Assembly: GCF_000152985.1 (NCBI RefSeq)
Contig: NZ_CH672395.1
Location: 1,749,145-1,813,144, forward strand
Length of the DNA: 64,000 nt
Source: Leeuwenhoekiella blandensis MED217
Lineage (GTDB): Bacteria > Bacteroidota > Bacteroidia > Flavobacteriales > Flavobacteriaceae
Direction of reading: 5' to 3'
The notes under the pieces are model-generated. The model did no database searches. It saw only the letters and a list, made by a program, of their open reading frames with translations, and was not told the origin of the DNA. The translations under genes and the position numbers were made by a program. Below, piece after piece: positions 1-64,000 of this stretch (position 1 is the stretch's first letter; each line of letters begins with the position of its first letter).

Positions 1-1500
1 GTGGTCGTACCCGCTTCAGCAAGTTGCTCGGCAGTTAGATCAAACGAAGAGCTTCCTGAAGTAAAGGTAACAGTAGTTGTTGTAGCTTCAGTAGTGTTTG
101 CACCGCTCAAGGTATATGTCAGCGTGTAATCTCCGTCAAGAATCAAGCTCGCATCTGCTGTAAAGGTAACGCTCGCTCCACCATCTTCACAGGTATCTGC
201 AACAGCCAATACCGCGTTTGTAGCATCTGGCGTTGGTACAATATTGAAAGATGCAGCCGGCATCGTAAGATTGTCTGCTTCACAAGTACTGGTTGAATTT
301 GAAACCGAAGTCAGCGTCAAGGTAGAGCTACCGTTAGCTAAAATATCCTGTGGAAGGTCAAAACTTCCGCTTCCGTCAGTGATAATAACTGAGCTTGCAA
401 TTTGATCGGTAACTGTAATAGCTCCTGAAATGTCATAAGTGAAATCGTAGGTTCCGTCTGCCAAATTTGGAGTTTCAGCAGTGTCAGTAATGTTAACCGA
501 AACCACATCATCCTCACAGGTATCGTTGATGCTTACAGTAATTGTTTCAGCATCAGGAATAGGATTCACGTCAAAAGTGGTGCTTGTAGCTACAGTGCTT
601 ACACAGGCAGTACTTTCATTAGTGATTGAAGTTACTGTGACCGTTGTAGAACCTGTAGCGGTTAAGTTAGCCGCGTCAAGAACTATAGAAGCTTCACCGC
701 CAGTGAATGTAGTGCTTACCGTTTCGGTAAAGGTGTTAGCTTCAGACAATTCGTAGGTGATCTCATAGCTTCCGTCAGGAAGATCAGAACCTGAAAATTC
801 GAGTGATGTGTTTTCTCCAAAACATACAGAAGCGACTGCAAGTGTAGTGTTTTCAAGCGCAGGCAGCGGCAATACTTCAAAATCTGTAGCAAGCGGCAGA
901 CCGGTCGCTTCACAACTCTGAGCAGCTGTCGCAAGGCTGGTTACGGTTACTGTGGTCGTACCCGCTTCAGCAAGTTGCTCGGCAGTTAGATCAAACGAAG
1001 CGCTTCCTGATGTAAAGGTAACAGTTGTTGTTGTAGCTTCTGTAGTGTTTGCACCGCTCAAGGTATAAGTCAGCGTATAATCTCCGTCAAGGATCAAGCT
1101 AGCATCTGCGGTAAACGTAACGCTCGCTCCACCATCTTCACAGGTATCTGCAACAGCCAATACCGCATTTGTAGCATCTGGCGTTGGTACAATATTGAAA
1201 GATGCAGCCGGCATCGTAAGATTGTCTGCCTCACAAGTACTGGTTGAATTAGAAACCGAAGTCAGCGTCAAGGTAGAGCTTCCGTTAGCTAAAATATCCT
1301 GTGGAAGGTCAAAACTTCCGCTTCCATCAGTGATCGTTACGGAGCTTGCAATTTGATCGGTAACTGTAATAGCTCCTGAAATGTCATAAGTGAAATCGTA
1401 GGTTCCGTCTACTAAATTTGGAGTTTCTGCAGTGTCTGTAATGTTAACCGAAACCACATCATCCTCACAGGTATCGTTGATGCTTACGCTAACCGTTTCG
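1..1500 (-). repeat. 951-bp in-frame tandem repeat inside the surface protein gene
   Basis: Bases 1 to about 549 recur at 952 to about 1500 with only scattered substitutions (for example a single change in the first 50 bases). The offset is 951 bp, exactly 317 codons. Similarity decays after about 1500, which marks the N-proximal end of the array, and the array probably continues to the left of the window. Confidence 0.9.
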
Positions 1501-3095
1501 GCATCTGGTTTTGGTAATACCGTAAATGTTGTGCTCAAATCAACGGGAGTCGTGCAGCTGGTACTGTTTTGAACTGAAGAAAGTGTAACAGTATAGTCGT
1601 CTGCATTCGGAAGTGCATTTGTAGCTAAGGTGATGGTTGCTTCTCCGTTGAGAACAGTTGCTGTTTGTGTGTACTCTTGAGAAGTAGTCGAACTTTCTAA
1701 CGTATAGGTGAATGCATATTCCCCATCAATCAACTCTATTGCAGCAGTCGTACCTGCATCAGATAGTGTTAGTCTGCCATTTTCGTCCAGACATAGGGGT
1801 TGATCCACACTAATTTGTGTATCGGTAAGGTCTGGTAAGGCAACAATAGTTAAGGTGTCGCTTAGATTAGCTATAAGTGCTTCACAATTATTCTCTGTGT
1901 TTGGATCTATAATTGAAATTACACGAACCTCAGCAACACCGGCAGCAGTGAAAAAATCAGGATTTACAGCAAAGCTACCAACACCATTACTCATGGTAAT
2001 TGTGATGGTTTCCATCCCGGTATTTGGGCTTGGACTTACTTCGTAGGTAAGTTCGTAATCTCCGTCAGGAATATCTGCGCTATCTCCGGTAATGGTTGCT
2101 GTTGTGTTAATAGGTAACGTGTCTTCACAAATAACATCATCTTCTTCTGCAGGAAAAGTAAGCTCTAAATTGGCATTAGTAAAGTCTACAACTTCCTCGA
2201 TCTCGATACTTACAGTAGTTTGGCTAAGATCACAAAGTGGGTTTGTAGGTTGTACAGTATATGTGAAATTATAAATACCGGGACCAAAATTGTCTCTGAT
2301 ATTTTGAATATTAATAACGCTGTCATTAAAACCAGAGATTTCATTGGTTGTAGTTTCGGTCCAAACTCCATTAGTGTCTTCACCTATAAGAACATCTCTT
2401 AGATCAAAGTTGGTTTGTCCGCTTAAGTCATCGGTTTCACAAAATGAAGTATTAACAGCAGGGTCAACAGTACCTGATTCTGGAGCTTCAACCACTTGCA
2501 TGACTACAGTACTCATTGTAGAGGGGCAGCTTCCCTGAGCATCTACAGTATAGGTAAACGTATAACTTCCCGGGCCTGCTTGTTGTGCATTAAAACGAGG
2601 GCCATTTAAAGCATCACTAGGACCACTTGTAATTGCCCAGGTTCCAAAAAGCGTAGGGTTGGGATTACTACCTACAAACTGAAAAAGGTTAATGTTCGTT
2701 TCATCCTCACAAGCAACCGCATTAAAATTGTCACTACCGGCATAACCGGCTAGTGTTAATGTTACCGTAGATTGGTTATCAGAACATCCGGTTTCTCCTT
2801 CTACTGTATAGGTATAAGAAAACGTGCCTCCACGGTTAATTAGCCAAGTGTTGAGTTCGCCGGTGGCTGTATTAAGACCGCCACTGTTATCACTATCAAA
2901 CCATACACCTCCAGCAACCGGGCTTCCGCCTAGTGCTGCAAAAAGGTCGATATATTGATTAGATTCTTTGTCACAGGAAGTAATAGATGCATCTTCACCG
3001 GCACATTGACCGTAACTTTTAGAAGATATTCCTGCATTAAATAAAAGGAAAAATGCGCATAGCATCTTACCTAAAAACGTAATAGTTTTATGCAT
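1..3095 (-). CDS. Giant modular surface/adhesin-like protein (N-terminal part, 3' end off window)
   Basis: The reading frame starts at the ATG complementary to 3093-3095 and stays open to the left edge in every part I translated, so about 1030 residues are visible and the C-terminus is missing. Residues 1-30 form a signal peptide (charged start, hydrophobic core, ending near SKSYGQ). Next come Ig/SprB-like beta modules rich in Thr, Ser and Val, with recurring Cys motifs such as DTCEDG and SVCFGE. From about residue 530 onward the modules are about 105 residues long, and three of them make a 317-residue higher-order repeat. Proteins of this type in Flavobacteriia are usually secreted by the type IX system and act as adhesins or gliding-motility surface proteins. 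The C-terminal sorting domain that would confirm this is outside the window. Substrate or partner is unknown. No neighbour suggests an operon. Confidence 0.8.
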   Translation of the reverse strand, partial: MHKTITFLGKMLCAFFLLFNAGISSKSYGQCAGEDASITSCDKESNQYIDLFAALGGSPVAGGVWFDSDNSGGLNTATGELNTWLINRGGTFSYTYTVEGETGCSDNQSTVTLTLAGYAGSDNFNAVACEDETNINLFQFVGSNPNPTLFGTWAITSGPSDALNGPRFNAQQAGPGSYTFTYTVDAQGSCPSTMSTVVMQVVEAPESGTVDPAVNTSFCETDDLSGQTNFDLRDVLIGEDTNGVWTETTTNEISGFNDSVINIQNIRDNFGPGIYNFTYTVQPTNPLCDLSQTTVSIEIEEVVDFTNANLELTFPAEEDDVICEDTLPINTTATITGDSADIPDGDYELTYEVSPSPNTGMETITITMSNGVGSFAVNPDFFTAAGVAEVRVISIIDPNTENNCEALIANLSDTLTIVALPDLTDTQISVDQPLCLDENGRLTLSDAGTTAAIELIDGEYAFTYTLESSTTSQEYTQTATVLNGEATITLATNALPNADDYTVTLSSVQNSTSCTTPVDLSTTFTVLPKPDAETVSVSINDTCEDDVVSVNITDTAETPNLVDGTYDFTYDISGAITVTDQIASSVTITDGSGSFDLPQDILANGSSTLTLTSVSNSTSTCEADNLTMPAASFNIVPTPDATNAVLAVADTCEDGGASVTFTADASLILDGDYTLTYTLSGANTTEATTTTVTFTSGSASFDLTAEQLAEAGTTTVTVTSLATAAQSCEATGLPLATDFEVLPLPALENTTLAVASVCFGENTSLEFSGSDLPDGSYEITYELSEANTFTETVSTTFTGGEASIVLDAANLTATGSTTVTVTSITNESTACVSTVATSTTFDVNPIPDAETITVSINDTCEDDVVSVNITDTAETPNLADGTYDFTYDISGAITVTDQIASSVIITDGSGSFDLPQDILANGSSTLTLTSVSNSTSTCEADNLTMPAASFNIVPTPDATNAVLAVADTCEDGGASVTFTADASLILDGDYTLTYTLSGANTTEATTTTVTFTSGSSSFDLTAEQLAEAGTT

Positions 3096-3285
3096 AGGAG
3101 TTGGGTTAGTATAAATTTAGTACAAGTATAGTCGATTAATTGCATATTCTGCCGATTAAAAGTAATTATTTTTCATTAATATTAATAAAAAATGTTAAGT
3201 CGGCAGAATTAGCTGTGTTTTTCTAGATTAAAAATTCTTGAACTTTTTAATAGAAGTCAAGATTTTAGAAGTGAAAAAGAATTAG

Positions 3286-4296
3286 TTAGCGTACTACTTT
3301 TTTTCCATCGGGATAAAGTGCAAAGCGTTTTGCATCAGCATCGTGGGTATGTTCTGAAGTAGGCCACGGCCAGCCACCAAATTGGGTTTGCTGATAATTC
3401 ATAAATGCAGTCTCAATATCTTTTCTAGAATTACCCACAAAAGGGCCGTGTTGTACCACAGGCTCATTCATTGGTTTTCCTTCAAGTAATAAGAGTTTCG
3501 CTGGTTGTTCACCATTTTTTAGCGTGAGCTCTTGAGTAGGGTCTGCTTTAATTTGGTGCATTAAAGGAATGTCAAAACCTTCAGCGTGCAAGGTGTCACC
3601 TTCATAAAAGTAAACAGATCTATTGGAGCCGTCAATGCCTTTGGGAAGTTTGAATTCTGTATGAGCATCGAGGCTTATCAACCAGATGTTGATGCCGTTT
3701 TCGGGATTTGATGCCCAAGAATCGGGAGCAGGTTGCAAGGCTTTTTGATCTTTATAAGCTCCTGCGATAATTTTGATGCTGAAAGCACGACCTTCATCAT
3801 CTTTTTCGTTTATAATTGGAATATCCTCATGCCACATCATTCCGAAATAGGGCGCTACATTTTTACTGGCTGCAGGAAGATTTAACCAAATTTGAAAAAG
3901 TAAAAGTGGATTTTCTTCTTCAGTATTAATAAGTGGAAACATTTCGCTGTGCTGAACACCTTTACCTGCGGTCATCCATTGTACATCGCCTTGACCAAAT
4001 CTACCGGCAGCTCCAAGAGAATCTGAATGATCAACGAAACCTTCTTCAGCAATGGTTACCGTTTCAAAACCCACGTGAGGGTGCCCCGGAAATCCCGGTA
4101 CTTTCGAACCGTGATACATAGCCCAACCGTCTTTCTGAACAAAATCTTGTCCTAGGTTGCGACCTGCTAAAGAAGTTGCCGGTCCAAGTTTTCCGTTTCC
4201 TTTAGGGTATTTGTCATTGTGAAAAGCACAGAATAAAAAAGGATCTTGTGTGTCCCATTGTGCATGTAATCTTGTGATTTTTTGAATCGCTGCCAT
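3286..4296 (-). CDS. Pirin family protein
   Basis: This 336-residue cupin-fold protein matches the pirin family. The N-terminal cupin carries the conserved metal-binding region GFPGHPHVGFETVT (about residues 69-82) and the downstream block GKGVQHSEMFPL, which supply the His/Glu ligands for a single metal ion. Length is slightly above the usual 230-300 because of a C-terminal extension. Bacterial pirins include quercetin dioxygenases and metabolic regulators, so the specific role here is not determined by sequence. It is a cytoplasmic protein with no signal peptide. It is transcribed alone, divergently from yjbQ, with about 130 bp between the start codons. Confidence 0.85.
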   Translation of the reverse strand: MAAIQKITRLHAQWDTQDPFLFCAFHNDKYPKGNGKLGPATSLAGRNLGQDFVQKDGWAMYHGSKVPGFPGHPHVGFETVTIAEEGFVDHSDSLGAAGRFGQGDVQWMTAGKGVQHSEMFPLINTEEENPLLLFQIWLNLPAASKNVAPYFGMMWHEDIPIINEKDDEGRAFSIKIIAGAYKDQKALQPAPDSWASNPENGINIWLISLDAHTEFKLPKGIDGSNRSVYFYEGDTLHAEGFDIPLMHQIKADPTQELTLKNGEQPAKLLLLEGKPMNEPVVQHGPFVGNSRKDIETAFMNYQQTQFGGWPWPTSEHTHDADAKRFALYPDGKKVVR

Positions 4297-4425
4297 TATT
4301 GATAATTTAGTGGACTACGAAGATACGAGCGAAAATCGTAACTCGAAAGCTTCTTCTTATGCACTTAGTAGCCTCAGGAACGCTTTGCGTTTTATAAATT
4401 TGTACGTTCATTAAAAGGAATAGGG

Positions 4426-4848
4426 ATGCGATTTTATCAGAAAGAAATACGTTTACAGGCCAAGAGCCGTGGTTTTCATTTAATTACGCAAGAGATAGAG
4501 CAGAATTTAGAAGCACTGACAAACATAAAAGTTGGTCAACTTCAAGTTTTTATTAAACATACTTCGGCGAGTTTAACGATCAATGAAAATGCAGACCCTA
4601 CGGTACGTCAGGATTTTGAAAGTCATATGAATAAAATGGTTCCTGAAAATGCACCTTATTATATTCATACTTATGAAGGACCAGACGATATGCCTGCACA
4701 TATAAAAGCATCACTAATGGGGGCTTCAGTAACTATTCCCGTCACTAATGGGAGGTTGAATCTGGGAACCTGGCAAGGTATTTATCTATGCGAACACCGC
4801 AATCACGGCGGTGCCCGCAAAGTTGTACTTACGCTATTTGGTGAGTAG
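4426..4848 (+). CDS. yjbQ: YjbQ/UPF0047 family protein (secondary thiamine-phosphate synthase-like)
   Basis: This 140-residue protein has the full UPF0047 signature. It contains HTSASLTINENAD near residues 46-58, a central HIKASLMGASVTIPV segment, the GRLNLGTWQGIYLCEHR block and a C-terminal RKVVLTLFGE. The family is a small single-domain alpha/beta fold with clustered His residues, and some members show weak thiamine-phosphate synthase activity. The physiological role is uncertain. Length is typical. Its last 15 bases overlap the 3' end of the convergent HAD phosphatase gene. Confidence 0.88.
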   Translation: MRFYQKEIRLQAKSRGFHLITQEIEQNLEALTNIKVGQLQVFIKHTSASLTINENADPTVRQDFESHMNKMVPENAPYYIHTYEGPDDMPAHIKASLMGASVTIPVTNGRLNLGTWQGIYLCEHRNHGGARKVVLTLFGE

Positions 4849-5655
4849 TGCTTCTTTAGCGGCTATGAGTTGCTCAAGAATGTGCTCTACGCCACCTTCA
4901 TTGTTACTTTTTGTAGTGTAATTTGCAGCTTTGGTAACATTAGGATGTGCATTTTGCATTGCAAAACTGTAGGCTGCCTGCTCAATCATTTCAAGGTCGT
5001 TATTGTAGTCTCCAAAGACCATCGTTTCGTCTTTAGAGATATTTAATTGATCTTGAAGAATTTTAAGCGCGCGGCCTTTATCGGTATCAAGGTGACTGAT
5101 GTCTAGCCAATACTCACCACTTACTTTTACTTTCACTTCATTTTCTAAAGCTTTGGCAATAGGATAAGTGGTTTCTTCAGAACCTCCAAAACTATATACC
5201 GCAATTTTAAAGAAATGATCGTCGCTAATTTCGGTTAGGTCGGGAACGCGCTTGAATTTGGTATAATATTCTTGAAAAATTTCAATAAACGGTTCGTGAT
5301 CAGATTCAACATAGGCTTGTTCTTTTCCGCATAATACAATGTGCGCATCTTCAATCTCACGCATTTGCTTAATAAGATTATGCACGGTTTCGGTATCTAC
5401 GGTACAGGTATCTAAAACTTCCGTTTTCTTAATTGTGATTCCGCCATTTTCAGCAACTACAATGATCTCATCTTTTATCGCCTCAAGCTTGTGAATGATG
5501 CTATAATATTGACGACCGCTGGCCGCGATGAATTGCACATCGTGTTTTTGCAGCTGTTTAAAAAGATCAAAAAATTTGGGGCTTACTTTTCCTTCGTCAT
5601 TAAGAAGGGTGCCGTCCATATCAGAAACGACGAGTTTTACTTGTGTTAAATCCAT
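4834..5655 (-). CDS. Cof-type HAD-IIB family hydrolase
   Basis: This is a 273-residue haloacid-dehalogenase phosphatase. Motif I is SDMDGTL, with nucleophile Asp12 and acid/base Asp14. Motif II is AASGRQ and motif IV is GDYNNDLEM near residue 215. A C2-type cap lies between them, which places it in the Cof/YwpJ group acting on sugar phosphates or nucleotide-type phosphate monoesters. The substrate cannot be deduced. It is cytoplasmic and of typical length. It converges on yjbQ with a 15-bp overlap, and a terminator hairpin for the next upstream gene sits just before its start. Confidence 0.88.
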   Translation of the reverse strand: MDLTQVKLVVSDMDGTLLNDEGKVSPKFFDLFKQLQKHDVQFIAASGRQYYSIIHKLEAIKDEIIVVAENGGITIKKTEVLDTCTVDTETVHNLIKQMREIEDAHIVLCGKEQAYVESDHEPFIEIFQEYYTKFKRVPDLTEISDDHFFKIAVYSFGGSEETTYPIAKALENEVKVKVSGEYWLDISHLDTDKGRALKILQDQLNISKDETMVFGDYNNDLEMIEQAAYSFAMQNAHPNVTKAANYTTKSNNEGGVEHILEQLIAAKEALLTK

Positions 5656-5659
5656 ATTT

Positions 5660-5697
5660 ACAAAAATAACCCATAAACACGAGCCGTGTTTATGGGT
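5660..5697 (-). terminator. Rho-independent terminator after the S10 peptidase gene
   Basis: A perfect 13-bp stem (5669-5681 with 5685-5697) encloses a 3-nt loop. On the minus strand it is followed by a T-rich run. It lies between the S10 peptidase stop and the HAD gene start. Confidence 0.8.
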
Positions 5698-5745
5698 CTT
5701 ATTAATTGATTCTTAAATTATCGCTAAGCGAAATATGATCTGCAA

Positions 5746-7248
5746 TTACTTGTACATCGCTCCTTGATCAATACCTTCACTGGCTTTCTCAATGAAATCA
5801 CGAAGGTCTTGATTGGCGGTTTTTAAATCTTCAGCACGCAGATACATCATATGACCGCTGCGGTATCCTTTAAAGTCCATTCGGTCTGAAAATTTGCCGT
5901 TGATGTTGATCTGGCTCATAATATATTTCGCATTAAAATAGGTACACGCTCCGTCGTAATAGCCAGATTGTACCATTAAGTGCAAGTTAGCGTTCATTCC
6001 CATCGCATCTCTTAGGTCTGCACCAGTGTGATTATTAGAGCGATCCCAAGGATGCACGTTTCCAAACATATCATAAGTAAGGTCTGTTTTAAAGCCTAAC
6101 TCTTCAGACATATAATAGTTGATTGCCGGTGTAAAACTGTGCAACCAAGACGTTAACTCGCTGTTGTAATCAGGACGATCTCCGGCATCTGCAATGTCTA
6201 AACCTTTGTAACGCGAATCGAGACGACCTATGGTGTATCCTTCTTTATCACGTAGCAGGTCTTTCCAGAAATAATTAAAAGGAACCGCCAAGTTATTTTG
6301 GCTAACGGTTTTTTCTGAAAGTCCCGAGTAATAGGCAGTTTTCTCAATGGCTTGTTGTTTTTCGGCTTCGGAAGCATAACCTCCTTTGGCTAAAACCGGA
6401 AGTAATTCTTCCACAGCATATTTTTCAACTTCCGGAAGCATTTCTGTTAAGTCTTTATTTTGAAGCGCCGGAGGCAAAGCATCATGATACCAAGCGGCGG
6501 CAGCAAAATAGGGTAGACGGTTAGCGATCTCTACAGGACCGGCAAAGTCAAAGCCAATTTCGGTAGGGGATACCAAAATCACCCCGTTTAAATACATCCA
6601 GTTACCTTGTTGTAAAGCTTTTGCTAAGCCTGAAACACGAGTAGTGCCGTAGCTTTCGCCAATGATAAATTTGGGAGAACGCCAGCGGTTGTGACGGGTT
6701 ACAAAAGTATTCACCCAATCTGCGAGATAGGAGATATCTGCATTGACGCCAAAAAATTGATCGCGTTTGGGCATTTCGCCTTGCGCATTGGGAACCATTC
6801 TGCTGTATCCGGTATTTACCGGATTTACATAAACGATATCCGCCACATCTAAAACTGAATTTGGATTGTCTTTAATTCCATACGGTTGAACCGGGAAACC
6901 TTCGTCGGTGATTTTTAAAATACGCGGACCGGTATATGCGATATGCATCCAAACCGAAGCAGAACCGGGACCACCGTTAAAACTGATGAGTAACGGGCGG
7001 GTTTGATTGTCTTTAATATCGGTTCTTGTATAATAGGTATAATTAAGTGTTGCTACAGGATTACCTGAATTATCCCAAACCGGTTGAAAACCAAGCTCCG
7101 CTTTATACGGAATATTTTGACCTTTGATGGTCACACTGTGTGTAGAAGTTATTGTAGTATCTACAGGAGCTTTTACTTGTTGTGCAATTGTGGTAGAAGT
7201 GAAACACACGAGAAGCGCAAGTGTGCTAAGGGTAGTTTTTATATTCAT
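5746..7248 (-). CDS. S10 family serine carboxypeptidase-like peptidase, secreted
   Basis: This 500-residue protein begins with a Sec signal peptide (about residues 1-22, ending TIAQQ) and has the alpha/beta-hydrolase layout of family S10. The oxyanion region SFNGGPGSASVW is followed by the nucleophile elbow GESYG (Ser199). The likely triad Asp is in SGYYDGACTY (Asp432) and the His is in RSGHMMYL (His466). All three triad positions are present, so it should be active, releasing C-terminal residues from peptides in the periplasm or outside the cell. It is a common flavobacterial protein and its natural substrate is not known. The gene appears monocistronic, with its own terminator. Confidence 0.88.
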   Translation of the reverse strand: MNIKTTLSTLALLVCFTSTTIAQQVKAPVDTTITSTHSVTIKGQNIPYKAELGFQPVWDNSGNPVATLNYTYYTRTDIKDNQTRPLLISFNGGPGSASVWMHIAYTGPRILKITDEGFPVQPYGIKDNPNSVLDVADIVYVNPVNTGYSRMVPNAQGEMPKRDQFFGVNADISYLADWVNTFVTRHNRWRSPKFIIGESYGTTRVSGLAKALQQGNWMYLNGVILVSPTEIGFDFAGPVEIANRLPYFAAAAWYHDALPPALQNKDLTEMLPEVEKYAVEELLPVLAKGGYASEAEKQQAIEKTAYYSGLSEKTVSQNNLAVPFNYFWKDLLRDKEGYTIGRLDSRYKGLDIADAGDRPDYNSELTSWLHSFTPAINYYMSEELGFKTDLTYDMFGNVHPWDRSNNHTGADLRDAMGMNANLHLMVQSGYYDGACTYFNAKYIMSQININGKFSDRMDFKGYRSGHMMYLRAEDLKTANQDLRDFIEKASEGIDQGAMYK

Positions 7249-7380
7249 AGAGGATTGATTATTCGTAATGCTTAAATTTAAGGATAAGGTTGATTGTTTT
7301 AATAAAATGCAACCATAAATCCTTTTACTGCATTTAAAATTGAGTCCTTAGAAGTTTTTGATCTAATAATTGAAGGATTA

Positions 7381-8790
7381 CTAATTTTTAACCGTAGAAT
7401 TTAGCAGTTCTGCTAGTTGATTACTTTCAAAAGTTTTTCCATTCTTTACCACCATAAAAATATCCTGCGTATTCTGAATGTCTTTCAACGGATTTGAATT
7501 AAGCAAAAGCAAATCTGCGTGTGCTCCTGCAATGATTTGAGGCAGTTCTTTTTGGAGAAAAACGGCTCCGTTTTGAGATGAGGTTTGCAAAGCTTCAAGT
7601 GGAGATAATCCGGCCTTAACCAAAGCTTGCAATTCTTTATGCAATGAAATCCCGGGATAGGTGTAGGAATTGAATGCGCCACTGTCTGAACCGGCAAGTA
7701 ATCCCACTCCGTTATCAGCTAAAGTACCCGCTAGCTTTACAAATGCTGAATCTAAGTTCTTACGCATGATCACAAACTCGGGTGATGCATTTTTTGCACT
7801 GTTAATACGACCTGCATAGGTTTTTTGAATTCCGTTGCCTATGTATTTTAAATAGTCATCTTGCGTATGATCTACTTCGTCTAGATAGCTCAGCGTGTGA
7901 CCAATATGAAGCGTAGGAACCACAAAAACATTGCGTTCTTTCAGTTTATTAAAAGTTTGTGTCGCAACAGAATCTGAATAGGTTTGCATTACACGATCCA
8001 GTGAGGTCCAAAAGCCGGCTTCGTTATTCTTTACTGCTTCGGTGATGGCACGTTCATCAGAAGAACAACCTTTTAAAACGTAATACAAATGTTCAATTGC
8101 ATCGATTCCTGCACTTGTAGTTTCATCAACCGTCACCGAGTAAGGCATATGACCACTTGTGATCATCTTGCGTTTTTCAGCTTCTGAAATTACTTTTAGG
8201 TAATTCTCTCCGGAAATCTTACTGTCATAAATTTTGACAAAATCCACGTTCAATTCCTGCAGACTATCTAGCGCCTGTTGAATGTCTTGATCATTTTCCA
8301 CTTCAAGCGAACCTGCCCAAGTAGCGCCGGGACCGTCAATTTTTGGTCCGCTGGTGTAGATGGTTGGTCCCACAAGCGTATTGGCTGCAATATCCTTTTG
8401 CCACCCTTGAACCGCTGTGGTTAAATCACCGCCGGCATCCCGTACGGTAGTGATCCCGTTTGCGATGAATAGTTTGAGTAAGTCTTTATTTTCTTCAATT
8501 AAATCTGTACCACCTCTAAAGTGCACGTGATTGTCCCAAAGGCCGGTCATAAGGTATTTACCGCTTCCGTCAATTTGTTGCTTGGCCGCGCTGGTCATTA
8601 AGTCCTTACTGTTCACAATAGAGTGAATCGTATCGCCAACTATAAACACCGATTGATCTTGTGTAACTTTCCCATCTTCAAGGTTGATAATGCTCACGTT
8701 ATGAATGGCAACATCAAATTGTGGAGGAGGATTTCCGCAGGAATTAAGAAGTAAGATTAAAATAAGTAGAGGAAGTAAAGCTCTTTTCAT
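7381..8790 (-). CDS. Amidohydrolase family lipoprotein
   Basis: This gene encodes a metal-dependent amidohydrolase of about 469 residues. I chose the start at 8790 because it gives a clean lipoprotein signal (MKRALLPLLILILLLNSC). The longer frame starting at 8958 would overlap gnd, cross the gnd terminator and put a charged stretch ahead of the signal. Visible amidohydrolase elements are LWDNHVHFRGG (first metal-binding HxH), a Lys in VDFVKIYDS, the His in ITSGHMPYS and IEHLYYV, and LLAGSDSGAFN with the catalytic Asp. The nearest activities are prolidase or imidazolonepropionase-like secreted amidohydrolases. The substrate is unknown. The position in the periplasm or outer membrane suggests peptide or amide scavenging, like the adjacent S10 peptidase. 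Confidence 0.82.
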   Translation of the reverse strand: MKRALLPLLILILLLNSCGNPPPQFDVAIHNVSIINLEDGKVTQDQSVFIVGDTIHSIVNSKDLMTSAAKQQIDGSGKYLMTGLWDNHVHFRGGTDLIEENKDLLKLFIANGITTVRDAGGDLTTAVQGWQKDIAANTLVGPTIYTSGPKIDGPGATWAGSLEVENDQDIQQALDSLQELNVDFVKIYDSKISGENYLKVISEAEKRKMITSGHMPYSVTVDETTSAGIDAIEHLYYVLKGCSSDERAITEAVKNNEAGFWTSLDRVMQTYSDSVATQTFNKLKERNVFVVPTLHIGHTLSYLDEVDHTQDDYLKYIGNGIQKTYAGRINSAKNASPEFVIMRKNLDSAFVKLAGTLADNGVGLLAGSDSGAFNSYTYPGISLHKELQALVKAGLSPLEALQTSSQNGAVFLQKELPQIIAGAHADLLLLNSNPLKDIQNTQDIFMVVKNGKTFESNQLAELLNSTVKN

Positions 8791-8823
8791 AAATAGAGAA
8801 TTGTGATGCTTTAAAAATAGGAA

Positions 8824-8853
8824 TAAAAAAAGAGCCTCGTTAAAGGCTCTTTT
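8824..8853 (-). terminator. Rho-independent terminator after gnd
   Basis: A 9-bp stem (8828-8836 with 8845-8853) encloses an 8-nt loop. On the minus strand it is followed by seven T residues. It lies 40 bp past the gnd stop and separates gnd from the amidohydrolase gene. Confidence 0.87.
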
Positions 8854-8893
8854 CAAATTTATTGGCGTCGCTAATGGTTTTACTTGGCTTTGA

Positions 8894-10306
8894 TTACTTT
8901 CCCCATTCTGTATGGAAAATACCTGAACGGTCGATACGCTCGTAGGTATGTGAACCAAAGTTATCGCGTTGTGCCTGAATTACATTTAATGGAAGTCGGC
9001 TTGAAGTATAGGCTTCAAAATAATTTAAAGCACTAGATAAACCGGGAACCGGAATTCCGCTTTGCGCCGCATAAGCTACCGTCTCACGAACAGACTCCAA
9101 AGTACCTTGTACTTTTTCTACAAATGAAGGAGCTAATAGTAGATTAGGCAATTCTTTATCTGCGGTATAAGCTTCTGAAATGTCCTCTAATAATCCCGCG
9201 CGAATGATACAACCTGCTCTCCAGATCTTAGCGATAACTGACATGTCAAGATCATACTCATATTCTTTAGAAGCGTCTGCCAGCTGATGCAAACCTTGTG
9301 CATAAGCAATGATAAAAGAGAAATATAAAGACTCTTCTGCCATTGCTATCATTTTGTCTTTATCAATAGCTTTAGGCTCTGGACGGCTGTATAATTTATC
9401 TGCAACGATACGCTCTTCTTTTAACGCTGAAATCTCACGCATACTCACTGCAACATCAATCGTAGGAACAGGAATTCCTAAGTCCATCGCATTTTGTGAG
9501 GTCCATTTACCGGTACCTTTTTGCTTGGCTTTGTCGAGTATCATATCTACTAATCTTCCGTCACCAAGATCATCTTCTTGTTTGAAGATTTCCGCAGTAA
9601 TTTCAACTAAAAAAGATTGAAGACGTCCTTTATTCCAAAGGTCATAAACCTGATGCAATTCATCATTATCAAGACCAACCGATTTTTTTAGTAAGTCATA
9701 AATCTCTGAGGTTAACTGCATTAGCCCATATTCAATACCGTTGTGAACCATTTTCACATAGTTTCCGGCAGATTTAGGGCCTAAGTGTGCCACACAAGGC
9801 TCACCGTTAAATTTAGCCGAAACCGCTTCAAAAATTGGTTTAATATGCGTGTAAGCTTCTGCATTACCACCAGGCATAATGCTTGGCCCTTTACGTGCAC
9901 CTTCGGCACCACCGCTAACGCCGGCTCCAAAAAAGTTAATTCCTTTTTCTTTTAAATAAGCCTCACGACGGTCTGTATCTGTAAAGAAGGAGTTACCTCC
10001 GTCTATAATAATATCTCCTTGATCGAGGTGCGGTAAGAGTGTTTCTATAACCTGATCTACAATTTTACCTGCAGGTACAAGCAACATGATTTTGCGAGGA
10101 GCGGCAAGCGCATCTACAAAAGTTTCTATTTCTGTAGAAGCATCAACCTTGTTCAAGTCTCCACCTTCTTCTTTTAAGGCGTCTACTTTTTCCTGATCTA
10201 AATCGTAACCGAAAGCCTTAAAATCGTTGTCTGCGACGTTTAAAATAAAATTACGTCCCATCACGCCAAGACCTACCAGTCCAAAATCATAATTTTTATG
10301 CTCCAT
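8894..10306 (-). CDS. gnd: 6-phosphogluconate dehydrogenase, decarboxylating
   Basis: This 470-residue protein has the usual length and all family landmarks. It has the NADP-binding GLGVMGRNFILN at the N-terminus, the signature IIDGGNSFFTDT, the catalytic block GAGVSGGAEGARKGPSIMPGG, the substrate-binding KMVHNGIEYGLMQL and a C-terminal swapped tail. It oxidatively decarboxylates 6-phosphogluconate to ribulose 5-phosphate in the cytoplasm, yielding NADPH. It is divergent from zwf-pgl, so all three oxidative pentose phosphate enzymes lie together around one 204-bp intergenic region. It ends at a strong terminator. Confidence 0.96.
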   Translation of the reverse strand: MEHKNYDFGLVGLGVMGRNFILNVADNDFKAFGYDLDQEKVDALKEEGGDLNKVDASTEIETFVDALAAPRKIMLLVPAGKIVDQVIETLLPHLDQGDIIIDGGNSFFTDTDRREAYLKEKGINFFGAGVSGGAEGARKGPSIMPGGNAEAYTHIKPIFEAVSAKFNGEPCVAHLGPKSAGNYVKMVHNGIEYGLMQLTSEIYDLLKKSVGLDNDELHQVYDLWNKGRLQSFLVEITAEIFKQEDDLGDGRLVDMILDKAKQKGTGKWTSQNAMDLGIPVPTIDVAVSMREISALKEERIVADKLYSRPEPKAIDKDKMIAMAEESLYFSFIIAYAQGLHQLADASKEYEYDLDMSVIAKIWRAGCIIRAGLLEDISEAYTADKELPNLLLAPSFVEKVQGTLESVRETVAYAAQSGIPVPGLSSALNYFEAYTSSRLPLNVIQAQRDNFGSHTYERIDRSGIFHTEWGK

Positions 10307-10510
10307 AATAATGAATTATTGTTCTTTTTAATTTGACACGATAATGTTTTTATAAAGCCTCTTGTGTGCCGTCAAGATGCCTTATTTTTGTATTGGTTAT
10401 AGCCAAAATTAAATGATAACATTGACTTTTTCCCCGTTTATCTTATAAACTCATGTTATAATTGCAAATAACCACCTAACAGATCAAAAAATTGAAAAAT
10501 AATTATTCTT

Positions 10511-12049
10511 ATGAATAAAACATCTAATCAGCTCCTGGTCATTTTTGGAGCTTCTGGAGATTTAACTGCCCGAAAACTTATTCCTGCTTTGTACAATTTA
10601 TATGAGGGAGGACATTTCCCTGAAAATTTTGCAGTTCTAGGAGCGAGTAGGAGTGATTTGAGTGATGAGGAATTTAGAAAGCGTGTCGTTTACGAAAGCC
10701 CGTTTTTAAAAGACAAGCTTAAGAAAAAGGATGATGAGTTTATCAAGAAGTTTGCAGATATGATGTTTTACTCAGACTTAGGTGATGACTACGATTCTGA
10801 ATACAGTAAACTTAATAAACGCATCACTGCGTTGAATGATGAACACGGCCTTGAGGGGAATTACTCTTTTTACCTTTCTACACCACCTAGTTTATTTGAA
10901 CCCATCTCAAAAAATCTTTCTGACCAAGGATTAACAAAAGGTTCAGGAACTGATAAAGGATTTAGACGTATCATCGTTGAGAAGCCTTTTGGTTACAGTC
11001 TGGAAACTGCAAAAGAGCTTAATGCCGGTTTGCAGAAATATTTTAAAGAAAAACAGATTTATAGAATTGACCATTATCTAGGTAAGGAAACCGTACAAAA
11101 CCTTATGGTTACCCGTTTCTCCAATTCTATTTTTGAACCACTTTGGAATCGTAATTACATTCATCATGTAGAAATCACCAATGCTGAAACTGTAGGTGTA
11201 GAAAAACGTGGTGGATATTACGATAAGTCTGGAGCTTTACGCGATATGTTTCAGAGTCACTTATTGCAGATTGTTTCTTTGATCGTAATGGAACCACCTA
11301 TTAGTGCTGATGCAGATGAGATCCATAACGAAAAAGTAAAAGCGCTAAAGTCTATACGCAGAATGACTGAAAGTGAGACCCTTTTCAATCACACGATGAA
11401 GGGTCAATATGTAGCTTCAAGCATTGATGGAAAACGTGTAAAAGGATACCGCGAAGAAGAAGGCGTAGATCCTGAATCAAAAACGGAAACCTATGCAGCG
11501 ATCAAATTCTTTGTAGATAACTGGCGTTGGAAGGATGTTCCGTTTTATGTGCGTACCGCTAAGCGTATGCCTACAAAGGTTACAGAAGTGGTAATTCACT
11601 TTAAAACACCGCATCACCAAGTATTTAAAGAGCAGGATATTAATAACAAAGACAATAAACTGGTAATTCGTATTCAGCCAGATGAAGGTATTCTGATCAA
11701 GTTTGGTGTAAAGGTACCGGGTCAAGGCTTCAAAGTAGAACGTGCGAATATGGATTTCTACTACAGTAGTCTTTCTGATAAAAATATAATGGATGCGTAT
11801 GAGCGTTTATTGCTTGACGCGATGCAAGGTGATACAACCCTTTATGCGCGTGCCGATGAGGTTGAAGCGGCTTGGGCATTTGTTGATCCTATTTTAGAAT
11901 ATTGGGCAAACGACAAAGATGTACCTACCTACGGTTATCCTGCAGGAACTTGGGGTCCAAAAAATTCTGATGACTTGATCGAAGACAGCAATGGCTGGAG
12001 AAATCCGGGAGAGTTGCTTACCGATGAGACCGGATTCTGTATTATCTAA
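10511..12049 (+). CDS. zwf: Glucose-6-phosphate 1-dehydrogenase
   Basis: This 512-residue protein matches G6PD over its whole length. The N-terminal coenzyme motif is GASGDLTARKLIPAL and the active-site block is RIDHYLGKETVQN with the catalytic His. The substrate-binding region around FEPLWNRNYIHHVEIT and the C-terminal G6PD domain follow. It oxidises glucose 6-phosphate to 6-phosphogluconolactone and makes NAD(P)H. The gene is followed 30 bp later by pgl on the same strand, so the two are very likely co-transcribed. It faces gnd across a shared promoter region. Confidence 0.96.
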   Translation: MNKTSNQLLVIFGASGDLTARKLIPALYNLYEGGHFPENFAVLGASRSDLSDEEFRKRVVYESPFLKDKLKKKDDEFIKKFADMMFYSDLGDDYDSEYSKLNKRITALNDEHGLEGNYSFYLSTPPSLFEPISKNLSDQGLTKGSGTDKGFRRIIVEKPFGYSLETAKELNAGLQKYFKEKQIYRIDHYLGKETVQNLMVTRFSNSIFEPLWNRNYIHHVEITNAETVGVEKRGGYYDKSGALRDMFQSHLLQIVSLIVMEPPISADADEIHNEKVKALKSIRRMTESETLFNHTMKGQYVASSIDGKRVKGYREEEGVDPESKTETYAAIKFFVDNWRWKDVPFYVRTAKRMPTKVTEVVIHFKTPHHQVFKEQDINNKDNKLVIRIQPDEGILIKFGVKVPGQGFKVERANMDFYYSSLSDKNIMDAYERLLLDAMQGDTTLYARADEVEAAWAFVDPILEYWANDKDVPTYGYPAGTWGPKNSDDLIEDSNGWRNPGELLTDETGFCII

Positions 12050-12079
12050 ACTGAAATTTTAATTAAAATTATTCCAGAA

Positions 12080-12790
12080 ATGGACTTACATATTAAAGAA
12101 ACGAAGCAGCTTGTAGCTGAAGAATTTTCTGAATTTTTTAAAGAAAAGTGTACCACGGGAGAAGATGTTCATATCGCACTTTCCGGTGGAAGCACTCCAA
12201 AAATTGTTTTTGATTATTTAGCCAAAGAATATGGTTCTGATATCGATTGGACCAAAGTGTTTTTGTATTGGGGAGACGAGCGTTGTGTGCCGCCTTCTGA
12301 TGATGAGAGTAACTACAAAATGACTGTAGAACACTTGATTTCTAAAATTGATATTCCTGAAGCGAATATTTTTAGAATCAAAGGAGAAGACGATCCTGAA
12401 AAAGAAGCCAAGCGCTATTCAAAAGTACTTGATGAGCAATTACCAAAGGCTAACGGTATTCCTTATTTTGATATCGTGATGTTAGGGATGGGAGATGATG
12501 GGCACACCGTATCTATTTTCCCTTACAACATAGAATTGTGGGATATGCCCGAAAATTGCCGTGTAGCAAAGCATCCTGATTCCGGACAAAAACGTGTAAC
12601 CTTTACCGGCAAGATCGTAAATAATGCCAAAACGATCGCTTTTTTAGTTACTGGAGCCGGAAAGAATGAAAAAGTAACCGCTATTCTAAAAGAACAAGAA
12701 GGATATAAGCAATTTCCTGCAAGTTTAGTAGTACCAAAGCAAGGAGAGCTGCATTGGTTTTTAGACCAAGACGCTGCAGCAGGTTTGTAA
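12080..12790 (+). CDS. pgl: 6-phosphogluconolactonase
   Basis: This 236-residue protein belongs to the DevB/Pgl family. Visible landmarks are ALSGGSTPKIVFDYL near the N-terminus, the phosphate/sugar-binding stretch FLYWGDERCVPPSDDESNYKM and the catalytic GMGDDGHTVSIFP. It hydrolyses 6-phosphogluconolactone, the product of Zwf, and so links zwf to gnd. Length is typical and no signal peptide is present. It is the second gene of the zwf-pgl operon and converges on the CDF transporter gene, with only 19 bp between the stop codons. Confidence 0.94.
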   Translation: MDLHIKETKQLVAEEFSEFFKEKCTTGEDVHIALSGGSTPKIVFDYLAKEYGSDIDWTKVFLYWGDERCVPPSDDESNYKMTVEHLISKIDIPEANIFRIKGEDDPEKEAKRYSKVLDEQLPKANGIPYFDIVMLGMGDDGHTVSIFPYNIELWDMPENCRVAKHPDSGQKRVTFTGKIVNNAKTIAFLVTGAGKNEKVTAILKEQEGYKQFPASLVVPKQGELHWFLDQDAAAGL

Positions 12791-12809
12791 CGTGTTGCTA
12801 ATATTAAAA

Positions 12810-13697
12810 TTAAATTTCTGAGGGATTCCCAGGCTCAACGTGTATTAAGATAAAGTTGAGGTTGGGAATTTCTTCTTTTAGATAGTCTTGTAATCGGTGC
12901 GCGATCTCGTGACCTTCAGTAACCGATATACAACCATCTACAATCGCATGTAAATCGAGATGGTAGCTCATTCCGGCTTTGCGAATGAATGCTTTTTCGG
13001 TATCTAAAACTCCGGGAACTTCCAAGGCTTTTTCTCGTACCAATTCGATCACATCATCGTATCGGTTTTCGTCCATTATTTCGCCTAAAGCAGGTCTAAA
13101 AATGAGATAAGCGTTATAAAGAATAATTCCCGAGGCAAAAAGTGCAGCCCAATCATCGGCAGTCTCAAAACCTGCTCCAAAAATAAGTGCAATAGAAATT
13201 CCGATAAAAGCCATTACCGATGTTATCGCGTCACTGCGGTGATGCCAGGCATCTGCTTTAAGTGACGAACTATTGGTTTCTTTACTACGTTTTAATACGA
13301 TTCTAAAGGAGATTTCTTTCCAGATAATAATCGCAGCGAGCACGGCAAGCGTCCACGGTTTTGGAGTTTTTTGCGGAGTGATCAAAAGAATATTCTGTAC
13401 ACTTTCATAAGCGATCACGGTTGCAGAAGTCACTAAGAAAGCAACGACCATAAAGGTGATAAGGGGTTCGATTTTTCCGTGACCGTAAGGATGATTATCA
13501 TCTGCAGGTCTTTCAGCATATTTTAAACCGAATAATACCAGGAGCGATGCAAAAATATCTGCGGTAGATTCTATAGCATCAGCAATAAGCGCGTAGGAAT
13601 TGCCAAAAATTCCTGCCAAAGCTTTAGCGATAGCCAGCACCGTATTGCCTATGATGCTGAAGTATGTTGCGCTTACTGCAGATTCGGTTTTACTCAT
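12810..13697 (-). CDS. Cation diffusion facilitator (CDF) family transporter
   Basis: This 295-residue protein has about six transmembrane helices and a C-terminal cytoplasmic domain of roughly 80 residues. The two metal-site motifs of CDF proteins are present: ALIADAIESTADIF in TM2 and ADAWHHRSDAITSV in TM5. The signature NHPYGHGKIEPL lies after TM2. The family exports Zn2+, Fe2+, Mn2+ or related divalent ions in exchange for protons at the inner membrane. Having a Asp pair in TM2 and His/Asp in TM5 is compatible with Zn or Fe, but specificity cannot be assigned from sequence alone. Its 3' end faces pgl, and the MscS gene lies about 60 bp upstream on the same strand. Confidence 0.9.
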   Translation of the reverse strand: MSKTESAVSATYFSIIGNTVLAIAKALAGIFGNSYALIADAIESTADIFASLLVLFGLKYAERPADDNHPYGHGKIEPLITFMVVAFLVTSATVIAYESVQNILLITPQKTPKPWTLAVLAAIIIWKEISFRIVLKRSKETNSSSLKADAWHHRSDAITSVMAFIGISIALIFGAGFETADDWAALFASGIILYNAYLIFRPALGEIMDENRYDDVIELVREKALEVPGVLDTEKAFIRKAGMSYHLDLHAIVDGCISVTEGHEIAHRLQDYLKEEIPNLNFILIHVEPGNPSEI

Positions 13698-13761
13698 AAT
13701 TTAAACATTAGGGGAGTGCAAAGTTCAGCTATTTAAATCGCCTTTGCCCTTAAGTTTTAAA

Positions 13762-14868
13762 TTATTTATCACGGAGTAAATCGGACTTGTCTGGTTCTTT
13801 AGTTGCTTTTTCAACCTTATCGCTATCCTTGCGCGATTGCATTTCTACACGGGTACGCGGTAAACTATGTGGATAATTTTCTTGGATGAAAATTACCAGT
13901 TTTTCTCTAACGTGCACCCGAAGGTCCCAAGCAGTAGGGGAGTCGATGGCACTCATTAATGCGCGGGTTTCTATCATTTCGTTATTGGTATCAGTAACCT
14001 GAAGCACGTTTACTTCGCCATCCCATAAATCGGTATTTTCAAGAATGCGCGTGAGTTCTTCGCGCAGCGCATCAAAAGGTACATTATAGTCGGTATAGAT
14101 AAAAACTGTTCCCAAAATGTCTGAAGAATTACGGGTCCAGTTTTGAAAGGGTTGTTCTATGAAATAGGTTGTGGGAAGTACCAGGCGGCGCTTATCCCAG
14201 ATTTTCACCACCACATAGGTGAGATATATTTCTTCGATGCGACCCCATTCTCCTTCTACGATCACTACATCGTCTAAGCGTATGGGTTGAGTAAATGCGA
14301 TTTGAATCCCTGCCATTAAGGTTCCTAAAGCTTTTTGTGCAGCAAAACCAATGATGATACCGGCAATTCCTGCGGAGGTTAACATACTCACACCAATAGA
14401 GCGAATACTGTCGAAGCTCATTAGGGCAATACTCACGGCAAACAGAATGATCAGGAACATCAAGACGCGTTCAAGTACTGTAAACTGTGTGTATACTTTA
14501 CGGGCGTGAACATTATCTGAAGCACTCATATCGTACTTCATCAAGACATTTCGTTTAAAAGCTTTCAGTATAATGATTACAATCCAAGTGATACTAAGAA
14601 TGAAAAGCAGCGTACTGATATGACCTAAAACATTCTCATTGATAAATTCTAGGATTTGATCATTGGTATTGATGATCTTTAAGACTAAGGCCAACATAAA
14701 AAGTGCCAGCGGAATTCTCATTTTTCCGGCAAAATTTACGGGTAAAATATTCTTAGGACTTTTACCTAATTTTTTGAGAAAATAAAAAATCAATCCAAAA
14801 ACAACAGCACCGGCAATTAATGTAAGGAGTAAAAATTTTGAAGTTTGAGAGTCAAAAAAATCTAGCAT
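13762..14868 (-). CDS. MscS-type mechanosensitive ion channel family protein
   Basis: This 368-residue protein has several N-terminal membrane segments (about residues 10-30, 50-70, 85-105, 130-150). A glycine/alanine-rich pore helix follows (SAGIAGIIIGFAAQKALGTLMAGIQI, residues about 165-190), leading directly into the beta-domain (TQPIRLDDVVIVEGEWGRIEEI). This is the MscS core layout. The C-terminus is charged and likely cytoplasmic. Such channels release solutes on hypo-osmotic shock, although many paralogues have no known gating signal. It may share a transcript with the CDF gene (64-bp gap, same strand). Confidence 0.9.
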   Translation of the reverse strand: MLDFFDSQTSKFLLLTLIAGAVVFGLIFYFLKKLGKSPKNILPVNFAGKMRIPLALFMLALVLKIINTNDQILEFINENVLGHISTLLFILSITWIVIIILKAFKRNVLMKYDMSASDNVHARKVYTQFTVLERVLMFLIILFAVSIALMSFDSIRSIGVSMLTSAGIAGIIIGFAAQKALGTLMAGIQIAFTQPIRLDDVVIVEGEWGRIEEIYLTYVVVKIWDKRRLVLPTTYFIEQPFQNWTRNSSDILGTVFIYTDYNVPFDALREELTRILENTDLWDGEVNVLQVTDTNNEMIETRALMSAIDSPTAWDLRVHVREKLVIFIQENYPHSLPRTRVEMQSRKDSDKVEKATKEPDKSDLLRDK

Positions 14869-14995
14869 ACGACCTGTTTTTTGGAGAATATATTATGAAG
14901 TTAAGAGGAAGTGGTGCTAAATTAAGTTAAGGATATTTAAAACTTTTAATATCAAGCTACTACAACGATGGTAAATATTAGATGTAAACCATTTC

Positions 14996-15100
14996 GGGGC
15001 AAGCCTGTCTGCCGACAAAGGCAGGTCCGTGAGGCATTGTTTGGAAATGAATGTTCAATTTCGAGGCAAGCCTCGTAGTATTTGACCCTTTGGCGGTGCC
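14996..15100 (-). repeat. Dispersed intergenic repeat A, copy 1
   Basis: Read on the minus strand this begins GGCACCGCCAAAGGG, contains the small palindrome CGAGGCTTGCCTCG and ends in a hairpin-forming CCTGCC...CAGGCTTGCC. It matches 22590-22692 (plus) over about 103 positions with roughly 15 differences counted by eye. It lies immediately beyond the susD terminator on the same strand. Confidence 0.85.
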
Positions 15101-15104
15101 AATA

Positions 15105-15140
15105 AAAAAAGTCTCCTAGTTTTTACACTAGGAGACTTTT
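15105..15140 (-). terminator. Rho-independent terminator after susD (arm 1)
   Basis: A perfect 14-bp stem (15107-15120 with 15127-15140) encloses a 6-nt loop and is followed on the minus strand by a T run. It ends the susC-susD transcript. Confidence 0.9.
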
Positions 15141-15163
15141 ACATATAGGATGAAGATACTTAA

Positions 15164-16792
15164 TTATCTCCAGCCAGGATTCTGCTCAAGTATAACATCC
15201 TTATTTCTATCGATTACCGTTTGTGGGATAGGCCACAAATTGAAATCAAAATTTAAAGTTGCACGAGTAATATCGTTTAATGCATATTCTCTGATTCGAT
15301 CTACGGCTACAGTACCTCCCATTCTTAATAGTGTACACCATCTGCGCTCTTCCTGAAGAAGTTCGCGACCACGTTCATCGAGAATATAATCCAGATCAAC
15401 TTCACCCGGAGTTACCGGAGTTGCATTAGCTCGGTTTCTGATAAGATTGATATCATCTGCGGCAAGACCGTTTTGATTTAAACGCATATAAGCTTCAGCT
15501 CTTAAAAGAATAGTTTCAGGGAGACGCACCGCGTACTCATCTCTAAAAATATTACTTCGGTTTTCACCTTGGTCAAGACCTACAAATTCATCAGTACTCA
15601 ATTTCCAAAAAATTGGGAAGATCCACCCGTTTCCATTATTCTCATCGATCACACTTTGAGGAACAGGTTCGCCAAAGTTTGGTTGTGTAGGATCGTTATA
15701 GTAAAATGTACGTTGAATATTTGCAGTACTGTTTCTAATGTCATCTCCGGCGTTTTCCCAGATCAGATCCTTAGCATAAGGTGTAGGTGCATCAAAAGCA
15801 ACACCACGACCTCCAACATCTTCTGCAGTACCTTCAACACCGGGAATTGCTCTAAGTACCGGCATATAACGTCTAGGATAATCTAAAACAGATTCACCAT
15901 CCCCAGCAACAAAAGCATCAAAATCAATTTCAAAAGACCAAATGCTTTCTCTGTTACCGTCATTATAGCTTACATTATCTATTCGGAATAGATCCCAGTA
16001 AACATCTTTACCTTCTTCATCTGCGCGACTACCGAAGCGTTCTGTCATTAATGAATAGGTACCGCCATCAATCACAGCACTCGCAGCATCAATAGCATCT
16101 TGGTAATAGGAGGTTTCCCCTGTTTCAATACCTAAGGCTAGATAAAATTCGCTCAGGTAATGGTTTGCCACACCTTTAACAATTCGTCCCGGTTGACTTG
16201 CAACATCAGGTAAACTGGGGATGATCTCCTCGAGTTCTTGGATTGCAAAAAGGTAAGTTTCGGCACGCGTAGCACGCTCAAAATCATATCGCGGTTCATC
16301 TGCAAGTTCAGTGACAATTGGTACACCGCCATAAAGTTCGGCTAAAGTACCGTGGGCATAGGCTCTAAAGAAACGTGCCTGTGCAAGATGATAGTCTTTT
16401 ACAGATTCATCTGCATATATAACTCCCTCTTGGTTTGCAGCATCAATAGCTGTGTTTGCATTTCTGATGACCAGATAATGAAAATTGAAGAAGTTAGTAT
16501 ATCTCCAATCGTTTGGGTTCAAAAGGCTGTAATCACCAAAGGTGTCTCCCAATCTAAATGCAGGCACGTCAAACATATCGGTGCCACGATGCCTAAAGTT
16601 TGCATCTCTGTGAAAGGCTCGCATATCTGAGTACAACGTGATCAATACCTGATCTACCTGAGTAGGAGATGTAAAAATATTACTAGAGGTATAAAATGTT
16701 TTGGGCTCAATATCTAGAAAATCTTCATCGTTACAGGCGGTAAACACCAGTAACAATAAGAGGATACTTAATGCGTATTTAAAAATTTTCAT
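15164..16792 (-). CDS. SusD/RagB family outer-membrane lipoprotein (PUL arm 1)
   Basis: This 542-residue protein has a lipoprotein signal (LLLLLVFTAC, Cys20). The N-terminal SusD sequence EDFLDIEPKTFYTSSNIFTS is followed by TPR-like helices (AQARFFRAYAHGTLAELYGGVPIV). The C-terminal block has RNRANATPVTP, ERGRELLQEERRW and a final NPGW. SusD-like proteins are surface lipoproteins that cap the SusC barrel and capture oligosaccharides. The gene lies 17 bp downstream of its susC partner, as usual, and ends at a strong terminator. Ligand specificity is not visible in the sequence. Context suggests an arabinose- or galactose-containing glycan. Confidence 0.93.
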   Translation of the reverse strand: MKIFKYALSILLLLLVFTACNDEDFLDIEPKTFYTSSNIFTSPTQVDQVLITLYSDMRAFHRDANFRHRGTDMFDVPAFRLGDTFGDYSLLNPNDWRYTNFFNFHYLVIRNANTAIDAANQEGVIYADESVKDYHLAQARFFRAYAHGTLAELYGGVPIVTELADEPRYDFERATRAETYLFAIQELEEIIPSLPDVASQPGRIVKGVANHYLSEFYLALGIETGETSYYQDAIDAASAVIDGGTYSLMTERFGSRADEEGKDVYWDLFRIDNVSYNDGNRESIWSFEIDFDAFVAGDGESVLDYPRRYMPVLRAIPGVEGTAEDVGGRGVAFDAPTPYAKDLIWENAGDDIRNSTANIQRTFYYNDPTQPNFGEPVPQSVIDENNGNGWIFPIFWKLSTDEFVGLDQGENRSNIFRDEYAVRLPETILLRAEAYMRLNQNGLAADDINLIRNRANATPVTPGEVDLDYILDERGRELLQEERRWCTLLRMGGTVAVDRIREYALNDITRATLNFDFNLWPIPQTVIDRNKDVILEQNPGWR

Positions 16793-16809
16793 ATAATTCT
16801 TTTTGTAGT

Positions 16810-19800
16810 TTATAGACTAAGATTAACACCAACAGAAACGGTTGTTGGTACTGGGTATGTACCATCACCAGGACGAATTCCTACCTCTGGGTCACCACCG
16901 CCAAACCAGTTTGTGAACGTATACAGGTTTTGAACATTCGCAAAAACCTTAGCCGACTTAAATTTGATTTTATCTAATAATTCGCTTGGGAAATTATACG
17001 ATAATGACACATTTTGAATACGTACAAAACCTCTGGATTGAAGTCCCAGGTAACGGTTACCTAGATAGTTGGGTCTCAAGAATTCTTCGCTTTCATTCTC
17101 TGGAGTCCACCAACCGTGATTGATCTCATTGGTATCAAATCTTGCACCGAATGAATTGTGACGCGGATTTTCAGCCAGATAATAATTGTTTCCGCCAAAA
17201 ACTCCATTCAGCATTACATAAAGCGAAAAGTTTTTATAATTAAACGTGTTGGCTAAACTCATTCTGAAATTTTCACGACGATATCCCAAAATTTTACGGT
17301 CATTGGTTGCATCGATCTCGCCATCACCATTGAGGTCTACAAATTTTGCATCACCTGGAACAGCGCCTGTGTTTGCAATATATTCGGTGTCATCTGCTTG
17401 TACCACACCGTCATAAACAAAACCATAAATGGCTCCAATAGGTTCTCCTATAAACAGGCTGTTTGAAATATCATCATCTTCTACACCGTCACCGTCAAGA
17501 TCATCGCCATACAGTTTTTTAATTTTATTTCTATTTCTGAAATAAACCAGGTTTGAAGTCCATGAGAAATCTTCAGTTTCAATATTAGTGCTTCCTATAT
17601 TTATTTCAAGACCGTTATTGTTAACCTGCCCCAAACTCGTTAGAATAGAATTAAATCCTGTCATTGACGGAATATTTCTATTGAAAATCTGGTCTGTGGT
17701 TTGAGAGAAATAAAGGTCCAGATCAAAAGAAATCCTATCATCTAAGAATCTTGATTGAAAACCGGTATTAAATGTTGAAGTGGTTTCCCAACCCAAGTCA
17801 GGGCTTGATAAGGAGTTTAATGCCACCCCATAAACGATGGTAGAAGGCGCATCTCCAAATTCATATTCAATATTACCGTCACTACCGTTTAAAACACGTG
17901 CTAAGGTTTGGTAAGGCTCTAGCCCTTGGTTACCATTTTGACCATAAGAAGCTTTTAATTTTAGATAGCTTAACGTCGAATTACCACTTAAAAAGTCTTC
18001 GTTTGAAGCTGTCCAAGCAAGACCTACAGAAGGGAAATTACCAAATCTTCTTCTCGCTCCAAATACCGAAGCACCATCTCTACGAATAGACGCATTTAAG
18101 TGATAGCGATCTTTAAAGGTATAGGCTAGTCGTGCAAGATAACCTACGTTAGAACGTTCAATCACTTCTTGTGAACTCAATATCGTAGTTGCTTTACTAA
18201 TACCGTTAACTCCTAAAGATGTATTACCATTATCAGAAAAATCGTTTCCGCTTAAGAATACATTTTTTTGATAGCTGAAATCTCGAGTAGCCACTAAAGT
18301 AAGGTCTACATAATGCTCATCAAAAGTTCTGTTATAGTTAATGATGTTGTCTATAACGTATGTATATCTGTTGGTTCTAGAGTTATAACCATTAGCCTGC
18401 GAAAGACGATCCCGTAAAGCTTCATCAGAATAACGCTCGATATAATTGTTTGCACCGGCCTCACCAATGTAGTAATCTTCAAAAGTGAATCTATCCTGAA
18501 TATTATAATTTGCATCTATTGAGTAGTTAAAGCGATAGCTAAGTCCTTTTATAGGTGGAATCTTTACTAAAGCATGACCTGCAAATCTGAAGAAATCACT
18601 TTTATCAATATCCTGAATTGTTCCATTTGTTCCCCATAACGGATTTTGTACAGAAGAACCCATCGGCCAGCGTTCTAATTCACGGTTTGTAGAAGCCGCT
18701 GCGTTTTGAGGCATGTTGTCATAACGATAGGGGAATGCTGAAGGATACATTAAATAAGCATCAGATACATTACCACCAATTCCTGAATAATCGTTGTTAT
18801 TGTACGTACCGTCGATACCAACTTCTAACCAGTCTGTAATATCGGTATTCAACCTTGCTCTTAAAGATAACCTTGTGTAGTCATCACCAATGATAACACC
18901 TTCTTCGCTAGAATATCCTCCAGAGAAGTAATAGTCCATATTGTCTGTTCTTCCAGAGACAGAAACCTGATGGTTTTGAATCACACCATTTCTAGAGACA
19001 AAATCCATCCAGTCGGTATCAATACGTTGTTCTAAATAAGCCGTAGCCACCGGGTTGTCAAATGTAATCTCATCTACATCAACACCAAGCTGAGCGGCAT
19101 ATTTACGCTCATAAGTATCTAGGTTCATCATATCAAACTTATTCTGCCAAGTGTTAACCCCCATAGAAGATTGAATGTTGATCACCGGTTTACCAATCTT
19201 ACCTTTTTTAGTAGTAATTACAATCACACCATTTGCAGATCGAGAACCATAAGCCGAGGCTGCTGATGCATCTTTCAAGATATCAAAACTAGCAATGTCA
19301 TTTGGGTTAATATCTCGTATACTTCCTAGAAAAATAATTCCATCAAGTACGATAAGTGGATCATTATTACCATTAATCGAGTTTTGACCACGTACCAGAA
19401 TGTTAGGTGTTCTACCCGGTGAGTTTTGAGGTCCAATATTGATCCCTGGAGAAACGCCTTGCAAACTTTGCAATACATTTGTGTTAGGAGCATTGGCGAT
19501 AGGAGAGTCTTCAAGATCGATAGTGCTCACCGAACCAGAAAGGTCTTTTCTACGTGCGGTACCGTATCCTACGACAACGATTTCGTCTAAAACGCCCATA
19601 TCTTCTTCAAGAGTAGCGTTGATTGTAGATTGGCCGTCAACAGGGATCTCAATCGTTTTCATACCCACATATGAAAACGTCAGCACAGCATCTGCTGCTA
19701 CTTCTAGTTCGTAGTTTCCATCAAAATCGGTTGTAGTACCATTGCTAGTACCTTTTACAACAACAGTAACACCTGGTAGAGGCATCCCATCTGCTGCTGT

Positions 19801-19932
19801 AGTAACAGTTCCGGAAACAGTCTGTTGTACGTCCGATATCGTTGTAGCTTTTGCTTCAAAAGAAAAACTAAAAAATATCAATACAAGACTGTAAACCGTA
19901 AATGATTTGAATTGTAGAATTTTTTGTTTCAT
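16810..19932 (-). CDS. SusC/RagA family TonB-dependent outer-membrane receptor (PUL arm 1)
   Basis: This 1040-residue protein has a signal peptide (to about residue 30, FEAKA). A carboxypeptidase-D-like domain (VSGTVTTAADGMPLPGVTVVVKG, residues 39-115) comes next, then a TonB-box-like DEIVVVGYG, a plug domain with GVSPGI...NPNDIASFDILKDASAASAYGSR, and a 22-strand-type beta barrel ending in SVGVNLSL. It imports oligosaccharides bound by the neighbouring SusD lipoprotein, energised by TonB. The gene is divergent from the tandem GH43 gene across 430 bp. Its leader carries the motif shared with PUL arm 2, so the same HTCS may control it. Confidence 0.95.
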   Translation of the reverse strand: MKQKILQFKSFTVYSLVLIFFSFSFEAKATTISDVQQTVSGTVTTAADGMPLPGVTVVVKGTSNGTTTDFDGNYELEVAADAVLTFSYVGMKTIEIPVDGQSTINATLEEDMGVLDEIVVVGYGTARRKDLSGSVSTIDLEDSPIANAPNTNVLQSLQGVSPGINIGPQNSPGRTPNILVRGQNSINGNNDPLIVLDGIIFLGSIRDINPNDIASFDILKDASAASAYGSRSANGVIVITTKKGKIGKPVINIQSSMGVNTWQNKFDMMNLDTYERKYAAQLGVDVDEITFDNPVATAYLEQRIDTDWMDFVSRNGVIQNHQVSVSGRTDNMDYYFSGGYSSEEGVIIGDDYTRLSLRARLNTDITDWLEVGIDGTYNNNDYSGIGGNVSDAYLMYPSAFPYRYDNMPQNAAASTNRELERWPMGSSVQNPLWGTNGTIQDIDKSDFFRFAGHALVKIPPIKGLSYRFNYSIDANYNIQDRFTFEDYYIGEAGANNYIERYSDEALRDRLSQANGYNSRTNRYTYVIDNIINYNRTFDEHYVDLTLVATRDFSYQKNVFLSGNDFSDNGNTSLGVNGISKATTILSSQEVIERSNVGYLARLAYTFKDRYHLNASIRRDGASVFGARRRFGNFPSVGLAWTASNEDFLSGNSTLSYLKLKASYGQNGNQGLEPYQTLARVLNGSDGNIEYEFGDAPSTIVYGVALNSLSSPDLGWETTSTFNTGFQSRFLDDRISFDLDLYFSQTTDQIFNRNIPSMTGFNSILTSLGQVNNNGLEINIGSTNIETEDFSWTSNLVYFRNRNKIKKLYGDDLDGDGVEDDDISNSLFIGEPIGAIYGFVYDGVVQADDTEYIANTGAVPGDAKFVDLNGDGEIDATNDRKILGYRRENFRMSLANTFNYKNFSLYVMLNGVFGGNNYYLAENPRHNSFGARFDTNEINHGWWTPENESEEFLRPNYLGNRYLGLQSRGFVRIQNVSLSYNFPSELLDKIKFKSAKVFANVQNLYTFTNWFGGGDPEVGIRPGDGTYPVPTTVSVGVNLSL

Positions 19933-20362
19933 AGATTAATTATTAGTTGAGTTTACTCGTGTTATTATCCAAATAATTTAGAGGATATAAAATGTTAACA
20001 ATTTTTAAAAAAACTGAAATGAATTAAAGGGGGTTAATCGGTAAAAAATAGGGGATTAATGATTCAATACGCCTAAAACAGGGACATTATGAAGAGATAT
20101 TGATATTTTATGTTGTGAGTTCAATAAAAATCGAACATAGATATTTTCTTTTTCTGGCGCTCAATTTTGTTTATAAATAGATGTTTTTTTAGGTATTTGG
20201 TTGAACTTAATACAATTCAAAATTAAAAAATTCTATTTAATAAATGTATAAGTTACATTTATTTTTATTTTATTTGTAGTGCAGGATCATTGTTTTTTAT
20301 TCTGCATTTAGTTGTTACAGAGAACCTCTGCAACTTATTACAAACACCTAAAAACATATACG
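19933..20362. other. 430-bp divergent intergenic region between susC (arm 1) and tandem GH43
   Basis: This region is AT-rich and contains no gene that I can support. It must hold two divergent promoters. The susC side has the shared motif at 20021-20065. On the GH43 side I see a run of T/A-rich sequence around 20225-20280 but no confident promoter match. Confidence 0.6.
20021..20065 (-). promoter_or_regulatory. Candidate HTCS operator upstream of susC (arm 1)
   Basis: Read on the minus strand, the order is GAATCA, CCCC, a T-rich spacer, GATT, CCCCC, TTTAATTC. It closely parallels 26972-27017 on the plus strand and ends 89 nt before the susC start codon. About 15 nt further on, both leaders have AAAATTG, whose TTG could be a -33 element. 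This is a pattern match by eye between two sites. Binding by the HTCS is inferred. Confidence 0.55.
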
Positions 20363-22534
20363 ATGTTCAAAGTTCGATTAGTAGTTGTACTGATGCTTTT
20401 ATTCTCGACTCAAGCATTCTTATCTTGTGCAGATTCAAAATCAAGTGAAGCATACAGTTCCTATTTATTTGTCTATTTCACCGGAAACCGACCCGGAGAA
20501 GAAGCTGTTCATTATGCCTTAAGTAGAAATGGCTATGATTATTATGCACTTAACGAGGATAAACCTATTGTAGATACCGATAGTATAAGCAATACGGGAG
20601 GTGTGAGAGATCCACATATTTTGAGAGGGGATGATGGTAATTTTTATATGGTACTTACCGATCTAAAAACAGCCAATGGCTGGAGTAATACCGAAATCAT
20701 TCTGGCAAAATCAAAGGATTTGCTCACTTGGGAGACTTCTCAAATCAATCTGGCTGAAGAATTTTCAGAGTTCAGTGACATTACCAGAGCCTGGGCACCC
20801 CAAACTATTTATGATGAACAGGTGGGCAAGTATATGGTATATTGGTCGATGCTACAGCCCGGAGGATATGATATCATTTATTATGCCTATGCCAACGAAG
20901 ACTTCACTGCTTTAGAGAGCACTCCAAAACAGCTTTTTTACAGTCCGGATGAAAAATCGTGTATCGACGCAGATATCATTAAAAAGGATGATAAATATTA
21001 TATGTTTTACAAAACGGAAGGAACCGCAACAAAAGGAATACGGGTTGCAGTATCAGACAGTTTAACTTCAGGTTATGTTCCTGAAGAAGGGTATAAAGAT
21101 CAAACCGATCGTGCGGTTGAAGGTTCATCTGTATTTAAAATGATCGATAGCGATACTTACATTCTTTTGTATGATATGTATGTAGATGGAAAATATCAAT
21201 TTGCAGAGAGTACAGATTTGCTCAATTTTGAAGCTCTAGGAGCAGATAAGGTTTCTATGAATTTTCATCCGCGTCACGGTACCATCATTCCGGTGACCGA
21301 AGCTGAAGCAGCACAGTTATTGAAAAAGTTTCCTTCAAAGAATTTGCCATTGATAACAGGAGCAAAAGCAGAAGCTGTAAGAAAACAAAATATCCTAGTG
21401 AATGCTGAAGATAAATCGGTGTATTTACCAGTTTATACAGATAGTAGTTTATCTAATCTCGATCCACAACTAGAGACGTTTCCGGGAGTAACAATTGCAG
21501 AAACCGGCGTACAGGATTTTTCTAATGGAACAAAGGAATACACGTTAAACCTTCCTGACGGGAGTACTTCAAAGTATACTGTTGAAGCTGCAACAGCAAA
21601 CAATCCGGTACTTGACGGATTCTATGCCGATCCTGAAATTATTTATTCAGAAAAGGATCAAAAGTTTTATTTGTATCCTACAAGCGATGGTTTTGATAGC
21701 TGGAGCGGAACCTATTTTAAAACATTCTCTTCTAAAGATCTTGTACACTGGGAAGATGAAGGTGTTATTTTAGACCTAAAGAAAGATGTTTCTTGGGCTA
21801 ATCGTAACGCATGGGCTCCTTGTATTGCAGAAAAGGAAATCAACGGTGCGCTGAAATACTTTTATTATTTCTCTGCTGCACAAACTATAGGTTTGGCAAC
21901 GGCAGACGATCCTGCAGGTCCTTTCACAGATTCTGGAGAAGCATTTGTAGGTACTAAGCCAGAGGCGATCAAAAGAGGAGGAGGTCAAATTATCGATCCT
22001 GATGTATTTATCGATCCTAACGATGGGAAAGCCTATTTCTATTGGGGAAATGGCTATATGGCAGGAGCAGAGCTTAATGAGGATATGATGTCGTATAAGG
22101 AAGAAACTTTATCCGAATTAACTCCTGACGGAACTTTTAGAGAAGGAACCGAAGTATTTTTTAGAAACGGAAAATACTATTTTATGTGGTCAGAAGATGA
22201 TACCAGAAGCCCTAATTATCGCGTACGTTATGCCACTGCAGATAGTCCGTTGGGGCCGCTCAATATTCCAGAAGAGAATATGGTGATCGAAAAAGATGAA
22301 GCTAACGAGATTTATGGTACCGGTCATAATTCGGTTATTAATGTGCCGGGAACAGATGACTGGTATATTGTTTATCACCGTTTTACCAGACCTAAAGGAA
22401 TCAAAATGGGAAGACCGGCAGGCTTTCACAGAGAAGTGTGTATCGATAAGTTAACCTTTGCTGAAGATGGTTCGATTATCGAAGTAACACCCACGCTTGA
22501 AGGAATAGCTCCGGTAACTATTCCGGCAGAATAA
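20363..22534 (+). CDS. Tandem-domain glycoside hydrolase family 43 lipoprotein
   Basis: This is a 723-residue protein when started at 20363, which gives a proper lipoprotein signal (MFKVRLVVV...FLSC). The longer frame from 20312 adds 17 residues with no signal character. It contains two five-bladed GH43 propellers. In the first the probable triad is Asp83 (GVRDPHI), Asp202 or Asp204 (CIDADII) and Glu253 (AVEGSS). In the second it is Asp423 (YADPEI), Asp547 (IDPDVF) and Glu594 (REGTE). Both sites therefore look intact. A linker of about 80 residues separates them. GH43 enzymes most often remove alpha-L-arabinofuranose or beta-xylose. In this locus an arabinofuranosidase acting on arabinogalactan side chains is the best guess. 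It is divergent from susC and has its own terminator. Confidence 0.85.
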   Translation: MFKVRLVVVLMLLFSTQAFLSCADSKSSEAYSSYLFVYFTGNRPGEEAVHYALSRNGYDYYALNEDKPIVDTDSISNTGGVRDPHILRGDDGNFYMVLTDLKTANGWSNTEIILAKSKDLLTWETSQINLAEEFSEFSDITRAWAPQTIYDEQVGKYMVYWSMLQPGGYDIIYYAYANEDFTALESTPKQLFYSPDEKSCIDADIIKKDDKYYMFYKTEGTATKGIRVAVSDSLTSGYVPEEGYKDQTDRAVEGSSVFKMIDSDTYILLYDMYVDGKYQFAESTDLLNFEALGADKVSMNFHPRHGTIIPVTEAEAAQLLKKFPSKNLPLITGAKAEAVRKQNILVNAEDKSVYLPVYTDSSLSNLDPQLETFPGVTIAETGVQDFSNGTKEYTLNLPDGSTSKYTVEAATANNPVLDGFYADPEIIYSEKDQKFYLYPTSDGFDSWSGTYFKTFSSKDLVHWEDEGVILDLKKDVSWANRNAWAPCIAEKEINGALKYFYYFSAAQTIGLATADDPAGPFTDSGEAFVGTKPEAIKRGGGQIIDPDVFIDPNDGKAYFYWGNGYMAGAELNEDMMSYKEETLSELTPDGTFREGTEVFFRNGKYYFMWSEDDTRSPNYRVRYATADSPLGPLNIPEENMVIEKDEANEIYGTGHNSVINVPGTDDWYIVYHRFTRPKGIKMGRPAGFHREVCIDKLTFAEDGSIIEVTPTLEGIAPVTIPAE

Positions 22535-22552
22535 GAACAGATTTGAGTATAG

Positions 22553-22587
22553 AAAGCTCCGTTTCTTTTGAGGCGGAGCTTTTTTTA
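22553..22587 (+). terminator. Rho-independent terminator after tandem GH43
   Basis: A 9-bp stem (22553-22561 with 22574-22582) encloses a 12-nt loop and is followed by a T run to 22587. It begins 18 bp after the stop codon. Confidence 0.87.
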
Positions 22588-22589
22588 TT

Positions 22590-22692
22590 GGCACCGCCAA
22601 GGGTTAAATACTCCGAGGCTTGTCTCGAAATTGAAAATTCGTTTCTAAGCAATGCATCTTGGGCCTGCCTTTTTCGGTTGACAGGCTTGCCG
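22590..22692 (+). repeat. Dispersed intergenic repeat A, copy 2
   Basis: This copy begins GGCACCGCCAAGGG and ends near CAGGCTTGCCG, and is the inverted partner of 14996-15100. Like copy 1 it starts a few bases beyond a terminator T-tract and points the same way as the terminated transcript. A further GCGCCAAAGGC at 22711-22721 may be the beginning of a third, degraded copy. Confidence 0.85.
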
Positions 22693-22764
22693 TTTGGTAG
22701 TTTACAGATAGCGCCAAAGGCTTAAATTCGTTTAGAATTTCCTGAGGCGGAATATTGAATTGTA

Positions 22765-25700
22765 TTAATTTGGTTTGAAGGCCGATGGTGTTTTTCCGAA
22801 GCGTTCTTTAAAGATCTTCCTAAAATACTTAGCATCTCCAAAACCAACTTCATATGCCGCTTGAGAAATGGTGAATTTTTCTTTTTCGATCAAATAAGCT
22901 GCGTGTTCGATCTTAATATTTCTAATATATTCATTGATGTTTTTACCGGTTACAGCCTTGATTTTACGGTATAGTGACGAGCGGCTCATTCCTATTTCTT
23001 CTGCCACCACGCTTACTGTTTTTATGCCTTGTTGCATATTTTTATAGACGATCTCGTGAAACTCTGCCAGAAATTCCTTTTCTACATCAATAAGCTTTTT
23101 TTGCTCCATTGCTTTACTACTAACCGTATTATCTTTTGGCGTATACGTTTGTAATAAAAATGAACGACTTTCAATTAAATTTTTTATTCTAGCACGTAAA
23201 ACTTTTACATTAAATGGCTTTAGCATATAATCATCGGCTCCTTTATTGTAGCCGGTCTCAATGAAGTTAAAGTTGCTTTTTGCAGATAATAAAATTATAG
23301 GGATATGAGAGGTCTCTTTTTTTGATTTGATAAATTGACAAAGCTCTATACCATTTTTGAAGGGCATCATCACATCACTTATGATCAAATCGGGAACATA
23401 TTTACAAGCTTGCGCAATACCTGCTTCACCGTCTTCTGCGTGTATCAAGTCATAATCTTGGGCTAAAGCAGAATCTAAGAATTCAAGTATGTCTGGATTA
23501 TCATCAATAAGTAGTATTAATTTTCTTTGATCTTCTGGCTTAACCAATAGTGGGTTAATATCAGTTTGTTTTTTTGACTGATCCGTTGTACTTTTTATTT
23601 GGTTTTCTATGAATTTGGTATTGCTCTGCGCGTTGGAGTCGTTATCTAAACATTTATTTAATAGGCTGTCGTCTTTAGGTAGGGTAAGTATAAAAGTACT
23701 TCCTTTATTAATCTTGCTTTTGACTTCTAAACTACCATTGTGAAGCTTAGCAAATCGTTTTGATAAGGCAAGGCCTATGCCACTACCGTCTTTCTTAAGG
23801 GAGGATTTGGATTGATAGTACCACTCAAAAATGTGGTCTAAGTCGTTCGGCTTAATACCGGGTCCAAAATCTTGAACTTTGAAATATGCATTATATTCAT
23901 CCTGTGAAAGTTCTATTTGAATTTTGCTCTGAGAGGTGCTATACTTTATTGCATTACTAAGCAGATTGTTTACGATGATCTGAATTTTGTCTATATCGCA
24001 ATAAAGAAATATTGGGTTTTGAGGCATTGTAATCACCAGTTCAATAGCTCTTCTTTTTAGTAAAGGATCGTAAGAATTAAGCCAAGCACTTATGTGTTTT
24101 GAGATATTAAATTGATTGATCTTTAACTCACTTAAACCTTCTTCACTTTTTCTAAACTCAAGTAATTTGTTAATGAATTGTAATAAACTATCTGCATTAC
24201 GCTTGATAAGTTTTAAGCTTTTAAGGTGTTGTTTTTGCTCTATCTCTAGAAGTAAAGTTTCTAGAGGTGCAAGAATTAAGGTGAGCGGCGTTTTTAATTC
24301 ATGGGAGAACCCTGTGTAAAAACGTATACGCTCTTCGTTAAGTTCTTGCTCGAGTTTACGCTGATTTTTTTCAAGGATTAATGAATTTGTGAGTTTTAAG
24401 CGCTCTGTGTAATAGCGTAATCCAGCCCAAATGAGAAAAATTATACACAAGATATAAAAGATATAAGCCGGGATGGTTTTCCAAATAGGAGGGGTAATAT
24501 GAATTTGAAGATCTTTGTAAAATGAATTACTAGCTAAACTTTCGGCTTTAATTTTTAAATTATAATCTCCCGGAGGGATATTACTTAAGTTAATGCGGTT
24601 TGCATTTTTCAAATCAATCCAGTGATCATTAAAACCTTCTAAAATATAAGCGTAGTTGGTGTTATTTGCGAAAGGAAAATTGAAACTGGTAAATTCTAAA
24701 GAAAAATTGGTTTGATTATGGTCAAGATTGATTTTGTCTTTATATGCAATGGATTGCTCTAGAACAGAATTTGCATCTTTAGAATCAATAACAAGGTTGT
24801 CATCGGCAAGTTTAAAATCTTTAATAACGATAGATCTCAGCTCTTGCTTTATATTTAATTCCTCCGGTTTAAAAACCGTGAGGCCTTTATTACCGCCAAA
24901 AAAGATTTGATTATTCCAACTTTTGATGACTGCTCCAACATTGTATTCGCTGATTTGAATATTGTTGAATGAATTTAGACTCTCTATTTTTTTACTTTTT
25001 AAGTTTAATTTGCTAATGCCTTTGTAAGTCCCTAAAAATAAAGTGCTGTCATTATGTGATATGATGCTATTTACAGTGTTGTTACTCAATCCTTCATACT
25101 CAGTATAATTTGTTGCTTTGTCATCCCCTTCTTTAAAATGAACTAATCCACCGTACTTAAGACCAGCTACAATGCTGTCATCTTTGAGTACTTTTATACA
25201 AAAAATGACATTTGTGGTAAGATCTTGCAAGTTTCCGTTGTGATAGGAGTAGACGCTTTGATCTTTCAGATTGTAACTTATAATGCCATTACCGTAAGTG
25301 GCTATCCATAAGGTTTGTTTGCTATCTATATCAATAGCACGAATATCCATTCTTGCAGATATTTTATCTAGAGCATCAACATAGTTGAATTTGTTTTTTT
25401 CAGGATCAAATTTGAATAAGCCTCCTCGGTTTGTTCCTACCCAAAGGGTACCATAAGGATCTTCAAAGATGCATCTCACGTCATAGCCATTTTCAATACT
25501 TCCTTGTAAATAATATTGCCATTGCTTTGACGTAAAGTTGTAGCGATTAAGCCCGCCTTTATAGGTCCCTATCCATAAATTGTTTTGACTATCTCCTTTT
25601 ATTACATTGAGATGATTGGAGGTAAGTCCATTTTTTTCATTAAAGACACCATGACTAAAATGTCCAGTTTCTGGATTGTAGCTGTCTACACCGCCACCAT

Positions 25701-26865
25701 CAGTTCCTAGATATATCTTATCAAGATCGGCTTCATATATACTGGTAATGCGGTTGTGAACTAATTTTTTTTCACCTATTAGGTCATTTTTTAATGATTT
25801 TATAGGTTCTTCTTTAGGGTCGACAAAATTGATCCCTGAATCTGTTCCGATCCACATATATCCATTTTTGTCTTTTTTTAGATCGTTTATGCTTGCATTG
25901 TAGATACTCGTCCCGTTGTCTTTTGGAGAGAACTTTATGATATCAAGGTTTTTTGAACTTTGTGTAAAGGATGGGATTTTAAAAATGTTTAGTCCGCTTT
26001 TATGTGTTCCTACCCAAAGCTGACCTAAATCATCTTCTTCAATAGCTATAATATTATCGCCGCTCAGTTCATTGTTCGCTTGACCTTCAGAAAGTGTTAT
26101 TTGTTCTCCTGATTTTGAAATACCAATTAAACCTGAGTCGGTACCCACCCATAAACTTTTATGTGAGTCAACAAATAGCGTATTTATTCGTTTGATCTCC
26201 TTTTTATTAATTGTTAGCGGTAAATGAGTTATTTTATGAGATTTGAGATCAATTTTATCGAGACCACCGTCAAAAGAACCAACCCATAATTTGTTATCTT
26301 GTTTAATTAGGCACGAAATTTTGACTGAGCTTAAGCCATTTGTGTTTTGATCTCCTTGCCCAAAGTAAAATTTCTGTTCTTTATCTTTAAATATAAGAAC
26401 GCCCTGATTATAAGCTCCAATAGCGTAAGTGCCATCTTGAAGGTTTTGATACGAATTTGTACTTAGGGTTAAATAGGAATTGTAGTTATTAAGCAAATCG
26501 AATTGCTCTTGTTTCTGATTGTAAATATTGAGTCCTCCATCTGTTGCTAGTACAACCTCACCTTGTTGATTGAACGAGATGTCCTGTATGTAATTATTGC
26601 TTAGCATAGAACTTTCTCTTCTGAAAACTTTGAACTCATCTCCATCATATCTATTTAAGCCATCTGCTGTACCTATCCAGATAAAACCTAAAGAATCCTG
26701 TTCTATTGTTTTTACAATATTATTAGAAAGACCTTGGTGTGTGTCTATATTATAGAATGTAAGCTTTTGCGTTAATGGTATTGTAGCCTCCTCTCGTGTG
26801 GTTTGAGCGAAAAAGGATAACGGAAAGGAAATTACTATTAGTAAAAAAAGATGACGTAACTTCAT
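22765..26865 (-). CDS. Hybrid two-component system regulator (HTCS) of the PUL
   Basis: This 1366-residue one-protein signalling system has these parts in order. A signal peptide spans residues 1-21. A periplasmic two-bladed-propeller sensor has repeated LWVGT/GGLNRY motifs (about 30-700), followed by a Y_Y_Y domain (about 720-790). One transmembrane helix lies near 795-818. The HisKA domain has SHELKTPLT with phospho-acceptor His855, and the HATPase has NNLLSNAIKYS, DFGPGI and GSGIGLALSKR. The receiver domain has IDDNPD and phospho-acceptor Asp1164 in ISDVMMP, and a C-terminal AraC-type HTH occupies about 1265-1366. It senses an oligosaccharide in the periplasm and activates PUL genes. It sits between the two arms, convergent with the GH43x2 gene and divergent from arm 2. 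All phospho-relay residues are present. Confidence 0.95.
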   Translation of the reverse strand: MKLRHLFLLIVISFPLSFFAQTTREEATIPLTQKLTFYNIDTHQGLSNNIVKTIEQDSLGFIWIGTADGLNRYDGDEFKVFRRESSMLSNNYIQDISFNQQGEVVLATDGGLNIYNQKQEQFDLLNNYNSYLTLSTNSYQNLQDGTYAIGAYNQGVLIFKDKEQKFYFGQGDQNTNGLSSVKISCLIKQDNKLWVGSFDGGLDKIDLKSHKITHLPLTINKKEIKRINTLFVDSHKSLWVGTDSGLIGISKSGEQITLSEGQANNELSGDNIIAIEEDDLGQLWVGTHKSGLNIFKIPSFTQSSKNLDIIKFSPKDNGTSIYNASINDLKKDKNGYMWIGTDSGINFVDPKEEPIKSLKNDLIGEKKLVHNRITSIYEADLDKIYLGTDGGGVDSYNPETGHFSHGVFNEKNGLTSNHLNVIKGDSQNNLWIGTYKGGLNRYNFTSKQWQYYLQGSIENGYDVRCIFEDPYGTLWVGTNRGGLFKFDPEKNKFNYVDALDKISARMDIRAIDIDSKQTLWIATYGNGIISYNLKDQSVYSYHNGNLQDLTTNVIFCIKVLKDDSIVAGLKYGGLVHFKEGDDKATNYTEYEGLSNNTVNSIISHNDSTLFLGTYKGISKLNLKSKKIESLNSFNNIQISEYNVGAVIKSWNNQIFFGGNKGLTVFKPEELNIKQELRSIVIKDFKLADDNLVIDSKDANSVLEQSIAYKDKINLDHNQTNFSLEFTSFNFPFANNTNYAYILEGFNDHWIDLKNANRINLSNIPPGDYNLKIKAESLASNSFYKDLQIHITPPIWKTIPAYIFYILCIIFLIWAGLRYYTERLKLTNSLILEKNQRKLEQELNEERIRFYTGFSHELKTPLTLILAPLETLLLEIEQKQHLKSLKLIKRNADSLLQFINKLLEFRKSEEGLSELKINQFNISKHISAWLNSYDPLLKRRAIELVITMPQNPIFLYCDIDKIQIIVNNLLSNAIKYSTSQSKIQIELSQDEYNAYFKVQDFGPGIKPNDLDHIFEWYYQSKSSLKKDGSGIGLALSKRFAKLHNGSLEVKSKINKGSTFILTLPKDDSLLNKCLDNDSNAQSNTKFIENQIKSTTDQSKKQTDINPLLVKPEDQRKLILLIDDNPDILEFLDSALAQDYDLIHAEDGEAGIAQACKYVPDLIISDVMMPFKNGIELCQFIKSKKETSHIPIILLSAKSNFNFIETGYNKGADDYMLKPFNVKVLRARIKNLIESRSFLLQTYTPKDNTVSSKAMEQKKLIDVEKEFLAEFHEIVYKNMQQGIKTVSVVAEEIGMSRSSLYRKIKAVTGKNINEYIRNIKIEHAAYLIEKEKFTISQAAYEVGFGDAKYFRKIFKERFGKTPSAFKPN

Positions 26866-26971
26866 GTATTATGTTAAGTAGTTATTACAGAATGAAAAAT
26901 TAATAAATATTTAGCGTATTAAGATTTTACTTACGTCATTTTTAATTAAAAGCTTCATTTATAGGTTGTTT

Positions 26972-27017
26972 GAATCAGCACCCCCCCAAGTTTTAATGAT
27001 TTCCCCCTCTTAATCTC
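26972..27017 (+). promoter_or_regulatory. Candidate HTCS operator upstream of PUL arm 2
   Basis: The order is GAATCA, a run of seven C, AAGTTTTAAT, GATTT, CCCCC, TCTTAATCTC. It parallels 20021-20065 read on the other strand and ends 87 nt before the GH43 start at 27104. AAAATTG follows about 14 nt downstream, as in the other copy. The site also lies in the upstream region of the divergent HTCS gene, so it could affect that gene too. Function is inferred. Confidence 0.55.
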
Positions 27018-27103
27018 ACGGTAAATGTTAGAAAATTGTGAAAGAGATTTAAAGACAATGTTATAAAACAGGTCTAAATCTTAAAATTTTAACATATATC
27101 GTA

Positions 27104-28237
27104 ATGAAGTATATTATTGCATTTTGTTTTGGCTTAGCCATAATACTAGGCTTTAAAATGTCTAAAACAGGACATGATACGTTTAAGCCAGGTGCTATTT
27201 GGGAAGATTTTGATGGCAATCACATTAATGCTCATGGAGGCGGTTTTTATTATGAGGATGGAACCTACTTCTGGTACGGGGAACATAAAGACCAGAATAG
27301 TCTAGCACAGGTAGGTGTGCGTGTATATAGTTCTAAAGATCTTTATAACTGGAGCAATGAAGGAGTTGCATTATCTGTAAGTAGTAATCCTGATTCTGAA
27401 ATCACCACAGGTTCTGTAATAGAAAGGCCTAAAGTAATCTTTAATAAAAAAACCGGTAAGTATGTGATGTGGTTTCACCTAGAGCTAAAGGGGCAAGGTT
27501 ATGCTGCTGCGCGTACAGGGGTGGCAACAAGTGATAGCCCGCTAGGACCATTTGAATATATAAAATCCTTTAGACCTAATGCTAATGTATGGCCTAAAAA
27601 TATCGATGATTCAGAGAAGGTATACAACGAAGAGGATAAAAGTTTAGAATGGTGGACTTCAGAATGGAAAGCATCTTTAGTTGATGGCTTATATGTACGT
27701 AGAGATTTTGAAAAGGGCCAAATGTCAAGAGATATGACCCTTTATGTAGATGATGATGGTACAGCATACCATATACACTCTTCAGAAGAAAACCAAACCT
27801 TACATATATCAGTTCTTACTGATGACTATCTAGACTTTACAGATACTTATGTACGTGTTCAGGAAGGTGGACAAAATGAAGCACCGGCAATTTTTAAATC
27901 AGGAGATACATACTATATGATAACTTCAGGTTTAACAGGTTGGAGCCCTAACCCGGCACGCTCATTCAAATCAAAATCTATGCTTGGCCCTTGGGAAAAA
28001 TTAGGTAATCCCGCCAAAGGTAAAGGAGCAGAATTGACATTTAGGTCTCAAAGTACTTTTGTCTTGCCAGTAGCAGGTAAAGATGATGCTTATATCTATA
28101 TGGGAGATCGTTGGAATCCTAAAAACCATATTGATGGAAGGTATATATGGTTACCTATCTCAATGTCCAACGGCAAACCAGAATTTCAATGGCATGATGA
28201 ATGGGATCTTTCCTTTTTTGAAACAGCATCACCTTAA
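27104..28237 (+). CDS. GH43 family protein, subfamily 24-like (probable exo-beta-1,3-galactanase)
   Basis: This 377-residue protein has an N-terminal signal or anchor (about residues 1-18). The core starts with NAHGGGFYYEDGTYFWYGEHK, a pattern I associate with GH43_24. It then has SRDMTLYVDDDG, HSSEENQTLHISVL, NEAPAIFK with the presumed acid Glu259, and FRSQSTFV with Gln316. GH43_24 enzymes lack the usual Asp base and use Gln or Glu there. This fits Gln316 and distinguishes it from arabinanase-type GH43. The family releases galactose from beta-1,3-galactan, bypassing side chains. It is the first gene of arm 2, directly downstream of the shared motif. Subfamily assignment is from memory of motifs. 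Confidence 0.75.
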   Translation: MKYIIAFCFGLAIILGFKMSKTGHDTFKPGAIWEDFDGNHINAHGGGFYYEDGTYFWYGEHKDQNSLAQVGVRVYSSKDLYNWSNEGVALSVSSNPDSEITTGSVIERPKVIFNKKTGKYVMWFHLELKGQGYAAARTGVATSDSPLGPFEYIKSFRPNANVWPKNIDDSEKVYNEEDKSLEWWTSEWKASLVDGLYVRRDFEKGQMSRDMTLYVDDDGTAYHIHSSEENQTLHISVLTDDYLDFTDTYVRVQEGGQNEAPAIFKSGDTYYMITSGLTGWSPNPARSFKSKSMLGPWEKLGNPAKGKGAELTFRSQSTFVLPVAGKDDAYIYMGDRWNPKNHIDGRYIWLPISMSNGKPEFQWHDEWDLSFFETASP

Positions 28238-28333
28238 AAATTTAAATTCGATTTGGGTTTACTTAATCGATTTAGTTAGTTCTAAAACTAGCAGACTAGA
28301 AATCAATTTAAAATAACTAATAACTAATCTAAT

Positions 28334-28411
28334 ATGGATGAAAAAATCAAAAAGCATCAAGTATACCTTGTAAACCTACTAAAGTTAAAAGCATCGAAAA
28401 ACAGTTACTAA
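28334..28411 (+). CDS. Possible 25-codon leader ORF upstream of susC (arm 2)
   Basis: A short frame starts with ATGGATGAAAAAATC and stops at TAA 15 bp before the susC start codon. It encodes a Lys-rich peptide of 25 residues with no recognised family. It may be chance, since the region is AT-rich and no strong ribosome binding site is visible. It is reported because it fills most of the 189-bp gap between GH43 and susC. Confidence 0.2.
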   Translation: MDEKIKKHQVYLVNLLKLKASKNSY

Positions 28412-28426
28412 TAAGAGATTCTGATT

Positions 28427-31400
28427 ATGATTAAAAAATGTTTAATGAACCAAAAAGTAGGAATAGTTCTTTTGCTTTGCCTGCTACTCAATTCAATAGC
28501 AACAGATTTGTATGGAGCTAGTTTATCATCAAAGCCTCCTCAAAAAGTTGTTACAGGAACTATACTAGAGGGCGATAGCGGCACACCACTTCCTGGGGTA
28601 ACCATTGTAGAAAAAGGTACCAAAAATGGTACAAGTACAGATTTTGACGGAAAATACTCCATAACTGTACCGGCCGGAGCTACTCTGGTATTTACTTACA
28701 TAGGTTTTGTAAGTCAAGAGATTGTCGTAGGTGATGAGTCTCAAATAGACCTGACCTTAAGTCCTGATATGGATACTTTAGAAGAAACAGTTGTTATTGG
28801 TTTTGGAGGTAAACAAAAAAAGGGGAGCGTTGTTAGTTCAATAACTACAATTAATCCTAAAGAATTAAAAGGGCCAACAAATAACCTTACTACTATGATG
28901 GCGGGTCGTGTATCAGGTATGATTGCCTATCAGAGAACTGGAGAGCCTGGTGCAGATAATTCTGACTTCTTTATACGTGGACTAGGTACTTTTGGTTCGG
29001 GAAAGCGTAACCCCTTAATTTTAATTGACGGGATAGAGTCAACTACAACAGATATGGCTCGTATTCAACCTGATGACATTGATAGTTTCTCAGTATTAAA
29101 AGATGCTGCTGCTGCATCTGTATATGGAGCACGTGGTGCAAACGGGGTTGTTTTAATTAGTACCAAAAGTGGTAAAGCAGGAGAAACTAAATTTAGTTTT
29201 AGATCTGAAACACGGGTTTCTGCAAATACAACCAACTTCAACTTTGCAGATAACATAACCTATATGAATCTAGCAAATGAAGCCGCTCTTACACGAGACC
29301 GTAATGCGATCCTGCCTTATTCTCAAACTAAGATTGATAGGACTGCTCAAGGAGATAATCCATTGTTGTATCCTAGTAATAATTGGATTGATCAATTAAT
29401 TAAAGATTATACTGTAAATCAAAGTTTGAATCTTAACGTGAGTGGAGGTAGTGAAAAGGCAAGATATTATGTTTCAGGGACATATAATGTTGATAATGGA
29501 GTGCTTGATGTAGATGGGATTAACAATTTTAACAGCAACATAAAACTTCGTAATTATGCAATACGAAGTAATATTAATATACAACTTACTCCTACTACTG
29601 AAGCTATTATAAGAGTATCAGGTCAATTTGATGATTATAATGGTCCTGTAGGAGGTGGTCAGGCGATTTTTAATAGTGCTGTTTGGTCTAACCCGGTTGC
29701 ATTCCCAGCAATATATCCTTCAGAATTACTTCCTTTTATTGACCATCCTCTTTTTGGAGGTGCACCTACAGGCATTGCGTCAGAAACTTTGTTAAATAAT
29801 CCCTATGCTCAGATGGTGAGAGGTTATCAAACAAGGAAAACGTCTACCATTCGACCACAGTTAGAATTAAAACAAGACCTGTCGTTTATTACAGAAGGAC
29901 TTAGAATACGCACAATGGGGTATTTGAGTAGATATTCTACATATACAGTTTCTAGACAATACAATCCATTTTTTTATAGTTCGTACTTAAACCCGGTTGA
30001 TGGTAATATAGAGCTTCAAGTTTTAAATGACGGTAGTGCAAGTTCTATAGGTACAGTAGGACAAGAATATCTAGGCTATAGTGAAGGTGAGAAACTTTTA
30101 GATTCTAGAATATACAACGAGACTGCCATAAATTATGACCGCACTTTTGGAGAGAAACATGCAGTTTCTGCAATGTTACTTAATTTAATTTCTAGCTATG
30201 AAAACGGAAACTCTGGTAGTGTACAAAGCTCTTTAGCCAGAAGAAATCATGGTATTTCAGGACGATTTACTTATGCATATGATAATCGTTATATGTTTGA
30301 AGGAAATTTTGGCTATAACGGTTCAGAGCGATTTGCAAGAGGTAGTAGATACGGTTTCTTCCCTTCAGTAGGTTTAGGGTATCGTATCTCAAACGAGAAG
30401 TTCTTTGAGCCTTTAAAGGATGTTGTGTCTAATTTAAAATTTAGATTAACGTATGGTTCTGTAGGTAATGACCAAATAGGTAATACAGAAGATAGATTTT
30501 TCTATCTATCTAATGTTAGCTTAGATGACGGAAACTATGGTGTTAGTTTTGGACAGGATTTTGGGTATTACCGTAATGGAGTTTATATCTCAAGATATGC
30601 CAATTATGACATCGGTTGGGAAGAATCAGAGCAGGTGAATTTAGGTGTTGATATAGGTCTTTTTGGAGATTTAAATATTGTAGCTGATGTTTTTAGACAA
30701 AACAGAACCAATATCTTACAAGCTAGATCAAATATTGGTTCGGCTCTAGGTTTAACAGCAGTACCACAAGCAAACTTTGCTAAGTTAGAGAGCTACGGTT
30801 TAGATCTTACCGCAGACTATAACAAACAGTTAGGTAAATATTTGTGGACGCAATTAAGAGCTAATTTCACATATGCAGATAATGAAATATTGGAATATGA
30901 TGAGGTAGATTATCCTGAGAATTTAGCATACAGATCTCAGATAGGTCAAAACGCATCTCAGGTTTATGGGTATATCGCTGAGCGTCTTTTTGTAGATCAA
31001 CAGGAGGTAGATAACTCTCCTACGCAATTTGGAGATTATACCGGTGGAGATATAAAGTATCGTGACGTTAATGGAGATGGTGTCATCTCACAGAGTGATA
31101 TGGTGCCAATAGGTAGCCCAACTACTCCAAAAGTCATCTATGGTTTTGGAGGAACGATAGGTTATAAAGCCTTTGATTTAAGTGTGTTCTTTCAGGGGTC
31201 AGCAGGTTCTACCTTTTTTATTAATCCACAGAATATCTCGCCCTTTGTTATAAATGGGGGAGCACAAAATGGACTTTTACAGGTAGTTGCAGATGATTAC
31301 TGGTCAGAAGAAGACCGTGATGTATATTCCTTTTGGCCACGCTTAAGTCAGAATTTTATAGAAAATAATAACCAGACTTCTACTTGGTGGATGCGCAATG

Positions 31401-31615
31401 GAGATTTTTTAAGACTAAAGACTTTAGAGCTAGGTTTTAATGCTCCTCAAGATTTTCTAGAAAAATTTCATATCAAGAGTTTACGCTTCTATGCGAGTGG
31501 TCTTAACCTGGCAGTGTGGAGCAACTTTGATTTGTGGGATCCTGAAATGGGAGGTAACGGATTGGGATATCCAATTCAATCGGTATACAACTTAGGACTT
31601 CAAGTAAACTTTTAA
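28427..31615 (+). CDS. SusC/RagA family TonB-dependent outer-membrane receptor (PUL arm 2)
   Basis: This 1062-residue protein has a signal peptide to about residue 31 (LYGAS). A CarboxypepD_reg-like domain (VTGTILEGDSGTPLPGVTIVEKG) runs over residues 41-120, then a TonB-box-like EETVVIGFG, a plug (MAGRVSGMIAYQR, LILIDGIES, FSVLKDAAAASVYGARGANG) and a large barrel ending YNLGLQVNF. It imports oligosaccharides together with the SusD encoded 6 bp downstream. It differs clearly from the arm 1 SusC in its plug and barrel loops, so the two pairs probably take different fragments of one glycan or two related glycans. Confidence 0.95.
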   Translation: MIKKCLMNQKVGIVLLLCLLLNSIATDLYGASLSSKPPQKVVTGTILEGDSGTPLPGVTIVEKGTKNGTSTDFDGKYSITVPAGATLVFTYIGFVSQEIVVGDESQIDLTLSPDMDTLEETVVIGFGGKQKKGSVVSSITTINPKELKGPTNNLTTMMAGRVSGMIAYQRTGEPGADNSDFFIRGLGTFGSGKRNPLILIDGIESTTTDMARIQPDDIDSFSVLKDAAAASVYGARGANGVVLISTKSGKAGETKFSFRSETRVSANTTNFNFADNITYMNLANEAALTRDRNAILPYSQTKIDRTAQGDNPLLYPSNNWIDQLIKDYTVNQSLNLNVSGGSEKARYYVSGTYNVDNGVLDVDGINNFNSNIKLRNYAIRSNINIQLTPTTEAIIRVSGQFDDYNGPVGGGQAIFNSAVWSNPVAFPAIYPSELLPFIDHPLFGGAPTGIASETLLNNPYAQMVRGYQTRKTSTIRPQLELKQDLSFITEGLRIRTMGYLSRYSTYTVSRQYNPFFYSSYLNPVDGNIELQVLNDGSASSIGTVGQEYLGYSEGEKLLDSRIYNETAINYDRTFGEKHAVSAMLLNLISSYENGNSGSVQSSLARRNHGISGRFTYAYDNRYMFEGNFGYNGSERFARGSRYGFFPSVGLGYRISNEKFFEPLKDVVSNLKFRLTYGSVGNDQIGNTEDRFFYLSNVSLDDGNYGVSFGQDFGYYRNGVYISRYANYDIGWEESEQVNLGVDIGLFGDLNIVADVFRQNRTNILQARSNIGSALGLTAVPQANFAKLESYGLDLTADYNKQLGKYLWTQLRANFTYADNEILEYDEVDYPENLAYRSQIGQNASQVYGYIAERLFVDQQEVDNSPTQFGDYTGGDIKYRDVNGDGVISQSDMVPIGSPTTPKVIYGFGGTIGYKAFDLSVFFQGSAGSTFFINPQNISPFVINGGAQNGLLQVVADDYWSEEDRDVYSFWPRLSQNFIENNNQTSTWWMRNGDFLRLKTLELGFNAPQDFLEKFHIKSLRFYASGLNLAVWSNFDLWDPEMGGNGLGYPIQSVYNLGLQVNF

Positions 31616-31621
31616 TTAGCG

Positions 31622-33607
31622 ATGATGATGAAAGAATTTAAAACAATTAAAATGAAAACATTAACGATAAAAAAATGTTCTGTTTGGAAAAAGCTTGGTG
31701 TTATCATGGTAATTCCTATGATGTTAAACTTACAATCTTGTGAGGACACTTTTTTAGATGTAGTACCAGATAATGTAGCAACAATTGATCAGGCATTTAA
31801 ATTGCGTAACGAGGCCGAAAAATATTTGTTTACCTGCTATGCGTATATGCCTAGAAATGGAAATTTAATCCATAATCCTGCTATGTTGGCAGGTGACGAA
31901 ATGTGGATACCTGATCAACGACAAGGTGTTGTAGCCTATTCACTAGATATAGCTATGGGTAATCAACGCGTATCAAACCCTTATTTTAATGCTTGGGACG
32001 GATATTATAATGGCGGTGGTCCTGCAGATCGATACAATCTTTTTGATGGCATAAGACACTGTAACATTTTTATTGAAAACTTAAGTGACCTTAGTAAGGT
32101 TCCGGACATTCAGCCTAGTGAGCGTGAACGTTGGATTGCCGAAGCTAAATTTCTCAAAGCATATTATCATTTTTACTTGATGAGAATGTATGGGCCAATA
32201 CCAGTTATGAGAGAGAATATTCCTGTTGATGCGCCAAGTGAAGAATTAGATGTTAGTCGTGATAATTGGAATGAGAGTATCGCATATCTTATAGAACTAT
32301 GTGATGAAGCTATCGCGATTTTACCTCCATCTATAACCGATATAAACTCAGAGCTAGGTAGAATTACAAGACCTATTGCTTTAGGTTTAAAGACACGTAT
32401 TTTGCTAACCGACGCAAGCCCTTTATTTAATGGTAATTCAGATTTGGCTGGATTGGTAAATAAAGATGGTGCGCAATTGTTTGATACAGAGTATGATGCT
32501 TCAAAGTGGGAATTGGCAGCTGATGCAGCATTGCTGGCTATTGAAGCTTCTGAGGCTGCAGGACATTCATTATATGAATTTCCGGGTTCGGGATTCACCT
32601 TGACAGATACCACAACACAAAAGCTAACCATTAGAAATGCGGTTTCAGAGCGTTGGAATTCAGAAGTGATCTGGGGTAATACAGTAAGTAGAACAGGAGA
32701 AATTCAATTAAACGCGATGGCTCCATTGAATGTTGCTCATTCACCCAATAATGCGCGTAAAGTTATGTCTCCAACCCTCAAAATAGCACAGCAGTTTTAT
32801 ACTAAAAACGGAGTGCCTATTGATGAAGACACAACATTAGACTTTAGTGATATTCTTGAATTAAGAGAAGCAGGTGCAGCCGAAAAGAATAACATTAGAC
32901 AGGGGTATAATACATCTATTTTAAATTATGACAGAGAACCAAGGTTTTATGCAGATTTGGGCTTTGACGGTTCTATATGGTATAAATACGATAGTGGAAA
33001 CGAAGAAACTAGATTTCATATTGAAGGGAAATACAATGATTATGCAGGAAGTAATACAGCTTTCTTCTTTAATATGACAGGATATTATGTGAAGAAGTTA
33101 GTAAACTGGAATCAGAGTTTTGGAGAATCATCTGCATCGTATAGAGAGTATGCTTGGCCAGAATTAAGACTTGCAGATCTATATCTAATGTACGCCGAAG
33201 CACTCAATGAAGTGCAAGGTCCTTCCCCTGAAGTTTTTGAATATTTAGATAGAGTTAGAGATCGAGCAGGTTTAGAAGGTGTACAAGAATCTTGGGCTAA
33301 CTTTTCATCAAATCCTAATAAGCCTAACTCTCAAGATGGGCTGAGAGATATAATTCATCAAGAGCGCAACATAGAAATGGCCTTTGAGGGAAGTCGTTTT
33401 TGGGATATCCGAAGATGGAAAGAGGCTTCACGTGAATTCAATGAGCCCATACGTGGGTGGAATGTTTTTGGAGAAGACGAGGCATCATATTATCAGGTAA
33501 GAACAATTTATCAACAGCGCTTTGTTTCTCCAAGAGATTATTTCTGGCCTCTCGCAGAAAATGCATTATTACAAAATTCAAATTTGGTTCAAAATTTAGG
33601 ATGGTAA
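31622..33607 (+). CDS. SusD/RagB family outer-membrane lipoprotein (PUL arm 2)
   Basis: This protein has 661 residues from the first ATG. A later in-frame ATG at 31652 (MKTLTIKKCSVWKK) gives a more normal signal, so the true start may be there. The lipobox is MLNLQSC. SusD features are EDTFLDVVPDNVATIDQAF, the TPR-like EAKFLKAYYHFYLMRMYGPIPV, DLYLMYAEALNEV, and the C-terminal RNIEMAFEGSRFWDIRRW. It is longer than the arm 1 SusD (542), belonging to the large SusD type. It presumably lids the adjacent SusC barrel and selects oligosaccharides. Confidence 0.94.
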   Translation: MMMKEFKTIKMKTLTIKKCSVWKKLGVIMVIPMMLNLQSCEDTFLDVVPDNVATIDQAFKLRNEAEKYLFTCYAYMPRNGNLIHNPAMLAGDEMWIPDQRQGVVAYSLDIAMGNQRVSNPYFNAWDGYYNGGGPADRYNLFDGIRHCNIFIENLSDLSKVPDIQPSERERWIAEAKFLKAYYHFYLMRMYGPIPVMRENIPVDAPSEELDVSRDNWNESIAYLIELCDEAIAILPPSITDINSELGRITRPIALGLKTRILLTDASPLFNGNSDLAGLVNKDGAQLFDTEYDASKWELAADAALLAIEASEAAGHSLYEFPGSGFTLTDTTTQKLTIRNAVSERWNSEVIWGNTVSRTGEIQLNAMAPLNVAHSPNNARKVMSPTLKIAQQFYTKNGVPIDEDTTLDFSDILELREAGAAEKNNIRQGYNTSILNYDREPRFYADLGFDGSIWYKYDSGNEETRFHIEGKYNDYAGSNTAFFFNMTGYYVKKLVNWNQSFGESSASYREYAWPELRLADLYLMYAEALNEVQGPSPEVFEYLDRVRDRAGLEGVQESWANFSSNPNKPNSQDGLRDIIHQERNIEMAFEGSRFWDIRRWKEASREFNEPIRGWNVFGEDEASYYQVRTIYQQRFVSPRDYFWPLAENALLQNSNLVQNLGW

Positions 33608-33635
33608 TTAAAAAACAAAATTAAATAGAGATATT

Positions 33636-34838
33636 ATGAAATGGAATTTATTTAAAAAGATGAGCTTTTATCTGATGGCCACTATGTTCATAGTGAGCTG
33701 TACAGAAGAAGATGTTAATGAGCCTTTAGAAAGTAATTCTGAAAAACCGGGGCAGGTATCAGATGTGAGAGTAGAGAATTTGGCAGGAAAAGCCAGACTA
33801 AGTTATACACTACCTAATGATCAAGACCTTCTGTATATCAAAGCAGATTATGTTTTAGAAAATGGTAGAGAGATGAATGTAAAATCATCATACTACAATA
33901 GTTCTGTGCTTTTAGAAGGGTTTTCTGGTAATTCAGAGGTTGAAATAGCAATAACTACGGTAAACAGAAGTGAAGTTGAATCAGATCCTGTTTATGTTAC
34001 GGTTAATCCAGATTTGGCACCTATCTACGATATTTATGAGAGTCTAGAAGTTGCACCTGCATTTGGAGGTATTTTTGTTTCTGCAGACAATCCGGAACGA
34101 GAGGATATCGCTATTCTCATTATGGAAGAAGATGAGTACGGTGATTGGGTAACATTAGGAAACAGTATTTATACATCTACTAATGAAATTGCAAGTACAC
34201 TTAGAGGGATGGATACTATAAATAAAAAGTTTGCCCTAGCCGTGAGAGATCGTTGGTTAAACTATACAGATACTTTGTTTGCTGATGTAAAACCGCTTTT
34301 TGAAGAAGCAATTCCAAAGTCGGGCTATAGAGGAGTTACATTACCTAATGATGCACCTCATCATCCTTCGACCTCATTAGAAGGTCTGTGGAATGGAAAT
34401 ATATGGGACTGGCCGCAAATATATTTAACTGCCGGAACGTACACAGCCTCTAACCATATATTCACTTTTGATATGGGGGTACAGGCTCAACTTAGTAGAA
34501 TTGTGATATGGGATTATCCTGAATATTTTAATAATAGATCATACTACTATTTGGCGTGTCCTAAACGCTTTAGAATATACGGGTCAGATGTTTTAGAGAC
34601 ATCAGGAGATCTATCAGAATGGACATTATTAGGAGAGTATGAAGAAGTAAAACCTTCAGGTCTTCCTTATGGGCAGCAAACTAATGAAGATTTTGAAACT
34701 GCAAACGCCGGGTTCAGTTGGGACATTCCTATTGATATGCCTAGAGTAAGGTACATACGAATTGAAAACCTTGAAAATTGGGCAGGAGGTAAACAAATTG
34801 CAATAGCCGAACTTCAGGCATATGGTAATTCACAGTAA
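33636..34838 (+). CDS. Surface glycan-binding lipoprotein, DUF4959/DUF5126/DUF5000-like
   Basis: This 400-residue lipoprotein has the lipobox MFIVSC. The N-terminal domain (EKPGQVSDVRVENLAGKARLSYTLP) matches the DUF4959 type. A second beta domain of DUF5126 type begins near residue 125. The C-terminal 170 residues resemble a discoidin-like DUF5000 fold (FDMGVQAQLSRIVIWDYPEYFNN, RYIRIENLENWAGGKQIAIAELQ). Such proteins lie directly after susCD in many PULs and act as SusE/F-like surface glycan-binding proteins. The F5/8-type domain is the likely sugar-binding part. Ligand is unknown. Confidence 0.8.
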   Translation: MKWNLFKKMSFYLMATMFIVSCTEEDVNEPLESNSEKPGQVSDVRVENLAGKARLSYTLPNDQDLLYIKADYVLENGREMNVKSSYYNSSVLLEGFSGNSEVEIAITTVNRSEVESDPVYVTVNPDLAPIYDIYESLEVAPAFGGIFVSADNPEREDIAILIMEEDEYGDWVTLGNSIYTSTNEIASTLRGMDTINKKFALAVRDRWLNYTDTLFADVKPLFEEAIPKSGYRGVTLPNDAPHHPSTSLEGLWNGNIWDWPQIYLTAGTYTASNHIFTFDMGVQAQLSRIVIWDYPEYFNNRSYYYLACPKRFRIYGSDVLETSGDLSEWTLLGEYEEVKPSGLPYGQQTNEDFETANAGFSWDIPIDMPRVRYIRIENLENWAGGKQIAIAELQAYGNSQ

Positions 34839-34858
34839 TAACACATTAAAGTATTCAT

Positions 34859-36598
34859 ATGAAAACATATAAGAAACAATTTTTTCTCTTGCTGTGTTTT
34901 GTGGCTCTAGCCTTTACAGCGTGTTCAGATGAGATGGAAGAGTATAGAAAGTTCACTGAAGGAGGTGAAATTAACTATACAGAAAAATTAGACTCAGTAG
35001 AAGTATTTACAGGAAGAGAAAGACTGTATTTACGAGGAATCCTTAAAGCAGATCCTAAAGTTACAAGTTTTAGGGTGTACTGGAATAATAAGGCAGATTC
35101 TGTAGTAGTACCGGTAACCCGTACCAAACCAGTAGATACTCTGGGGGTATATATAGATAATTTAGAAGAAAATATATACAACCTTGAAGTACGCACCTAT
35201 GATGATGAGTTAAATAGTTCTATACCTGTAAATGTAACAGCAGAGGTTTATGGCGAGCGATATCAAAATACACTGTATAACAGGCCAGTTATAAGTAATG
35301 TTTTAATTGGTACAGATCTGACTGTTAGTTATTCTTCAATGGATTTAACTACAGGGGTTTTAGGTACAGAAATTCAATATACTTCAAGCAATACTTCAGA
35401 AATGGAAGAATTGTTTGTGCCTATTGATTCGGCGATGGCTTTTATAGAAGATTTTACGAGTGGTTCAGAATATCAATACCGTACGATATTTAAACCAGAA
35501 CCTACTAGTATAGATACGTTCTATACAGGCTATCAGGCTTATATACCAGAACCAAAATTAACAGATCCTCCATATCTTGTGAATAGCACATATCCTTTTG
35601 AAATTTTAGAAGGAGGAAGTAGATGGGGAACTCCAGCAGGCTGGATACATAATGAAGCTGCACTTAGTCACGATGGATACGGTGCTTTAGATGGAGAAAT
35701 ATTTGATCTAGAAAGTGGGTGGGGGCAACCTGACCTTATTAACGCTAAAGTTTATCAAACAGTAATCTTACCTGCAGGGACGTACGCTTATAGCATAAAT
35801 ATAGCAGAGCTTAATTATGAAGGAGCAGATAATAATTTAGACCAAGGGTATTTCACGGTAGCAAGAGGTCCACAATTACCTGATGTGTCAGAAGTAGAAA
35901 CTTCATCTGAGACACTCGCATATGAACGTGTTAACAGGGCTAACGGACTTAATAGATTGCTTACCTTCTCTTTAGAAGAAACCACACAAGTATCTATAGG
36001 TGTTCAAACAACAAACGATCAAGGAGCAGGTAGGTATTTGAAAATTAATTCTTTTGCATTAAATCAATTTTCAGAAGCGCCATATCTTAAAAATGCATCA
36101 GTTCCTTTTAGACTTGCTACTCAAGGTAGTCGATGGGGGACTCCTGCAGATTGGATTCATAATGATGGAGCTATGAGTCATACAGATAATGGACCTCAAG
36201 GTGCATATGATGGTAACTCGGCTACTTGGGATTTAGAAAGTGGATGGGGACAACCCGATATTCTGAATGGCAAAGTGTACCAGGTTTTATTTCTTGAGCC
36301 GGGTACATACACCTATACGATAAACATCTTTGCTACAAATTATCAAGGCACACGCGGTACAGCAGATCAAGGCTACTTTGTGGTTGCAGAAGGTAATACG
36401 TTACCTGATGTGGTAGATGTCGAAGAAGCTGAGGAAACCTTAGTCTTTGAAAGAGTAGACTCAGAAAACGGAAATGTAAGTACGTTAACGTTTACAATTA
36501 CAGAACCAACAGAGGTAGCTATTGGAGCTGAAACAACTAACGACGAAGGTGCAGGTCGTTATTTACAGGTCGAATCTTTTAGACTTGTTAAGCAATAA
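34859..36598 (+). CDS. Surface glycan-binding lipoprotein with DUF4998 and two DUF5013-like domains
   Basis: This 579-residue lipoprotein has the lipobox ALAFTAC. The N-terminal domain (about residues 30-130) matches DUF4998 (MEEYRKFTEGGEINYTEKLD). After a linker domain come two similar domains of about 170 residues, both of DUF5013 type. They start PYLVNSTYPF and PYLKNASVPF and share SRWGTPA.WIHN, DLESGWGQPD, N.KVYQ and TTND.GAGRYL. The duplication suggests a two-site binder giving avidity for a long polymer. The conserved Trp residues are plausible sugar-stacking positions. It is the last gene before a strong terminator and so completes the capture-and-import part of arm 2. Confidence 0.78.
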   Translation: MKTYKKQFFLLLCFVALAFTACSDEMEEYRKFTEGGEINYTEKLDSVEVFTGRERLYLRGILKADPKVTSFRVYWNNKADSVVVPVTRTKPVDTLGVYIDNLEENIYNLEVRTYDDELNSSIPVNVTAEVYGERYQNTLYNRPVISNVLIGTDLTVSYSSMDLTTGVLGTEIQYTSSNTSEMEELFVPIDSAMAFIEDFTSGSEYQYRTIFKPEPTSIDTFYTGYQAYIPEPKLTDPPYLVNSTYPFEILEGGSRWGTPAGWIHNEAALSHDGYGALDGEIFDLESGWGQPDLINAKVYQTVILPAGTYAYSINIAELNYEGADNNLDQGYFTVARGPQLPDVSEVETSSETLAYERVNRANGLNRLLTFSLEETTQVSIGVQTTNDQGAGRYLKINSFALNQFSEAPYLKNASVPFRLATQGSRWGTPADWIHNDGAMSHTDNGPQGAYDGNSATWDLESGWGQPDILNGKVYQVLFLEPGTYTYTINIFATNYQGTRGTADQGYFVVAEGNTLPDVVDVEEAEETLVFERVDSENGNVSTLTFTITEPTEVAIGAETTNDEGAGRYLQVESFRLVKQ

Positions 36599-36609
36599 AA
36601 TCTTTTAAC

Positions 36610-36652
36610 AAAGAACAGGAAATACAGTTTAGCTATTTCCTGTTCTTTTTAT
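36610..36652 (+). terminator. Strong Rho-independent terminator splitting arm 2 of the PUL
   Basis: A perfect 15-bp stem (36610-36624 with 36634-36648) encloses a 9-nt loop, followed by more T. It begins 12 bp after the binding-protein stop and 55 bp before the next start codon. It separates the import genes from the enzyme genes. Confidence 0.9.
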
Positions 36653-36664
36653 TTCAATTGAATT

Positions 36665-37876
36665 ATGAATGTAATTTGTATGCGTAGACTAGTATATTCC
36701 TTGCTATTTCTTCTGAGCTCACTATCGTGTAGTAGTTCTGATACTACAGACGACGCGGTTATAGAACCAACTCCAGAAAAGAATGTTGAACTCGCAGAAT
36801 TAAACACTCAAGATGTAACAAATATAGATACTTTTAACGCTACTATACTTGCTGCTGTAACAGATGCCGGTGACGGAAGTATTTCTGAAAGAGGAATTTA
36901 TTTAAGTACAACTCCTGATTCAGGTGATGGAGAAAAATTTTTGGCATCAACAATTAAGGGTTCAGGTGAATTTACTGTGAATCTAACAGGTTTACAACAA
37001 GCCACTACCTATTATGCTAAGGCCTATGCTGTAAATCAAGCAGGTGTAGCGTATGGAAATGAGATAAATTTCAAAACGCTAATTGCTGAGTCGGCTTTAT
37101 TTGATACAGATGTAAAATCAGTCTCTGGAGCTCATGATATTTTTGTAGAAGTTAAATTGGTAGATCGTGGAGATTTACCCATCGCAGAAATAGGAGTTGT
37201 TTGGGGGACTGAAGAAGTACCTACAATAGAGGATAATAAATTAATGCACACTACGGTAGAGGATCATTTTAAGCAACGTATAACAGATCTTGAAGAAGAA
37301 CATTTGTACTTTATACGTCCTTATATGATCTCAGAAGGAGAGGCTGTTTATGGTCGTCAGATGATTATTTCAACTATTAAGAAAGGAGAGTTTACCTGGT
37401 CTTTTAATGGAACCTTAAATTTAGACAATCCTACTCATGTACGTATTAAAGCGGCGTTTGATGAGGCTTGTATGTATTTCAACAACTTCACTTCGATCAC
37501 AAAACATGTTACAGTTAATTATTCTCCCGGTACTCCAACAGCTGATGCAAATTTTGCAGGTTGGATCAATATGGGAGCTGTAGAAAGTTATCAAAGAACG
37601 GGTACAGCATTGCATGAAATGGCGCATACGGTTGGTATTGGTCAGCATTGGAGATTTGACGATTTATTTACAGATAACCGTTATAATGGAGAAAGAGCTA
37701 ATGAAATCGTACAGTTAATGAGCGGTAATGACGAGGAGTATATTAGAAAATCTGGAGTGCACTTTTGGCCTTATGGAATTAATGGAGCACACGAAGATAC
37801 CGGAGAAGAAGATTTATATATAACTCACTGTTTAATCTTACAGGGAATGAAGACTGATGGTTTGCCTTCAAATTGA
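36665..37876 (+). CDS. Lipoprotein with FN3-like domains and an HExxH zinc-peptidase-like domain
   Basis: This 403-residue protein has a lipoprotein signal (LSSLSC, Cys22). A start at the second Met, 36680, is also possible. Residues about 38-137 and 142-238 look like fibronectin-type beta domains (FTVNLTGLQQATTYYAKAYAVN). The C-terminal domain holds HEMAHTVGIGQH: His317, Glu318, His321, Gly324, His328. This is an HExxH zinc motif with a third His seven residues on, one residue further than in canonical metzincins. Further conserved-looking pieces are IVQLMSGNDEEY and HFWPYGINGAHED. The family is not one I can name. A peptidase or zinc-dependent glycan-modifying role are both possible. Within a PUL aimed at a proteoglycan, cleavage of the protein core is an attractive inference. 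Confidence 0.65.
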   Translation: MNVICMRRLVYSLLFLLSSLSCSSSDTTDDAVIEPTPEKNVELAELNTQDVTNIDTFNATILAAVTDAGDGSISERGIYLSTTPDSGDGEKFLASTIKGSGEFTVNLTGLQQATTYYAKAYAVNQAGVAYGNEINFKTLIAESALFDTDVKSVSGAHDIFVEVKLVDRGDLPIAEIGVVWGTEEVPTIEDNKLMHTTVEDHFKQRITDLEEEHLYFIRPYMISEGEAVYGRQMIISTIKKGEFTWSFNGTLNLDNPTHVRIKAAFDEACMYFNNFTSITKHVTVNYSPGTPTADANFAGWINMGAVESYQRTGTALHEMAHTVGIGQHWRFDDLFTDNRYNGERANEIVQLMSGNDEEYIRKSGVHFWPYGINGAHEDTGEEDLYITHCLILQGMKTDGLPSN

Positions 37877-37927
37877 TAAATTTGAAACAATTAATTATAA
37901 ACGTATTTTTTACGTTAATACCAGTTT

Positions 37928-42395
<4,468 letters not shown>

Positions 42396-42406
42396 AAAAA
42401 ATAGAG

Positions 42407-44365
42407 ATGAAGTATTTTAAACCTTTATGTATTGCAAGTGTATTGCTAATGCTGACTACATCACAAGTATGGAGTCAGCTTCCGGCTGTAGTTTCTAGTC
42501 CTGATGATCGTATTAAAGTGCATATTCAGTTAGAAGATCAAAAACCGGTTTATGCCGTACAACTTGATGGTGTTGTTTTTTTAGAGAATTCACCACTGGG
42601 TTTAAAAACTTCATTAGGAGATTTTTCTGAAGGATTATCTTTTGCTGCGCAAAGTACTACAGCAATAGCTAAAACCTACGAGCTTAAAAAGGCTAAAGTA
42701 AGTCACGTTGAATATCAGGCAAATGAGCTGATCGTAAAGTTTATAAATACTAATCAAGATACCTTGGCTGTTCAGTTTAGGGTAAGCAATGCTGATGTTG
42801 CTTTTGCATACAAACTCACGGCAAAGGAGCGCAATACCAAAGTGAAGATTCTAGAAGAAGCAACCGGATTCAATTTACCAGATGATGCTACTTCGTTTAT
42901 CACTCCTCAAGCTTTACCGATGACAGGTTGGGAACAAACCAAACCTTCGTATGAAGAAGAATATACCTTTGACGAAGCTTTGGGAACCGAGTCGCAATAC
43001 GGTGTAGGTTACACCTTTCCTGCTTTATTTAAGAATGAAGAAAAGGGATGGATTTTAATTTCTGAAACCAACGTTGACGGGAGTTATCCCGGTTCTCGAT
43101 TAGGAGAATCAGATAAAAATGGCTTGTTTCCGTTAGCTTTTCCTCAGGAAGGTGAGAATAATGGTTTAGGAGATGCTTTTGCTGCAATGGCTATGCCGGC
43201 GCAAACTCCTTGGCGAACCATTACCGTGGGCAAAACATTAAAACCTATAGTAGAGACCACCGCTTCATTTGATCTTGTAGAGCAGCGTTATGCGCCTTCT
43301 CAGGAGTATCAAATGGGAAGAGCAACGTGGAGCTGGATCGTTTGGCAAGATAACAGCATCAACTACGAAGATCAAATTGAATATATTGACCTTGCTGCTG
43401 CTTTAAATTTTGAATACGTACTTATTGATAACTGGTGGGATGCCCGCATAGGTCGCGATAAGATTGAGGAGTTGGTAAAGTATGCCAATTCAAAAGATGT
43501 TGATGTGGTTTTATGGTATAACTCTAATGGTTTTTGGAGTAATGCGCCGCAAACTCCACAAGATTTTATGAATACCGCTTATAAACGCCAAAAAGAGATG
43601 GCTTGGTTGAAAGAAATAGGAGTTAAAGGTTTAAAAGTTGACTTTTTTGGCGGTGACAAGCAGATGACGATGCAACTTTATGAAGATATATTGAACGACG
43701 CCAATACGTACGGTCTGGCAATTACTTTTCACGGCTGTACTATTCCACGTGGTTGGGAAAAAATGTATCCAAACTACGTGACTTCAGAAGCAGTGCGTGC
43801 ATCAGAAAATTTAATTTTTACGCAATATGCACTCGACAAACACGCTTATTACAGTACGATTTTACCATTTACACGTAATCCCATAGGTGCAATGGATTTT
43901 GCTCCGGTGTTCTTGAACAAGCGTTTGAGCCGTGATCAAAAGGGAGGAACCGTGCGTAAAACTACAGACGCTTTTGAACTGGCAACTGCAGTTCTTTATT
44001 TTTCACCGATTCAGCATTTTGGCTTAACACCAAACAATCTTGAAGAGCAGCCTGAATTTGTTTTAGACTTTTTGCGAGAAGTGCCTACAGTTTGGGACGA
44101 GACCGTTTATGTGGGCGGTGAACCGGGCGATTACGCAGCAATAGCGCGTAGAAAAGGAGATACCTGGTATCTGGCAGTAACAAATGGAGAGCAAGCAAAG
44201 AAGACGCTGGAATTAGACTTACCCATGTTTAAAGGTATCGAAGCAACCCTAATTTATGACGCAAAAGACAAATCTGCTGCTCAAAAAACAGTTAAAGTCA
44301 AAAAGAACGGAAAATTAAAAATTGATGTTCTTGGTGAAGGAGGAGCCTTATTAATCTCAAAATAA
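42407..44365 (+). CDS. GH97 family glycosidase, retaining type (alpha-galactosidase-like)
   Basis: This 652-residue protein has a signal peptide ending near SQVWSQ. The GH97 N-terminal beta-sandwich (SPDDRIKVHIQLEDQKPVYAV, ENSPLGL) precedes the TIM barrel (RATWSWIVWQDNSINYEDQIEYID, LIDNWWDARIG). Asp412 in GLKVDFFGG sits where retaining GH97 members have their nucleophile, and Glu461 in TSEAVRASEN is the likely acid/base. Inverting SusB-type alpha-glucosidases lack that Asp. An alpha-galactosidase or beta-L-arabinopyranosidase is therefore more likely than an alpha-glucosidase. Its stop overlaps the next start (TAATG at 44363-44367), which implies translational coupling to GH16. Confidence 0.85.
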   Translation: MKYFKPLCIASVLLMLTTSQVWSQLPAVVSSPDDRIKVHIQLEDQKPVYAVQLDGVVFLENSPLGLKTSLGDFSEGLSFAAQSTTAIAKTYELKKAKVSHVEYQANELIVKFINTNQDTLAVQFRVSNADVAFAYKLTAKERNTKVKILEEATGFNLPDDATSFITPQALPMTGWEQTKPSYEEEYTFDEALGTESQYGVGYTFPALFKNEEKGWILISETNVDGSYPGSRLGESDKNGLFPLAFPQEGENNGLGDAFAAMAMPAQTPWRTITVGKTLKPIVETTASFDLVEQRYAPSQEYQMGRATWSWIVWQDNSINYEDQIEYIDLAAALNFEYVLIDNWWDARIGRDKIEELVKYANSKDVDVVLWYNSNGFWSNAPQTPQDFMNTAYKRQKEMAWLKEIGVKGLKVDFFGGDKQMTMQLYEDILNDANTYGLAITFHGCTIPRGWEKMYPNYVTSEAVRASENLIFTQYALDKHAYYSTILPFTRNPIGAMDFAPVFLNKRLSRDQKGGTVRKTTDAFELATAVLYFSPIQHFGLTPNNLEEQPEFVLDFLREVPTVWDETVYVGGEPGDYAAIARRKGDTWYLAVTNGEQAKKTLELDLPMFKGIEATLIYDAKDKSAAQKTVKVKKNGKLKIDVLGEGGALLISK

Positions 44366-45270
44366 TGAAACTGAATTTCCAACATATCGCCGGTTTTTGT
44401 GGAGCGCTCTTCTGTATGATACTAACTGCTCTTATGGGCAGCTGTAAATCTTCAGCAGAGAAGTCGATAGAAGAAGCTATTCAGGTTCCAAGTGGGTATG
44501 AATTGATTTGGCACGACGAATTCGATTCCGGTGCAAAACCAGATCCGGATTCCTGGTCTTATGAGAACGGATTTGTGCGCAACGAAGAATTACAATGGTA
44601 TCAAGAGGATAATGCTTCGATACAGGATGGTCATTTGGTAATTACCGGAAAGAAGGAAAAGGTTAACAATCCCAATTTTGAGGCAAAGAGCACGAATTGG
44701 AAAAAGAATCGGGAGCAGTCAGCCTATACTTCTTCGAGTATCAATACCCGTGGTAAGTTTCAGTTTAAATATGGCATTGTAGAAGTGCGCGCAAAAATTG
44801 ATACCGCAAGCGGCATGTGGCCGGCAATCTGGACTTTGGGTATTGATAAAGGATGGCCATCCAATGGCGAGATCGACATGATGGAATTCTACCAAATAGA
44901 CGGTAAACCTCATATTCTGGCTAATGCGGCTTGGGGTGCTAATTGGAGGAATGTATCCTGGGACAGTGAAAAAATTCCGTTTGCTGAATTTTTAGAAAAA
45001 GACCCGCAATGGCCTGAAAAATTCCACATCTGGAAAATGGATTGGACTTCAGAATCTATCAAACTCTATTTAGACGGCGAATTACTCAATGAAATCCAAC
45101 TCAATAAAACGCAAAATCCTGATGGCTTTAATGGCTTTCAACAACCGCATTATCTTTTGCTCAACCTTGCTATAGGTTCTAACGGGGGAAAACCTGGGGA
45201 AAATGCCTTTCCGGGAGAATACCGCGTAGATTATGCACGAGTTTATCAAAAAAGTAAAAACACTAACTAA
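44365..45270 (+). CDS. GH16 family endo-glycosidase lipoprotein
   Basis: This 301-residue protein has the lipobox LMGSC, so it is membrane-anchored and may be at the cell surface. The GH16 fold is clear: LIWHDEFDSG at the start, INTRGKFQFKYGIVEVRAKI, GMWPAIWTLG, and the catalytic GEIDMMEF with nucleophile Glu169, Asp171 and acid/base Glu174 in the beta-bulge form. The C-terminus has PHYLLLNLAIGSNGG. The group contains laminarinases and endo-beta-1,3-galactanases. With a GH43_24-like exo-galactanase in the same operon, an endo-beta-1,3-galactanase that makes importable fragments is the favoured inference. A laminarinase cannot be excluded. Confidence 0.85.
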   Translation: MKLNFQHIAGFCGALFCMILTALMGSCKSSAEKSIEEAIQVPSGYELIWHDEFDSGAKPDPDSWSYENGFVRNEELQWYQEDNASIQDGHLVITGKKEKVNNPNFEAKSTNWKKNREQSAYTSSSINTRGKFQFKYGIVEVRAKIDTASGMWPAIWTLGIDKGWPSNGEIDMMEFYQIDGKPHILANAAWGANWRNVSWDSEKIPFAEFLEKDPQWPEKFHIWKMDWTSESIKLYLDGELLNEIQLNKTQNPDGFNGFQQPHYLLLNLAIGSNGGKPGENAFPGEYRVDYARVYQKSKNTN

Positions 45271-45280
45271 TAGATTAGCA

Positions 45281-46468
45281 ATGAATAACCACTTTAAAAT
45301 AGTTCTATTAACTGTAGCTTTGACTGTTGTTTTCAGTAGTTGTAAAAGCAAAGGAGACAATACCACTCAGAAGCAAGATGCTGATATTGAGCAAACCATG
45401 ATTCCCCAGGAAAAGGATTCGGTTTTAGCTATTATTGAAAAGGTAAACACACACTGGCAAGAAGCGCATCCCGAGCCAAATTTTGCATTTTGGCATCCCG
45501 CGGCCTATCATACCGGGAATATAGAGGCTTATAAATTGACAGGAAATGAAGAGTTCTTAGCCTATTCTGAAGCCTGGGCAGAGCATAACAAATGGATGGG
45601 AGCAAAATCTGATGATAAATCAGCCTGGAAATACAACTACGGAGAAACCGATGATCACGTACTTTTTGGAGACTGGCAAATTGCATTTCAAACCTATATA
45701 GACCTCTATACGCTTGAAGGTTCAACAGACCCTTCAAAGATTGCCCGAGCAAAAGAAGTGATGGAGTATGAGATGAGCACGCCAAATAACGATTACTGGT
45801 GGTGGGCAGATGGTTTATATATGGTGATGCCGGTAATGACCAAATTGTATAAAGTCACAGGAAACGAGCAGTATCTGGATAAACTCAACGAGTATCTGGC
45901 CTATTCAGACAGCATTATGCTCGATGAAGAAACCGGATTATATTTTCGCGATGCGAAATATGTTTACCCTAAGCATAAAAGTCTCAACGGAAAGAAAGAC
46001 TTCTGGGCGCGTGGAGACGGTTGGGTCTTTGCCGGTTTAGCTAAGGTGCTTCAAGATTTGCCTGAGAATTCTCAGTATCGGGAAGCATTTGAAAGCCGTT
46101 TCAAAAAAATGGCTGTAACCCTTAAAGAAGCTCAGCAGCCAGAAGGCTATTGGACGCGCAGTATTCTAGATCCTGAGCACGCTCCTGGACCAGAAACCAG
46201 CGGAACAGCATTCTTTACTTATGGATATTTATGGGGAATAAATAATGATCTTCTTGATGAAGAAACCTATTTGCCGGTTGTAGAAAAAAGCTGGGAATAT
46301 CTTACTGAAGTTGCTTTGCAAGAAGACGGAAGCGTGGGTTATGTACAACCTATTGGAGAAAAAGCCATTCCCGGGCAAGTGGTAGATGTAAATTCGACAG
46401 CAGATTTTGGAGTCGGAGCGTATTTGCTTGCAGCTTCAGAAATGGCACGCTTTGTCGATTCAGAATAA
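45281..46468 (+). CDS. GH105 unsaturated glucuronyl/galacturonyl hydrolase lipoprotein
   Basis: This protein has 395 residues from the ATG at 45281, which gives the lipoprotein signal MNNHFKIVLLTVAL...FSSC. The longer frame from 45233 would overlap the GH16 gene. The (alpha/alpha)6 barrel shows GH105 motifs: FWHPAAYHTGNIEAY, WWADGLYMVMPV with the likely catalytic Asp177, FWARGDGWVFAGL (Asp246) and GPETSGTAFFTYGYLWG. The family hydrates the double bond of Delta-4,5-unsaturated uronic acids left by lyases. That makes it the natural partner of the propeller protein if the latter is a rhamnose-glucuronate lyase. The gene lies 10 bp after GH16. Confidence 0.85.
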   Translation: MNNHFKIVLLTVALTVVFSSCKSKGDNTTQKQDADIEQTMIPQEKDSVLAIIEKVNTHWQEAHPEPNFAFWHPAAYHTGNIEAYKLTGNEEFLAYSEAWAEHNKWMGAKSDDKSAWKYNYGETDDHVLFGDWQIAFQTYIDLYTLEGSTDPSKIARAKEVMEYEMSTPNNDYWWWADGLYMVMPVMTKLYKVTGNEQYLDKLNEYLAYSDSIMLDEETGLYFRDAKYVYPKHKSLNGKKDFWARGDGWVFAGLAKVLQDLPENSQYREAFESRFKKMAVTLKEAQQPEGYWTRSILDPEHAPGPETSGTAFFTYGYLWGINNDLLDEETYLPVVEKSWEYLTEVALQEDGSVGYVQPIGEKAIPGQVVDVNSTADFGVGAYLLAASEMARFVDSE

Positions 46469-46477
46469 ATAACAGTT

Positions 46478-48523
46478 ATGATTTTAGTAAAACAAATAAA
46501 GTACATCACCGGTTTTTGCGTGGTGCTAATCACTATGGCTTCCATTGAAGCTCAAGAAATAAAACCTGCCAAGCAAGTTGATGGTGAAATGCCCCTTTTT
46601 GAGGTAGAAGATCCAGATTATGAGTTGAGCCCAATGACGGGAATGACGCGTAAGCATTGGGAAGATGCAGCACGCTATTTGCTTGAAGGAGCCTTTAGTT
46701 ATATTGATGATCTAGATGATCCGATGAAGTTCCCTAAACTTCCCGGAAAGAGTTATCCGCACGATATAAGTCGTGTTCCAACCGAAAAATTAGAAGGCCT
46801 CGTACGTACGTTATTTGTTGCGGCTCCTTTGCTTAAAAAGGAACCGGACCTTACCTTAAACGGAATAAAAGTAGCCGAATATTATCAGCATCAAATTCCG
46901 AAGCTTGCAAATCCCAATAGCGAAGCATTTATAAAACCACGGGGTAACGGTGGACCAAGTCAGAATCTGGTTGAGTATGGTGCGCTGGCAATTTCCTTAT
47001 TTATTTCTCCAGAAACGCTTTGGGAGCCCTTAAGTCAGGAAGATAAAGATGCGCTGGCAGCTTCTATGCTGAGTTATGGTGACGGACCAACGGTACCTTC
47101 AAACTGGAAATTCTTCAACATTTTTGTGCTGAGTTTTTTTGATGCGCAAGGGTATGAGGTAAACAAACCTTTACTTGAAGAATATTTGAATAAATCACTG
47201 GCAGATTATCGCGGCCAAGGTTGGTATAATGATAATCCGGCCTACGATTATTACAGTATGTGGGCATTTCAGGTTTATGGCCCGATGTGGGCATCGGTGT
47301 ACGGTAACACCCATTATCCGGAGATCGCTAAAGCCTTTAAAACCAATTTTCAAGATTTGGTCTATCACTATCCGTATATGTTTTCAGAAGATGGAGAAAT
47401 GATCATGTTCGGGAGAAGTATAAGTTATCGCATTGCGTCTATCAGTCCGTTTCCGTTTGCAGGAACGCTTGATGACGATACGATCAATTTGGGCTGGTTG
47501 CGTCGTATTTCTTCGGGGGTGTTGCTTCAGTTCTTAGAGAATCCTGAGTTTTTGAAAGATCGAATCCCAACTCTAGGCTTCTATGATCATTTTGAACCTG
47601 CAGTACAAAATTATAGCACGCGAGGTAGCGTATTCTGGATGGGTAAAGCCTTTTTAGGATTGCTGCTTCCGGAACATAATGCGTTTTGGACCGCAACCGA
47701 AAATGAAGGACCTTGGGCATCTCGATTTGAAGATGATGCGGTGTATAACAAATTTCAAGCAGCTTCAAACGTATTACTAACAGATTACCCCGGGATTGGA
47801 GCTTCAGAAATCAGAGCCTGGTGTCACGAGCGTAAAGCAGACGACTGGCAAGGGTTCCGCAGTAGTGAGAACTATAACAAGTTGTCGTATAATTCGGCAT
47901 TTCCTTGGCAAGCCGATGGCGTAGACGGTACCATCTCGATGAATTATGTTTTTAAAAATGCAAAAGAAGAATGGGAACCTTGGCGACTGTATACTTTTAA
48001 AAAATATGAAGACGGCAAATACTACCGTGACGCCATTTTAGAAACTAATGATCAGGTACATATGCAGTTGGTTGACATCCCATTAGCAAACGGTATTTTG
48101 CGCGTAGATAAGCAGACAAGTGAGGTGCCTGTTGCTATGCGTCTTGGGCATTATGCGCTTCCTGAAGTAAACGGAAAAACAATTGAGCAAAGCACTCAAA
48201 AAGTAGGTGATTATACTGCGACCATCATTGATAATGGGCAATATCAACTCGCTATGGTACCGCTTTCAGGATGGGAAAATATTGCCGTATTAGAAAAAAC
48301 CGACCTGAATCCGGTTTCTGATGACAGTGCCGTGATCAATGTGTCTGCAGAATTTTTGCCAAAGGCTAAAAACAAAATCTATGCAACGCTTATGCTTTGG
48401 AAAAAATCAGGCGAAGCTTGGAAAGAAGAGGAGTTGTTGCCGGTGAACAGTCTAGAGTCAAAAGCAAACAAGGTTGAGGTTAAAATGACATCGGGTGAAT
48501 TACATAGTATCACTTTTGATTAA
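46478..48523 (+). CDS. GH154 (DUF2264) family protein, probable exo-beta-glucuronidase
   Basis: This 681-residue protein has a signal peptide (ending SIEAQE). Residues about 45-390 match DUF2264: MTGMTRKHWEDAARYLLEGAF, LEGLVRTLFVAAPLL, QNLVEYGALAISLFISPE, GWYNDNPAYDYYSMWAFQVYG and FGRSISYR. A C-terminal beta domain of about 250 residues follows. GH154 was founded on a beta-glucuronidase from a Bacteroides arabinogalactan locus (recalled from the literature). The role predicted here is removal of GlcA from galactan side chains. It follows GH105 by 9 bp. It is the most specific pointer, together with GH43_24, to a glucuronic-acid-decorated galactan. Confidence 0.8.
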   Translation: MILVKQIKYITGFCVVLITMASIEAQEIKPAKQVDGEMPLFEVEDPDYELSPMTGMTRKHWEDAARYLLEGAFSYIDDLDDPMKFPKLPGKSYPHDISRVPTEKLEGLVRTLFVAAPLLKKEPDLTLNGIKVAEYYQHQIPKLANPNSEAFIKPRGNGGPSQNLVEYGALAISLFISPETLWEPLSQEDKDALAASMLSYGDGPTVPSNWKFFNIFVLSFFDAQGYEVNKPLLEEYLNKSLADYRGQGWYNDNPAYDYYSMWAFQVYGPMWASVYGNTHYPEIAKAFKTNFQDLVYHYPYMFSEDGEMIMFGRSISYRIASISPFPFAGTLDDDTINLGWLRRISSGVLLQFLENPEFLKDRIPTLGFYDHFEPAVQNYSTRGSVFWMGKAFLGLLLPEHNAFWTATENEGPWASRFEDDAVYNKFQAASNVLLTDYPGIGASEIRAWCHERKADDWQGFRSSENYNKLSYNSAFPWQADGVDGTISMNYVFKNAKEEWEPWRLYTFKKYEDGKYYRDAILETNDQVHMQLVDIPLANGILRVDKQTSEVPVAMRLGHYALPEVNGKTIEQSTQKVGDYTATIIDNGQYQLAMVPLSGWENIAVLEKTDLNPVSDDSAVINVSAEFLPKAKNKIYATLMLWKKSGEAWKEEELLPVNSLESKANKVEVKMTSGELHSITFD

Positions 48524-48578
48524 TTCTGGCGTATTTATAATGCTCTGGTAAAGCTATATTCAACACAATAATATTTAG

Positions 48579-51707
<3,129 letters not shown>

Positions 51708-51712
51708 AACGT

Positions 51713-54436
51713 ATGCATACTTTAAAAGCATCAAAGAGTTCCCGGATTAATTTTTTAATCAAACTAAAAACCGGTCTTTGTGCTTTTATGTTCATGCTAA
51801 TAAGTTCTGCTCTAAAAGCACAGAACGACATCGCAACTAAAGAGGCTCTGGCCGAAAAAGTATACCTACAAACAGACCGAAGTAATTATACTTTAGGTGA
51901 AACTATATGGTTTAAGGCGATTGTCGCACAGGCAAAAGATAATGTTCCTTCAGCGTTAAGTGGCGTTTTGCACGTAGAGTTGATAGACCCTTTTGAGACC
52001 GTTGTAGGTGAAAAACTGTTGGATTTAGAAACCGGAATTGCAAACAATTATTTTGATATTCAAAATTTCTACAGTCCGGGTACCTATCAATTGAGAGCTT
52101 ACACGCAGTGGAATAAGAATTTTAAGTCTGACTTTATTTTTAAAAGTTACCTCAGCATAACAGAAGACAAAGCGCTGAATGATGTAGTTCAAAAAATAGA
52201 TGCAGATGATCAGGACACCACGAGATTCCTGTTCAAGCCTGAGCTTATTGATAGTACCACCAGTTCTAAATTTGATTTAGAACTGGCTTATGACGACCGA
52301 GTAAAGAAGCAGGTCATTCGTAAAAACAGCTCCGGGTATTTTCTATTGGAACAAGATTTTCCTGAAGGTACAGCTTGGGTGCATATGAAGTTAATAACCG
52401 AATCAGGAAAAGAATGGAGCGAAAGCATTCCTTTGTCACAGCCGGCTATTGACATTCAGTTTTTACCAGAAGGAGGTAGCTTAATCGCCGGGATCAATAA
52501 CCTAATAGGATTTAAGGCGATTAACGAGAAAGGAAAAGGCGTGGCAGTTACAGGGACTGTGTACGACGAGGCAAATAATGTCATTACCTCATTTAAAAGT
52601 AATAAACTGGGTATGGGGCGCATCTATATCTTTCCAAAACCTGAAGCAAGCTACAGAGTTGAACTGAAAGAGCCTCACGAGGATCTCAAGCTTAGTTATT
52701 CGTTTACAGATGTGGTAGAGAAGGGGAGTACACTTTCGGTCAATGAGGTCGGAAATAATCTAGCCGTGCTCATCAATTCAACTCAATTTGTAAATGATTC
52801 AGTGTATGTAGAAGTAAGCAGCAGGGGATTGATATTAGGTGAAATAGCTAGAAAGCTAAAGGCCGGAAAGCAGACTTTAATGTTTTCAAAAGAATCGCTA
52901 CCTGCTGGAATTATTGTTTTTAGTCTTAAAGACCAAAATAAGAATCCCTTAGCCGAACGTTTGTTTTTTAATAATCTGGAAATAGAAGCGCTTCCAATCG
53001 ACTTTAAGATGGCTAAGAGCTCTTATAAAACGGGTGAAGAAGCAAACCTTGAATTTTCTGCATCTGGAATAGCACAACTAGCCAGTGCGTCGGTAGTTGT
53101 AATTCCGAAAGAATTAGGCAATGATCAAAACATTTGGAACTATTTTATGCTCAGTTCAGAATTAAGAGGAACTATTGAAAAACCTTCATTTTATTTTGAA
53201 GACACCCATCTTGTTAAACCAGATGAACTCGATAATTTACTATTGACTCAGGGTTGGCGAGGTTACGCGTTTAATACAGCTTTAGATGAAGAACAGATGA
53301 ACGTTTTGCCTGAATTTGCACTGGGTGTTGAGGGAGCGGTCGCAGCCCTTTTTAATAAAGATAAAATGAAAGAAGGTGTTGACGTCAGCTTAATGGTTTT
53401 TGGTGAAGAGCAAAGTTTTTACACTCAAAAGACTGACAGTCTGGGAAGGTTTAATTTTCTTTTGCCTCCAATGGAAGGCAGACGGGTAAGGGCGGTGTTA
53501 CAAACCAAAAATGATGCTGGTAAAAACCGAAATTATACGTTGAGTCTAGCCGAGGCAAATAAACCGAAAATACAGTACGATCGAACTCAAGCTTTCTTCA
53601 AACAAAATAATTTACAATCTAAGGTTTTTCAGCAATCAGAAAGTGAGGGGGCGTCTGATTCTTTTTTTGATTATGATCCTGAAGTCAACCAGTTAGACGA
53701 AGTGGTGATCAGCAATTATGAACTTACGCCGCAACGTCAAAAAGTAATGGACACCTACGGTAAACCCGATGTTGTTATAGATGGCCGGGAGCTTGAAAGT
53801 AAAGAAAATGAATACAACCGTGGTTTGTATGGAGTGCTCTTGCAGTCTTTTGGTGATAAAATCAGTTTTCAAATGTATCAAGACAGCACCGGTGTTCGCT
53901 ATCAAAAGGCAGTGGTAACCGGTGGTATGGAAACAATAGTGCTCGTCGACGGAATTCCGGTTTTGGATGATGCCTACCAGTTTTTGCCTAATCTACCGCC
54001 CAGCGAGGTGAAAAGCGTCGAAATTCTTGATGGAATCACTAAAAATTTTATGCCGCTCTACCGAAGGGTTTATCCGTTTAAAGATACGCAGTCGACTCCA
54101 ATTCAGGGTTGCATTTTGGCCATATATACGTATAGTGGCAACGGGCTATATACCGCCACGAAGTCGAAGGGAATTTTGAAAACCTCAATTCCTGTATTTG
54201 CACCAACTAAAGAATTCTACATTCCAAAATATCAGCCTGAAAAGTCTGCCTTAGGTCCCGGAGATAACAGTGTAAGTCTTTATTGGAATCCTGACCTGAA
54301 GCTAAAAGACAAAGAGGTGATTAGTTTAAATATTCAAAATAATGAAATCCCAGGAACCAAAACCGTTCGTATCGAGGTCATTGCTACGAACGGAAGAATA
54401 GGCTATAAGAATATTGATTATGAGGTAAAAGATTAA
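51713..54436 (+). CDS. MG2-like/plug-domain envelope protein of unknown function
   Basis: This 907-residue exported protein has a signal peptide ending ALKAQN. The N-terminal part resembles alpha-2-macroglobulin MG2 domains (KVYLQTDRSNYTLGETIWFKAIV, SPGTYQLRAYTQWN). The middle has a carboxypeptidase-regulatory-like fold near residues 540-610 (GVDVSLMVFGEE, TDSLGRFNFLLPP). Residues about 660-800 resemble a TonB receptor plug: QLDEVVISNYELTP, ETIVLVDGIPVLDD and PPSEVKSVEILDG. There is no beta barrel after it. Such plug-without-barrel proteins are common in Flavobacteriia, but I know of no assigned function. As the last gene of the enzyme operon, it overlaps the convergent reductase gene by 4 bp. 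Confidence 0.7.
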   Translation: MHTLKASKSSRINFLIKLKTGLCAFMFMLISSALKAQNDIATKEALAEKVYLQTDRSNYTLGETIWFKAIVAQAKDNVPSALSGVLHVELIDPFETVVGEKLLDLETGIANNYFDIQNFYSPGTYQLRAYTQWNKNFKSDFIFKSYLSITEDKALNDVVQKIDADDQDTTRFLFKPELIDSTTSSKFDLELAYDDRVKKQVIRKNSSGYFLLEQDFPEGTAWVHMKLITESGKEWSESIPLSQPAIDIQFLPEGGSLIAGINNLIGFKAINEKGKGVAVTGTVYDEANNVITSFKSNKLGMGRIYIFPKPEASYRVELKEPHEDLKLSYSFTDVVEKGSTLSVNEVGNNLAVLINSTQFVNDSVYVEVSSRGLILGEIARKLKAGKQTLMFSKESLPAGIIVFSLKDQNKNPLAERLFFNNLEIEALPIDFKMAKSSYKTGEEANLEFSASGIAQLASASVVVIPKELGNDQNIWNYFMLSSELRGTIEKPSFYFEDTHLVKPDELDNLLLTQGWRGYAFNTALDEEQMNVLPEFALGVEGAVAALFNKDKMKEGVDVSLMVFGEEQSFYTQKTDSLGRFNFLLPPMEGRRVRAVLQTKNDAGKNRNYTLSLAEANKPKIQYDRTQAFFKQNNLQSKVFQQSESEGASDSFFDYDPEVNQLDEVVISNYELTPQRQKVMDTYGKPDVVIDGRELESKENEYNRGLYGVLLQSFGDKISFQMYQDSTGVRYQKAVVTGGMETIVLVDGIPVLDDAYQFLPNLPPSEVKSVEILDGITKNFMPLYRRVYPFKDTQSTPIQGCILAIYTYSGNGLYTATKSKGILKTSIPVFAPTKEFYIPKYQPEKSALGPGDNSVSLYWNPDLKLKDKEVISLNIQNNEIPGTKTVRIEVIATNGRIGYKNIDYEVKD

Positions 54437-55335
54437 GGCAAATCTTCACCTTTAGAAGCGATATAGATTTTATACCATTGCTCCAGACTTAATTCGATTT
54501 TAAGGGCGTCAACAGCACTTTTAATTCGCTTGATGTGTTGTGATCCCACAATTGGCATAATCCCGGTAGGATGCTTTAAAAGCCACGCATACATCACCTG
54601 ATCAATATCTGTATTCAATGCTGCTGCAATAGTTTTTAAGACAGCAGCTAAGCGCTGTTCTTTTTCTGTTTTTGGATTGAAAATTGCACCGCCGGCAAGT
54701 GGCGACCACGCCATCGGTTTAATCTTATGTTTTAAGAAATATTCGGTATTCTCATTCTCAAAATGCGCTAAACAACTCACAGAGATCTCAACCTGATTGG
54801 TCGCTAAGGGCATATCAAGATAACTTTGCAGGGTATCAAATTGCGCCGGACTAAAGTTTGATACACCAAAGTTGAGCACTTTACCGCTACTTTTAAGTTG
54901 ATCAAAAGCCTTAGCAACTTCTTCAGGATTGAAAAAAGGCGCAGGGCGGTGCAGCAATAAAAGGTCAAGACGATCTGTGCCTAAGTTTTTAAGTGAAGTT
55001 TCAGCTTGTTTTATAATGTATTCGGTGCTGTAATCATAGATTTTAATGTCAAGCTCCGGATTGTAATCGGTAGCCATTTTGATGCCGCACTTGCTTATCA
55101 ATTCCATCTTTTCGCGCAGCTCAGGTTTCAGTGCCAATGCACGGCCAAAATAAGCTTCACAGGTGTGATTTCCGTAGATATCTGCGTGATCAAAAGAGGT
55201 GATTCCCAATTCCAGAACTTGCTCAATGAGCTTTAAAAGTTGGTCGTCGCTCAAATTCCAATCGCGTAAACGCCAGTATCCGTGAACGATGCGTGATAAG
55301 CTTAAGTTGTCATTAAGTGCAATTCTATTTTCCAT
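54433..55335 (-). CDS. Aldo/keto reductase family oxidoreductase
   Basis: This 300-residue TIM-barrel protein has the AKR active-site residues: Asp and Tyr in FDHADIYGNHTCEAYFG, Lys in ELISKCGIK, and His in LDLLLLHRPAP. NADPH-binding features appear near the C-terminus (IMPIVGSQHIKRIKSAVDAL). It resembles the YdhF-type AKR group of cytoplasmic reductases acting on aldehydes or ketones, and its substrate is unknown. It is the last gene of a compact minus-strand unit (2 bp from the CBM9-like gene) that converges on the PUL. A role in sugar or uronate reduction is possible but only suggested by position. Confidence 0.88.
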   Translation of the reverse strand: MENRIALNDNLSLSRIVHGYWRLRDWNLSDDQLLKLIEQVLELGITSFDHADIYGNHTCEAYFGRALALKPELREKMELISKCGIKMATDYNPELDIKIYDYSTEYIIKQAETSLKNLGTDRLDLLLLHRPAPFFNPEEVAKAFDQLKSSGKVLNFGVSNFSPAQFDTLQSYLDMPLATNQVEISVSCLAHFENENTEYFLKHKIKPMAWSPLAGGAIFNPKTEKEQRLAAVLKTIAAALNTDIDQVMYAWLLKHPTGIMPIVGSQHIKRIKSAVDALKIELSLEQWYKIYIASKGEDLP

Positions 55336-55337
55336 AA

Positions 55338-56078
55338 TTATTGAATCAATTTTAGGGTTTCAAAAAGTCCGGCATCCAAGTTTATGTGTCCCTCATAATC
55401 TTCAGGAATCGCAACAGAACCAAGAATCGTGTTGGTTGCTTTGGCATCAACGTGTTCAAAAGCGAGTGCAAAGCCCATTAATTTTCCGGGTTTTAAAGAT
55501 ACAGCTTCATTGGGTTTGTTGGGCTGATATGTCGAATCAAAATTGGTTATTCTCAATTCCCAATATGCGGTAGTCCCATAATTTTTTAAAATGGAATAAA
55601 CAGCGTGATGAGCAGTTCTCGGTTTTTTATTCTGATCTAGAAATACTGAAATGTTCGTTGGCGAAATTTGATATGCAAAAGCATTATAAGAATCTTCGTA
55701 GCTTCCGCCGCTGTTGTCTTCATCAACATAAACACTCAGGTGATCTTCGCTATTGAAGTTCTCCATTGGATTGCCAAAATTAGACTGAATTGTAATGTTT
55801 TCTAACCGAAGCAACACATATAGCGCATCAGGCGTCCACGTGAGTTTATATTGAATTGATGAATTTTCCGAAGCTTTTCCGCTCCAAATATGATCCATTT
55901 GTTTCCATTCTAGAGATTGCCATGCGGGATCGTGAGCTTTACCGTCGACCTTAGGAGCGATGATCGCTTTTTGAACCGGAGTAAAAGCAGTTGCTGACTT
56001 TTGAAATAATGGCGGCGGGCCGTCATTTTTGCCACACGCTATAAAAATCAGAAAGAAACAGCAGGAAAGAATTCTCAT
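55338..56078 (-). CDS. CBM9-like carbohydrate-binding lipoprotein
   Basis: This 246-residue lipoprotein has the signal MRILSCCFFLIFIAC. The mature part matches the CBM9-like/DOMON-type beta-sandwich: APKVDGKAHDPAWQSLEW, LTWTPDALYVLLRLEN, EDHLSVYVDEDNSGGSYED, FAYQIS, ELRI and LGFALAFEHVDA-type strands. Stand-alone proteins of this kind are often found beside carbohydrate genes in Bacteroidota, and their ligands are mostly undetermined. The start overlaps the stop of the MFS gene by 4 bp, so translation is probably coupled. It may act with that transporter. Confidence 0.75.
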   Translation of the reverse strand: MRILSCCFFLIFIACGKNDGPPPLFQKSATAFTPVQKAIIAPKVDGKAHDPAWQSLEWKQMDHIWSGKASENSSIQYKLTWTPDALYVLLRLENITIQSNFGNPMENFNSEDHLSVYVDEDNSGGSYEDSYNAFAYQISPTNISVFLDQNKKPRTAHHAVYSILKNYGTTAYWELRITNFDSTYQPNKPNEAVSLKPGKLMGFALAFEHVDAKATNTILGSVAIPEDYEGHINLDAGLFETLKLIQ

Positions 56079-57238
56079 AGTCTAGACCGGTACAAACTCA
56101 AAATTCCAAAGATAGGCCCCAGACTTAAAATCAAAAAGAGATAATCGATCTCAAAATGAATAACCCAATGCTTGAGTAGTTGAATGCTAATTACGGTAAT
56201 CGCAAATCCTATGCAATTAACGAGCGTCAGTGCGGTCCCGCGGTATTCGGGTGGTGCGTTACGCGCGACCAATGTTGAAAATTGCGGACTATCAGCAACC
56301 ACGGCAGCGCCCCATAGTAAAAGAAAGAAACTAAAAATCGCCGGTGGAAATTCAAAACTAAAAACAGAAACCAAACAGCAAATTCCTGAGATCAGGAGCG
56401 CGTAAAAGGCTACCTTTTTACTGCTTATTTTTTGAGTCAAAACGCCACCATAGGCACAGGAAATTGCACCGATCGCAATGGCAAAAAAGGACCAAAGCGA
56501 AGTGTTGAGATAGACTTGATGTTCTGCTTGATAATAGTTTATAAAAACAGGTAGAAATCCCCAAAAAGCGTATAACTCCCACATATGTCCCCAATATCCA
56601 AAAGCCGCCCTTCTGAATTTTTTAGTCTGAAAAATAAAGGGAATGGCGTTTATCGAAAGTTTTTGCTGTGCTTTTCGATACGGACCATCAGCAACCAAAA
56701 AGCCGATTAATAGTCCGCCAACAGCAGCTAAGCCCGAAGTGACCAATGTGATAATCTTATAATCTACCGAAACTTCAAAACTGTTCAAAAAGTGGGGGAG
56801 TGCTGTACCTAGGACCAAGGCGCCAACCAAAAGTCCCAGAACTTTGCCTAAGCCTTTTTCAAAATAGTCTGCTGCGATTTTCATTCCAACGGGGTAAATT
56901 CCGGCCAGGAAAAAGCCGGTGCTTAATCGCGAAACCAATAAAGTGCCGCTTTCTGCCTGAGGTAAGAGTAACGCCAGATTGGTAATCGCTCCCAAAATCG
57001 CACTTACCGCAAAAACTTTAGAAGGCGAGAAGCGATCGGCAATTGCGAGTATTGCAAAAACAAGTGTTCCTAAGATGAATCCAAGCTGTACTGCGGCAAG
57101 TAAATCTCCCAGAAGATCAGGATTACCCAACCGGGTAACAGGAAGTTGCGGAACCACAATATTACCGACAAACCACAGCGATGTTCCCAGAAATTGAGCG
57201 AGAACAATGAGAATAATAATTTGGGTTTGCTTAGGCAC
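56075..57238 (-). CDS. MFS family transporter
   Basis: This 387-residue polytopic inner-membrane protein has about twelve hydrophobic helices. MFS elements include the TM1 region FLGTSLWFVGNIVVPQL, the loop between TM2 and TM3 (AIADRFSPSKVFAVSA), LSTGFFLAGIYPVGMKI and ANNAPPEYRGTAL-like C-half sequence (VARNAPPEYRGTALTL). Substrate is not evident. Similarity in layout to nitrate/nitrite and sugar MFS groups is not decisive. It is translationally coupled to a CBM9-like lipoprotein and 9 bp downstream of the propeller gene, so uptake or export of a sugar-related compound is a reasonable inference. Confidence 0.85.
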   Translation of the reverse strand: MPKQTQIIILIVLAQFLGTSLWFVGNIVVPQLPVTRLGNPDLLGDLLAAVQLGFILGTLVFAILAIADRFSPSKVFAVSAILGAITNLALLLPQAESGTLLVSRLSTGFFLAGIYPVGMKIAADYFEKGLGKVLGLLVGALVLGTALPHFLNSFEVSVDYKIITLVTSGLAAVGGLLIGFLVADGPYRKAQQKLSINAIPFIFQTKKFRRAAFGYWGHMWELYAFWGFLPVFINYYQAEHQVYLNTSLWSFFAIAIGAISCAYGGVLTQKISSKKVAFYALLISGICCLVSVFSFEFPPAIFSFFLLLWGAAVVADSPQFSTLVARNAPPEYRGTALTLVNCIGFAITVISIQLLKHWVIHFEIDYLFLILSLGPIFGILSLYRSRL

Positions 57239-57247
57239 CTATTGAAT

Positions 57248-58129
57248 TTAGTTTTCTACAGGTTCTGCCGCTACTGCGAGGTATTTTCCGTCAGGACTCA
57301 CAGTCATTCTGGTGATATTTTTAAGACCATAGCTGTTTAAACTCGTGGCAAACGTCCAGGCCGGTTCTCCAAATAGATCATAGACAAAAAGACTATCGCC
57401 GCTACCTACGAGAATTCGGTTTTCATCGAGCCACGTATAATCTTGGCGACCTATGGGCATCTCACATACAAAATAGCTTGTAGGTTCGTCACCCGAAAAA
57501 TCTAGCGTATACAGGTCCATATTTTGGGTTTCATTTTCTACCGTATAACTCATCGAGTTGCTATTGGGGACTTTTTGTAACGACCTACCGGAATTTGTAA
57601 TGATGTTCTCAGAAGTTCCTTTTTCTGAATTTATAAGGAAGAGATCCATTTGATTTGGCTGTAAAACCGAAGCAATAAACGTGTGCTCATCGTAAAATGA
57701 AAAATAACCAACCTGACTGCTGTCTAAGAGTTTTTTGAAGGCTTTGGTTTGAAAATCATATTGCGCCAAGCGCTGACGGCCTTCAGGATCTTGACGTACC
57801 GCAACGATCGTTTCAGTATTAGGAATGCGTTGCGGAGAGAAAAAACCGCTATTCGGTTCGTTTGTGAAAATCGAAGTTTTAGACTTATTTATATTATAAA
57901 TGCCAATTGCAGTGAGACTATCCTGAGTGCGGCTGTAGAGTAACGTGTGCTCATTATAAAATGAAGGCTGATTGTCATAACCTGCATTTTGAGAAATGTT
58001 TTTACCACTTACAATTTCAATAGTGGTAGGAGTTGTTTTGATCTCAAAAAGAAAAATCTCCGTGTCTTCTTGTGCTTGAAGTGAAAGGCTCATTACAAAC
58101 GCAAGCAGTATAAATCCTATTTTTTGCAT
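57248..58129 (-). CDS. Exported TolB-like beta-propeller protein
   Basis: This 293-residue protein has a Sec signal peptide (MQKIGFILLAFVMSLSLQAQ). The rest is a series of WD40/TolB-like blades: GYDNQPSFYNEHTLLYSRTQDS, GFFSPQRIPNTETIVAVRQD, GYFSFYDEHTFIASVL, QDYTWLDENRILVGSGDSLF and RMTVSPDGKYLAVAA. It probably serves as a periplasmic protein-interaction scaffold, with no catalytic motif visible. It is the first gene of the four-gene minus-strand unit ending with the aldo/keto reductase. Function unknown. Confidence 0.75.
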   Translation of the reverse strand: MQKIGFILLAFVMSLSLQAQEDTEIFLFEIKTTPTTIEIVSGKNISQNAGYDNQPSFYNEHTLLYSRTQDSLTAIGIYNINKSKTSIFTNEPNSGFFSPQRIPNTETIVAVRQDPEGRQRLAQYDFQTKAFKKLLDSSQVGYFSFYDEHTFIASVLQPNQMDLFLINSEKGTSENIITNSGRSLQKVPNSNSMSYTVENETQNMDLYTLDFSGDEPTSYFVCEMPIGRQDYTWLDENRILVGSGDSLFVYDLFGEPAWTFATSLNSYGLKNITRMTVSPDGKYLAVAAEPVEN

Positions 58130-58204
58130 AAACTAAGTTGAAGTTTTAAAGATACAATGTTTCTTACATCACAACCAAAGTAATCAAGATTTGAGCCATT
58201 CTTT

Positions 58205-58303
58205 GTCATTTCGACCGATAGGGAGAAATCACACAAGAAGCTCAAAGTATTTCATTTAGAATTTCCCAAGCAGGATGTGATCTCTCCTGCCGTCGGGATT
58301 ACG
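58205..58303 (+). repeat. Palindromic dispersed repeat B, copy 1
   Basis: This copy starts GTCATTTCGACCGATAGGG and ends CTCCTGCCGTCGGGATTACG. The two ends pair as imperfect arms of about 30 nt with a loop of about 40 nt. It matches 58678-58774 in the same orientation. It abuts the stop codon of the GIY-YIG gene. Confidence 0.88.
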
Positions 58304-58306
58304 ATG

Positions 58307-58600
58307 CTAAAAAACTTCATTATTTAATGTTTTCCAACATGGGTTGAAACTTGAAATCAAGTCATTTTTCTTTTCACGACGCCATTTTTTTAATTCTTTT
58401 TCTCGTGCTATAGCAGTATCAGGATTATCGTAGACTTCATAATAAACTAAATAGATGCAATTGTATTTGCCGGCAAAAGACTTTTTAGCATTTATGCTAT
58501 CAAAATGATGCTGATCTAATCTTCTCTGAATATTGTTAGTTATACCTATGTAAATTGTGGTTCTATATTCATTAGTAAGTATGTAAACTAGATAATTCAC
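58307..58600 (-). CDS. Small GIY-YIG nuclease superfamily protein
   Basis: This 97-residue single-domain protein has the UPF0213/YhbQ-like GIY-YIG fold. The N-terminal strand MNYLVYILTN pairs with TIYIGITNN (the GIY and YIG halves). RRLDQHH supplies the conserved Arg region and AREKELKKWRREKK includes the catalytic-position Glu. No DNA-binding extension is present. The family contains structure-specific and homing-type nucleases, but the role of the short form is not settled. The gene lies exactly between two copies of palindromic repeat B. This arrangement suggests a small mobile or repeat-associated cassette (inference). Confidence 0.88.
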   Translation of the reverse strand: MNYLVYILTNEYRTTIYIGITNNIQRRLDQHHFDSINAKKSFAGKYNCIYLVYYEVYDNPDTAIAREKELKKWRREKKNDLISSFNPCWKTLNNEVF

Positions 58601-58677
58601 CCAAATTCTTTTTGAAAGTAATTGAAATTAGTAAAAAAGAAGAAGCTATCAACTTATATTTAGATGTGACCACTTTA

Positions 58678-58774
58678 GTCATTTCGACTGATAGGGAGAA
58701 ATCACAAAAGAAGCTAAAGGAACTTCAATTTGAATTTACTAAGCAGGATGTGATCTCTCCTTCCGTCGAGATGA
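58678..58774 (+). repeat. Palindromic dispersed repeat B, copy 2
   Basis: This copy starts GTCATTTCGACTGATAGGG and ends CTTCCGTCGAGATGACTG, with the same arm-and-loop plan as copy 1. It lies upstream of the GIY-YIG start and just beyond the acyl-CoA dehydrogenase terminator. Confidence 0.88.
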
Positions 58775-58780
58775 CTGAAT

Positions 58781-58814
58781 AGTAAAAAACAAACCCCAAA
58801 GCAAAGCTTTGGGG
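58781..58814 (-). terminator. Rho-independent terminator after the acyl-CoA dehydrogenase gene
   Basis: A perfect 9-bp stem (58794-58802 with 58806-58814) encloses a 3-nt loop. On the minus strand it is followed by TTTGTTTTTTACT. It ends the beta-oxidation transcript. Confidence 0.88.
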
Positions 58815-58852
58815 ATGAATTCAAATCAAAATGTAACTATTAGGGCAAAATT

Positions 58853-60661
58853 TTAAAACGGATAGGTGTTTTCTTCCGTTACTTTTTCAGCGATGGTATT
58901 ACGTAAAGCAACCACATTAGGCTGATTTTGATATTTTGTGAAACGCTTAAGACCCATAAGCATCATACGCTGCTCATCACCTTCTGCAAAAGACACAATA
59001 CCTTCTTTTGCTTTTTGGTTAATAATATCTACAGCGTGATACAGGTACAATTGCGCCATTGCGATTTGCTCTTTCTGAGTGTCTTCGCCAAAGCGTTTTA
59101 CATTTTTTTCGGTACGTAAAATGGCACTTTCTGCCATATAGATCTCAATCAAAATATCTGAAGCGGCCATCAACAATTGCTGATGTTCTTCTAATTCTGG
59201 TCCGTATTTCTGAATGGCACTACCAGCTACCATCAAGAATACTTTTTTCAGTTTAGCGATCATCGCTTTTTCTTCAGAAAGTACTTCAGAATAATCTGGT
59301 GTATCAAAAGAAGGGATTCCGGTTAATTCATCTGCAACTGCCATCGCGGGATTCAATAAATCCACGTGACCTTTCATCGCTTTTTTAACCAGCATTCCTA
59401 CCGCAAGCATTCGGTTGATCTCGTTGGTACCTTCGTAAATACGCGAAATACGGGCATCTCTCCAGGCAGCTTCCATCGGCGCGTCGGCACTGAAGCCCAT
59501 TCCACCATAGATCTGAATACCTTCATCGGCACAATTTTGCATATCTTCTGAAGCGGCAACTTTAAGAATAGAACACTCGATCGCATACTCTTCGACACCT
59601 TTCAATTCGGCTTCCTGATGGCTGTTACCATCGGCCATTCTGATTGCGATTCGGTCCTCAATATTTTTAGCCGCACGGTACGAAGCACTTTCGCACACGT
59701 AAGCATTTGTAGCCATTTCAGCTAATTTGTACTTAATTGCACCAAATTGGGCAATCGGTGTTTTAAACTGAACACGCTCGTTTGCATATTTCACGCCCAT
59801 ATCGATGATACGACGTTGTGCGTCAAGACAGGCAGCAGCAAGTTTAATACGGCCTACGTTAAGCGCATTCATTGCGATCTTAAAACCTTCGCCACGACCG
59901 GCAAGCATATTTTCTACAGGAACGACGGTATCATTGAAAAATACCTGACGGGTAGAAGAGGAGTGAATACCTAATTTTTTTTCTTCTTCACCCAGTGAAA
60001 TTCCATTTGAAGAGTCATTTTCTACAATGAAACCGGTGATGTTTTTATCATCTTCAATGCGGGCGAAAACTATAAACAGATTACAGAAACCGGCATTAGA
60101 GATCCACATCTTCTGACCGTTGATCTTATAGCTTTTCCCGTCTGCTGAAAGTTCTGCTTTGGTTTTACCACTGTTGGCGTCAGAACCTGCTCCCGGCTCG
60201 GTTAAGCAATAGGCGCCAAACCACTCTCCGGTAGCCAATTTAGGAACGTATTTTTTCTTTTGCTCTTCGGTACCATAAAGGGTGATTGGCATTGTACCAA
60301 TACCGGTGTGCGCACCAAAGGCCGTCGCGATAGAACCCGTAGCTCCGGAAATATAGTCGCAAACAAGCATTGTTGAAACAAAGCCCATTCCCAGACCATC
60401 GTATTCATCAGGAACAGCGATACCAAGAAGACCGAGTTCACCCGCTTTACGCATCACTTCTTCGGTAAGCGCATAGTCTTTATGTTCAAAACGTTCTTTG
60501 TTAGGAACGATCTCACGGTCAACAAATTCTTTAACCGTTTCCTTCATCATTTTTTGCTCCTCATTAAAATCTTCGGGAGTAAAAACATCTTCACAAGCGG
60601 TTTCTTTCACTAAGAATTGCCCGCCACGTAGAATTTCTTTTTTATCTGCTGTTTCTGCCAT
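58853..60661 (-). CDS. Acyl-CoA dehydrogenase family protein
   Basis: This 602-residue flavoprotein has the standard ACAD layout: an N-terminal helical domain (EDFNEEQKMMKETVKEFVDREIVPN), the FAD-binding middle segment (GEWFGAYCLTEPGAGSDANSGKTKA, WISNAGFCNLFIVFARI), and a C-terminal helical domain. The catalytic-base region is ISRIYEGTNEINRMLAVGMLV. An extra C-terminal region of about 150 residues makes it longer than the 380-residue short form, as in very-long-chain or FadE-type enzymes of Bacteroidota. It oxidises acyl-CoA to enoyl-CoA, the first step of beta-oxidation. It is the last gene of the operon. Confidence 0.93.
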   Translation of the reverse strand: MAETADKKEILRGGQFLVKETACEDVFTPEDFNEEQKMMKETVKEFVDREIVPNKERFEHKDYALTEEVMRKAGELGLLGIAVPDEYDGLGMGFVSTMLVCDYISGATGSIATAFGAHTGIGTMPITLYGTEEQKKKYVPKLATGEWFGAYCLTEPGAGSDANSGKTKAELSADGKSYKINGQKMWISNAGFCNLFIVFARIEDDKNITGFIVENDSSNGISLGEEEKKLGIHSSSTRQVFFNDTVVPVENMLAGRGEGFKIAMNALNVGRIKLAAACLDAQRRIIDMGVKYANERVQFKTPIAQFGAIKYKLAEMATNAYVCESASYRAAKNIEDRIAIRMADGNSHQEAELKGVEEYAIECSILKVAASEDMQNCADEGIQIYGGMGFSADAPMEAAWRDARISRIYEGTNEINRMLAVGMLVKKAMKGHVDLLNPAMAVADELTGIPSFDTPDYSEVLSEEKAMIAKLKKVFLMVAGSAIQKYGPELEEHQQLLMAASDILIEIYMAESAILRTEKNVKRFGEDTQKEQIAMAQLYLYHAVDIINQKAKEGIVSFAEGDEQRMMLMGLKRFTKYQNQPNVVALRNTIAEKVTEENTYPF

Positions 60662-60665
60662 TTTT

Positions 60666-60770
60666 TAAGATATAAGTATTGAGATTTTAGATTTTAGAAA
60701 CCTTAGTCTCAAGTGTGTTTTTAAATTTTATTTAGATGTCTGATATCTCTGGTCTAGAGTCTCAAGTCTA
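60666..60770 (-). repeat. AGACT-type repeat cluster C, copy between thiolase and acyl-CoA dehydrogenase
   Basis: On the minus strand this begins with the thiolase stop codon, TAGACTTGAGACTCTAGACC, and later has ACTTGAGACTAAGG and TCTAAAATCTAAAATCTC. These are tandem degenerate heptamer-like units of the same kind as at 61959-62008 and 62364-62408. Confidence 0.6.
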
Positions 60771-61958
60771 ATTGAGGAACTCATAAATCCCGGCTGCACC
60801 TTGACCGGTACCAACGCACATCGTCACAACGCCGTATTTATTTTTCATTTCGCGTTTGCGCATTTCATCAAAAAGCTGAACGGAAAGTTTAGCTCCCGTA
60901 CAACCTAGCGGGTGACCTAAAGCGATTGCACCACCGTTGACGTTTACGATATCCGGATTGAGACCTAACTCTCTGATCACTGCTAAAGATTGCGACGCGA
61001 ATGCTTCATTCAATTCGATTAGGTCGATATCTTTCTGCTGTAATCCGGCTTGTTTTAATGCCTTTGGAATGGCTTTAACCGGACCAATTCCCATAATGCG
61101 TGGTTCCACACCAACGGCAGCGAAATTCACCAGGCGAGCTATAGGCTCTAATTTTAATTCTTTAACCATTTCTTCGCTCATCACTAGTACGAATGCTGCA
61201 CCGTCACTCATTTGTGAAGAGTTACCTGCGGTTACGCTTCCGCCTTCGGCGAAAACAGGACGTAGTTTCGCCAGAATTTCAAGCTTGGTATCTGCACGAG
61301 GACCTTCGTCTTTGCTAACCGTATAGGTTTTAGTTTCTTTCTTTCCGGCACCATTTACAAAAGTGTGTTCAACATCAATCGGAACGATTTGCTCTTTAAA
61401 ACGATCTTCTTCCTGCGCTTTTAAGGCTTTCTGATGCGAGTTGTATGCAAACTCATCCTGATCTTCACGAGAAACATTAAATTGATTGGCAACCGCTTCT
61501 GCAGTAAGACCCATTCCCCAGTAATAATCTTCATTTCCGGCTTTTGCCACTTTATAATCAGGAACCGGTTTGTAACCACCCATCGGGATGTAACTCATAC
61601 TTTCGGCACCCCCGGCGATAATACAATCAGCCATTCCTGCCTGAATTTTAGCCGAAGCCATAGCGATGGTTTCTATTCCTGAAGCGCAATAACGGTTCAC
61701 CGTCACTCCCGGTACGTCTTCGATCTTTAATCCCATCAACGAGATCAATCGCCCTACGTTAAGGCCTTGCTCAGCTTCCGGCATCGCGTTACCTACCATC
61801 ACGTCATCAATGCGCTTCTTGTCAAAATCAGGAAGCTCGTTCATCATGTAATCGATGGTTTCTGCGGCGAGTTCGTCTGGTCTCTTAAATCGGAACAAAC
61901 CTCGCGGTGCTTTCCCTACGGCTGTTCTGTATGCTTTTACGATATATGCTGTTTTCAT
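60768..61958 (-). CDS. Acetyl-CoA C-acyltransferase (thiolase)
   Basis: This 396-residue protein is a standard thiolase. The acyl-accepting Cys91 is in VNRYCASGIETIAMA. The C-terminal half has NGGAIALGHPLGCTGAK with the catalytic His, and MCVGTGQGAAGIYEFLN with the second Cys. It carries out the last step of beta-oxidation, the thiolytic cleavage of 3-ketoacyl-CoA. It lies between the multifunctional HADH/ECH gene and the acyl-CoA dehydrogenase gene on one strand, and both flanking gaps contain repeat C. Confidence 0.94.
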   Translation of the reverse strand: MKTAYIVKAYRTAVGKAPRGLFRFKRPDELAAETIDYMMNELPDFDKKRIDDVMVGNAMPEAEQGLNVGRLISLMGLKIEDVPGVTVNRYCASGIETIAMASAKIQAGMADCIIAGGAESMSYIPMGGYKPVPDYKVAKAGNEDYYWGMGLTAEAVANQFNVSREDQDEFAYNSHQKALKAQEEDRFKEQIVPIDVEHTFVNGAGKKETKTYTVSKDEGPRADTKLEILAKLRPVFAEGGSVTAGNSSQMSDGAAFVLVMSEEMVKELKLEPIARLVNFAAVGVEPRIMGIGPVKAIPKALKQAGLQQKDIDLIELNEAFASQSLAVIRELGLNPDIVNVNGGAIALGHPLGCTGAKLSVQLFDEMRKREMKNKYGVVTMCVGTGQGAAGIYEFLN

Positions 61959-62008
61959 TTATTAGATTTTAGATTCTAGACTTGAGATATGAGATAATCT
62001 TTAGTCTA
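61959..62008 (-). repeat. AGACT-type repeat cluster C, copy between S23 gene and thiolase
   Basis: On the minus strand this begins with the stop codon of the four-helix-bundle gene, TAGACTAAAGATTATC, and contains CTCAAGTCTAGAATCTAAAATC just before the thiolase start. Direct and inverted forms of AGACT alternate. Confidence 0.6.
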
Positions 62009-62362
62009 TTTTGAAAATTTCTTTATTAGCGTATAATTCATCTTTTGAACCTCTTCCAATTCTTTTAAGATATTTGAAAGTTGTTCATCTTCAGATATAA
62101 GACCTAAGCGTTGTGCCAAAATAAGCTGTGTATACAGTTCATTAGAAGAGCCACTCGCAATTCCTAGGAAATTTTTAAACTCTCCATCTGTATTTCTTCC
62201 AGCTCCCTCGGCAATATTAGAAGGAATACTTACGGCACTTCTTCTAATTTGACTTGTCAAACCAAATTTTTCTTCCTTTGGAAATTCAGCCGAAATTAAA
62301 TAGGTACTTTCTGCGATATCCATCGCTTTCTGCCAAATCTTAAGTTCTTGAAAATTATGCAT
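62006..62362 (-). CDS. Four-helix-bundle protein of the S23/IVS family
   Basis: This 118-residue protein has the full family signature: FQELKIWQKAMDIAESTYLI, EEKFGLTSQIRRSAVSIPSNIAEGAGR, FKNFLGIASGSSNELYTQLILA and a final helix ending NYTLIKKFSK. The family was first seen in intervening sequences of 23S rRNA genes and is structurally close to the Avd accessory protein of diversity-generating retroelements. Most chromosomal copies have no known function. No reverse transcriptase or rRNA lies nearby here. It is placed inside the beta-oxidation operon, flanked on both sides by repeat C, which suggests insertion as a small cassette. Confidence 0.9.
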   Translation of the reverse strand: MHNFQELKIWQKAMDIAESTYLISAEFPKEEKFGLTSQIRRSAVSIPSNIAEGAGRNTDGEFKNFLGIASGSSNELYTQLILAQRLGLISEDEQLSNILKELEEVQKMNYTLIKKFSK

Positions 62363-62363
62363 A

Positions 62364-62408
62364 GGATTTATTTTAGTCTATGGTCTTGTATCTAAAGTCT
62401 CTAGTCTA
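62364..62408 (-). repeat. AGACT-type repeat cluster C, copy upstream of the S23 gene
   Basis: On the minus strand this begins with the HADH/ECH stop codon, TAGACTAGAGACTTTAGATAC, and ends with CCATAGACTAAAATAAATCC before the S23 start. Confidence 0.6.
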
Positions 62409-64000
62409 ATTTCTCAAAGGTTTCCCTTTCTTGATCATATGCTCCAGACGCTCTAGAGTCTTACGCTCCCCGCAAAGGCTTAAGAAAGCTTCGCGTTCAA
62501 GATCTAGCAAGTAACGCTCACTTACATAAGAAGCTTCAGATAAATCACCACCAGCCATTACATAAGCCAGTTTATTAGCGATCTTTTGATCGTGATCACT
62601 GATGTATTTCCCTGCGTTCATTTGATCGGTTCCTACTAAGAAAGCACCCAAAGCCTGTTTACCTAAGACTTTAATGTCGGTACGTTCAATAGGTTTGGTG
62701 TAGCCTTGATCTGCCATAAACTTCGCTACTTCTTTTGCCGCAGCGATCTGACGATCTTTATTGACCACAACAATGTCTTTGCCCGGTTTTAAAATCCCTA
62801 AGTCGTAAGCTTCATAAGCTGAAGTCGAAACTTTTGCCATACCAATCGTTAGGAAATATTCGCGTAGTCGGTTTAACTCGACATCATCTTTATGATAGGT
62901 TTCAGAAGCTCTTAAAGTCATTTCTTTAGAACCACCACCGCCGGGAATTACCCCAACACCAAATTCTACCAGACCGATATAACTCTCAGCAGCAGCCACA
63001 ACGCGGTCTGCGTGCAAAGTCATCTCGCAACCACCACCTAAGGTCATCGCTTGTGGAGCAACAACGGTAGGAATAGAAGAGTAGCGCAAGCGCATACAGG
63101 TATCCTGAAAGTATTTAACGGCAGCGTTAAGCTCATCATATTCCTGCTCAACGGCCATCATAAAGATCATCCCGATATTTGCACCCACAGAGAAATTCTT
63201 CCCTTGATTCGCAACAACGAGTCCGGCGAAATCTTTTTCAGCTAAATCAATAGCTCGATTTAAACCGCTCAAAACGTCGCCACCAATAGAATTCATTTTA
63301 GATCGGAATTCTACATTTAGGATTCCATCGCCGAGGTCTTCAACAACAACGCCGCTGTTTTTAAATACTTCTTTAGATTCACGGATGTTGTCGAGAATAA
63401 TAAAGCCATCCTGACCTGGTTTTTTCACATATTCTTTCTTCGGAATATCGTAGTAGAAGGTATTTCCTTCTTTTACAGTGTAGAAGGAATCTTTACCGGA
63501 AGAAAGCATCGCGGCAACCCAATCGGCTACTTCATAACCTTCGGCTTTCATCAATTCAATACCTTTCTCAACTCCTACAGCATCCCAAATTTGAAACGGA
63601 CCGTGCTCCCAGCCGTAACCGGCACGCATAGCGTCATCAATCTTGTATAGTTCATCGGTGATCTCAGGAATACGATTTTGCACGTAAGCGAATAAGCCTG
63701 CGAAATTTTTACGGAAGAATTCTCCAGCTTTATCTTTTCCTTTAACTAGAACCGGAAAGCGGTCAGCCACATTATCAATAGACTTCGTCATCTCAAGCGT
63801 ACTGAAAGAAGCGCGCTTGTTGGCTCTATATTCCATAGAATTCAGGTCTAGCGTTAATATCTCGCTAGAGCCATCCTCCTTTTTAATTTTCTTATAAAAT
63901 CCTTGTCCGGTTTTGCTTCCTAACCATTTATTCTCGTGCATCGTGTTGATGTAGTTAGGTAGCGAAAACAACTCAGCACGCTCATCGTTTTCTACATTCT
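62406..64000 (-). CDS. 3-hydroxyacyl-CoA dehydrogenase/enoyl-CoA hydratase multifunctional protein (C-terminal part, 5' end off window)
   Basis: The frame is open to the right edge with no start needed inside the window, since NVENDERAELFSLPNYINT reads straight through. About 531 residues are visible. They contain the end of the NAD-binding 3HCDH domain and its C-terminal helical domain (WLGSKTGQGFYKK, IDDAMRAGYGWEHGPFQIWDAVG). A crotonase domain follows (IMMAVEQEYDELNAAVKYFQ, APQAMTLGGGCEMTLHADRVVAA, EFGVGVIPGGGGSKEMTLRA). The 3HCDH-before-ECH order is the one common in Bacteroidota FadB-like proteins of about 800 residues, so about 270 residues are missing. It performs the hydration and 3-hydroxyacyl oxidation steps of beta-oxidation and starts the operon continued by thiolase and acyl-CoA dehydrogenase. 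Confidence 0.93.
   Translation of the reverse strand, partial: NVENDERAELFSLPNYINTMHENKWLGSKTGQGFYKKIKKEDGSSEILTLDLNSMEYRANKRASFSTLEMTKSIDNVADRFPVLVKGKDKAGEFFRKNFAGLFAYVQNRIPEITDELYKIDDAMRAGYGWEHGPFQIWDAVGVEKGIELMKAEGYEVADWVAAMLSSGKDSFYTVKEGNTFYYDIPKKEYVKKPGQDGFIILDNIRESKEVFKNSGVVVEDLGDGILNVEFRSKMNSIGGDVLSGLNRAIDLAEKDFAGLVVANQGKNFSVGANIGMIFMMAVEQEYDELNAAVKYFQDTCMRLRYSSIPTVVAPQAMTLGGGCEMTLHADRVVAAAESYIGLVEFGVGVIPGGGGSKEMTLRASETYHKDDVELNRLREYFLTIGMAKVSTSAYEAYDLGILKPGKDIVVVNKDRQIAAAKEVAKFMADQGYTKPIERTDIKVLGKQALGAFLVGTDQMNAGKYISDHDQKIANKLAYVMAGGDLSEASYVSERYLLDLEREAFLSLCGERKTLERLEHMIKKGKPLRN

Follow-up and report, generated by a model that had tools for sequence, protein, structure and literature searches.

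The bacterial handling of the protein part of arabinogalactan-proteins (AGPs) and hydroxyproline-rich wall proteins is, to our knowledge, less mapped than that of the sugar part. The gene analyzed here encodes a probable lipoprotein with a C-terminal zincin-like domain, in a polysaccharide utilization locus (PUL) of Leeuwenhoekiella blandensis MED217; the window refers to the whole 64-kb stretch of DNA that was analyzed. AGP loci of Bacteroides are comparable in their GH145- and GH105-like enzymes, SusC, SusD and surface endo-galactanase, but the main text of the report on them uses none of the terms peptidase, proteolytic, protein backbone or metallo (PMC8406133). For Latescibacteria, AGP glycosidases and wall-protein peptidases were predicted in one organism, with hydroxyproline-rich glycoproteins as the material, whereas the peptidases are general ones listed genome-wide and none is placed inside a capture locus, as far as the report's description of them goes; knowledge of hydroxyproline-rich glycoprotein use is called limited there (PMC4454575). 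Putative peptidases joined to dockerins were described in Ruminococcus flavefaciens, although 10/16 of its dockerin peptidases are transglutaminase-like (PMC2930009). The concept of a zinc peptidase secreted to attack plant wall glycoproteins has a precedent in Svx of soft-rot bacteria, a gluzincin presumed to act on extensins, with the motif HExxHx(22)E (PMC9266454), whereas the distal invariant residue of the present domain is His366. An AGP locus with a metallopeptidase was not found in the open-licence papers searched, and the domain was not named there either. The reading preferred here, held at a probability of about 0.52, is that the gene encodes a zinc metallopeptidase of an undescribed zincin family, which would cut a plant or algal wall glycoprotein beside a SusC/SusD capture complex.

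Locus and protein architecture

Coordinates are positions in the window, on the forward strand unless stated. The locus holds a GH43-type enzyme of 740 aa (20312..22534), a hybrid two-component sensor with Reg_prop, HisKA, response regulator and AraC parts (22765..26865, reverse strand), a further GH43-type enzyme (27104..28237), a SusC-like outer-membrane transporter with TonB plug (28427..31615), a SusD-like lipoprotein (31622..33607) and two lipoproteins, DUF4959-DUF5126-DUF5000 (33636..34838) and DUF4998-DUF5013 (34859..36598), both of which are predicted as probable glycan-binding proteins. The zincin gene is just downstream of this capture block. It is followed by a BNR_4 protein like the GH145 rhamnosidase BT3686 (37928..39277; 604.8 bits, NCBIfam cut-off 700), GH2 (39285..42395), GH97 (42407..44365), GH16 (44365..45270), GH88/GH105 (45233..46468), DUF2264 (46478..48523), which we take to be GH154 in CAZy, and GH2 (48582..51707). 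At the PUL end, a 907-aa protein (51713-54436) gave an MG2 domain as its sole match. The sequence-only reading had placed the gene inside a PUL, and the SusC/SusD pair, sensor and glycoside hydrolase genes around it bear this out. SusC/SusD, the sensor and the GH145-, GH16-, GH105-, GH154- and GH43-like genes occur all together. The gene set fits an AGP-type PUL, as GH145 and GH105 are known from AGP loci (PMC8406133).

The open reading frame at 36665-37876 was confirmed, with an ATG start and 403 aa in the order FN3-FN3-zincin-like domain. A predicted lipoprotein signal peptide (36665..36730) ends in the lipobox cysteine Cys22, which was invariant in 19/19 full-length rows; the product is therefore probably a lipoprotein, and probably one of the outer membrane, exposed at the surface. 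The full-length model (19 rows, pLDDT 86.9) began with a signal helix, followed by two domains rich in beta structure and then the C-terminal domain. In Foldseek searches the beta-rich part resembled tandem fibronectin type III domains (best E 8.7e-11), placed at about residues 43-139 (36791..37081) and 150-239 (37112..37381). Pfam matches to this N-terminal part were FN3-like and all sub-threshold, a PDB sequence search with the whole protein gave antibody-like matches to the FN3 part only, and the NCBIfam match of residues 11-139 to the BT0360 arabinanase model reached 53.6 bits against a cut-off of 600; NCBIfam gave nothing of note for the remainder of the protein. The two fibronectin domains would form a stalk holding the catalytic domain off the membrane.

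A 15-bp hairpin with a U-run, terminator- or attenuator-like, separates the DUF4998 gene from the zincin gene (36610..36648; -18.1 kcal/mol, z -5.1). It was not among the results of a promoter and terminator scan with a loop limit of 8. Such a hairpin followed the DUF4998 gene in 14/21 relatives, mostly with a different sequence, compared with 8/184 other gene ends in those loci and 0/63 SusC, SusD and DUF4959 ends, for a rule that was set after the window hairpin had been seen and with two control sets that overlap. The hairpin may lower expression downstream relative to the capture block. The proposal that the gene belongs to the same operon agrees with strand and spacing, but this strong terminator-like hairpin intervenes between the gene and the preceding one.

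Fold and candidate zinc site

The zincin-like domain (163 residues, 241-403; 37385..37873) received no name from Pfam, NCBIfam or PDB sequence searches. Modelled alone with AlphaFold2 from a 59-row alignment, it folded confidently (pLDDT 97.2, pTM 0.92). The top solved folds in Foldseek were zinc endopeptidases, all weak: BMP1 (E 8.4e-3, query TM 0.34), meprin, MMP-12 (0.36) and snapalysin (0.36). The query-normalized TM-score was at most 0.38 among the 50 matches listed, and no solved structure matched the domain at E 0.001 or below. A PDB profile search aligned the first strand and helix, then the HExxH helix, to MMP-12 in the same order, with E 0.12 for the sequence and neither aligned stretch significant by itself. 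The comparison with metzincins proposed in the sequence-only reading returned a confident fold with metzincins on top, but at weak scores.

Neither the window protein nor its domain matched a Pfam peptidase model at E up to 1, and no NCBIfam peptidase family was matched by the protein over its curated cut-off. When 59 members of the domain were compared with Pfam, weak peptidase matches were obtained, the best being M66 (E 7e-4), M10 (0.021) and Astacin (0.025). The M35 model was matched by one of the 59 members (E 0.074) and the DUF6055 model by only one (E 0.18); M60 was absent among the 15 Pfam families matched. The weak zinc-endopeptidase fold matches, together with the lack of a Pfam model for the window domain, place the zincin-like domain outside the families searched, and it is probably a new, unnamed zincin family of peptidases.

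The residues of the putative site were compared across 86 domains from Bacteroidota, Fibrobacterota, Bacillota and one plasmid of Actinomycetota (Clavibacter). Two overlapping sets of 86 were used; the later set omits L002, L003, L005, L006, L007, L023 and L024, rows which also represented the named copies L025, L026, L035, L037, L039 and L050, and adds 7 clostridial rows. The sequence-only reading had listed HEMAHTVGIGQH (His317, Glu318, His321, His328), LMSGND and HFWPYG, and all three are present in the open reading frame. His317, Glu318 and His321 of HEMAH (37613..37627) and His366 of HFWPYG (37760..37777) were each found in 86/86 domains, in both sets. This invariance exceeds what chance would give, and with the nameless searches it agrees with the earlier description of an unclassified zinc-peptidase-like lipoprotein.

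Metzincins carry HExxHxxGxxH/D, with a third ligand in the motif and a Met-turn following it. The domain is like the astacins (M12A), MMPs (M10) and snapalysin (M7) in its HExxHxxG helix, in the order of the preceding strand and helix, and in its top Foldseek and PDB profile matches, but motif positions 11 and 12 offer no conserved third ligand, and the domain is without a conserved Met-turn candidate. Position 11 is mostly T or Q. His328 (37646..37648), at position 12, was present in 64/86 domains of the later set (otherwise S 10, T 6, Y 3, Q 1, C 1, L 1) and in 69/86 of the earlier one. On a maximum-likelihood tree its state changed 8 times by parsimony, at least 6 of these forced by well-supported branches, and 13/17 rows without it in the earlier set had no other histidine 5 to 20 residues past the first histidine of the motif. 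Met352 of LMSGND was a methionine in 18/86 only and so is not a conserved Met-turn; Met395 was one in 31/86. His328 and Met352 were both rejected on these sequence counts as third ligand and Met-turn, and the domain does not show the metzincin signature. The match of metzincin models to members is weak. The earlier proposal, a metzincin variant whose third histidine lies one residue further than usual, is helped by the retention of His328 in most Bacteroidota members and by an HExxHxxGxG stretch like that of MMPs; in view of the repeated changes at His328, it is very improbable.

His366 is a likelier third zinc ligand than His328, because it is invariant where His328 varies. It lies 45 residues past His321 and, when the domain is modelled alone, within a hairpin (domain strands 121-123 and 126-128); confidence of the full-length model drops to 66-74 around residues 361-380, the region of His366. 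The nearly invariant Glu377 (84/86) could serve in its place, in the manner of the distal glutamate ligand of gluzincins such as the M60-like and Svx peptidases. The surrounding stretch, GxHxWPYG, resembles the Aspzincin (M35) motif GTxDxxYG, in which the aspartate is a ligand; M35 was rejected, as the stretch here is without an aspartate. HExxH with His366 is the simplest reading of the candidate site: one zinc ion would be held by His317 and His321 from the HExxH helix and by His366 from the distal beta-hairpin (GxHxWPYGxN), and Glu318 would activate water. A degenerate zincin, its fold kept for binding carbohydrate or protein with catalysis lost, would explain the variation at His328 and the lack of a matching peptidase model for the window protein. 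An invariant catalytic glutamate would not be needed for binding alone, however, and with all four residues at 86/86 we regard this reading as highly unlikely.

Gene neighbourhoods of relatives

The best 80 of 323 relatives were examined, corresponding to 79 loci. By best match to window proteins at 1e-8, with some of the scores low, SusC-like genes were found in 25 of these, SusD-like genes in 24, BNR_4/GH145-like genes in 9, GH43-like in 11, genes like the second GH43 in 13, and GH16-, GH105- and DUF2264-like genes in 6 each. Twenty-one loci gave 22 pairings of a zincin gene with a DUF4998 gene, drawn from domain-found loci and thus silent on the frequency of the block without the domain; in 20 of these the zincin gene lay on the same strand, 44-2758 bp downstream. 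The exceptions were L042 and, in L050 with its two zincin genes, the second copy.

A GH16-like gene with an EVDILE-type motif stood directly upstream of the zincin gene in five loci (L025, L026, L028, L032, L033), and one gene further upstream, with a GH43 in between, in L027 and L030; in L106 the directly upstream gene had a Pfam GH16 match. The proteins of L025 and L027 matched solved GH16 laminarinases in the PDB, while Pfam gave no match for the L027 protein. Near the zincin gene, lipoprotein-like proteins of GH16 type that carry a stalk were recorded at L025:8078-9244, L027:6858-8057 and L028:8057-9220. Over 131 aa, the stalk of the L025 protein shared 39% identity with the stalk of the window protein (FN3 domain 1), and the same stalk part was found in like genes of G006 and G010.

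Other peptidase-like proteins were found in a few loci. DUF6055, filed under MEROPS M106 (PMC11241649), was represented by proteins with HExxH in three of the domain's loci, adjoining the zincin gene in L057 (2520-5831) and L095 (942-2978) and about 7 kb from it in L097 (10908-12779, reverse strand). Its profile spans 417 positions, against 163 aa for the present domain. The L087 locus holds a Peptidase_Mx1 protein. A DUF2927 protein adjoining the zincin gene (L027:11213-12619) was considered as a partner peptidase and rejected, as it is without HExxH. In L052 the zincin gene is preceded by a Glyco_hydro_cc protein and followed by a protein (11901-14975) with GH16, GH88/105 and DUF2264 domains in a row, that is, three AGP-type steps fused in one chain.

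Loci L042-L103 were surveyed through 86 of their 204 nearest neighbours, among which glycan enzymes were few. Among the 25 families listed, of 109, there were four GH88, three Glyco_hydro_cc, two each of GH43, GH2 and GH31, and also five DEAD helicases. A glycan-locus setting as a general rule found no support in this survey, which counts against the preferred reading, and around the domain in most gut and rumen relatives no glycan locus was recognized.

Distribution in the genus and family

Among 13 Leeuwenhoekiella genomes, nine have a GH145-like gene, these nine are also the ones with DUF2264, and seven have the domain; all seven carriers fall within the nine, an overlap with a chance of 0.021 if genomes are assumed to be independent, which they are not. 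In a family sample of 299 genomes, 4 carried the domain and 33 DUF2264, with all four carriers (two of them from one genus) having DUF2264 somewhere in the genome and 29/33 DUF2264 genomes being without the domain. In the carrier G640 the zincin and DUF2264 genes lie on separate contigs, and the zincin neighbours matched none of the window proteins compared.

Two Leeuwenhoekiella genomes have the locus without the domain (G003, locus L105; G011, locus L104). The sensor is directly followed by the GH145-like gene, the glycosidases and sensor are retained, and GH43, SusC, SusD, both binding lipoproteins and the zincin gene are all missing there; a search for the domain in the two genomes gave no match. 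These joint absences, read from gene content, support a tie between the zincin gene and the SusC/SusD capture block.

Other settings of the domain

In Clostridia the domain was found in 8 of 291 genomes, one of which was already in the set (L089 = L108). All eight proteins carry a type I dockerin and three also Ricin B. In the Fibrobacter class it was found in 66/126 genomes. Fusions of the domain with a T9SS tail (L048, L061), with LamG (L045) and, in the second L050 copy, with Ricin B were over cut-off; Ricin B or LamG modules are fused to the domain in L045, L050 and L113-L115, and the Ricin B matches in L046, L061 and L098 were below cut-off. The copy on the Clavibacter plasmid sits among three GH43-LamG genes. 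L048, L066, L071 and other fusions of 700-1600 aa have long N-terminal parts without a convincing Pfam or NCBIfam match, and a PDB search with the L048 and L066 fusions gave no match at 0.01.

These settings bear on two further explanations. The protein could be the bacterium's own processing or quality-control protease, which matures or clips SusC/SusD or surface lipoproteins and never meets a plant polymer. Such a role would suit a gene that follows SusC/SusD and the binding lipoproteins and that is missing together with this block from G003 and G011. The dockerins on clostridial copies of the domain tell against it, however, as do T9SS-tailed fusions such as L048 and L061, in whose loci no SusC or SusD match was found, so that we consider an own-processing protease decidedly unlikely. 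Less easily set aside, though still the weaker reading, is a zinc hydrolase other than a peptidase, cutting an amide, ester or sugar-hydroxyproline link in plant wall polymers. The PUL partners of the domain are glycan enzymes, modules of the Ricin B or LamG type are fused to it, and it is common in the Fibrobacter class, whose known members use cellulose, not protein, as their food. Against this, both the HExxH signature and the best-matching folds resemble those of peptidases, and DUF6055/M106 and Peptidase_Mx1 proteins occur in some of the same loci.

Discussion

On the peptidase reading, the enzyme would act beside the SusC/SusD capture complex and the GH16 endo-hydrolases and cleave the polypeptide of a wall glycoprotein from plants or algae, in this locus most likely an AGP. 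Large glycopeptides would thereby be reduced to pieces fit for binding, trimming and import. The sequence-only reading had suggested the AGP protein core as the target, on condition that the locus is one for AGPs. The AGP-type loci of all genus carriers and the DUF2264 genes of all four family carriers agree with this, but many relatives lie outside AGP-type loci, so the AGP core is one candidate substrate only. The dockerins, the Fibrobacter-class members and the other fusions indicate that the domain is at home among plant-wall degraders in general, and a role confined to AGPs looks too narrow. Plant wall glycoprotein at large is a likelier target than the AGP core alone, given the dockerin-bearing forms, the presence of the domain in roughly half of the Fibrobacter-class genomes, and its many gut and rumen members that lie away from glycan loci.

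A wider proposal is put forward tentatively, as one that may well prove wrong. An unnamed zinc-enzyme family with its third ligand in a distal-hairpin histidine could be an add-on module, common to several systems, that opens plant wall glycoproteins; SusC/SusD loci, cellulosomes (through dockerins), T9SS-exported proteins, Ricin B proteins and Fibrobacter would each have acquired it separately. Some SusC/SusD loci would pair it with a GH16 endo-hydrolase on a like stalk, placing the cuts in protein core and glycan backbone next to each other at the import pore.

The domain is small, confidently folded and widespread, occurring in SusC/SusD loci, with dockerins and in the Fibrobacter class, and is without a Pfam or NCBIfam name. 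If His366 is a ligand, this would be a zincin whose third-ligand place is unlike that of the metzincin, Svx and M35 motifs. One purified protein would make the wall-protein question testable and, if the reading is true, could yield a tool enzyme for plant glycoproteins. For Leeuwenhoekiella, given the relatives in other plant-wall degraders, the window protein may help to open plant wall proteins.
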